Assembly: GCA_020073005.1 (NCBI GenBank)
Contig: JAIQFX010000056.1
Coordinates: forward strand, 1 to 35,388
Length of the DNA stretch: 35,388 bases
Direction of reading: 5' to 3'
From: Terriglobia bacterium
GTDB lineage: Bacteria > Acidobacteriota > Vicinamibacteria > Vicinamibacterales > CAVVIG01
The notes under the pieces were generated by a model. That model did no database searches. It was not told the origin of the DNA and saw only the letters and a list, made by a program, of their open reading frames with translations. This document shows, piece by piece, positions 1-35,388 of the stretch (the first letter of the stretch is position 1; each line of letters begins with the position of its first letter). The position numbers and the translations under genes were made by a program.

Positions 1-511
1 GATAGGCCTGGCCGATCAGGAGCAGGACTGGGATATTCGTCGCGACAAATCGTCCGCCCGGCTGGATCCGGGTCGTCGTCGGGCCGCCGAAGCCCGTGGG
101 ATTCGATTTGATCGATGCGATCTCGAAGACGGGACCATTGCCGGCTACCGGCAACTGGATCGCCTGTCTTCGACCGGCATCGACGTCGATCGCCCAGAGG
201 ATGACGATGAAGACCGCGGCGCCGGCAACACGAGCGGCCATCGCGATGCCTCCCTGCGTGAACGTACCGGCGAGTGCCGACTGTTCCACGCGCCAGCCGA
301 GATCGTCCGGCATGCCGATCAGCAGACGCAGAAGAATGTGGAACGCGGCGCCGATGACGCGATCTCGAGCCGCGTCGCGCTGACACTCCCAGAGGTCGGA
401 CTCGATCTCCGCGCGTCGTGTCTCGCGAAGCGCCGGCGGCATGCGCGAGGTGTAGAGCCGCGTCCACGCGCGCACGCAACCGATGGCGAAGCGCAGAAGG
501 ACCAGCGTCAT
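1..511 (-). CDS. TIGR03435-like protein with N-terminal membrane region (partial)
   Basis: This leftward reading frame is open from an ATG at 511 to the window edge, so its C-terminus is missing. The first 75 or so residues are basic and amphipathic (TRLYTSRMPPALRETRRAEI, then DLWECQRDA). They are followed by a hydrophobic segment (AARVAGAAVFIVILWAIDV) and then FEIASIKSNP, PGGRFVATNIPVLLLIGQAY. That last part matches the start of the domain catalogued as TIGR03435, a family of unknown function expanded in Acidobacteria (Solibacter-type). Its start overlaps the PadR stop codon by four bases (ATGA), so the two are almost certainly co-transcribed and translationally coupled. No biochemical role is known to me. 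The family call rests on a short visible stretch. The pairing with PadR suggests that the regulator controls this gene. Confidence 0.6.
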   Translation of the reverse strand, partial: MTLVLLRFAIGCVRAWTRLYTSRMPPALRETRRAEIESDLWECQRDAARDRVIGAAFHILLRLLIGMPDDLGWRVEQSALAGTFTQGGIAMAARVAGAAVFIVILWAIDVDAGRRQAIQLPVAGNGPVFEIASIKSNPTGFGGPTTTRIQPGGRFVATNIPVLLLIGQAY

Positions 512-882
512 GCCGGCACCGGACGGCGCGCGGCGCGCTTCGGCATTTTCTCGCGCGCGGCTTTGCGCGCGGCCAGGCGGGCTTCTTCTGCCGCGCCTTC
601 GCCTGCGGCCGTGAGACTGTACATGCGGCGGCCCGGGCGATTCTCGCGGGCGGGAACGTGCGGATCTTCCCACTCACTTTTCAGCAGACCCATCGCTTCG
701 AGCCGGCCGAGTGCGCGGTAGAGCGTCCCGTACGCCGTGAGAAGACGATGACCGCTCTCGTCGCCGAGACGTTTGGCGATGTCGTAGCCGTGGAATTCGT
801 GAGTGCCTTTGCGGCGCAGACCTGCGGCGCAGAGGCAGATGGCGGTTTCAAGCGGGAGGAGCTGACCGGGCTTCCGTCGCAC
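508..882 (-). CDS. PadR-family transcriptional regulator
   Basis: This is a 124-residue winged-helix regulator. Visible PadR features are LLPLETAICLCAAGL, HGYDIAKRLGDESGHR, the recognition region YGTLYRALGRLEAMGLLKSE, and the wing GRRMYSLTAAGEGAA. PadR proteins usually repress neighbouring genes and their own promoter, with a ligand or stress releasing the DNA. The start is GTG at 882, just seven bases after a TATAGT -10 element. There is no room for a Shine-Dalgarno site, so the mRNA is predicted to be leaderless. The C-terminus is short and very basic (RKAAREKMPKRAARRP) and lacks a long dimerisation helix, as in the small PadR-s2 class. It overlaps the downstream TIGR03435-like gene by four bases. 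The family is clear; the effector is unknown. Confidence 0.9.
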   Translation of the reverse strand: MRRKPGQLLPLETAICLCAAGLRRKGTHEFHGYDIAKRLGDESGHRLLTAYGTLYRALGRLEAMGLLKSEWEDPHVPARENRPGRRMYSLTAAGEGAAEEARLAARKAAREKMPKRAARRPVPA

Positions 883-888
883 GTCCGA

Positions 889-917
889 ACTATAGGCAGA
901 TATATGCCTATTGTCAA
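889..917 (-). promoter_or_regulatory. Near-consensus sigma-70 promoter of the padR operon
   Basis: Read leftward, TTGACA (917-912) is followed by a 17-base spacer and TATAGT (894-889). This is a perfect -35 and a five-of-six -10 at ideal spacing. The expected transcription start falls at about 882, the first base of the GTG start codon. Confidence 0.75.
892..911. promoter_or_regulatory. Palindromic operator, probably bound by PadR
   Basis: A perfect inverted repeat, ATAGGCA-N6-TGCCTAT, fills the promoter spacer and overlaps the -10. A dimer bound here would block RNA polymerase. PadR binding and autorepression are inferred from position and family habit; no binding is shown. Confidence 0.65.
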
Positions 918-923
918 CGGCGC

Positions 924-3188
924 CTACCGGGGAATCACCCCGGGACTGAGCGAGCGTGTATCGCCTTCGGCCAGCGTGACGCGCGTCGCGCCGGCGACGA
1001 GCGATTCCAGGAACACCGGGTTCTCGAACGCGCGGTTGCGCTCGAAGTCGTCGGGCGGATCGATCGCGGCGACGTAATATGAGCCGGGTGCCAGCGGACG
1101 CAGATCGAACGCGCCGTCGCTCGCGGCCGCGACGTGATCAAGAAACCTCGATTGCGGAAACCACTGCGATCGATCGGTCGAGAACACGATCACGACGCCG
1201 TCGCCGAACGGCCGGCCGCTCGCGTCGGTGACGGCACCTGACACGCCGCTCACCTGCTGCGTCAATATCACTTCGACATCGCTCAGCGATTGCGCCTTCG
1301 TCCCGAACGGCAGCACCGCGTCGATGCTCTCGCCGCCATTCACGAGGATCGATTTCAGCGCCCAGCCCGCCGGCGCCTTCAGCAGTCGCAGCATCCTCGG
1401 TCCATGCACGCCGCCGAGCTCGAACGTCCGGTCTTCCCGGATCGCGGCGCGGCCGACGGGATTGTCCGCGAGCGAGATCATGTCGGGATCCATCGCGACG
1501 GCCGACAGCTCGATCTCGTCCGGCTCCGGCGGATCCGCGCCCTCGAACGTCAGCCGCCCCGCGATCGTGGATCCCGTCGTCACGCGCAGCGTGAGGTTCG
1601 TCGCGTCCCTGCCGTCGAGCGTCACGAACTGCGCCGCGAACTCCCCTTCCGTCGCGATGTCGCGCCACGACGTTTCCGCCTGGATCACGTATTCGCCGGG
1701 CGGCACGTCCTTGAACTCGAACGCGCCGTCGGGCTGCGCGCGCGCCGACACGGGCGCCGTCGCGATCGCGCCCGAGCGGTAGCTCTGGCTCAGCCACAGC
1801 ACGCCCGGCATCGGCTCGCCCGCTTCGGTGAAGGCGTGGCCCGAGATGCGGGACGCGCGGCCGCGCACGAGCGCGATGTCCACGTTGAGCCGGTCCTGAT
1901 CGGACACCTCGACGACTTCCGATTCTGAGGCGACCGGCGTCGCCGGAAAATACGACCACGCGTACCCGGGCCAGTCCGCGGTCTTCCGGTTCGGCACGTC
2001 CTGTCCGACGACGGCGCTGACGACGTACCGGCCGGGCGGAAGGCCGAAGATGCGATAGCGTCCCAGGTCGTTCGTCTGGCGCGGCGCGACGTTCATCACG
2101 CTGACCAGGCGCCGGCGTCCCTTCGAGAATTCAATGCGATCGACGCGGACGTTGGCGTCGGCCATCGGATCGCCGTACTCGTCGACGACGCGTCCGCTGA
2201 TGGCGCTGCGCGACGGCATCGAGATGTCGACATGATCGACGAGGGCGCCGGCGGCGACCGGGATCGCGTCGCCGCGGCCCGCGCGGCGCCCGAACGAAAC
2301 CATCTGAAAACTCAAGGTGGTTACGGTGACGCGATACGCGCCGGACCTCAGTCCCCGGAATTCGTACTGCCCGCCGGCGTCCGTCTCCGCCGCGAGCTGC
2401 GCGGCCCCAGTGGCGTCAGCAAACAATCGCACAGCTGCACGCTGGATCGGCCTGCCGTCCGGGCGCAGGACCCGGCCTCGAATCGTTCCGCTCGTGCGCG
2501 CAATTGGACCCGTGACGCTCGGGAAGGTCATGCCCGGCGGCCGCAGCGTGACCGTCATGTCGATGCCAACGACGTCCGTGCCCACGCCGACCGCGATCGG
2601 CTGCGCCTGCTCAATGGAGAACGCACTCGGATAGAAGCGCTGCGACGGTCGCGGGACCGCCGGCGGACTCGGAACTCCACCGGTTACGAGTTCCCGCCCG
2701 ATCGCCATCCCCACGAGGTATTCGCCGCGGGGCAACCCGAACACACGGTACTCTCCCAGATCGTCGGTCTCAGCCTCGGCGACCTGCTCGATATCCATTC
2801 GCCCGCCGCGCCGGACGACGCGTTCGGCCCGGACGCTGACGAGCGGCAGCGGCTCGCCGAGGTCGTCGAGCAGGCGGCCCGAGATCGTGCCGCCCTTCAG
2901 CAGACGAATCTCGACGCCGTCGGAGGCGACCGACGTCGCCGTCGCGTAGCCGGTCTTCGCGGCCGAGATCGAGCGAAGACCCGGCGGCGCGGACGCAAAC
3001 GTGAAGCGGCCTTCTTCGTCGGTGAGCGCTGGCGGGCGCCCAGCATCGTCGACGAAGGCGACGCGCGCGTTGCGGATGGGATCGTTGGTCTCGTCGGCGA
3101 CGACGCGGCCGCGTATGAGCGGGGACGGAACTTGCGCCTGAAGCAGGCTGCCGATGACGAGCGCCAGGGCGAGGGCGCAGCGGTTCAT
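924..3188 (-). CDS. Secreted protein of repeated carboxypeptidase-regulatory-like domains
   Basis: The 754-residue product has a Sec signal peptide (MNRCALALALVIGSLLQAQ). About six or seven beta-sandwich repeats follow. Each opens with a G-R-V/L strand (IRGRVVADETNDPIRNARV, ISGRLLDDLGEPLPLVSV, IRGRVLRPDGRPIQRAAV, ISGRVVDEYGDPMADANV, ISGHAFTEAGEPMPGVLW, VSGAVTDASGRPFGDGV). Most close with a G-x-Y/F-x-F/L-P-G-Y motif such as GRYRIFGLPPGRYVV. These are CarboxypepD_reg-type folds without any peptidase active site, common in acidobacterial cell-surface and TonB-linked proteins. A role in surface structure or binding is likely, but no ligand can be named. It starts four bases after the upstream hydrolase ends, so it is the last gene of a leftward run. 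Confidence 0.8.
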   Translation of the reverse strand: MNRCALALALVIGSLLQAQVPSPLIRGRVVADETNDPIRNARVAFVDDAGRPPALTDEEGRFTFASAPPGLRSISAAKTGYATATSVASDGVEIRLLKGGTISGRLLDDLGEPLPLVSVRAERVVRRGGRMDIEQVAEAETDDLGEYRVFGLPRGEYLVGMAIGRELVTGGVPSPPAVPRPSQRFYPSAFSIEQAQPIAVGVGTDVVGIDMTVTLRPPGMTFPSVTGPIARTSGTIRGRVLRPDGRPIQRAAVRLFADATGAAQLAAETDAGGQYEFRGLRSGAYRVTVTTLSFQMVSFGRRAGRGDAIPVAAGALVDHVDISMPSRSAISGRVVDEYGDPMADANVRVDRIEFSKGRRRLVSVMNVAPRQTNDLGRYRIFGLPPGRYVVSAVVGQDVPNRKTADWPGYAWSYFPATPVASESEVVEVSDQDRLNVDIALVRGRASRISGHAFTEAGEPMPGVLWLSQSYRSGAIATAPVSARAQPDGAFEFKDVPPGEYVIQAETSWRDIATEGEFAAQFVTLDGRDATNLTLRVTTGSTIAGRLTFEGADPPEPDEIELSAVAMDPDMISLADNPVGRAAIREDRTFELGGVHGPRMLRLLKAPAGWALKSILVNGGESIDAVLPFGTKAQSLSDVEVILTQQVSGVSGAVTDASGRPFGDGVVIVFSTDRSQWFPQSRFLDHVAAASDGAFDLRPLAPGSYYVAAIDPPDDFERNRAFENPVFLESLVAGATRVTLAEGDTRSLSPGVIPR
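927..943. other. GC hairpin at the end of the repeat-protein gene
   Basis: CCGGGG-N5-CCCCGG forms a six-base-pair stem just inside the stop codon of the leftward gene and upstream of the padR promoter. It could slow read-through into padR, but there is no T-tract, so terminator function is uncertain. Confidence 0.25.
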
Positions 3189-3192
3189 CGCA

Positions 3193-4185
3193 CTATTTCG
3201 ACGCGTTCAACACATCCAGCAGCGCCGACGCCACAGCTTCCGGTTTCTCGTGCGGCACGAAATGTCCGGCGCCTTCCACGATGCGCTTGTCGACGATCCT
3301 CGGCATCGTCGTCCGCTCGGCAGCCGTGATCGCCGGCGCGGGACGCCCGAACGCATCGTCGCCGCCGTGCAGGGAAATCACCGACACCGGAATCGGCGGC
3401 CTCGCGGCCAGTTGCTTTTCAGTCTCGAGAAACCGCGGCTCGCCGGGTGCGTTGAAGTTGCGGTGGCGATATGAATGAATCACGCACCCGACGAAGTCAG
3501 GATTGTCGAACGACCGCGCGGTGAGATCGAACAGTTCCTCGCTGAAGCGCCAGGTCGGCGACCATTCGCGCCACAACAACTCGCAGAGCCCGCGCCGATT
3601 CTGCTCCAGGCCCGCGCGACCGGCCTCGGTGTTGAAGTACCACTGATACCAGAGCCTGCGGGCCGCCTCCGGCGCGCCGGCGCGCGGGGGCGTGACGGTG
3701 TTCTGAATCGTGTAGCCGCTGACGAGGACCGCGGCGCGCACGCGATCGGGATGCAGCGCCGACGCGACGCACGCCGCGCGGCCTCCCCAATCGAAGCCGG
3801 CCACGGCGAATCGCGGGAGCGCGAGCGCGTCCGCGAAGTCGATCACGTCCTGGCCGATCGCCGCCTGCTCCGCGGTCCGCGCGACCGCGGGATCCAGGAA
3901 TCGCGTCGGGCCGAAGCCGCGCAGGTAGACAGCGAGCGCGCGGTAGCCGGCGTTGGCGAGCAACGGAGACACGCCGTCGTAGGCGTGCGCGTCGTCGGGA
4001 AAGCCGTGGAGCAGGATCACTGGAAAGCCGGCCGCATCGCCGCTCTCGTGGTAGCCGATCTCCAGGACGCTCGTGCGAACGGTCTTGACGACAGTCGCAG
4101 ACGCACGCGGCTGCGCCGCGAGACGTTCGCAGGACGCAGCCGCGATGAGACCCGTCGTACCCAGGATGAAGCGTCGGCGATTCAT
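3193..4185 (-). CDS. TAT-exported alpha/beta hydrolase, epoxide hydrolase-like
   Basis: The protein has 330 residues. The N-terminus MNRRRFILGTTGLIAAA is a twin-arginine signal, so the enzyme should reach the periplasm folded. The alpha/beta-hydrolase core shows the oxyanion motif HGFPDD, the nucleophile elbow AGFDWGG with Asp as nucleophile, and the late histidine in EGAGHFVPHEKPE. An Asp nucleophile in an x-D-W-G-G elbow is typical of epoxide hydrolases and haloalkane dehalogenases rather than serine esterases. The two cannot be separated here: the halide-binding Trp next to the Asp is present, while cap-domain Tyr residues (for example in LWYQWYF) would favour epoxide hydrolysis. It lies 42 nt after the DsrE-like gene and 4 nt before the secreted repeat protein. 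The substrate is unknown. Confidence 0.8.
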   Translation of the reverse strand: MNRRRFILGTTGLIAAASCERLAAQPRASATVVKTVRTSVLEIGYHESGDAAGFPVILLHGFPDDAHAYDGVSPLLANAGYRALAVYLRGFGPTRFLDPAVARTAEQAAIGQDVIDFADALALPRFAVAGFDWGGRAACVASALHPDRVRAAVLVSGYTIQNTVTPPRAGAPEAARRLWYQWYFNTEAGRAGLEQNRRGLCELLWREWSPTWRFSEELFDLTARSFDNPDFVGCVIHSYRHRNFNAPGEPRFLETEKQLAARPPIPVSVISLHGGDDAFGRPAPAITAAERTTMPRIVDKRIVEGAGHFVPHEKPEAVASALLDVLNASK

Positions 4186-4227
4186 CGCGGCGGCTCGAAG
4201 ACAGACGCGCGCGGTCGTGCCTCTCGA

Positions 4228-4800
4228 TCAGCCGACGCGGACGTAGCCCTTCAGCTGCATGTTCACGAGCGTCGTCATCGCCCAGAGATCGATCTGGACG
4301 TCGGGGTTCACGTCCTTCGCATCGATCTTCCGCGCGAGCAGCCCCTGGCCGCAGACGCGGATGTCCACGCCGGCCTGCTTGAGCGCGTGGATGATTGCGA
4401 TGTTCGGATTGTCGCGGTGGTAGCGCGCCTTGTAGGCCTCGTTCGTCATGACAATATCGAGGTCGGGATTGCGCTGGTGGAACATGATCGCGAGGTGGCG
4501 ATGTTCGGCGGGGACGCCGAACTTGCCGAGCGTGTTGAGGTAGGTCGCGATCGTCGGGAGCATCGGGTTGATGTCGGTGGGATTCTTCGCTTCCTGGCCG
4601 TCCGCGAAGACGACTTTGTAGTCGGTCTTCGGATCCGGCAGCTCCTTCATGTTCGGGACATCTTTCGCGGCTTCGTACCCCGGCACGAGCAGCGGCCGGG
4701 TCGGGTCCGCCGCTTTCACGCCGCCGGACATTCCCCACAGGCCCGAAGCGAGTACAAGGACGGTCGTCAATCCAAACATTCCAATCGGTGCTGCTCTCAT
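4228..4800 (-). CDS. Exported DsrE-family-like protein
   Basis: The 190-residue protein has a Sec signal (MRAAPIGMFGLTTVLVLA...GVKA). ATG 4800 is chosen over an in-frame codon 15 bases upstream because AGGAGG lies five bases before it. The mature part resembles the DsrE/DsrF-like fold: YKVVFADG, a first strand and helix ending in TYLNTLGKFGV, LAIMFHQRNPDLDIVMTNEAY, NIAIIHALKQAGVDIRVCGQGLLAR and a C-terminal LWAMTTLVNMQLKGY helix. The single Cys in RVCGQG sits where DsrE/TusD-type proteins carry their sulfur-accepting cysteine. Secreted single-domain forms of this family have no settled function; a link to sulfur chemistry is only inference. It follows the Mla-type ATPase gene by 32 nt. Confidence 0.7.
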   Translation of the reverse strand: MRAAPIGMFGLTTVLVLASGLWGMSGGVKAADPTRPLLVPGYEAAKDVPNMKELPDPKTDYKVVFADGQEAKNPTDINPMLPTIATYLNTLGKFGVPAEHRHLAIMFHQRNPDLDIVMTNEAYKARYHRDNPNIAIIHALKQAGVDIRVCGQGLLARKIDAKDVNPDVQIDLWAMTTLVNMQLKGYVRVG

Positions 4801-4832
4801 GGAAGCCTCCTGCAAGCGCTGATTCTAATTGA

Positions 4833-5753
4833 TCACCACGGCGGGAGCGTCATAAAGAGAAACTCTTTCAGGTAGCTGTCCTGCGAGGCGAACAGCTCCG
4901 TCGCGCTCCCCTCGAAACAGATCCGGCCTTCGTGAAGCACCATGAACCTGGCGTGCCCGGACTTCGCCTCCTCCGTGGGAAGAATCTGCACGCGTCCATT
5001 CGTCCTGATGGCCTCGTGATTGGCCACGTAGAATGCGTCACGGATCTGGTGCGTCACCAGGATCGACGTCACGTGCTCCAGGTCGCGCAGCTTGACGATC
5101 TCGTCGTCCACCGTCGTCGACGTGATGGGATCCAGCCCCGTCGTCGGGTCGTCGAGCAGCAGCAGGTGCGGCTTGGCCGCCATCGCGCGGGCAATCGCGA
5201 CGCGACGCCGCTGTCCGCCGGACAACTCCGACGGCATCCGGTCCATGTATTCACCGAGCCCGATGAACCCGAGGACCTCCGCCACGCGGCTGCGTACCTG
5301 ATCCGCCGGCATGTCGGTTTCCTCGTACAGCCGGTAGCCGACGTTCTCGTCCACCGTCAGCGAGTCGAACAGCGCGGTCTCCTGGAACAGCATGCCGATG
5401 TCCCCGCGCACGCGCATGAGCTCGGGCTCGGACATGCGATCGACACGCTCGCCGTTGACGAGAATCGCGCCTGCGTCGGGGCGAAAGAGGCCGAGGATGA
5501 GCTTGAGGACGACGGACTTCCCGGCGCCGCTCGCGCCGAGCAGCATGCTCATGCTTCCCCTGGGGACCTGGAAACTGATGTCGCGGAGGACGACGTGATC
5601 GTCGAAGGCAAACGACACCTTGTCGAACACCACGGCCGGCGAGACGGCGGCCTCGCCGGTGTCTTCGGGACCACTTGCGAAGTGGAGTCCGCCGGTCGCA
5701 TACTCCAACCTTCGCTCGCCTGCCGGCGAGCTTCGGCTGGGCAAGCTCGGCAT
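4833..5753 (-). CDS. ABC transporter ATPase, MlaF/Ttg2A-like
   Basis: The ATPase of an ABC transporter resembles MlaF, which powers phospholipid movement between the membranes. Visible motifs are Walker A GASGAGKS, the Q-loop in MLFQETALFDSLTVDENV (close to MlaF), the signature LSGGQRRR, Walker B LLLLDDPTTGLDP and the switch LVTHQ. In Walker B the usual catalytic Glu is Asp (DDP), which may lower turnover. No permease (MlaE), MCE protein or periplasmic MlaC is adjacent, so it is an orphan here. The start is uncertain. ATG 5753 gives 306 residues; ATG 5774 would collide with the divergent VOC start codon; homology proper begins only at VVFDKV (near 5634), where GTG codons could start a 266-residue protein. 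No site has a strong Shine-Dalgarno. Confidence 0.75.
   Translation of the reverse strand: MPSLPSRSSPAGERRLEYATGGLHFASGPEDTGEAAVSPAVVFDKVSFAFDDHVVLRDISFQVPRGSMSMLLGASGAGKSVVLKLILGLFRPDAGAILVNGERVDRMSEPELMRVRGDIGMLFQETALFDSLTVDENVGYRLYEETDMPADQVRSRVAEVLGFIGLGEYMDRMPSELSGGQRRRVAIARAMAAKPHLLLLDDPTTGLDPITSTTVDDEIVKLRDLEHVTSILVTHQIRDAFYVANHEAIRTNGRVQILPTEEAKSGHARFMVLHEGRICFEGSATELFASQDSYLKEFLFMTLPPW
5714..5731. other. Small inverted repeat near the divergent starts
   Basis: GCTCGCC-TGCC-GGCGAGC is a seven-base-pair perfect stem with a four-base loop. It lies between the possible starts of the leftward ATPase gene and the rightward VOC gene. It could be an operator or an mRNA hairpin; if the ATPase starts at 5753 it is coding. 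Confidence 0.3.
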
Positions 5754-5772
5754 GTTTCTGGAGGGGCGTTCC

Positions 5773-6888
5773 ATGAGTGCTGACCTGACGACATTATTCA
5801 ACGAATTCGATCGCGGCAGGATCTCGCGCCGGCAACTGCTGGCGGCGCTGGGCATCGCCGTCGCCCTCCGGCCCGCGTCCGCGTTCGCGCAGGGCCAATG
5901 CGGCGGCGCCCGCGCGGGCACGCCGGAGTGCGACCCGACGCCGGCGAAACTTCCGTTCGAGCCCACGGGATGGAAGACCGTCCTGCTCGACCACTTCTCC
6001 TGCCAGGTCGTGGACTACCCGAAAGAGGCCGCCTACTACGCCGCGCTGATGAACTGGAAAATCAGAAGCGACGATGGCAAGCAGGCGGTGCTGGACATCG
6101 GCGACTGGGGAGGGCTCGTCCTGCGCGGCGGATTCGTCGCGCCGCCCGCGCCGCCGGCCGATGCGGCGGCAGGTGGTCGCGGTGGCGGCCGCGGCGGCCC
6201 GCGCGCGCCGCGCAACGCGGCGTTCGACAGTTTCTGCTGGGGCATCGAGCCGTGGGACGCGAAGAAAGTCGAAGCGGAGCTGCGCGCGCGCGGCCTCTCG
6301 CCCGTGGCCGACAACCAGGGCAGGGACTTTCAGAGCTTCCACGTGAAGGATCCGGACGGCTTCGATCTGCAGATCAGCAACGGCAGCCGGAAGAACCGCC
6401 GGCAGGGCGCGGCCAGCGGCAAGACGTCCGCGCCGGCGCCGTTCGCGTCGACGAGCTGGAAAACGATCTGGCTCGATCACATTTCGTTCGAGGTCTCGAA
6501 CTACAAGGAGACCGCGGCGTTCTATCACGCGCTGCTCGGGTGGAAGCTGGGGACGGACGAGGGCAGCCAGAATCAGTGCGAGATCGGCGACATCGGCGAC
6601 ATCATCATCCGTCGCGGCGGCGGCGGCAACCGCGGCGCCGCGCCGGGCGCGGGAACGATGATGGCGCGCCGGGCGGCGATGGGCCACATCGCGTTCGGCA
6701 TCACGCCGTTCGATCCGGACGCGGTCAAGGGCGAGCTCGAGAAGCGCGGACTGAACGCGCGCGAAGACACGGGCGGCCGCGGCGACATCCACACCGCGGC
6801 GTACAAGAGCTACCACACGACGACGCCGAACGGATTCGATCTGCAGATCAGCGCGACGACGAACGCGAATCGCAATCCCCTGGGGTAG
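5773..6888 (+). CDS. TAT-exported two-domain VOC (glyoxalase-fold) protein
   Basis: The 371-residue protein starts at ATG 5773 after GGAGGGG. It has a twin-arginine signal (SRRQLLAALGIAVAL, cleavage near AFAQ). Two vicinal-oxygen-chelate modules follow: about 68-203 (LDHFSCQVVDYPKEAAYYAA to DPDGFDLQIS) and 230-361 (LDHISFEVSNYKETAAFYHA to TPNGFDLQIS). The first metal-type histidines (H74, H236) and H305 in GHIAFGI are present. The position that is normally the last metal ligand Glu is Gln in both modules, and module 1 has FDSF in place of the middle His. Catalysis or metal use may therefore differ from glyoxalase I or dioxygenases. A Gly/Arg-rich stretch at about 123-148 and another at 281-295 look like flexible loops inserted between strands. 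It is a paralogue of the gene at 9668. The substrate is unknown. Confidence 0.8.
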   Translation: MSADLTTLFNEFDRGRISRRQLLAALGIAVALRPASAFAQGQCGGARAGTPECDPTPAKLPFEPTGWKTVLLDHFSCQVVDYPKEAAYYAALMNWKIRSDDGKQAVLDIGDWGGLVLRGGFVAPPAPPADAAAGGRGGGRGGPRAPRNAAFDSFCWGIEPWDAKKVEAELRARGLSPVADNQGRDFQSFHVKDPDGFDLQISNGSRKNRRQGAASGKTSAPAPFASTSWKTIWLDHISFEVSNYKETAAFYHALLGWKLGTDEGSQNQCEIGDIGDIIIRRGGGGNRGAAPGAGTMMARRAAMGHIAFGITPFDPDAVKGELEKRGLNAREDTGGRGDIHTAAYKSYHTTTPNGFDLQISATTNANRNPLG

Positions 6889-6960
6889 CGAGCCTCGCTG
6901 GCACAGCGCGTGTCGCGTGAGTCCGCTCGGCGACGTAAGGATTCCGCAAGAGACGCGGGA

Positions 6961-6991
6961 CTGACCAGAAGCCGACGCCGCAAGGTATGAT
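6961..6991 (+). promoter_or_regulatory. Candidate promoter of tatA
   Basis: TATGAT at 6986-6991 (five of six to TATAAT) is preceded, at a long 19-base spacing, by CTGACC. It would give a 5' leader of about 30 bases before the tatA ATG. The -35 match is weak. Confidence 0.35.
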
Positions 6992-7026
6992 CGGCATGGT
7001 CGGCTCTGCCGCCAGGAGTTCAAGAC

Positions 7027-7293
7027 ATGTTTGGTTCACTGGGAATGCCGGAACTCATCGTGATCTTCGTGATCGCGCTGATCGTGTTCGGTCCGAAGAA
7101 ACTGCCGGAACTGGGTCGCTCCCTCGGCAAAGGGATCGCCGAGTTCAAGAAGGCGACGAACGAGTTGCACAGCCAGCTCGAAGAGGAGATCCGGATCGAC
7201 GCAGAGCGCACGTCGTCCGGCTCGCAGGACGCGCCGCAGGTCTCGCCGGCCACGCCACACGGCGCTGACGCCCCGATGTCAAAAGTCGGTTGA
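7027..7293 (+). CDS. tatA: Sec-independent translocase protein TatA/TatE
   Basis: The 88-residue protein has the TatA layout: a very short periplasmic N-terminus, a transmembrane helix ([20 protein letters not shown]), the F-G-P hinge, an amphipathic helix ([20 protein letters not shown]) and an acidic then Pro/Ser-rich tail. TatA oligomers make the passage for folded proteins carrying twin-arginine signals. AGGAG lies eight bases before the start. No tatB or tatC is next to it, which is common for TatA in this kind of genome. The window encodes at least five proteins with RR-type signals (3193, 5773, 9668, 11229 and 34032), which are its plausible clients. Confidence 0.92.
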
Positions 7294-7341
7294 TCTGATC
7301 GCACGCCGCCGGGGCTTTCGAGGATCGGTCAAGGAATGACG

Positions 7342-7369
7342 CCGGCGGCGATCTCAGGATCGCCGCCGG
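7342..7369. terminator. Strong hairpin between convergent genes
   Basis: CCGGCGGCGATC and GATCGCCGCCGG pair perfectly over 12 bases with the loop TCAG. It sits between the tatA stop and the stop of the leftward collagen-like gene, as a shared bidirectional terminator would. Neither side has a T-tract, so it may instead protect 3' ends. Confidence 0.6.
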
Positions 7370-7379
7370 GTCGACGTGA

Positions 7380-8051
7380 TTACTGCCGCGCCGGGAAGAC
7401 GCCCTGATCGCAGATCCAGTACGTGAGCCCGTTCGGCGCGGCCGCTCGCAGATCTGGATACGCGAACGTCGTGATGCCGTCCCCGCCGTAGAGCGTCCCG
7501 AACAACGCGAACATCACCTGGTTCTGCGCGATCGGAAACAGCTGGCCGATCGCCGGCGTTCCACCCGCGACGGCGCCGGCAGATAGAATCGCCTCGCCGA
7601 GCGTGCACTCCGCGCCGCGTCCCGCCTGAGCCATGCTCGTATTCGTTCCGAACAGATTCTGGAAGCCGGCAGGCCCCTGCGGACCCGTCGGTCCTGTCGG
7701 TCCGGTCGGGCCCTGGACGCCTTGCGGACCAGTCAGTCCGGCAGCACCGGTCGCGCCGTCCGCGCCATTCGAACCGGCAGGTCCCACTGGTCCCTGCGGT
7801 CCAGTCGGCCCGGCGGGACCTTGCGGACCCTGCGGTCCGGCGACGCTCCACTGAATGCGCGTCTCGTGCTGGCGGCACGGCTCGTTCGCCGCGACGAGGC
7901 GCATGAGCTGGCCCTCGTCGTTGTCCTTGTCGACGCGCACGCAGGCGAACAGCGATCCGCCCGGCGGCGGCGGAAACTGCGCGGCCGCGCGCGCGGCAAA
8001 GAGGCCTACCGACACGACGCACAAGACAAGCGCTCGGATGATTCGGGACAC
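7380..8051 (-). CDS. Exported collagen-like protein with tail-collar-type C-terminus
   Basis: The 223-residue product starts at GTG 8051 with GGAGGG six bases upstream. A signal peptide ([20 protein letters not shown]) is followed by a small Cys-containing domain ([10 protein letters not shown] to [14 protein letters not shown]). This domain often precedes collagen repeats in bacterial surface proteins. Nineteen Gly-X-Y triplets rich in GPQ, GPT and GPA follow at residues 72-128. The C-terminal 90 residues include [37 protein letters not shown] and [19 protein letters not shown]. This is close to the phage tail-collar domain (the GEIR...NGQ...LF.LLGT.YGGDG..TF.LPDLR pattern). The likely form is a trimeric rod with a collar-fold head at the cell surface. 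No other phage gene is nearby, so it is probably a host adhesin or appendage rather than prophage. Confidence 0.8.
7668..7838 (-). repeat. Gly-X-Y collagen-like repeat tract
   Basis: Nine-base units encode nineteen uninterrupted Gly-X-Y triplets in the collagen-like protein. The DNA is correspondingly repetitive (GGTCC/GGACC-rich) and may vary in copy number by slippage. Confidence 0.85.
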
Positions 8052-8198
8052 GGGAAACCCTCCATCGGAAAAGCTGGGGTGGCAGCAGTATAGACGCCGG
8101 GAGGCGCGGTGATATTACCGAGCCGCAGTCCGGGTGCACGGTGCGTGTTGCCGCCCCGGCCTGCGCGGGGTTAGACTGCGACCGCCTTGGGAGATCAC

Positions 8199-8906
8199 AT
8201 GGTCGGCGTGCCCGCTCGAACGCTTCTCGCCCTCTGCGCCGGCCTGCTGGCGCTCGGCGTCCTGACATCGTCGTGCTCCTCACCGAGCGCGACGCCGGCC
8301 TCCACATCGACCGCGGCTCCGCCTCGCGCGCCCGCGCCCGCGTTGTGGGGCGACATGACGCCGATCGTCTCCGTCAAGGAGCTGATGAGGGACATGCTCG
8401 ATCCCGCGTCGGACTACATCTTCGACTCGGTCAGCAGCACGATCACGAAGGACGGCGCCGTCGATCACGTGCCGACGACGCAGGCGGACTGGGACAAGCT
8501 GCGCGCCGGCGCCGTCATGATCGCGGAGGGCGTGTACCTGCTCAAGGTTCCGCGCCCGTTCGCGCCGCCGGGAGACGAGAACAACAGCACCGGCCCGGAT
8601 CCCGAGGAGCTGTCGCCCGCGCAGATCACAGCGAAGCTCGAGAAGGATCCGGTCCTGTGGAACGCGAAGATCGAAGCGCTCCGCAACGTCGGCCTCGAGG
8701 TCCTGGATATCGTGAAGCGGAAGGACGTCAAGGAGCTGTGGGATGCGAGCGAGAACCTGGATCACGCCTGCGAGAACTGTCACCTCGAGTTCTGGTATCC
8801 AGGGGAACTGAAGCTGCTGAGCAGGCTCGATCAGAAACTGCGGGATCTCAACGGCGTGCGCGCTGACAGAGCACGCACGCCGGGAGCGGAACCCAAGAAA
8901 AAATAG
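8199..8906 (+). CDS. Lipoprotein with one C-terminal heme c site (cytochrome c'-like)
   Basis: The ATG at 8199 (GGGAG five bases upstream) gives 235 residues. The N-terminus is a lipoprotein signal with lipobox LTSSC, followed by a Ser/Pro/Ala linker. The body is mostly helical (VSVKELMRDMLDPASDYIFDS, DWDKLRAGAVMIAEGVYLL, IEALRNVGLEVLDIVKRKD). It ends in a helix with a CENCH heme motif (NLDHACENCHLEFWYPGE). A CxxCH near the end of a helical bundle is the cytochrome c'/c-556 pattern, in which the heme may lack a sixth ligand and can bind small gases. The pattern is seen; the assignment is inference, since the protein is longer than cytochrome c' and has an insertion around PFAPPGDENNSTGPDPE. 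A role in electron transfer or gas binding at the membrane is plausible. Confidence 0.65.
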   Translation: MVGVPARTLLALCAGLLALGVLTSSCSSPSATPASTSTAAPPRAPAPALWGDMTPIVSVKELMRDMLDPASDYIFDSVSSTITKDGAVDHVPTTQADWDKLRAGAVMIAEGVYLLKVPRPFAPPGDENNSTGPDPEELSPAQITAKLEKDPVLWNAKIEALRNVGLEVLDIVKRKDVKELWDASENLDHACENCHLEFWYPGELKLLSRLDQKLRDLNGVRADRARTPGAEPKKK

Positions 8907-8924
8907 ACCAATCGCGCCTGGCGA

Positions 8925-9476
8925 CTACGACGCCAGTTTGATTGTGACGGTCTCGTCTGCCACGATTTTCACGTGCTCGACGAACTCCGGACCACCGGTC
9001 GTTGACGCAATCCGGACGGTGTACTCGCCCTCAGGCAGCAGCAGCCCCTGCGCGGGGTTCGAAAACTCATCCACATGGCCCATGAACCGCTCGTTGACGA
9101 ACACGGCGGCGAAATGGTCAGGGCCCTGCGTGCGAAGCTCGCCGAACGGCCCCTTGGGCTCGGGCAGCGGCTTCAACGTCTGAGTGAGGGTCGTCGTCAC
9201 GCCCGGCTTGATGATCACTCTGGTCGAGAACTCTTCGTACCGGGGATCGGAGATCGTCACGTCATGAATGCCGGGCGCGACCTCGTACTCCTGCACCATG
9301 TGGAAGTTCTCCGCCGGGCCGAGATAGTGGCCGTCGACGAAAACGCCGGCGCGGCCCGTCGTCGTGTTGACCTTCAGAAGGCCGTAATCCTCCTGCGCCG
9401 CCACGAAGGACGAGCCCGGCAGGAGCAATGCACAGCCAAGAGCGGCCAGCATCAGTAGTCGTTTTGCAGCTGTCAT
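8925..9476 (-). CDS. Exported PEGA-domain protein
   Basis: ATG 9476 is chosen because GGGGAGG lies five bases upstream; the product is 183 residues. A signal peptide (MTAAKRLLMLAALGCALLL) precedes two related beta domains. The first is GLLKVNTTTGRAGVFVDGHYLGPAENF to GIHDVTISDPRYEEFSTRV; the second is AVFVNERFMGHVDEF to PEGEYTVRIASTTGG. The x-V-F-V-D/N-G/E-x-x-x-G plus P-G-x-H/Y-x-V-x-I pattern is that of PEGA domains, small surface-protein modules of unknown binding target. The gene converges with the heme lipoprotein gene (18 nt between stops), so they are not one operon. Confidence 0.75.
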   Translation of the reverse strand: MTAAKRLLMLAALGCALLLPGSSFVAAQEDYGLLKVNTTTGRAGVFVDGHYLGPAENFHMVQEYEVAPGIHDVTISDPRYEEFSTRVIIKPGVTTTLTQTLKPLPEPKGPFGELRTQGPDHFAAVFVNERFMGHVDEFSNPAQGLLLPEGEYTVRIASTTGGPEFVEHVKIVADETVTIKLAS

Positions 9477-9667
9477 ACAAACCTCCCCACACACATCACC
9501 ATGTGTTTGCATCGTTCGGGCCAGCGATGGACGCAGGCAGCGCGAGATAATCCGGACGATCCGGTGAGAATCCGCGAGATCAACGCCGGAGTCCCGGCAG
9601 AAATCAGGTTATTCTCTCCGGGAGTTCTCAGACCTTCGTCAACCGCTCACCGCAGGGAGGACGTCAC

Positions 9668-10798
9668 ATGGACGGCGCGCGTCGCACACTTCTGCAGGCT
9701 CTTGGCGTCGCGGCGGTCGGCGCGCCGCTCTCCGCGCTCGCGCAGGGCCGCTGCATGCTGACCTTCGGCACGCCGGCGTGCAACACGACGGACATCACGC
9801 CGGTGTTCGCGCCCACCGGCTGGAAGACCGTCGCGCTGGACCACCTCACCTTCCGCGTCGCGGACTACAAGAGCGAGGCGGCGTTCTACATCGCGCTCAT
9901 GGGATGGACGCTGCGCAGCGACGATGGAAAACAAGCGGTGCTGGACATGGGCGACTGGGGCTCGGCGATCTTCAGGCAGGCGCCGGCGGAGTCATTCCAA
10001 TCCTCCGCAGCCGCGGGCGGCGGGCGCGGCCGCGGCGAGCCGGTGAAGGTCGCGGTCGAGTCGTTCTCGTTCGTCATCGACAAGTGGAACGCGAAGACGG
10101 TCGAGGCGGAACTGCGGAAGCGCGGCCTGACGCCGATCGCCGACAACGATCCGCAGTGGGGCAAGGGCTTCGAGAGCGTCCGCGTGAAGGATCCTGACGG
10201 CTGGGAGCTGCAGATCTGCAACGGCAACGGCCTCGCGAAAAGCCGCAAGACGCAGCGGGCGAACACGAAGCTGTCCGTCGCCGCTCCGTTCGCGTCGACG
10301 AATTGGAAAACAGTCTGGCTGGATCACCTCTCGTTCAACGTGACGAACTACAAGGAGAGCGCGTCGTTCTACCAGAACCTGCTCGGCTGGACCCCGACGT
10401 ACGACGAAGGCAGCCAGAACGAATTGATGATCGGCGACGTCGGCGACGTCATCATCCGCGGCGGCAACCCGCTCGCTCCCAACGTCGCCCCAAGTGGAAG
10501 AAATAGTGGAGAACGTCGCGCCCGGATCGATCACATCTCGTTCGGGATCGCGCCGTGGGACACGGACGGCGTGAAGGACGAGCTCGAGAAGCGCGGCCTT
10601 CGCGCGCAGATCGACACGTCGAGCCGCCATCTCGGGCCCGACGGGACGTGGGTGCCGGACGAGATCCACACGGCCGCGTTCAAGAGCTATCACACGGCTA
10701 CGCCGAACGGCTACAACCTGCAGATCAGCTACGTGACGCGCGCCAACCGTCTGGCGCTGCCGAACGCGGTCAAGCCGAAGCCGACCGGCGCGCGCTAA
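9668..10798 (+). CDS. TAT-exported two-domain VOC protein, paralogue of 5773
   Basis: The 376-residue protein starts at ATG 9668 with GGAGG upstream. It has a short RR signal (ARRTLLQALGVAAVGA, cleavage near ALAQ). Two VOC modules follow: LDHLTFRVADYKSEAAFYIA to DPDGWELQICN, and LDHLSFNVTNYKESASFYQN to TPNGYNLQIS. Long shared stretches with the gene at 5773 (GWKTV, RSDDGKQAVLD.GDWG, APFAST.WKT.WLDH, TDEGSQN/YDEGSQN, IHTAA.KSYHT.TPNG) show recent common descent. As there, the usual terminal metal Glu is Gln in both modules. A Gly/Arg-rich stretch (AAAGGGRGRGEPV) lies at the same point as the longer insert of its paralogue. Both proteins keep a Cys-rich start of the mature chain (QGRC, PACN / QGQC, PECD). 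The substrate is unknown. Confidence 0.8.
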   Translation: MDGARRTLLQALGVAAVGAPLSALAQGRCMLTFGTPACNTTDITPVFAPTGWKTVALDHLTFRVADYKSEAAFYIALMGWTLRSDDGKQAVLDMGDWGSAIFRQAPAESFQSSAAAGGGRGRGEPVKVAVESFSFVIDKWNAKTVEAELRKRGLTPIADNDPQWGKGFESVRVKDPDGWELQICNGNGLAKSRKTQRANTKLSVAAPFASTNWKTVWLDHLSFNVTNYKESASFYQNLLGWTPTYDEGSQNELMIGDVGDVIIRGGNPLAPNVAPSGRNSGERRARIDHISFGIAPWDTDGVKDELEKRGLRAQIDTSSRHLGPDGTWVPDEIHTAAFKSYHTATPNGYNLQISYVTRANRLALPNAVKPKPTGAR

Positions 10799-11154
10799 CG
10801 TCTCCGCGCCACCGCGTCGCCAGGGCGCGCGATGTCCGCTCGAATCGCGCCGTACGCCAGGTCGGTGATCACCATCTCGTCGTCGGCGCCGGGCGTGACC
10901 ATCGTCACGTTGACGCTGGCCGGAACCACGACGCACACCTCGTCGAACACGCTCGCTCTGGTGCGCAGGTTCGTCGAATTCCGGACACGAGAACGGAACG
11001 TCGCGCAGACGGAAGCCGGCGCGGTCCACGCTGGTCTTTACCAGCCGATCGCGGTGTTCGCGCCCACGCCAATCGCCAGCGTCAGCATGGCGACGAACGT
11101 GAAGCCCGGCGTCCGCCGCAGCGCGCGAAGCGCGTACCGCAGATCCCGCATCAT
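10795..11154 (-). pseudogene. Broken ADOP-type permease remnant
   Basis: Read leftward from ATG 11154, with a good Shine-Dalgarno (GTGGAGG), 38 codons encode [20 protein letters not shown] and then [16 protein letters not shown]. This is the unmistakable start of an acidobacterial duplicated orphan permease; the intact copy at 12472 begins DLRYAIRKL and later TLAIGIGATTAIF. Instead of continuing F-S-V-V-N-A, it reads GW and a TAA stop at 11040-11038. The same frame stays open for 80 more codons to a TAG at 10797-10795. That part (VRNSTNLRTRASVFDEV, NVTMVTPGADDEMVITDLAY) looks like real protein but not like the ADOP periplasmic domain. The simplest view is a permease deleted through most of its length and joined to another sequence. 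This accounts for the roughly 430-base gap between 10799 and 11228. Confidence 0.7.
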
Positions 11155-11228
11155 CGGGGTGCCTCCACGAGGCACATCATGCCGATGAGTGGCCGCGCGA
11201 AAGAGGCCAATCGATCAATGGACTCGTC

Positions 11229-12392
11229 TTACGTCTTCCGCGCCTTCTTCGGCACGAACGCCAGGAACCGGCGCGGGTTGTCGACCATGATGCCGTGCAG
11301 CACCTCGTCGCTCGCGCCAGCGGCCTTCAGCTTGGGCACGAACACGGTCAGCGTCTTGGCGTAGCCCTGGCCGCCGTTGCGCTTCATCTGCGCCGCGCTC
11401 GAGATGTCGGCGGCGAACATCAGGCTGTCCGCGAAGCCCGCCTCGATGAGCGCCATCACCATCGGCACCTGCTGCGCGTCGCCGGGTCCGCCCTGGCGGT
11501 CGAAGCCGATGAACGCGCCGCGCTTGCAGATGGCCCGCTGCACCTGGACGTTGGTGTCGACAAGATTGCCGAGGTGACCGATCACGATCCGGTTCGGCTT
11601 CACGCCGGCGTCCTCGAGAAGGTCGAGCTGTTCGAGGGCTGACTTCCCGGGAATCCCCGTGTGCGTGAAGATCGACAGGTTCGTCGCGAGGTGCGCTTTG
11701 CCGACCGCGCGGAACACCTTGCGTTCATCCTTCGTGATGTCGTCCCACGATCCGATCTCGCCGTAGACGCCGATTGGATCGGTCTCCGCCTGCTTGATGA
11801 GCGCCTGCGCGATCTGCTCCTCGCTCATCGTCGCGATCTCTTTCGGGTAGAACGGCTGCGTGTAGAAGCCGCCGCCGGCGACAATCGGCATCCCGGATTT
11901 CGCCGACAGTTGACGCAGGACGCTGAAGTCGCGGCCCATGTCCGGATGCCCGCCGTCGACGAGGCAGCCGATGCCCTCGCTCTTGGCGATGGTCAGCTCC
12001 TCCGTCATGAAGTCGAGGTCCTTCATGAAGAACGGACCGGCGGGCGCGGCCGGCGGTGCGCCGCCCGCGCGTCCGCCACCAGCTCCACCGGCACCGCCAC
12101 GGCCCGCGGGAGCCGCCATTCCACTCGCGGCTCGCGTTTCGGCCGCATAGCGGGTCCATCGCGGCATGAAGTCCTCGGCGAAATTCAGGTGTTCGTGGAA
12201 GAGCGTCGCGGCGCCTGCGAGATCCCCGGGCGCGTAGTCCCTGAGGACGGTCCGGATGACGGCGCCCTTGGGGAACGTGGGCTCCGCCGCTGAAGCGAAC
12301 TCCGGGAACGTGGTCGCCGCGACCGCGCCCAGGCCCAGGAGACCGAGCACATCCCGTCGCGTCCACCCCGGCCGACGAGCAAAATCTGACAT
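11229..12392 (-). CDS. TAT-exported phosphotriesterase-family metal hydrolase
   Basis: The 387-residue protein starts at ATG 12392 with AAGGAG nine bases upstream. It has a twin-arginine signal (WTRRDVLGLLGLGAVAATT). It is a TIM-barrel amidohydrolase of the phosphotriesterase/lactonase type. All expected metal ligands are visible: H66 and H68 (LFHEHLN), E212 (GVYGEIGSW), H244 (FTHTG), H273 (IGHLGN) and D329 (ADIS). The bridging residue is Glu, not the carbamylated Lys of true phosphotriesterase, as in the E. coli homology protein PHP. The substrate could be a lactone, ester or phosphoester. Residues about 92-120 form a Gly/Ala/Pro/Arg-rich insert between the HxH strand and the next helix, like the inserts in the VOC proteins. 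It diverges from the ADOP gene. Confidence 0.82.
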   Translation of the reverse strand: MSDFARRPGWTRRDVLGLLGLGAVAATTFPEFASAAEPTFPKGAVIRTVLRDYAPGDLAGAATLFHEHLNFAEDFMPRWTRYAAETRAASGMAAPAGRGGAGGAGGGRAGGAPPAAPAGPFFMKDLDFMTEELTIAKSEGIGCLVDGGHPDMGRDFSVLRQLSAKSGMPIVAGGGFYTQPFYPKEIATMSEEQIAQALIKQAETDPIGVYGEIGSWDDITKDERKVFRAVGKAHLATNLSIFTHTGIPGKSALEQLDLLEDAGVKPNRIVIGHLGNLVDTNVQVQRAICKRGAFIGFDRQGGPGDAQQVPMVMALIEAGFADSLMFAADISSAAQMKRNGGQGYAKTLTVFVPKLKAAGASDEVLHGIMVDNPRRFLAFVPKKARKT

Positions 12393-12402
12393 GGCTGCCG
12401 CT

Positions 12403-12430
12403 CCTTATATATAAGGTTGCGAGGATTATA
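12403..12430 (-). promoter_or_regulatory. TATAAT element and perfect palindrome before the hydrolase gene
   Basis: A perfect leftward TATAAT lies at 12430-12425 without an obvious -35. Downstream of it, CCTTATATATAAGG (12403-12416) is a perfect 14-base palindrome. Its last bases form the AAGGAG Shine-Dalgarno of the gene at 11229. It could be an operator just after the start of transcription or a weak hairpin hiding the ribosome site. Confidence 0.45.
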
Positions 12431-12471
12431 CGACCCAACCCAAAACACCGCGGTTGGCGTCCAATACGGGC

Positions 12472-14907
12472 ATGGATCGATTCGCTCAGGACCTCCGCTA
12501 TGCCATTCGCAAGCTGTCCGCCGCGCCCGCGTTCACGCTGGCCGCCGTGGCGACGCTGGCGATCGGCATCGGCGCAACGACCGCCATCTTCAGCACGGTC
12601 AACGCGACCCTGCTGCGGCCCTTGCCGTTTGCGCATCCTGAAGACCTGATCGCGCTCCGGACCCGGTACGCGGACGGCCGGGTCACGACCGGGCTGGTCG
12701 CGGCGGCCGAGCTCGCGCGGCTCAACGGGACGACCGGATCGATCGCCGGCGCCGCCGGCTTCGGCTCGGCGCCGCTCGATGCCACGCTGCTGCGCGAGAA
12801 CGCGCCGCCGGTGCACGCCGCGGTCTCCTTCGTCGGCGAGGGATTCTTCGAGCTCTTCGGCCTCCCGATGACGCTCGGCACCCCGTTCACGCACGAGCAG
12901 CAGGTCCCGACGACCGGTCGCGGCCCCGGACCGCCGCCCGTCACCGTGCTGTCGCACCGCACCTGGACGGAAATGTTCGGCAGCGATCCGCAGATCGTCG
13001 GCAAGACCATCCGCTTCGCCGAGCTGAACGCGATCGTGGTCGGCGTCGCCGCGCGCGATCTGGACGTGCCGGCCGGCGCGGACTTCTGGATGAACGCGCG
13101 GCTGGACCCGACCGACGTCGGACACGGGCTGAGCGCAATCCTGCGCGTGAAGCCGGGGACGACGATCGAGCGGCTCAGGAGCGAGCTGGCCGTGACCATG
13201 ACCGGATTGGCGCGCGACTATCCCCTCTCCGACGAGGGACGCGAGTTCCTCGTGCAGCCGCTGGTGGCGTCGATCGTCGGCGACCTCGGTCCGACGCTGC
13301 TCATCGTGTTCGGCGCCACGGCGCTGCTCCTGCTGCTGGCGTGCGTCAACGTCACGAACCTGCTGCTCGGCCGCGGCGCCGCGCGCGCGAGAGAGATCGC
13401 CGTCCGCACGGCGCTCGGCGCGAGCCGCGGCCGCATCGTGCGTCAACTGCTGACGGAATCGTTTCTCGTGACCGTGCTGGGCGCGATCGCGGGCCTGGGG
13501 TTCGCGTACGCCGGCGTGCGCGCGCTGCAGACGCTCGGCGCGTCGAAGCTGCCGCGGCTCGAATCGGTTCCCTTCGACGCGCACGTGCTCGGCTTCGCGT
13601 CGATCGTGCTCCTGGTCAGCGGCTTCATGCTGGGTGTCGCGCCGGCGATTCGTCTGGCGCACACGGATCTGAAGACGCTCATCAACGAAAGCGGACGCTC
13701 GACGAGCGGCGGCCGCGGCGCCGCCCGGATGATGGGCGCGATGACCGTCGCCGAGGTCGCGCTCGCGCTGATGCTCGTCGCCGGCGCCGGCTGGCTCGTC
13801 GAGAGTTTCTCGCGGCTGCGCGCGACCGATCCCGGGTTCGTCGCGTCGGGACGGCTCCTCGTCGACGTCCGGCCGAATCCGCAGAGCGTGCGCGGCCCCG
13901 ATCAGACGATCGCGTGGACGCGGAACATCTTCGATCACCTGCGCGCGATCCCCGGTGTCACCAATGTGGGGTCGACCGCCGCGTTTCCCTTGCGGGGCAC
14001 GCTCGACGGCTCGGTGTTCGTCCAGTTCCAGGGCGACGCGTTCGATCCCGCGCACGCGCTCGGCGCGCGCATGCGGCTCGTCACGCCGGGCTTTTTCGAC
14101 GCGATGGGCGTGCCGCTCGCCGGCGGACGCGACTTCAGCGCGGACGATCGCCAGAACACGGCGCCGGTCGCGATCGTCAACCGCGAGTTCGTCCGCCGCT
14201 ACATGAACGGCCGGGATCCGCTGCGGACCAGCTTCGCCTTCGGCTACCCGACCATCGACACGCGGGCGTTTCGCGCCATCGTCGGCGTCGTCGGCGACAT
14301 CCGCTACCGATCGATTGCCGAGGAGGCCGAGCCCAGCTTCTACGTCACGCAGGGACAGTTTCCATTCCCGCGGCAGACCGTCGTCATCGCGACGCGCGCC
14401 GCGGATCCGAGCGCGATGGCGGCGACCGTCCGCGGCGAGATCGCGCGGCTGGAACCGCAGCTGGCCGTCGAAGTCAGCACCGCCTCCGGTCTGGTGGCGT
14501 CGACGCTCACGCGGCAGCAGCTCGGGATGACGCTCATGCTGCTGTTCGGCGGGACGGCGCTCCTGCTCGCGGCCGTCGGCATCTACGGCGTGATCGCGTA
14601 CGCGTCGGCGCAGCGGCTCGGCGAGATCGCGACGCGGCTGGCGCTGGGCGCGACGCCGCAGCAGGTCTTCTGGCTGCTGATGCGCCGCGGTCAGGCGCTC
14701 GCGGCGGTCGGCGTGTTCCTTGGTCTGGCGGCCGCGTACGCGGGTGGACGCACGGTCGCGAGCCTGGTGTACGGGATCCAGGCGTCGGATCCGATCGTCC
14801 TCGCGACGGCGACGCTCGTCGTCGTCGCCATCACGTGGGTCGCGACGGCGATTCCGGCGCGCCGCGCCGCGCGCATCGATCCCATCCTCGCGCTACGCGC
14901 CGACTAG
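12472..14907 (+). CDS. ADOP-type (MacB/FtsX-like) orphan permease
   Basis: The 811-residue membrane protein starts at ATG 12472 (MDRFAQDLRYAIRKL). It has the TIGR03434 layout of acidobacterial duplicated orphan permeases: an N-terminal helix (TLAAVATLAIGIGATTAIFST), a MacB-type periplasmic domain, a three-helix FtsX domain near 270-420 (LIVFGATALLLLLACVNVTN, REIAVRTALGASRGRIVRQL), a second periplasmic domain, and a second FtsX domain near 680-811 ending ARRAARIDPILALRAD. The repeated GASRGRIVRQLLTES / GATPQQVFWLLMRRG motifs mark the duplication. Such permeases have no ATPase gene alongside. The substrate is unknown; export or mechanotransmission at the envelope is inferred from MacB. No strong Shine-Dalgarno is seen. 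A PadR gene often adjoins such permeases, but here none is adjacent. Confidence 0.88.
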   Translation: MDRFAQDLRYAIRKLSAAPAFTLAAVATLAIGIGATTAIFSTVNATLLRPLPFAHPEDLIALRTRYADGRVTTGLVAAAELARLNGTTGSIAGAAGFGSAPLDATLLRENAPPVHAAVSFVGEGFFELFGLPMTLGTPFTHEQQVPTTGRGPGPPPVTVLSHRTWTEMFGSDPQIVGKTIRFAELNAIVVGVAARDLDVPAGADFWMNARLDPTDVGHGLSAILRVKPGTTIERLRSELAVTMTGLARDYPLSDEGREFLVQPLVASIVGDLGPTLLIVFGATALLLLLACVNVTNLLLGRGAARAREIAVRTALGASRGRIVRQLLTESFLVTVLGAIAGLGFAYAGVRALQTLGASKLPRLESVPFDAHVLGFASIVLLVSGFMLGVAPAIRLAHTDLKTLINESGRSTSGGRGAARMMGAMTVAEVALALMLVAGAGWLVESFSRLRATDPGFVASGRLLVDVRPNPQSVRGPDQTIAWTRNIFDHLRAIPGVTNVGSTAAFPLRGTLDGSVFVQFQGDAFDPAHALGARMRLVTPGFFDAMGVPLAGGRDFSADDRQNTAPVAIVNREFVRRYMNGRDPLRTSFAFGYPTIDTRAFRAIVGVVGDIRYRSIAEEAEPSFYVTQGQFPFPRQTVVIATRAADPSAMAATVRGEIARLEPQLAVEVSTASGLVASTLTRQQLGMTLMLLFGGTALLLAAVGIYGVIAYASAQRLGEIATRLALGATPQQVFWLLMRRGQALAAVGVFLGLAAAYAGGRTVASLVYGIQASDPIVLATATLVVVAITWVATAIPARRAARIDPILALRAD

Positions 14908-14943
14908 ACGAACGCGTCTCCACGACACCATCCACGCGGCACG

Positions 14944-16131
14944 CTACTGCCTGGTCAGCGTGAACTGCACCAGGTGCTGATTGTTGCCACCGCCGCACTG
15001 CTGGCTGCTGTCGTCGACGATCGTTACGGTGCCTTGCATCGTCGTCCCGGCGACCTGCGCGCTCCCGTTGGTTAACGCGGAACCGCAGCCGCTGTTGTCG
15101 AAATAGTGCGCGCTCGAAAACGAGAAGACCGAGCCCGCAACCGTGCCAGACACCGATGCCGACAACGATAGGGCGCTGAAGCTGAACGACCCGACCACTT
15201 GCGAGCCGTTCTGGCTCAGGACCAGCGTGAAGGCCGAAGTCTCGCCCTTTTCATTGGCCACGGGGCCCGTCCATGTACCCGTCACGCTCACGGTACCAGT
15301 GACGCTCGAGACCGTAACGACGATTTCGTTGGACGCCGCACTCTGGCCGAACGCATCCACCGCGAGAACGCGCACGTAATACACGCCATTACCGACGCCG
15401 GTGGCGACGTAGGTCGTCGCCGTCGTCCCGATGTTCGCGTTCGCGAGATTGCTCAGACCGGACGCGCTCCCTGCCTGCAGGATGTAGGACGTCGCCGCGC
15501 AGCTGCCGCCCGGAGCCGTCCACGACAGCGTCACCGTGCCGCCGCTCACCGCGCTCGTCAGGCCGCCCGGCGCGTTCGGTGCTGCCGTGCAGCCCGCGCC
15601 GCCGACGACGAGAATCGCTTCGTTCGACGCCGCGCTCGTTCCCGCCGCGTTCTGCGCGCGGATGCGCACGTAGTACGTGCCGTTCCCCACGCCGCTCGCC
15701 GAAAACGACGTCAGCGTGCTGTTGGTCGTGAGGTTCGCCAGGTTCGCGAGACCGGACGCCGAGCCCGCCTCGATGACGTACGTGACGACGGGATCGCCGG
15801 ACGCCGGCGCGCTCCACGTCAGCGTGACCGAACTGCCGCTCGCACTCGCCACCAGATTCGCCGGCGCACCAGGCGCCGTCGCACCTGCCGTGGCCACGTG
15901 TACGACGGAGCGCGCGGCGGAGAAACACCGCGGGTCCGCGACAGCCTGCAAGCACTGGGCGAGGTCGGCGGTCGCACGTTCGACGACGGGAACACTGCCG
16001 GCGGCGATCGCGATCGCGGGCACGCCTGCGCTTGGAAGCGCCGGCGGCCGGGACGAAGGGGTGGTCGGCGGCGAACCGCACCCCACGACCGAGCCGCACG
16101 CGATGATCGCGACCAGCGTTGAACGAGTCAT
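14944..16131 (-). CDS. Lipoprotein with two fibronectin type III domains
   Basis: The 395-residue product has a lipoprotein signal with lipobox VVGC (MTRSTLVAIIACGSVVGCGS). After a Pro/Ser linker and a short Cys-containing helix (DLAQCLQAVADPRCFSAA) come two fibronectin type III domains: APGAPANLVASASGSSVTLTW to NEAILVVG, and APNAPGGLTSAVSGGTVTLSW to NEIVVTVS. The two are close copies (EAGSASGLANLANL / QAGSASGLSNLANA). The C-terminal 115 residues form a separate all-beta domain (VTGTWTGPVANEKGE, FTLVLSQNGSQVVGSFSF, HLVQFTLTRQ) seen on other acidobacterial surface lipoproteins. It is probably a surface or periplasmic binding protein; the ligand is unknown. Confidence 0.78.
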   Translation of the reverse strand: MTRSTLVAIIACGSVVGCGSPPTTPSSRPPALPSAGVPAIAIAAGSVPVVERATADLAQCLQAVADPRCFSAARSVVHVATAGATAPGAPANLVASASGSSVTLTWSAPASGDPVVTYVIEAGSASGLANLANLTTNSTLTSFSASGVGNGTYYVRIRAQNAAGTSAASNEAILVVGGAGCTAAPNAPGGLTSAVSGGTVTLSWTAPGGSCAATSYILQAGSASGLSNLANANIGTTATTYVATGVGNGVYYVRVLAVDAFGQSAASNEIVVTVSSVTGTVSVTGTWTGPVANEKGETSAFTLVLSQNGSQVVGSFSFSALSLSASVSGTVAGSVFSFSSAHYFDNSGCGSALTNGSAQVAGTTMQGTVTIVDDSSQQCGGGNNQHLVQFTLTRQ

Positions 16132-16180
16132 GTGCGGTTCACCTCACGGCGGCCTGATCTCTGCGGCGTTGGCAAGCAGC

Positions 16181-16209
16181 TTTATATCCCGGAACCCGCG
16201 GCACGTCAG
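16181..16209 (-). promoter_or_regulatory. Candidate promoter of the FN3 lipoprotein gene
   Basis: Leftward CTGACG (16209-16204), a 17-base spacer and TATAAA (16186-16181) fit a sigma-70 promoter. It would start transcription about 43 bases before the ATG at 16131. Confidence 0.5.
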
Positions 16210-16289
16210 ACTTTTTTCGCGCGAGCCGACGGTCTTCTTTCTCAACTCCTTACAACTTTCAATATGACGGCACAGACGTCGTTGCTACC

Positions 16290-16985
16290 ATGTGGGCGCA
16301 CATGCCCACGGCGCTTCTCACCACACAGGATCTGAAGAAGCACTATCAGATGGGCAGCACGACCGTCCGGGCCCTGGACGGCGTGTCGATTTCCGTTCAG
16401 GCGGGCGAATTCCTCGCGCTGCTCGGCGCGTCGGGCTCCGGCAAGTCGACACTGCTGAATCTGATTGCGGGCCTCGATCATCCGACCGCCGGCGCGCTTC
16501 AGATATTCGATCGCAATCTCGCGCGGATGTCGCGCGAGGAGCTCAGCCTCCACCGCCGGCGCAACGTCGGGATCATCTTTCAGTCGTTCAATCTCATCTC
16601 GACGATGAGCGCGGCGGAGAACGTGGCGCTGTCGATGATGTTCGCCGACGTCCCGCGCGCCGCCCGCGAGCAGCGGGCGCGCCAGCTGCTCGAGTCGATG
16701 GGACTCGGCGATCGGTGCGCGCATCGTCCGAACGAGCTCTCGGGCGGCGAGCAGCAGCGCGTCGCCATCGCCCGCGCCCTGGCCAACGATCCGCACCTGC
16801 TGCTGGCCGACGAGCCGACCGGCAATCTGGACAGCCGCACGTCGCGCGACATCATGGGCGTGCTGCAGGACCTCAACGTGACGCGCGGCAAGACGGTCAT
16901 CATGGTCACGCACGATCCCGCGCTCGCGCAGAAGTACGCGCATCGCACGATCACGCTGATGGACGGCACGGTCATCGAATCATGA
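16290..16985 (+). CDS. ABC transporter ATPase, MacB/LolD type
   Basis: The 231-residue ATPase belongs to the MacB/LolD (type VII ABC) group. Walker A is GASGSGKST, the Q-loop is IIFQSFNLI, the signature is LSGGEQQRVAIARAL, Walker B is LLLADEPTGNLDS and the switch is MVTHD. The phrase ALDGVSISVQAGEFLALLGASGSGKSTLL is cut here to its core GEFLALLGASGSGKS, which is typical of the group. It hydrolyses ATP to drive the permease encoded next, whose start overlaps this stop by four bases (ATGA). No strong ribosome site precedes ATG 16290; ATG 16302 (MPTALLTTQ) is an equal candidate. No MacA-type adaptor or TolC-type channel gene is adjacent. Confidence 0.9.
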   Translation: MWAHMPTALLTTQDLKKHYQMGSTTVRALDGVSISVQAGEFLALLGASGSGKSTLLNLIAGLDHPTAGALQIFDRNLARMSREELSLHRRRNVGIIFQSFNLISTMSAAENVALSMMFADVPRAAREQRARQLLESMGLGDRCAHRPNELSGGEQQRVAIARALANDPHLLLADEPTGNLDSRTSRDIMGVLQDLNVTRGKTVIMVTHDPALAQKYAHRTITLMDGTVIES

Positions 16986-18373
16986 TCGCCGCCGACACCA
17001 TCCAGCTCGCACTGCGCAATCTCCGCCAGTCCAAGCTGCGGACGGGTCTGACGACACTCGGCGTGTCGATTGGCGTCGCGTCGCTGGCCGGCATGGTCTC
17101 GCTCGGCGTCGGACTCCAGGATCAACTCGTCGGACGCTTCATGCAGACCGGTCTCTTCGATTCGATCACCGTGCTGCCCGCATCCGCGGCGCGCGCGCTG
17201 GGCGCGCGCGGGCTCGGCCGCGGCGGACCGTTCGCGGGCCGGGGTCTGCGCCCGAGACAAGGCAGCACGTCGCAGGCCGGCGCGGGCCCCGCGCTCGACG
17301 ACCAGGCGCTTCATGACCTCGCCGCGCTCGATCAGGTGATCGCCGTCTACCCGAACATTCGCGTGCCGCTGCAGCTCACGTTTCGCGATCAGTCGCAGCC
17401 CGTGATCGCGATCGGCGTGCCGCTCTCGTCGCGCGGCGACGGCGCCTTTCAGAATCTTCCCTTCGGCGCGTTCTTCACCGGCGACGCAGACGAGGCGTGC
17501 CTGTTGAGCCTCGAGTTCGCGAAGGGACTCACCGACGGCGATCCGAAGGACCTCGTCGGCCAGCAGGTGGCGCTGACGTACGCCACAGCCGCGCCCGCGA
17601 CGCCGGGCGCCGACCCGTCGGACCTTGCCGCGCGCGTGCGGCAAATCGCGCAGAAGACCGCGAACTACACGATCGCCGGCATCGTCGAGCGCGAGCCGGG
17701 CTTCGGCCTCGGCGGCGGACCGACGGGCGGCCTGATGCTGCCGCTGGGCAAGGCGCGGCAGATCGACGCGGACGTCGTCACCGGCGCGCAGTCGTTGTTG
17801 CGGGGCTCGGCGGCGACGAAGACCTACTCGTCGCTGACCGTCCGCGTCAGGCAGGCGCGATCGACACAGGACGTCGAAGATCGCATCAAGACGATGGGCT
17901 TCACCGCGTTCTCGGTGAACGACGCGCTGCAGGGCGCGAAGCGCGCGTTCATCCTGCTGGACATCGTCTTGAGCCTGATCGGATCGATTGCCCTCGCGGT
18001 CTCATCACTGGGCATCGTGAACACGATGGTGATGTCGATTCTCGAGCGGACGCGCGAGATCGGGATCATGAAAGCCATCGGCGCCAGCGACGGCGACGTG
18101 AGAACGATCTTCCTGATCGAAGCGTCAGCGATTGGTCTGATTGGAGGGTTCGCCGGCGTCGCGCTCGGCTGGCTCGTCGGCCGTGCCATCAACCTCGGCG
18201 CCAACCTGTATATACAGAGCCAGGGCGGCACGCCGGCCACGCTCTTCTCGCTGCCGTTCTGGCTGATCGGCGGCGCCATCGGCTTCTCGATCGTCGTGAG
18301 CCTGCTGGCCGGCAGCTATCCGGCCGCTCGGGCCGCTCGACTCGACCCCATCCAGGCGCTTCGGCACGATTGA
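16982..18373 (+). CDS. ABC transporter permease, MacB/FtsX type
   Basis: The 463-residue permease pairs with the ATPase upstream (ATGA overlap). An N-terminal helix (LRTGLTTLGVSIGVASLAGMVSL) leads into a long MacB-type periplasmic domain. That domain holds a Gly/Arg/Ala-rich stretch (ARGLGRGGPFAGRGLRPRQ). The C-terminal FtsX domain has three helices and the motif MSILERTREIGIMKAIGASD, ending ARAARLDPIQALRHD. MacB-like complexes use ATP to move a periplasmic domain and pass substrates or signals across the envelope. It may export a peptide or lipid, or act in mechanotransmission; nothing here fixes the substrate. The sigma-54-type activator gene follows 29 bases later and may be co-transcribed. 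Confidence 0.88.
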   Translation: MIAADTIQLALRNLRQSKLRTGLTTLGVSIGVASLAGMVSLGVGLQDQLVGRFMQTGLFDSITVLPASAARALGARGLGRGGPFAGRGLRPRQGSTSQAGAGPALDDQALHDLAALDQVIAVYPNIRVPLQLTFRDQSQPVIAIGVPLSSRGDGAFQNLPFGAFFTGDADEACLLSLEFAKGLTDGDPKDLVGQQVALTYATAAPATPGADPSDLAARVRQIAQKTANYTIAGIVEREPGFGLGGGPTGGLMLPLGKARQIDADVVTGAQSLLRGSAATKTYSSLTVRVRQARSTQDVEDRIKTMGFTAFSVNDALQGAKRAFILLDIVLSLIGSIALAVSSLGIVNTMVMSILERTREIGIMKAIGASDGDVRTIFLIEASAIGLIGGFAGVALGWLVGRAINLGANLYIQSQGGTPATLFSLPFWLIGGAIGFSIVVSLLAGSYPAARAARLDPIQALRHD

Positions 18374-18402
18374 AGTACAATTGCCGCCAACACGCTCCCT
18401 AA

Positions 18403-19812
18403 TTGCATGTGTCTGCTGGCTCAAAAGCCGGTTCCCGTATTCTCATCGCGTCCGATGATCGCGAGCTGAACGCCGCGCTCGCGGGCCTGCTCTCCGAGCA
18501 CGCCCCGGCCATCGGCGCCGGAGCGCGTCCATCGGTTCTCGCCGACGTCACTTCCAACGAGAGTCTGCGCCTGGTCATCGTCGGCGAGACCTCCGTCGAC
18601 TCCACGGCACTCGACCTGCTGCACGAGATCAAACAGCAGCGGCCCGACGTGGCGGTGCTCCTGCTCAGCGCGCACCCGACGGTCGAGCACGCCGCGGAGT
18701 CGATCCGCCGCGGCGCCGAAGACTTCGTGCCGATTCCGTACTCGGACGCGCTCGTGCTGAAGGAGGTCGCGCGGATCCTCGAAGCGGCCGAACTGCGCGA
18801 CCGGGTCGAGAACCTCGATCAGCTCGTCGCCACCCGGTACGGATTCGAGCGAGTGATCAGCCGTTCGAGCCGCATGCGCGCCGTCTTCGATCGAGCGAAT
18901 GCCGCGTCCCGCAGCGACACGCCGGTGCTGATTGTCGGCGAGACCGGCACCGGAAAGGAGCTCATCGCGCGCGCCATCCACGCCAACAGCCGGCGATCGA
19001 AGCGGCCGTTCGTGCCGATCAACTGCGCCGCCCTGCCGCGGGACCTCGTCGAAAGCGAAATCTTCGGCCATCGGCGCGGCGCCTTTTCCGGCGCGTTCGC
19101 CGATCATGCGGGGTTGTTCGTGGCCGCGCACGGCGGAAGCCTGTTCCTCGACGAGATCGGCGAGCTGCCGCTCGAGGTCCAGGCCAAGCTGCTCCGGGTC
19201 CTGCAGGACGGAGAGGTCCGGCCGGTGGGCGGACTGGAGAGCCGCCGCGTCGACGTGCGGATCATTGCCGCGAGCAACCGCAGCCTGGCCGAAATGCGCG
19301 ACAACCGGATGCGACAGGATCTGTTCTTCCGGATCTCCGTGCTGGTCATCGAGATTCCGCCGCTGCGCGAGCGGCGTGAAGACCTGCCGCTCCTGCTCGC
19401 GCATTTTCTCTCTGTGATACGCGACCGCGGGGCCCGTCACCTCGATGGCATCGATCCACAAGCGCTCGATCTGCTTGCGGACTACGCGTTCCCCGGCAAC
19501 GTCCGCGAGCTCGAGAACATGCTCGAAGGCCTCGTCGTCGTGCTGCCTCCCGATCGCGCCACCATTCGCGCGGAAGACGTCCGTGTCTGGCTGCGTCGCC
19601 GCGGCGCGCCGGTCGGGGACCGGACGAGCGATGCGACGCGCGTCCCGCTCAACCTCAACGATCTCGAGCGGTGGGCGATCGGAGAGGCGCTGCGGCAGTC
19701 GCACGGCAACAAGAGCAAGGCCGCGCACATGCTCGGCATCTCGCGCGACACTCTCTATCGCAAGCTGCACGATCTCGGGTTGGATCCCGAGCTGCCTGCG
19801 TCTCCGGCCTAG
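18403..19812 (+). CDS. Sigma-54 activator (NtrC family) with degenerate receiver domain
   Basis: The protein has three parts in about 469 residues. (1) A receiver-like domain (11-125) keeps the acidic pair (ASDD, 18-19) but has Gly at the phosphoacceptor position (LVIVGE, G61) and Ile instead of the conserved Lys (FVPIPYS, I111), so it probably cannot be phosphorylated. (2) A AAA+ domain has Walker A GETGTGKE (179-186), the sigma-54 contact loop GAFSGA (226-231; usual GAFTGA), Walker [11 protein letters not shown] and the arginine region RQDLFFR. (3) A Fis-type helix-turn-helix ([20 protein letters not shown]) completes it. It should bind upstream sites and open sigma-54 promoters. The start is unsure: TTG 18403 or GTG 18409, with no clear ribosome site. 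No sensor kinase is adjacent. Promoter-like -24/-12 sites occur at 24208, 24421 and 32444. Its stop shares a CTAG with the convergent cytochrome gene. Confidence 0.88.
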
Positions 19813-20408
19813 TGCCCCGGCGTGCCCCGCGGTTCTTCCGCGGGAACCGCGCTCAAGAGGTACGCGACAAGGGCGTCGATATCCGCGTCCGAGAGCTCAC
19901 GTCCCCAGCTGGGCATGTTCAGCGGCGGCTTCGGTCCTTTCGGATCCTTCTTGCCGGCGGGATTCCCGTTGCGAATCACATCTCGTACGGAATGGTACTG
20001 GGCCAGGACCACGTTGAATCGAGGCACGGGTGCCGAGTCTTCCAGAGTGTCGAGACGCACGCCGCGTTTCATCTGATCGAGAATGGCGCTCACGTCTTCC
20101 GGATCGTCGAGCTTCAGCTGTGTCGCCAGGGCCAGACGTGGAATCGTGTCCTTGATGTAGTTCCGGTTCGATATGCCTCCCTGCCCTTCCGGACCGTGGC
20201 AGAGAAAACATCCCTTTTGCCGGAACAGCCACTTGCCCCGCTCCACGACGCCTGCCTGGGCCGGCGCCGGCTCCAGCCAGTACTTGACGACGCTCTGCGG
20301 AGTGTTCTGCGAAGCCGTGGCCGGCGTTCCTGGTGGTTGCGCGAATGCGCTGCTCGCATTGAGCACGGTCGCCAGAACCGCGAGGGGTCGAGCAATTCTG
20401 CTGATCAT
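19809..20408 (-). CDS. Periplasmic monoheme cytochrome c
   Basis: ATG 20408 (GGGG upstream) gives 199 residues with a Sec signal (ISRIARPLAVLATVLNASSAFA). One heme motif, CFLCH, follows GKWLFRQKG, and the axial Met is in NMPSWGRELSDADIDALVAYL, a normal class I cytochrome c. The stretch between them (MKRGVRLDTLEDSAPVPRFN and onward) is longer than in small cytochromes. It is the third gene of the leftward mtrA-mtrB-like operon, 24 nt after the barrel gene. It is therefore a good candidate for the soluble carrier moving electrons between the decaheme protein and inner-membrane partners. The function in the conduit is inferred from position. Confidence 0.88.
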   Translation of the reverse strand: MISRIARPLAVLATVLNASSAFAQPPGTPATASQNTPQSVVKYWLEPAPAQAGVVERGKWLFRQKGCFLCHGPEGQGGISNRNYIKDTIPRLALATQLKLDDPEDVSAILDQMKRGVRLDTLEDSAPVPRFNVVLAQYHSVRDVIRNGNPAGKKDPKGPKPPLNMPSWGRELSDADIDALVAYLLSAVPAEEPRGTPGH

Positions 20409-20432
20409 GATCTGCCCCACAGACACCAGACG

Positions 20433-23129
20433 CTAGAAGTTGAGGACGTACGAAACGCTGACGACGTTCACGCCGAAGTTGAACGGTTGCTCGCTGGTCG
20501 GCAATTGGGCGCTGGCCGATCCGAATTGCATCGCTTCATACATCCAATCGGCGTTGTTCATGTGCAAGTAGGCATAGGCCACGCGCACCCATTGACGCGT
20601 GTTGATCGCGTACTTGCCGCTCACGCGCAGTTCGGCCGTGTCGACGGAGACTGTCGGTAACGGAGTGGCGGGGATGAAATAGGCGGCAATGGCCGTGGGG
20701 GCGGCCCCCGGACCGACGAGAAGATTGTTGGCCCAATTCCCGCCGCTCACGTCGTTGTCCCAGCGCTGCCAGGTGAAGACCAGGTTGCCCGTCAGATCGA
20801 CCTTGCGGGCCTGCTTCCGCAATCCGAACCCCACCGTGTTCACGTGCTCGAGCATGTTCGCGGACCAGTTCAGGCACGGATCCAGCTTGTTATTGTTGTT
20901 GCGCTGTTGCAGCGTCGTGTAGCCGTCGCACCTGTTTCCAGACACGCCGACCGCGGCCGCCTGGCTGTTGGCGAGGGCGGCGACGTTGCTGTTGGCGGTG
21001 TACGTGTTGCCGGCCGTGATGGTGCGCTGATTCTCGTAGGTGTAGAAGACGGTGGCGCTCATGCCGTCGACCAGCGCGTACGTGCCGTCGAGGTTCACGG
21101 CCCAGCCCTTGGCGTTCTGCACGCCGTAGGTCGAGCCGGGGTAGTCGTCGCCGGTCGCATCCACTCCGCCCTGGAGCGACAACTCGTCGGTCGCCTGCCA
21201 GTTCAGCAAGGAGCGAACCTTGTTGCGGTCGCGATCCGCCACGAAGTACCGCCTCATGCCCGGCAGCTCGCTGATCCGGTTGTTGTTCGCGTAGATCGCG
21301 TTGGGCAGCGCGTTGTTGTTCGGGAAGAACACGTTCATGTTCCCCGTCGTGACCGCGTAGGGGAGCGCGGGTCCCCATCCATTCCAGCCGTTGGCGAGCA
21401 TGAAGGAATAGGCGGTCGCGCCGCCTGTCGCGGCGGCGGGGCTGACGTTCGCGTACGGCACGAGCGCCAGAAACGCATTCTCGTTGTAGTCCGGCGCCCG
21501 GCGCGCGGAATACGCGTAGTCGACTCGGACGGAGAGGTCCTCGCCCGCGCTGGTCCGCCATTCGGCACGCAGCGTGTTCTCGTTGGTGGTGGCGGCGTCG
21601 ACGCAGCTGATCCACGCGCCGGAGCAGGCGCGGTCGATCTTCTCGAAGTCGTAGCCGCCTTTGAGCCACTGCCCCTGCGCCACGTTGTAGTCAGCGTCGA
21701 GATTGACGAGGTTCACTTTCTTGCTGTACGGGCGGTTCGCGTTGGCGTTCTGCGCGACCACGGCGCCGTACGGATTGTTCGGACCGGCCGGGAAATTGGC
21801 GTTGGCCGCCGGCGTTTCTTCCGCGTCGGCGAATTGGAAGATGTGAATGGCCGTCCGGTTGTCTCGGTCGTCGTACTTGTACGCGGCGTTCAGCGTCAGT
21901 TTCTTTGCCGGCCGGCTCGTGAGTTTGGCGTTGAACGCCGTCCACACCACCAGCCCGTTCAAGGAGCTCACCGGCACGACGGGCGTCGTGGGGTTCGTGA
22001 TGAACGAGTCGTTCTGCGTATTGCGCGCCAATGATCCGTTGGCGACGAGCTTTGTCGTGGACGAAAAGTTGTAGCCGCCCGACGCATTGACCTGGATGAA
22101 GATGTTGTCCGGCGCGCTGCTGATGGTGTTGACGGTGCCGGACCCGGCCGGACCGGTCGCCCAGTTCTGCCACGTCATGAACGGCACGTTGTTCTTGAAG
22201 AACGAACCGTAATAGCCGACCTGCGCAAACCCCCTGGCGCTCTTGAAATTCAGGTTCGCAGTGACCTGGTTGTGATCGTTGTCGACCAGATCCGGAATGA
22301 CGGTTGAGATGTCGCCGAGGCTTCCGCCGCCCGTGGCCGCGCTGTTCCTCGACACCGTCCCCATCGGCTTCATCCCGTCCTTGTGCTCGGGCTGGAAGTC
22401 CGCGTCGAATCCCCAACGCTCGCTGAAGTTGACGTTGAAGCCCGCATCGTACTTGGTGCGTTTCGTGAACAGGTTCACGTTGTGAAACAGCGGGCCGTCG
22501 GCGCCGGCCGCGGCATCGACGAGGGCGATCTGACCCGCGGTCGGACTGACGATGGCGCCATTGTTGGCCGCTAACGTGCTGATGTACGGTGCGGTGCCAA
22601 TCGACCTGACCAGGCCTCTCGCGCTGATCACGTTGGCGCCGCCGCTTCCAGCCACGGTCGGAACCAGCCACGTTCCGGGCAGCGTGAGCGTATTGGTCCC
22701 CGTGCCGTTGTAAGGCGTCTGATAACTGTCGGATCTGTTCCTCCGCAGCTCGTCGTACCCGAAGTTGATCTGGTACTTGCCCGGCACGCCAGCCTGGGCC
22801 GAGACGTTGCGCGACTCGAGGCCGAGATCGGTGCCCTTGATGCGCCACCGGAACGTGCCGGCGCTGTCGAAGGACGCGCCGCCGCGCAGGTCGACGTTGC
22901 CGAGGAAGTAGGCGCCCTTGTCCTGCAGGCCGTTGTACTCGCCGGCCTTGTACGAGCCCTGGGTGACGTCGCCGACGCCGACCTCGACCGTGCTCGTCGG
23001 CTTGGACAGTTCCTGGGCGCTTTGCGCAGCCGCACGATCTGTGTGGACCGCGAGCGCCATCGCGACGAGCGCGACGCGGAGGGCCACCACCGAAGCCCGG
23101 GCGGAAGATCCATTCGTCTTCGTTTTCAT
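20433..23129 (-). CDS. MtrB/PioB-family outer-membrane beta-barrel
   Basis: The 898-residue protein has a signal peptide (ALRVALVAMALAVHTDRAAA). It then shows the MtrB/PioB pattern: VEVGVGDVTQGSYKAGEYNG, GNVDLRGG, FRWRIKGTDLGLESRN and YQINFGYDELRRNRSDSYQT, followed by many alternating amphipathic strands rich in Tyr and Asn. It ends in FGVNVVSVSYVLNF with a terminal Phe, the signal for BAM-dependent insertion. In Shewanella and Rhodopseudomonas this barrel sheathes a decaheme cytochrome so that electrons cross the outer membrane. Length is greater than MtrB (about 700) and near PioB. The N-terminal CxxC of some MtrB proteins is not present. The decaheme gene lies 22 nt upstream in the same operon. 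No MtrC-like outer cytochrome is encoded nearby. Confidence 0.87.
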   Translation of the reverse strand: MKTKTNGSSARASVVALRVALVAMALAVHTDRAAAQSAQELSKPTSTVEVGVGDVTQGSYKAGEYNGLQDKGAYFLGNVDLRGGASFDSAGTFRWRIKGTDLGLESRNVSAQAGVPGKYQINFGYDELRRNRSDSYQTPYNGTGTNTLTLPGTWLVPTVAGSGGANVISARGLVRSIGTAPYISTLAANNGAIVSPTAGQIALVDAAAGADGPLFHNVNLFTKRTKYDAGFNVNFSERWGFDADFQPEHKDGMKPMGTVSRNSAATGGGSLGDISTVIPDLVDNDHNQVTANLNFKSARGFAQVGYYGSFFKNNVPFMTWQNWATGPAGSGTVNTISSAPDNIFIQVNASGGYNFSSTTKLVANGSLARNTQNDSFITNPTTPVVPVSSLNGLVVWTAFNAKLTSRPAKKLTLNAAYKYDDRDNRTAIHIFQFADAEETPAANANFPAGPNNPYGAVVAQNANANRPYSKKVNLVNLDADYNVAQGQWLKGGYDFEKIDRACSGAWISCVDAATTNENTLRAEWRTSAGEDLSVRVDYAYSARRAPDYNENAFLALVPYANVSPAAATGGATAYSFMLANGWNGWGPALPYAVTTGNMNVFFPNNNALPNAIYANNNRISELPGMRRYFVADRDRNKVRSLLNWQATDELSLQGGVDATGDDYPGSTYGVQNAKGWAVNLDGTYALVDGMSATVFYTYENQRTITAGNTYTANSNVAALANSQAAAVGVSGNRCDGYTTLQQRNNNNKLDPCLNWSANMLEHVNTVGFGLRKQARKVDLTGNLVFTWQRWDNDVSGGNWANNLLVGPGAAPTAIAAYFIPATPLPTVSVDTAELRVSGKYAINTRQWVRVAYAYLHMNNADWMYEAMQFGSASAQLPTSEQPFNFGVNVVSVSYVLNF

Positions 23130-23151
23130 GACGCGCCCCTGACTGATGACG

Positions 23152-24138
23152 TTAGCGATGGAACTTCGAGCCGGCCGGATGATTCGAGCCGTGGATCATC
23201 ACATGGCAGTTCAGGCAGGCGCGCCCGCCCATCTGAACACGCGGGACGGCCGCTCCCGGCTGCTGCATGCCATTGGTGGTGGTTACGTTGCCGCCCGCCA
23301 GATTGGCGCCGCTGTTGACCTGATTGCCATGGTCGCCGCTGTGACACTGCTGGCACAGCCACGGCGGGCGCGCCTTCAGCAGCGGCGCGTTGGCCGAGCC
23401 GTGCGGCGTGTGGCAGTTGGTGCAATCGTCAGTCACGGGCGCGTGCTCCCAGAGGAACGGGCCGCGTCGTTCCGGATGGCACGTGTAGCAGGTCTCGTTG
23501 ACCGAGTTCTTGATGAGCAGCTTCGGACCCGTCGAGCCGTGCGGGTTGTGGCAGTCCGAACACGTCATCTTGGCCGTGCTTGCCAGGCTGGTCACGGCCA
23601 ACGGGTGGGTCGAGAGGCGACGAGTTTGAGCGCGCTGCGCTTTGTGGCAGGCGAAGCAGACCTCGGCCTGGGTCGCCTTGCTTAGTACCTTTTGGTCCGG
23701 CGCGTGGATGCTGTGGCAGTCGCTGCAGGCCACGCCCCGGCTTTCATGCGGGCTCCCTGTCCAGTTCTTCCGCGGGAGAGCGCTCGTCTCGTGACACTGG
23801 AGACACGCGGCGCTCCGTTGCGCGGCTGGCGCGGGATCCCGCTTCGTGAACGCGATGAAGGGGCTGAGCCGCTGAGCGCCCGCGGACGCCACGTGCGCCG
23901 CGGCTGGCCCATGGCACGCCTCGCAGGCCAACGCCTCTTTGTCGTTTCGCGGGCTCTTCAGGAAGATCGCTCCCATCTTGGTCGCGGCGAACGCCTCGAA
24001 TTGCTTCGGGTGGCAGCGCATGCACGGCTCCGCACCGCCGACGTAACCGCTCGGTGTCTGCGGCTGGGCAAGAGTCGAGGAGGGCACGAACAGCGCGGGC
24101 ACGAACGCCATTAAGTAAAGGAGTCGCGATGGCTTCAC
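23152..24138 (-). CDS. Decaheme c-type cytochrome, MtrA/DmsE family
   Basis: The 328-residue protein starts at GTG 24138 (GGAAGG seven bases upstream) and has a Sec signal (YLMAFVPALFVPSSTLA). Ten CxxCH motifs are visible in order: CMRCH, CEACH, CLQCH, CSDCH, CFACH, CSDCH, CYTCH, CTNCH, CQQCH and CLNCH. The spacing and phrases such as MTCSDCHNPHGS, ETCYTCHPERRGPFLWEHAPV and DCTNCHTPHGS are those of MtrA, PioA and DmsE. MtrA fills the MtrB barrel and forms a heme wire across the outer membrane. With the barrel gene 22 nt downstream this makes a porin-cytochrome conduit. The direction of flow, toward an external acceptor or from an external donor such as Fe(II), is not set by the sequence. A -24/-12 site lies upstream. 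Confidence 0.95.
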   Translation of the reverse strand: MKPSRLLYLMAFVPALFVPSSTLAQPQTPSGYVGGAEPCMRCHPKQFEAFAATKMGAIFLKSPRNDKEALACEACHGPAAAHVASAGAQRLSPFIAFTKRDPAPAAQRSAACLQCHETSALPRKNWTGSPHESRGVACSDCHSIHAPDQKVLSKATQAEVCFACHKAQRAQTRRLSTHPLAVTSLASTAKMTCSDCHNPHGSTGPKLLIKNSVNETCYTCHPERRGPFLWEHAPVTDDCTNCHTPHGSANAPLLKARPPWLCQQCHSGDHGNQVNSGANLAGGNVTTTNGMQQPGAAVPRVQMGGRACLNCHVMIHGSNHPAGSKFHR

Positions 24139-24207
24139 GGCGGCCCTTCCAGCAGCTTTCGCCGCTTGCGCTCACGTCCGAGTCTCGCGGAGCGTTGCAC
24201 GTGGCCA

Positions 24208-24223
24208 AGCAACGCGGATACCA
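24208..24223 (-). promoter_or_regulatory. Candidate sigma-54 promoter of the mtrA/mtrB-like operon
   Basis: Read leftward, TGGTAT-CCGCG-TTGCT fits the -24/-12 consensus TGGCAC-N5-TTGCW. The GG and GC pairs are exactly ten bases apart, and the -12 half is perfect. The predicted start is near 24197, about 60 bases before the decaheme start codon. Confidence 0.55.
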
Positions 24224-24321
24224 CGTGGATTTGATGTTTTACCGTGAGAAGTCAGCGGCGACCGGCGCGATCGCTCGTGAATGCCCGATTCTCTGACACA
24301 TGCTGCAAGTTCCTGGAAGCG

Positions 24322-24365
24322 CGGACGTTGTTCCACGTGTGTCGGACAAGCGGACAGACAGTCCG
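24322..24365. promoter_or_regulatory. Cluster of CGGAC repeats between the divergent promoters
   Basis: CGGAC occurs at 24322, 24343 and 24351 on the plus strand. The last copy forms an inverted repeat with GTCCG at 24361-24365 (CGGAC-N5-GTCCG). The first two are 21 bases apart, two helical turns. The cluster lies between the two -24/-12 sites at upstream-activator distance, so it is a candidate binding site. Apart from these sites the 345-base region 24139-24483 holds only three CACGTG-type hexamers and no gene. Confidence 0.35.
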
Positions 24366-24420
24366 TTTCGCTCTGATTCCTCTCCCCAGCGTTCTGTGCC
24401 GAATGCGACGCGCTCGTCAT

Positions 24421-24436
24421 GGGCCCGTTTGTTGCT
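24421..24436 (+). promoter_or_regulatory. Candidate sigma-54 promoter of the cupredoxin/bc-type operon
   Basis: GGGCCC-GTTTG-TTGCT fits the -24/-12 consensus with correct GG-N10-GC spacing. The -12 half is perfect; the first T of TGGCAC is G. The predicted start near 24446 leaves a leader of about 38 bases with AAGGAG before ATG 24484. The site at 32444 has the same -24 hexamer and almost the same distance to its gene. Confidence 0.55.
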
Positions 24437-24483
24437 CTGCAGACGAAGGTAGTGAAGGTGAGCTTCGCTCGAAGGAGATGCGC

Positions 24484-25092
24484 ATGACCCGCCACTCGAT
24501 TCTTTTCGTTGTCATCGCTGCGGCAATCCTCGTCGCGCCAGTCGGACCGCTCAACGGGGCCGGCGCCAGCATCGCAGGAACCGTCAAGGTGACGGGACTG
24601 GCGACGAGCGCAGACGTCGTGGTGTACGTCCAGGAGGCGCCCGGGACTTTTCCTCCCGGCAAACCTGTGGTGATGGATCAGAAGAGCATGCAGTTCATCC
24701 CGCACGTGCTTCCCGTGGTCGCGGGAACGGCAGTGAAATTTGTGAACAGCGATCCGACGCCGCACAACGTCTTCTCGCCCGACAACGAGAAATACAACCT
24801 CGGCACGTGGCCGCAGGGTCAGTCCAAGGATTACACCTTCAACAAGTGCGCGAAGCCGCCCTGCGTGTACACGCAGCTCTGCAAGGTTCACCCGGAGATG
24901 GAGGGCTACATCGTCGTGCTGCAGAACCCGTATTTCGCGGTCACTGACAAGGCCGGGCACTACGAGATCGCCAACGTGCCGCCGGGCAACTACACACTCG
25001 CCGTGTGGCACACGAGAACCAAGGCACAACCGAAGCCGGTGACCGTCGAGGCCGCCAAGCCGGCCACGGTCGACTTCGTGCTCGCGCGCTGA
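24484..25092 (+). CDS. Exported cupredoxin with C-terminal carboxypeptidase-regulatory-like domain
   Basis: ATG 24484 is preferred because AAGGAG is six bases upstream; the ATG at 24478 abuts it. The product has 202 residues with a Sec signal (ILFVVIAAAILVAPVGPLNG). The central domain is a blue-copper fold: His94 in PTPHNVFSP and Cys133, His136 and Met139 in LCKVHPEM supply a full type 1 copper site. The tail (KAGHYEIANVPPGNYTLAVW) is a small carboxypeptidase-regulatory-like beta domain. Such proteins carry single electrons in the periplasm, for example between cytochromes. It is the first gene of the rightward respiratory operon, 13 nt before the FAD/Fe-S oxidoreductase. It may therefore be the soluble donor or acceptor for that complex, which is an inference. 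Confidence 0.88.
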   Translation: MTRHSILFVVIAAAILVAPVGPLNGAGASIAGTVKVTGLATSADVVVYVQEAPGTFPPGKPVVMDQKSMQFIPHVLPVVAGTAVKFVNSDPTPHNVFSPDNEKYNLGTWPQGQSKDYTFNKCAKPPCVYTQLCKVHPEMEGYIVVLQNPYFAVTDKAGHYEIANVPPGNYTLAVWHTRTKAQPKPVTVEAAKPATVDFVLAR

Positions 25093-25105
25093 CGAGGTTG
25101 ACACG

Positions 25106-27016
25106 ATGCCTTCGCGCGAGTACTCGGCGGTCGTCCCGGACTTCCGGTACTTTCTCGATCTGATTCCCTGCCGGGCGACGTGTCCGGTCCGCACCAACGC
25201 GGGCGGGTACGTTCGAGCCGTCGCCGAAGGCGACACGGAGCGTGGCTATCGGATTGCCCGCGCGCCGAACCCGCTGGCGTCGATTTGCGGCCGCATCTGC
25301 GCCCATCCGTGCGAGACGAAGTGTCGGCGCGGCGTCATCGATCAGCCGATTTCGATCCGCGCGCTGAAGCGGACGTTGACCGAGCGGCACGGGGTCGAAA
25401 ACGCGCTCAGCGCCCAGCCGATTCCGCTCCGGCCGCTGCAGCTGGCCGTCGGGGGCGCCGACGGCGCGGCTCGCGTCGGCATCGTGGGCGCCGGTCCGGC
25501 CGGCCTCAGTTGCGCGCACGATCTGGCGCTGCTCGGGTATCGCGTGACGCTGTTCGATGCCGCGCCCGTCGTCGGCGGCATGTTGTATCAGGGCGTGCCC
25601 GAGTACCGGCTGTCGCGCGATCTGATTCGCGCCGAAGTCGATCAGATCCTGGCGCTGGGCGTGGAGTTGAAGCTGGACTGGCGCCTCGGCCGCGACTTCA
25701 CGGTGAGCGACTTGCGTCGCAACGGCTACGCCGCGGTCTTCCTCGCGCTCGGCGCGTCGCGGGGCCGCGACTTGAACATCCCGGGCAAGGATCTCGACGG
25801 TGTCGTCAACGGCGTCGACTTTCTGCTGAACGCCAATCTGGGTTACCGGGTCGCGCTGGGCGAGCGCGTGATCGTCATCGGCGGCGGCAACGTCGCCATC
25901 GACGTCGCGCGGACGGCCCTTCGCTACGCGGCAGCCGAGGAGCGGCCCGACCTCTCGAGGGACGCCGAACACCTGCTCCAGACGTGGGGCTATGACAACG
26001 CGTTCATCGACGCCGCGCGAACCGCCCTGCGGCTCGGCGCGCGGCACGTGCAGCTGGTTTCGCTCGAATCACGCGCGCAGATGCCCGCGCACCCGGACGA
26101 GGTCCGCGAGTCGGAGGAAGAAGGCATCACGCTCACGTCGGGCCTGGGCCCGAAGGCGATCATCGGAAAGAACGGGCGCGTCACCGGGCTCCTGACGCTC
26201 GACGTGGCGTCGCTCTTCGACGCCAACGGCCGCTTCAGCCCCTCCTTCGTGCCGAACACCGAGCGCGAATTCGACGCGGACACGATCATCCTGGCCGTGG
26301 GCCAGCAGTCCGACACGAGCTGCCTCTCGGCGGACCCCGACATCACCATCACCCCCCGCGGCCTGGTCGCGGTCGATCCTCGGACACTCGTCACAACGAT
26401 GCCGGGCGTGTACTGCGGCGGCGACCTGGCGTTCGGGCCGCGCATCGTGATCGAGGCGGAGGCTGACGGCAAGCGGGCGGCGCTGGCGATTCACGAGTCC
26501 CTGGGCGGCGGGACGGTGCCGCGCGTGCAGGCGCGCTTCCGGCCGATCGTGTTGGACCGCGCCGGCGATCGCTACGATCGCATCCCGCGCCAGAGCGTGC
26601 CGACGTTGCCCGTCACGCGCCGCACCGGGTTCCGTGAAGTGGAGGAAGGCTACGGCGACGAGCAGGCCCGCCTCGAAGCGTCGCGTTGTCTCTGGTGCAA
26701 CGTCGAGACCATCTTCGATTCCGAGCGCTGCATCCTCTGCAGCGGCTGCGTCGAGATTTGTCCAGAGGCCTGTCTCGCGCTCGTGCCGGCGTCGCGCCTG
26801 CAGTCCTCGGCGGCGATCGATGCCGTGTGTGAATCGCTCGGCGCCGGAGCCGATGCCGGCGCCATCGTCAAAGATGAAACGCGCTGCATCCGGTGCGGTC
26901 TGTGTGCCGAGCGGTGTCCGACGGGCGCGATCACGATGGAAGCGCTCGAAATCGACGAGTCGCCGCAGACCGCGCTCGGGCTCTACCACGAATCGATGAG
27001 CGGGGCATCGGTATGA
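25106..27016 (+). CDS. GltD/NfnB-like FAD-NAD(P) oxidoreductase with [4Fe-4S] domains at both ends
   Basis: The 636-residue cytoplasmic-type protein has three parts. An N-terminal Fer4_20 domain has Cys at 22, 26, 61, 65, 69 and 73 (CRATCPVRTNAGGYV, CGRICAHPCETKCRRG). A GltD-type two-nucleotide fold has the FAD site GAGPAG (128-133), the NAD(P) site VIVIGGGNVAIDVA (255-268) and CGGDLAFG at the FAD C-terminus. The C-terminal domain has CLWC at 528-531 and two ferredoxin motifs, CILCSGCVEIC (542-552) and CIRCGLCAERC (594-604). Two clusters per end are expected. GltD relatives pass electrons between NAD(P)H, FAD and Fe-S partners. No glutamate synthase large subunit is here. Instead the gene overlaps the Rieske gene (ATGA), so it likely couples NAD(P)H to the Rieske/cytochrome b complex. 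Oxidoreductases of this sort are reported with Rieske/b complexes in anammox bacteria. Confidence 0.85.
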   Translation: MPSREYSAVVPDFRYFLDLIPCRATCPVRTNAGGYVRAVAEGDTERGYRIARAPNPLASICGRICAHPCETKCRRGVIDQPISIRALKRTLTERHGVENALSAQPIPLRPLQLAVGGADGAARVGIVGAGPAGLSCAHDLALLGYRVTLFDAAPVVGGMLYQGVPEYRLSRDLIRAEVDQILALGVELKLDWRLGRDFTVSDLRRNGYAAVFLALGASRGRDLNIPGKDLDGVVNGVDFLLNANLGYRVALGERVIVIGGGNVAIDVARTALRYAAAEERPDLSRDAEHLLQTWGYDNAFIDAARTALRLGARHVQLVSLESRAQMPAHPDEVRESEEEGITLTSGLGPKAIIGKNGRVTGLLTLDVASLFDANGRFSPSFVPNTEREFDADTIILAVGQQSDTSCLSADPDITITPRGLVAVDPRTLVTTMPGVYCGGDLAFGPRIVIEAEADGKRAALAIHESLGGGTVPRVQARFRPIVLDRAGDRYDRIPRQSVPTLPVTRRTGFREVEEGYGDEQARLEASRCLWCNVETIFDSERCILCSGCVEICPEACLALVPASRLQSSAAIDAVCESLGAGADAGAIVKDETRCIRCGLCAERCPTGAITMEALEIDESPQTALGLYHESMSGASV

Positions 27017-27477
27017 CCAAGAAAGACGTGTTGCCGGATCCGGTGCGGCGCAGCATGTTTGCGATCGGCTGCATCGCCGTCGGCGCCGCGACGGCGGGTT
27101 TTCTCGCTGCGACGTTCCGATTTCTGGTGCCGAACGTCCTCTACGAGCCGTCGCGGAGGTTCGACATCGGGCCGCCGTCGGATTTCCCGCCAGGCGCGGT
27201 CACGTTCCTGCCTGACCGGCGGCTGTACGTGTTCAACGGACCCGACGGCTTCTACGCGATCTCGTCCATCTGCACGCATCTGGGCTGCAACGTGAAGCGT
27301 GGCGGGCCGGGATTCGAATGTCCGTGCCACGGCAGCCGGTTCGACGAGAACGGTCAGGTCGCGCAGGGACCCGCGCCCAAGGCGCTGGCCTGGTACGCGC
27401 TGAGCCTTTCACCACACGCGCAGCTCGTGGTCGACCTCGATCAGCAAGTGAGTCCCGAGTTTCGGCTTCGGGCGTGA
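27013..27477 (+). CDS. Rieske [2Fe-2S] protein
   Basis: The 154-residue protein starts at ATG 27013 within the previous stop codon. One N-terminal membrane helix (MFAIGCIAVGAATAGFLAATF) anchors the cluster domain outside the membrane. There is a double Arg (VRRSMF) that could serve TAT export, as for many Rieske proteins. The cluster ligands are in CTHLGC (87-92) and CPCHGS (103-108), both canonical, with the disulfide cysteines C92 and C105 present. It takes electrons from quinol bound at cytochrome b and passes them to cytochrome c. The cytochrome b gene follows after nine bases. Confidence 0.95.
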   Translation: MTKKDVLPDPVRRSMFAIGCIAVGAATAGFLAATFRFLVPNVLYEPSRRFDIGPPSDFPPGAVTFLPDRRLYVFNGPDGFYAISSICTHLGCNVKRGGPGFECPCHGSRFDENGQVAQGPAPKALAWYALSLSPHAQLVVDLDQQVSPEFRLRA

Positions 27478-27486
27478 GGAGACTGT

Positions 27487-28740
27487 GTGAGCCAGACGAT
27501 CGGGAGCCGGACGCTGACGTGGCTTGACGGCGCGCGCCGTTCCGTCTGCCGCATCGGCTGGCCCGCAACGGACAAAGATCGCGCCGCGGCGATGATCTCG
27601 AGCCTCTTCCTGCACATCCATCCGGCGCGGGTCAGCCGCCACGTGCTGAAGCCGACCTACACGTTCGCGCTGGGACTCATCTCGGGGATTCTCTTCATCG
27701 TCCTCGCCGTCACGGGGCTGGCGCTGATGCTCTACTACGTGCCGTATCCGCCCGAAGCGTACCGGAGCATGAAGGATCTGCAGTTCGTCGTCACGTTCGG
27801 GATCGTGCTTCGCAACATTCATCGCTGGTCGGCTCACGCGATGGTCGGAGTCGTCTTCCTGCACATGTGCCGGGTGTTCTGGACTGGCTCGTACAAGCCG
27901 CCACGCGAGTTCAATTGGGTCATCGGCGTCGTGCTATTGCTGCTGACGCTTGGCTTGTCGTTCACCGGATATCTGTTGCCGTGGGATCAGCTGGCGTTCT
28001 GGGCCATCACGGTCGGCACCAACATCGCCGCGTACGCGCCCGTGGTCGGGGATCAGGTGAAGTTCCTGCTGCTCGGCGGTCACATGATTGGCCCGATGAC
28101 GTTGCTGCGTTTCTACGTCCTGCACTGCGTGATGCTGCCGCTCGCGATGCTGCTGCTCATCTCTCTGCATGTGTGGCGGGTGCGCAAGGACGGACTGAGC
28201 GGCGCCGAGATCCATGCGTCGCCCACCGAGGAGCTGGCCGGTGCGTTCCCGGCGTCCACCAAGACGTACGGACTCATGGCGATCGGCAAGCGGCCACGAG
28301 CGTCGGTCGAGGCGCGCGATCCCAACGATGAAGTGTTCGCCTGGCCTCACCTGCTGTACCGGGAGCTGCTGGTTGCCCTGGCCGTGATCATCGTGCTGCA
28401 CATCGTCTCGCTCGTGTTCATGGCCCCGCTCGAGGAGATCGCGGATCCGACGCGCACGCCGAACCCGGCCAAGGCGCCCTGGTACTTCCTGGGTCTGCAG
28501 GAGCTGGTGCACTACTCGGCGCTGATGGGCGGCGTGATCGTGCCGACGCTGCTCGTGCTGGCGTTGCTGGCGGTTCCCTACGTCGATCGGGGCGCGGCGG
28601 GATCCGGCCGATGGTTCGCGCCGGAACGGAAGATGGCGAACACGATCTTCACCTCGCTTGCGGCCGTCTTCGTCGTCCTGACGATCGTCGGCACACTATT
28701 CCGCGGAGCCAACTGGGCATGGGTGTGGCCGTGGAAGTAA
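27487..28740 (+). CDS. Fused cytochrome b (b6 plus subunit IV) of a bc-type complex
   Basis: The 417-residue protein starts at GTG 27487 with AGGAG five bases upstream. It carries the eight-helix cytochrome b core in one chain. The heme ligands lie in helix B ([19 protein letters not shown]-x13-H) and helix D ([12 protein letters not shown]... to SLHVW, H-x14-H). The H-x14-H spacing is that of cytochrome b6 rather than mitochondrial b. The quinol-site motif PEWY reads APWY ([18 protein letters not shown]), so the usual catalytic Glu is absent. This replacement is, as far as I recall, common in fused bc proteins of Acidobacteria, Nitrospira and Planctomycetes. It oxidises or reduces membrane quinone with the Rieske protein upstream. 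The next gene overlaps its end by 22 bases. Confidence 0.93.
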
Positions 28741-30743
28741 GGAACACCGCGCCACCCCGGCTGCATCTCGTGTTCGCCGGCCTCGGGCTTGCGTTCCTCG
28801 TGATCTTCTCGTGGGTGCTCTTTCACGAGGGCGCGGCGGAATGGCGAACGACGCAGGCGCGTTTCCGTCGGCTCGAGACGACGGTCAAGAACCCGCACCA
28901 GCTCGCGCAGGCGGCGGGCGTCGGCGGCCTGCGCCAGATCTGGCTGCCCGATCTCGGGCGCGTCGATCGCTGCGAAACGTGCCACCTCGGGATCGACGAT
29001 CCTGCATTCGCGCGCGCGCCGGCCCCGTTCGCCGCGCACCCCGGCACCTGGCTGTCGACGCATCCCACCGATCGATTCGGCTGCACGCCGTGCCACGACG
29101 GCCAGGGGCAGGCGACCGACTACGCCACCGTGGCACATCAGCCGCAGCCGTTCGTGACGCGGCCGATGCGCCCGCTCGAGACCATCGAAGCGAATTGCGG
29201 GGTGTGCCACCGCGCGCTCGATCCGCCAGACGCCCCGCGCCTCGCCGAGGGCCGACGGCTGATCGTCGAGTCGGGCTGCTTCAGTTGCCATGAGATTCCA
29301 GGCTTCGAGGGGATGACGTTCAGAGGCCCGTCGCTGGACAGCATCGGGTACAAGGTCCGGCCCGCCTGGCTGACGTCCTGGCTGAAGGATCCCAAAGGCT
29401 ATCTCCCGCAGTCGAAGATGGGCAACTTCCGCCTGTCCTCCGACGAGATCGGGAGCCTGCAGGGTTTCCTGCTCTCGCAGCGTGCGCAAGTGCCGCTCGA
29501 CAGCACAGGCGTCGATTGGAAGAAGGCGGACACGGCCAACGGGCGCGCCTTGTTCGGCGAGCTCCGGTGCGTCAGTTGCCACGCGGTCAACGGACGCGGC
29601 GGCACGGCGGGGCCCGAGTTGACGCGCATTGGGGACAAGGTGCGGCGCGACTGGCTCTTCAGCTACCTGAAGGATCCACATCGTGTGCAGGCGGACACGC
29701 CGATGCTGCAGTACCGCCTGAGCGATCCGCAATGGCGGGATGTCACGGCGTTCCTGCTCGAGCAATACAGCTCGGCCGACACCGGCGCCGAGCCGCCACC
29801 CGTGACGTACCAGGACGCGCGTGTGCTGGCGGCGGGGCGCGCCGTGTTCGAGCGCCGTGGCTGTCCGAGCTGTCATCGCCTTGCGGCCATCAAAGACGCC
29901 GGACGCATCGGCCCCAGTCTGGCGGGCATTGCCGATCGCGATCCGGACGAGCTGCCGTACGGCACGAACGTGGTCCGCCACACGACCGACAATTACATCT
30001 TCCTGAAAGTGCTGTTGCCCGACACGCTCGGCCAGACCTCGACGATGCCGACGTTCGCGTTTACGCCGGCCGACGCCGCCAAGATCGCCCTGGCGCTCGC
30101 CAGTATCAGGAAGACGGATCTGCCGGCGTCCTACGTTCTTCGCCGTCCGGCGCCCGTGCCATATCGGCCTGGCGGCAAGTTTGGCGAACTGGTCGCGCGC
30201 TATCGGTGTCTGAGCTGCCACACGGTCGGGGGATTCGGGGGCGACCTGTCGACCGTGCCGCTGGACCGGATTGGCAGTCAGCTCCAGCGCGACTACCTCG
30301 TGAAGTACCTGCTCAATCCAGGAGCCGTGCGCGTCAGCGTCGAAGCGCGCATGCCCGTTTTCCACATGTTGCCCGACGAAGCGAAGACGATCGCCGACTA
30401 CTTCTCTATGGTCTTCCTCGACGACGGCGTCGAGCAGTACGACACGAGGTTCACCGCCGAAGAGGCGCGCCGCGGGCAGGAGCTCTACGGGCAGCTCGGA
30501 TGTCAGGCGTGCCATCAGCTCGGGACCAAAGGTGGTTACGTGGGACCGGAGCTGTCAGAGACCGGCGCCCGGCTGAGGCCCGGCTGGATCGCGGCGTGGC
30601 TTTCGAAGCCTCAGATCTACAAGCCCGGCACGCTGCAGCCGGATTACGGACTCTCGGGCGCGGATGCGCGGGCGCTCACGGCGTACCTCACGAGTCTGGG
30701 CCGGAGCCCTGCCGCGAAGGCGCGCGGAGGGAATGCGCAATGA
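28719..30743 (+). CDS. Membrane-anchored octaheme cytochrome c with class I modules
   Basis: The 674-residue protein starts at ATG 28719, inside the cytochrome b gene. One membrane helix ([21 protein letters not shown]) precedes eight heme motifs: CETCH, CTPCH, CGVCH, CFSCH, CVSCH, CPSCH, CLSCH and CQACH. The first three sit close together without class I framing. The last five each head a class I-like module with a repeated G-P-x-L-x-x-I-G ... W-L-x-x-W/Y-L-x-x-P core. Axial Met candidates are visible in four of these (KMGNF, PMLQY, TMPTF, RMPVF), but the fifth has GTLQPDYG and seems to lack one. It should take the place of cytochrome c1 or f as the electron outlet or inlet of the Rieske/b complex. 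Confidence 0.9.
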
Positions 30744-31168
30744 CGAACCGCACTTGGCACGCGGTGGCGGTGGCGGTGGTGGCGCTCGCGAGCACGGTTG
30801 GCTGCCGAACCGGTCCGCCGTCCCAGCCAGGCGATCCGATGCTTAATGCGATCCGGGCCGAAGAGCGCGAAGGGAATCTGACCTATGTTGAGAGCCAGGG
30901 CCGGCGGCTGTTCCTCCACTATTGCGCGACCTGCCATGGCGATGACGCGCGAGGCGACGGTCAGAACGCGTCGAACTTGAGCCCGGCGCCGCCGGACATG
31001 ACGGCGAGGACGTCGCAGGATCCCGCACTGATCAGACGCGTGATCGCCGAAGGCAGCGCCGCCGTCGGACGATCGCCGCTGTCTCCGCCATGGGGGCGCA
31101 GTCTCAGCCAACAGCAGATCGACTACCTGGTTGCGTATTGTCAATCGATAGGCCGGAAGAAGCCCTGA
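30740..31168 (+). CDS. Monoheme cytochrome c lipoprotein
   Basis: The 142-residue protein starts in the previous stop codon (ATGA). The lipoprotein signal ends at STVGC. One heme motif follows (LFLHYCATCHGDDARGDG) in a class I fold ending QQQIDYLVAYCQSIG. Where relatives have M-P-P-W-G as axial ligand region, this reads LSPPWG, so the Met ligand appears to be missing or replaced. This resembles the small cytochromes that accompany alternative complex III and bc-type clusters. It is probably tethered on the periplasmic face as the next carrier after the octaheme protein. Confidence 0.87.
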   Translation: MTNRTWHAVAVAVVALASTVGCRTGPPSQPGDPMLNAIRAEEREGNLTYVESQGRRLFLHYCATCHGDDARGDGQNASNLSPAPPDMTARTSQDPALIRRVIAEGSAAVGRSPLSPPWGRSLSQQQIDYLVAYCQSIGRKKP

Positions 31169-31211
31169 GATTCCGCTAGTCGAAACGGCGCTCGCGATGG
31201 AGGGGCGGTAC

Positions 31212-32192
31212 GTGAAGCTGCTTCCGCGAACGTTGAGCGCTCTCTTCATTGTGCTGGCGATCGGCGCGGGAGCCGGCACGGTGTGGTTCTTCGTCCGTTA
31301 CCCGAGGTCGGCTCCTCCTCGCACGATCTCCATCCACGTCAGCGCCGCGCTCATCGAGCGCGGCCGCTATCTGGCCAACCACGTCGCGGTCTGCGTGGAC
31401 TGCCATTCCACGCGCGACTGGAACGCGTTCTCAGGCCCGATCGTGCCGGGAACGGAAGGCGCTGGCGGGGAACGGTTCGACAAGGAGCTCGGGTTCCCGG
31501 GCACATTCTACGCGGCCAACATCACGCCAGCGGGCCTCAGCCAATGGAGCGATGGCGAGATCCTCAGGGCGATCACGGCCGGCGTCACGCGCACGGGAAG
31601 AGCGCTGTATTCCGTCATGCCCTATCCAAGCTATCGCGCGCTCTCTGAAGGCGACGCGGAGGCCATCGTCGCGTACATCAGGACGCTGACACCGGTCTCC
31701 CGTGAGATTCCCCCGTCCCAACTCGATTTCCCCATGAACGTGCTGGTCCGAACGCTTCCAGAGCCGTATGCGCCGAAGCCGTCTCCGGATCGCAGCAGTC
31801 CAGTCGCCTACGGCCGCTATCTGACGACGATCGCGCGCTGTCCCGTGTGTCACACCCGCTCCGAACGCGGCACGCCGATCCAAGGCATGGAATTCGCCGG
31901 CGGAGTCGACTTCGACGTTCCTCTGGCGGGCCGCGTCCAGTCCGCCAACATCACTCCAGATTCTGAAACAGGTATCGGAGACTGGCCCCTCACCTTCTTC
32001 ATCGCACGTTTTCGCGATCCGACTTCAGCGCGAACACAGCGGCTTCCTCTGCGGGATCGGCGCTCTAATACGGTGATGCCATGGACGATGTTTGCGGGGA
32101 TGACGGACGAGGACCTCGGCGCGATCTACGCGTACCTTCGAACGGTCAAGGCTGTCAGGAATCAGGTCGCGCGATTTTCCGGTCCGAGCTGA
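31212..32192 (+). CDS. Membrane-anchored diheme cytochrome c
   Basis: GTG 31212 is favoured because GGAGGGG lies six bases upstream; ATG 31197 overlaps that ribosome site. The product is 326 residues with an N-terminal helix (LSALFIVLAIGAGAGTVWFF). Two class I domains follow: CVDCH with axial Met in VMPYPSYRALSEGDAEAIVAY, and CPVCH with VMPWTMFAGMTDEDLGAIYAY. Both domains share the NITP element (AANITPAGLSQWSDGEILRAI / SANITPDSETGIGDWPLTFFI) found in cytochrome subunits of sugar and alcohol dehydrogenases. Here no dehydrogenase gene is adjacent, so it more likely joins the bc-type chain as a carrier. The gap of 43 bases to the preceding gene suggests the same operon. Confidence 0.85.
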   Translation: MKLLPRTLSALFIVLAIGAGAGTVWFFVRYPRSAPPRTISIHVSAALIERGRYLANHVAVCVDCHSTRDWNAFSGPIVPGTEGAGGERFDKELGFPGTFYAANITPAGLSQWSDGEILRAITAGVTRTGRALYSVMPYPSYRALSEGDAEAIVAYIRTLTPVSREIPPSQLDFPMNVLVRTLPEPYAPKPSPDRSSPVAYGRYLTTIARCPVCHTRSERGTPIQGMEFAGGVDFDVPLAGRVQSANITPDSETGIGDWPLTFFIARFRDPTSARTQRLPLRDRRSNTVMPWTMFAGMTDEDLGAIYAYLRTVKAVRNQVARFSGPS

Positions 32193-32220
32193 AGTGGACG
32201 AGACCGGGAGACCGGTCAAG

Positions 32221-32261
32221 GTGCCGGAAATCCGCCGCTTTCAGTACCGCATGTCCGGCAC
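32221..32261. repeat. Inverted repeat after the diheme cytochrome gene
   Basis: GTGCCGGA (32221-32228) and TCCGGCAC (32254-32261) pair perfectly with 25 bases between. It lies 29 bases after the stop codon. It may be an RNA hairpin ending the operon or the end of a decayed mobile element; no T-tract follows. Confidence 0.35.
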
Positions 32262-32266
32262 TTATG

Positions 32267-32473
32267 TAAGAGGACAATTAGATTCTGAGAACTCCGTGGC
32301 GCTCCAACGCTCCGCGTCCCGCAAACTCGACGATGACTCGCTCTCGACGCAGCTCCTAGTCCCCTGTTGATTCAGCACTTAACGGATTCCGTCAGTCGCC
32401 TCTCCCTCTCGCCGGTCCGTCGGCGACGCGGACAGAGTCAATTGGGCCCTGGTCTTGCCATAAGAGGACAACT
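32267..32473. repeat. Direct repeat TAAGAGGACAAYT in the cytochrome-porin upstream region
   Basis: TAAGAGGACAATT (32267-32279) recurs as TAAGAGGACAACT (32461-32473), 194 bases apart. The second copy lies at the predicted transcription start of the cytochrome-porin gene. I see no gene in the 315-base interval 32193-32507. It could be two operator copies or end sequences of a decayed insertion. Confidence 0.4.
32444..32459 (+). promoter_or_regulatory. Candidate sigma-54 promoter of the cytochrome-porin gene
   Basis: GGGCCC-TGGTC-TTGCC has correct GG-N10-GC spacing and the same -24 hexamer as the site at 24421. The distance to the start codon is 64 bases here and 63 there. The predicted start is near 32470. 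Confidence 0.5.
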
Positions 32474-32507
32474 GGGCCTCGCACCGGCGAGGTCGGAGGG
32501 AGATGAC

Positions 32508-33923
32508 ATGATGAGATCCAGGCCGTTTCAGTTCGTCGTTCGCGTGGGCCTCGTTGCGCTGGCGTTCTTCACCGCCGTGTCGACGGCGGACGCCGTGCCC
32601 GCATTCGCACGCAAGTACCAAACGAGCTGTCAGACGTGCCACATCGTCTTTCCGAAGCTCAATGCGTTCGGCGAGGCCTTCCGGCTGCGCGGCTACCGCA
32701 TGCCGGGCGAGACGGCGGACATGGTGAAGGAGCCGCCGGTCAGCCTCGGCGCGCCCGCGTACAAGAAACTGTGGCCGGACTCGGTCTGGCCCGGCGAAAT
32801 TTCGAGCGCGGTTCCGCTCGCCGTGAACGTCAAGCTCGGCTACGTCAACACCTCGACGCTCAACGAGGATGGGACCGTGACGTCGGTGAAGAACGATCTC
32901 CAGTTCCCGCAGGAGGTGAACATCTTCGGGGCCGGGACGCTGGGCGACCACGTCTCCTATCTCGCCGAGATGACGTTCGGAGAGAACCCCGATGGGTCGG
33001 TCGCGGTCGAGCTCGAGCACGCCCGCGTCGACTTCGACTCGCCGTTCGGTCCCGAGGATCTCTTCCACTTCCGCCTGGGCAAGTTCGCCCCCAACGTCGC
33101 CGACGGCTTCCAGGAGATGTGGATCTCGACCGACGCCGCGATCGATTCGCTGTTCGCCTACAACCCGATCGGCGCCAACGGCGGCACCGGCCTCGCGGGC
33201 GACATGACGCCGTCGCCGATCGCGCTGCCCGATCGCGTGCGCGGCATCGAGGGCTACGGGATGATCAACCACCGCGCGCTGTGGGTGGCGGGCATCGCCA
33301 ACGGCGTGGGGCCGGGCCCCGGCGACACGACGGGCCGCTTCGACGGCAACAACGCGAAGGACGTCTACGCGCGCTTCGACTACAAGATCGGCGGCATGGG
33401 GCTCGACGGCGACATGGGCGGCCGCCAGGCGCCGGAGAAGAACTGGCGCGACGACTCGCTGCGCCTCGGCGTCTTCGCGTACCGCGGCGACGCCAGCAAC
33501 ATCAACTTTCCGCTCACGACCGAGGACGGCCAGAACACCAATATTCAGGACGCGCATTTCCTGCGGAGCGGCCTCTACGCGAGCCTCTTCTTCAAGGATC
33601 TGAACGTCTTCGGCGTCTACCTGCACGGGAGCGACTCGCTTCAGACCTTCGATGCCGGGACGGCCGCGCTCCTGGGCACGATCGAGCCGGACTTCCACGC
33701 GTGGTTCACGCAGGCGGACTACCTCGTCTACCCGTGGCTGCAGGGGTCGTTCCGGTACGAGACGGTGACGCCGGCCGATCCGTCCGTGCCGAGCCTGCGC
33801 ACCGGCGTGTTCAACGCGAGCGCGCTGATTCGCGCGAACGTGAAGTTCATGGTGGAGTACCAACGCGATCTGCGCGAAGGCGACAACCACTCGCTGAACG
33901 CGCTGCTGCGATTCGCCTTCTGA
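32508..33923 (+). CDS. Outer-membrane monoheme cytochrome-porin fusion, Cyc2-like
   Basis: The 471-residue protein starts at ATG 32508 (GGAGGG seven bases upstream; a second ATG follows at once). A Sec signal ends near STADA. The mature N-terminus is VPAFARKYQTSCQTCHIVFP followed by KLNAFGEAFRLRGYRMPGE: a single CxxCH (41-45) in a P-A-F-A-R ... C-x-x-C-H ... P-x-L-x-x-F-G-x-x-F-x-x-x-G-Y frame. That frame and the length match Cyc2, the iron-oxidising fused cytochrome-porin of Acidithiobacillus and Zetaproteobacteria. The remaining 400 residues are alternating strands ending in LNALLRFAF with a terminal Phe, a porin barrel. Many uncharacterised proteins share this architecture, so iron oxidation is only a hypothesis. 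It lies downstream of the respiratory operon under its own candidate promoter. Confidence 0.72.
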   Translation: MMRSRPFQFVVRVGLVALAFFTAVSTADAVPAFARKYQTSCQTCHIVFPKLNAFGEAFRLRGYRMPGETADMVKEPPVSLGAPAYKKLWPDSVWPGEISSAVPLAVNVKLGYVNTSTLNEDGTVTSVKNDLQFPQEVNIFGAGTLGDHVSYLAEMTFGENPDGSVAVELEHARVDFDSPFGPEDLFHFRLGKFAPNVADGFQEMWISTDAAIDSLFAYNPIGANGGTGLAGDMTPSPIALPDRVRGIEGYGMINHRALWVAGIANGVGPGPGDTTGRFDGNNAKDVYARFDYKIGGMGLDGDMGGRQAPEKNWRDDSLRLGVFAYRGDASNINFPLTTEDGQNTNIQDAHFLRSGLYASLFFKDLNVFGVYLHGSDSLQTFDAGTAALLGTIEPDFHAWFTQADYLVYPWLQGSFRYETVTPADPSVPSLRTGVFNASALIRANVKFMVEYQRDLREGDNHSLNALLRFAF

Positions 33924-33950
33924 GGCCTGCTCAAGTCACCGCTCGGCCCG

Positions 33951-33965
33951 GTGCAAATATTGCAC
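33951..33965. promoter_or_regulatory. Palindrome before the carboxylesterase gene
   Basis: GTGCAA-ATA-TTGCAC is a perfect inverted repeat 67 bases before the esterase start and 28 bases after the cytochrome-porin stop. It is shaped like a repressor or activator operator. No matching regulator gene is visible in the window. Confidence 0.4.
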
Positions 33966-34031
33966 AAAGAGCCGTTCACGTCGCGAGGTGACGGAGACTC
34001 GGCAATTCGGGCTACGCACAGGGGGATGGCT

Positions 34032-35388
34032 ATGGCGACCACTCGTCGTGATTTCTTGAAATCCTCGTCGATGACGCTCGCCGCCGCAAGCGTCGGTCCG
34101 TTCGTCGCAACGGCCGCGGCGGCACAGATGGCAAGCCCCGCGCCTCGGCCCGCATCTTCCTTGGCCGGTACTGCGGCCAGCAAGATCTTCGTCGAGACCG
34201 ACACCACTTACGGGAAGGTGCAGGGCCTCCAGACGACGGGAATCAAAGAATTCAAGGGCATTCCGTACGGCGCCCCGACCGGCGGGCGCAATCGCTTCAT
34301 GCCGCCGAAGAAGCCCGCGGCGTGGACGGGCGTGCGTGAATGCTTCGCGCACGGACAAGTCAGTCCGCAAGCGCCGAGCGACCTGAAGTCCCAATACGGC
34401 GTGATGATCCACTGGGACGTCCAGCCCGGCGGCATGGGCGAAGACTGTCTCGTGCTGAATGTGTGGACGCCGGGCGTCCGGGACGGCGCGAAGCGCCCGG
34501 TCCTCGTGTCGTTCCACGGCGGCGGCTTCGCGACCGGCTCGGGCAATGCGATTGGATTCGACGGCGCCCAACTCGCGCGCTTCGGCGACGTCGTCGTCGT
34601 CACCGTCAATCATCGCCTCGCCAGCCTCGGCTATCTGCAACTCGCGGACCTGGGCGCGCCTCCCGAGTTCGCGTTCGCTGGCGTCACGGGCATCATGGAT
34701 CTCACGGCGTCGCTCGAGTGGGTGCGCGACAACATCGAGAGCTTCGGCGGCGACCCGAAGAACGTGTTCATCTTCGGTCAGTCGGGCGGCGGCGCCAAGA
34801 CCAGCACGATGCTCGCGGTTCCGGCGGCGAATGGACTCTTCCATCGCGCGGCCGTGCAGAGCGGATCAACGCTGCGACTCACGCCGCGCGATCGTGCCAC
34901 CCGCAACACAGAAATCCTGCTGAAGCACCTCAATATTTCGAAGGACCGCATCGCGGACCTGCAGAAGATCACGTGGCAGCAGATCCTCGAAGCGCAGGTC
35001 GCGGCAGCTGCGGAAACGCCAGGCACCGGCTTCTCGCCCGTCGTCGACGGCACCTATCTGCCGCATCACCCGTTCGATCCGGCCGCGCCAGAGGAGTCGG
35101 CCACGGTTCCGCTCATCGTCTCGACGACGTTGGAGGATGCGGCGCTGAGCCTCACCAACTTCGACCTGGACGATGCCGGACTCAAGGGAATCCTGAAGCA
35201 GCGCTTTGCCGCCAACAGCGACGCCATCTACGCGCTGTATCGCAAGTCCTATCCAAACAAGTCGGCGTTCCTCGTGCAGGCGATGATCAGCACGGATGCC
35301 GGCTTCCGCCGGTCAGCCTTCAAGCAGGCGGAACTGAAGGCCGCGCAGGGCAAGGGCCCCGTGTGGATGTACGAGTGGGATTGGCCGA
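34032..35388 (+). CDS. TAT-exported type-B carboxylesterase (partial)
   Basis: The frame is open from ATG 34032 (GGGGG six bases upstream) to the window edge; 452 codons are visible and the C-terminus is missing. A twin-arginine signal (TTRRDFLKSSSMTLAAASVG) precedes the mature enzyme. Type-B carboxylesterase signatures are FKGIPYGAPTGGRNRF, EDCLVLNVWTP, the oxyanion hole FHGGGF, NHRLASLGYL and the nucleophile elbow IFGQSGGG. The elbow differs from the usual G-E-S-A-G-G by Gln and Gly, with the catalytic Ser kept. The acidic residue is likely the Glu in STTLEDAALS; the His lies beyond the window. It hydrolyses an ester or lactone in the periplasm; the substrate is unknown. Confidence 0.88.
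   Translation, partial: MATTRRDFLKSSSMTLAAASVGPFVATAAAAQMASPAPRPASSLAGTAASKIFVETDTTYGKVQGLQTTGIKEFKGIPYGAPTGGRNRFMPPKKPAAWTGVRECFAHGQVSPQAPSDLKSQYGVMIHWDVQPGGMGEDCLVLNVWTPGVRDGAKRPVLVSFHGGGFATGSGNAIGFDGAQLARFGDVVVVTVNHRLASLGYLQLADLGAPPEFAFAGVTGIMDLTASLEWVRDNIESFGGDPKNVFIFGQSGGGAKTSTMLAVPAANGLFHRAAVQSGSTLRLTPRDRATRNTEILLKHLNISKDRIADLQKITWQQILEAQVAAAAETPGTGFSPVVDGTYLPHHPFDPAAPEESATVPLIVSTTLEDAALSLTNFDLDDAGLKGILKQRFAANSDAIYALYRKSYPNKSAFLVQAMISTDAGFRRSAFKQAELKAAQGKGPVWMYEWDWP

Follow-up and report, generated by a model that had tools for sequence, protein, structure and literature searches.

The window, the whole 35,388-nucleotide stretch of DNA analysed here, contains on its plus strand (32508..33923) the gene for P0001, a monoheme cytochrome-porin of 471 aa that we assign to the Cyc2 superfamily, FARKY type, from its motifs, HMM scores and position in a tree. 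The frame runs uninterrupted from an ATG at 32508 to a TGA at 33923, with a ribosome-binding-like ggaggga just 5' of the start codon, and the protein ends in ...LLRFAF, with Phe as its last residue. By inspection, the N-terminus is hydrophobic and signal-like, ending in A-D-A, and the single CXXCH of the protein (CQTCH) stands within the motif order AVPAFARKY-x3-CQTCH-IVF-PKL, where x3 is QTS. The criteria given for Cyc2 by Keffer 2021 (PMC8406198) include AXPXFAR[Q/K][T/Y], CXXCH, PXL and a minimum of 365 aa. In P0001, AVPAFARKY precedes CQTCH, the one CXXCH is followed four residues on by PXL (CHIVFPKL), and the length of 471 aa exceeds the minimum. The N-terminal heme frame, the 471 residues and the terminal Phe described in a first-pass annotation of this DNA were all borne out in the translation, and the Cyc2-like monoheme cytochrome-porin fusion that it proposed was supported by motif, length, HMM and profile comparison, the barrel of P0001 included. 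Porin matches at E<=1e-5 were found in 107 of 396 Acidobacteriota genomes; full-length relatives are 81% and 75% identical, and one in the same genus 91%. The phylum agrees with an ADOP permease match and with one genome of the set whose protein is identical to that of a Candidatus Aminicenantes record, a group placed by GTDB in Acidobacteriota. A chance frame or a frameshift artefact is ruled out, as the frame is kept in relatives up to 91-94% identical. P0001 has no family in Pfam or NCBIfam; a PDB sequence search returned no match (best E 0.067), and a plasmid search yielded one weak Methylocystis match and nothing else.

The porin is preceded on the same strand by an operon (24484-32192) that opens with a cupredoxin bearing a C-terminal carboxypeptidase-regulatory-like domain (24484..25092; Pfam Copper-bind and CarboxypepD_reg). 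The copper-ligand pattern His..Cys-x2-His-x2-Met is found in this protein and in all 48 of its tblastn hits, of which four repeat one another in overlapping loci. Next comes a GltD-like FAD/NAD(P) oxidoreductase with an Fe-S (ferredoxin-like) domain (25106..27016), which scores 447.9 bits against NCBIfam PRK12771, below the curated cut-off of 516; the best 25 of its 136 NCBIfam matches are all under their curated cut-offs. It is followed by a Rieske iron-sulfur protein (27013..27477), recognized by a CTHLGC..CPCHGS motif and by NCBIfam Rieske families under their curated cut-offs, and by a cytochrome b that carries the b6 and subunit-IV parts in one chain (27592..28740; Pfam Cytochrome_B and Cytochrom_B_C) and is ExtP/ExtQ-like in NCBIfam, again under curated cut-offs. 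An octaheme c-type cytochrome (28719..30743; 8 CXXCH, Pfam Cytochrom_C) has, by inspection, a hydrophobic N-terminus, and its SoxX and CXXCH_TIGR02603 matches exceed their NCBIfam cut-offs. Two further c-type cytochromes complete the operon, the monoheme CytC1 (30740..31168; 1 CXXCH) and the diheme CytC2 (31197..32192; 2 CXXCH); a full-length match to CytC2 adjoining the operon was found in genome G454 only, with short or weak matches in loci L032 and L142.

On the far side of the cupredoxin, the minus strand encodes an MtrA/DmsE-type decaheme cytochrome c (23152..24138; 10 CXXCH), an MtrB/PioB-type outer-membrane barrel (20433..23129) and, behind MtrB, a small c-type cytochrome with one CXXCH in its translation (19809..20426). 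Both parts of an MtrAB conduit score above their family cut-offs, MtrA against TIGR03508 at 277.5 bits (cut-off 192.2) and MtrB against TIGR03509 at 369.3 bits (cut-off 240.05). An NtrC-type sigma-54-dependent response regulator follows on the plus strand (18403..19812; the best 25 of 50 families are all under curated cut-offs); the regulator adjoins the porin in genomes G450, G442, G143 and G285.

Several putative control signals accompany these genes. Upstream of the porin lie a sigma-54-like -24/-12 element at -63 (GGCCCTGGTCTTGC, 32445..32458, plus strand; pattern match, chance 0.025) and two exact copies of TAAGAGGACAA (at 32267 and 32461, spanning 32267..32471, plus strand), a pair that occurred in none of 100 shuffles. 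The operon has a sigma-54-like promoter at -62 (GGCCCGTTTGTTGC, 24422..24435, plus strand; chance 0.06) that aligns with G450, G143 and G442. Two regulator-site-like palindromes with at most 3 mismatches also lie upstream of the cupredoxin (at 24282 and 24340, spanning 24282..24356, plus strand); 0.67 such matches were expected, and as many as two were seen in 12 of 100 shuffles. G450, G143 and G442 share a palindrome TGTCAGAnnnTCTGACA and a sigma-54-like GG-N8-TTGC element upstream of the porin, and the signals that align with this porin-upstream region of the relatives stand in the window upstream of the cupredoxin. GG-N8-TTGC was present in 9 of 31 other porin promoters (2.4 expected) and was also found at -84 upstream of MtrA (chance 0.055). 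The view that porin and MtrAB share similar promoter sites draws slight backing from the sites at -63, -62 and -84, but the element is common in the window, with 26 occurrences against 19.4 expected and as many in 6 of 100 shuffles.

To place P0001, we compared it with two reference sets of Cyc2 proteins. The Cluster 1 HMM was built from 21 Gallionellaceae proteins out of 30 genomes of the family of a Gallionella sp. record, and the label "Cluster 1" was taken from descriptions in PMC7029218 and PMC8406198, not from FeGenie. The FARQT(G) HMM comprised 77 proteins from at least 80 loci in named genomes; we call this set, made up of FARQTG homologues of Ralstonia, Paraburkholderia, Acidipila and others and containing no Acidithiobacillus sequence, cluster-2-like, a label assigned through neighbours named in passages of PMC10654088. 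The whole P0001 protein scored 51 bits to Cluster 1 and 84 bits to the cluster-2-like set, and the two sets scored against each other's HMM with medians of 69.5 and 82.2 bits. Once the heme part was taken away, the FARQTG HMM still gave the P0001 barrel 25.4 bits and the Cluster 1 HMM gave it 10.9, where reversed-sequence controls did not exceed 4.9 bits. The median FARKY barrel reached just 0.3 bits with the cluster-2-like HMM (best 28.6); in this single-sequence test, therefore, the kinship of many FARKY members is visible in the heme part only. Profile comparison of 30 FARKY with 48 FARQTG proteins gave 99.8% over 386 columns, and the barrel-only profiles of these two groups scored 60.0 (93% probability), against 59.1 for FARQTG versus Cluster 1; those of FARKY and Cluster 1 aligned over just 64 columns.

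A tree of 53 proteins (11 of the 21 Cluster 1, 20 of the 77 FARQTG, three of four second-batch FARQTG and 18 of 47 FARKY proteins, with L212) separated the groups with branch supports of 99/97 for FARKY, 100/100 for Cluster 1 and 100/99 for FARQTG, the last drawn open. L212, a FARKY-type protein of Gallionellaceae, formed a long branch adjacent to the FARKY set. The tree thus rules out membership of P0001 both in Cluster 1 and in the cluster-2-like FARQTG group, and the comparison with Cyc2 clusters that had been proposed as a check upheld kinship at the level of the superfamily but not grouping with either set. Because the tree splits FARKY from both, we place P0001, from its sequence relationships, in a third branch of the Cyc2 superfamily beside Cluster 1 and the cluster-2-like group, the two reference sets used. 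With Cluster 1, P0001 shares a signal-like N-terminus, AXPXFAR, one CXXCH, PXL, a fused barrel and a terminal aromatic residue, but it reads FARKY..CHIVFP where Cluster 1 reads FARQTG..CHFQHFP, and the clades are separate. With the FARQTG Cyc2 proteins it shares a detectable barrel homology and, in some Acidobacteriota, the same operon partners, but identity is about 20-26% and the clades are again separate. One Acidobacteriota Cyc2 and three from other phyla are among the sequences assigned to Cluster 3 in PMC9671151.

The AlphaFold2 model of P0001, built on an alignment of 46 distant rows only, has a low mean pLDDT of 59.7 and lists 13 strands behind the heme domain; that of L103, a canonical relative from Ralstonia pickettii, has a pLDDT of 88.3 and, past the heme domain, 16 strands. 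TM scores by query length were 0.17-0.34 for the 50 listed PDB matches of the low-confidence P0001 model, a CirA model coming first and general porins making up many of the others; the matches of the L103 model were mostly general porins (OmpF, OmpT), together with AlgE.

The partners of the porin are best seen in its relatives. For 20 of the 21 best porin places outside the source genome, G317:C296 at a contig edge being omitted, we collected as much as 20 kb of surrounding DNA. A cupredoxin gene adjoins the porin in 19 of these 20 loci, the contig of the twentieth stopping 0.2 kb past the porin; Rieske and cytochrome b genes occur in 14, a GltD-like oxidoreductase in 12, and a regulator match beside the porin or one gene off in six. 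The Rieske/cytochrome b complex is absent from the other 6 of the 20 stretches, two of these near contig ends. A second batch of 20 loci, picked mostly by the oxidoreductase and hence biased, contained a porin match in 17. Among the best 41 oxidoreductase places, a porin match lay within 10 kb on the same contig in 32 and was lacking in nine; a 33rd place, in G273, has a FARQTG porin by motif. Porin and complex are not obligate partners, since 6 of 20 porin loci are without the complex and 9 of 41 oxidoreductase places without a porin match. The conserved partner of P0001 is this Acidobacteriota operon rather than MtrAB. Neither the cupredoxin nor the Rieske/cytochrome b operon, the conserved partners of P0001, had been named in the first-pass annotation.

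The operon also occurs with another branch of the superfamily. In three loci, G055 (L079), G007 (L082) and G273 (L087), the operon porin is a FARQTG Cyc2, and all three proteins sit in the FARQTG part of the tree; in G007 and G273 the gene occupies the distal end of the operon, which is also its place in the window. Rieske and cytochrome b genes were found beside a FARQTG Cyc2 in 10 of the 80 loci listed, nine of them also with an octaheme-like match. These ten are 9 of the 11 listed loci labelled Acidobacteria, Acidobacteriaceae, Granulicella or Acidipila, and one Syntrophobacteraceae MAG. The culturable Acidipila rosea has this form with Cyc2, Rieske and cytochrome b. The nine Acidobacteria forms are a looser parallel, because they have no cupredoxin or NAD(P) oxidoreductase match.

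The first-pass annotation had put the porin next to an MtrAB-type operon and considered this neighbourhood notable, Cyc2 and MtrAB-type conduits being usually regarded as alternative routes. The MtrAB genes are genuine, but they lie on the opposite strand, and "next to" has to be read as a distance of 8.4 kb, since the operon at 24484-32192 separates them from the porin. Coexistence of the two types is not new either, because Sideroxydans lithotrophicus ES-1 is described as having both Cyc2 and MtoAB (PMC12016527). Neither MtrA nor MtrB was matched at E<=1e-5 in any of the 20 porin stretches of relatives, and of the 72 genomes with MtrB, out of 396 in the phylum, 26 have a porin match as well (odds ratio 1.7, p=0.058), a co-occurrence not clearly above chance. 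With the ES-1 precedent, these results lessen the interest of the neighbourhood, and from the 20 stretches and the co-occurrence we reject a conserved pair of P0001-type porin and MtrAB. The decaheme cytochrome and large barrel at 20433-24138 resemble MtoAB, PioAB and MtrAB, but the pair of the window is a conduit separate from the porin and was not found beside the operon in the 20 loci, G450 and G454. Close relatives of this MtrB occur in 4 other genomes of 162, and no Rieske or cytochrome b was found around them at the three loci fetched. The genome that contains the window has two further MtrB genes (on C88 and C11).

What stands of the neighbourhood is that MtrAB-type genes lie near another branch of porin in G450. 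There, on contig C55 (L235), a monoheme porin of 488 aa with a FARKF motif is preceded, at 1.7-5 kb, by an MtrAB pair, by a further 10-heme gene and by an MtrB-like match. This porin is 30% identical to L212 over 505 columns and resembles P0001 mainly in the heme part. The L212 gene is itself followed by two monoheme frames and one tetraheme frame, and no MtrA/B match was found in the 19 kb fetched around it. At L080, in the second batch, MtrA is weakly matched (24%) by an 11-heme frame that starts the porin stretch 2.1 kb ahead of the porin. From L080 and G450, monoheme porins and multiheme genes may be linked in a looser way.

Comparison with G450, of the same genus, suggests how the order of genes in the window arose. 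In G450 the order is regulator, porin, cupredoxin, oxidoreductase, Rieske, cytochrome b, octaheme c and CytC1, and no MtrAB match was found at this operon locus in the 36 kb fetched. The regulator and the porin (from codon 8) are 91.8% and 92.9% identical in DNA between the window and G450, whereas the bc block of the window (24471-31164) is 80.8% identical to that of G450 and 79.0% to that of G143, from another family; between G450 and G143, porin and block taken jointly are 79.5% identical. With CytC2 included, the block is 84.9% identical over 7.65 kb to that of G454 (family f10), whose own porin is just 33% identical. On the simplest reading of these identities, MtrBA and an operon block of foreign type would now lie between the regulator and the porin, and the native porin would have been kept. 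Mis-assembly of the bin (completeness 100, contamination 4.63) may be an alternative source of this order.

In its make-up, the complex encoded by the operon resembles those of Kuenenia. The clusters Kustd1480-1485 and Kuste4569-4574 are described as encoding a Rieske protein, a b6-like cytochrome b with subunit IV, hexa- or octaheme cytochromes c and an NAD(P) oxidoreductase with Fe-S (PMC12954380), and all four parts occur in one cluster in the window, a likeness of composition compared by description only. Formation of NAD(P)H by electron bifurcation has been proposed for these anammox complexes, and one of them lacks a proposed driving reaction (PMC12954380). The window differs in having its cytochrome b in one chain and in the link to a cupredoxin and an outer-membrane porin. 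An outer-membrane monoheme porin, a blue-copper carrier and a bc complex are also combined in Acidithiobacillus ferrooxidans, but there cyc1, cup and cox genes accompany cyc2 in the rus operon and the pet operon carries bc1, whereas in the window the porin, the cupredoxin and the NAD(P)-linked octaheme complex form one cluster.

On balance, we lean slightly towards the view that P0001 forms the outer-membrane end of a conserved module for electron transfer that would lead from a dissolved partner, most likely Fe2+, to the cupredoxin and on to the complex. A small dissolved redox partner, Fe2+ being the likeliest, would enter the pore and reduce the heme on the periplasmic side, and the heme would then hand its electron directly to the co-encoded cupredoxin, used like rusticyanin in Acidithiobacillus. 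From the cupredoxin, the monoheme and octaheme cytochromes could carry electrons on to the Rieske/cytochrome b complex with its NAD(P)-FAD-FeS subunit, and presumably a downhill branch would also lead to a terminal oxidase. The MtrAB of the window would provide another conduit, perhaps for partners that are solid or larger. The family relationship, the conservation of the operon, the second Cyc2 branch within it and the ligand motifs are direct observations, whereas the outer-membrane position, the direct contacts, the substrate and the direction are inferred here. Two arguments favour an inward direction from Fe2+: the characterized Cyc2 proteins are described as Fe(II) oxidases (PMC8406198), and the porin, copper carrier and bc complex of Acidithiobacillus offer a parallel. 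The Cyc2 of Mariprofundus has been tested after expression in E. coli. An autotrophic iron oxidizer using the Calvin cycle is rejected, as the genome has no RuBisCO match.

The main rival, which appears unlikely to us yet deserves attention, is transfer in the outward direction. The complex would oxidize quinol and bifurcate, one electron going to NAD(P)+ and the other through the Rieske protein, the octaheme cytochrome c and the cupredoxin to the porin, where a high-potential acceptor outside, such as chelated Fe(III) or Mn(III/IV), would take it up. MtrAB types elsewhere serve metal reduction, which speaks for this direction, but ferric oxides at neutral pH have too low a potential to accept electrons from a donor at the level of the Rieske protein. 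Outward transfer is the chief competitor because the complex resembles a bifurcating one, its make-up matching the anammox complexes proposed to bifurcate and the one lacking a proposed driving reaction in that description (PMC12954380), and because the lack of a RuBisCO match fits a heterotroph disposing of electrons; the Fe(II) oxidase activity of the characterized Cyc2 proteins stands against it. It is rather improbable that the porin instead acts on another small redox molecule, such as Mn2+, Cu+ or a sulfur or nitrogen compound, by the same cupredoxin route: in Manganitrophaceae, Cyc2 counts as a candidate oxidase of Mn(II), but no identified gene in 18.4-33.9 kb of the window indicates a specific non-iron substrate. 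We find it very improbable that the heme domain serves in protection, in sensing or as a structural element, for example in iron detoxification at the outer membrane, with the operon linkage reflecting shared regulation only. Detoxification has been raised for Cyc2 in PMC8446621, and sensing for the Cyc2 of ES-1 in PMC12016527, but two distinct Cyc2 branches occupy the same operon and the cupredoxin ligand pattern is kept in all 48 hits; it is these two observations that suggest a role in electron transfer. The Cyc2 signature and the cupredoxin linkage likewise disfavour a porin with no such role.

Tentatively, and with a good deal of doubt, one may go beyond the inward reading and regard the whole as a self-contained Acidobacteriota module, in which a blue-copper protein connects a Cyc2-type porin with an NAD(P)-linked Rieske/cytochrome b complex that may bifurcate electrons and the outer part is exchangeable among two Cyc2 branches and perhaps MtrAB. 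If so, iron or a like partner outside the cell would be coupled to quinone and NAD(P)H with no separate complex I step. Cyc2 in Acidobacteriota is already reported from annotation in PMC10367259, PMC9671151 and PMC8446621; a Cyc2/cupredoxin/Rieske-cytochrome b operon of Acidobacteriota was not found described in the titles and abstract starts of the open-licence papers listed for Cyc2 with these partners. Many Cyc2 homologues occur in organisms without known iron metabolism. The operon, found across many acidobacterial families, offers a concrete and testable route from a porin through a defined copper carrier to a defined membrane complex, and it hints at an exchange of electrons between these bacteria and an extracellular substance, dissolved iron or something like it. 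A class of NAD(P)-linked Rieske/cytochrome b complex would thereby gain a candidate partner outside the cell, and caution is advised in acidobacteria, where cyc2 alone is unsafe as a marker of iron oxidation.

The block separating the regulator from the porin in the window (19813-32528) shows levels of identity unlike those of both flanks. Whereas the flanking NtrC-type regulator and monoheme porin show 92-93% identity to the same genus, the Rieske/cytochrome b genes of the block show 81% identity to the same genus and 85% to another family. These values indicate that the block has a history different from that of the regulator and porin on its two sides; judged from sequence comparison, an operon appears to have been replaced or inserted here.

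The region upstream of the porin contains two copies of the exact repeat TAAGAGGACAA (32267-32277 and 32461-32471), spaced 194 bp apart; two copies occurred in none of 100 shuffles. The position 3' of the porin, held by a cupredoxin in relatives, is occupied here by a carboxylesterase gene (33951-35387), which is truncated at the contig end and whose product has, by inspection, a twin-arginine-like N-terminus.

The window's own genome, G000, carries further copies of these systems. A second oxidoreductase-Rieske-cytochrome b-multiheme c operon, ~45% identical, lies on contig C145 (locus L221, 9887-14727), and no porin or cupredoxin match was found in the fetched stretch of this contig. A second MtrAB pair, ~60% identical, is located on contig C88 (L220), and a third MtrB on contig C11.

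Among acidobacterial loci with Cyc2 of the FARQT(G) branch, Rieske and cytochrome b genes follow Cyc2 in L140, L146, L151, L152, L155, L156, L164, L169 and L170. An octaheme-like match is also present in all nine except L170, and none contains an oxidoreductase or cupredoxin match. In L147 (8426-11147), cupredoxin-like matches lie on either side of a FARQTG Cyc2.

In G450, a genome of the window's genus, a 488-residue monoheme porin with a FARKF motif (contig C55; L235, 17949-19415) is related to a FARKY-type monoheme porin of the Gallionellaceae genome G428 (L212/L236). MtrAB-type genes lie 1.7-5 kb ahead of the FARKF porin; the Gallionellaceae gene order is a regulator-like match, the porin, and then three cytochrome frames, of which two are monoheme and one is tetraheme. 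Two Cyc2-type genes lie <6 kb apart, at 3493 and 9099, in a Natronospirales MAG (L101).
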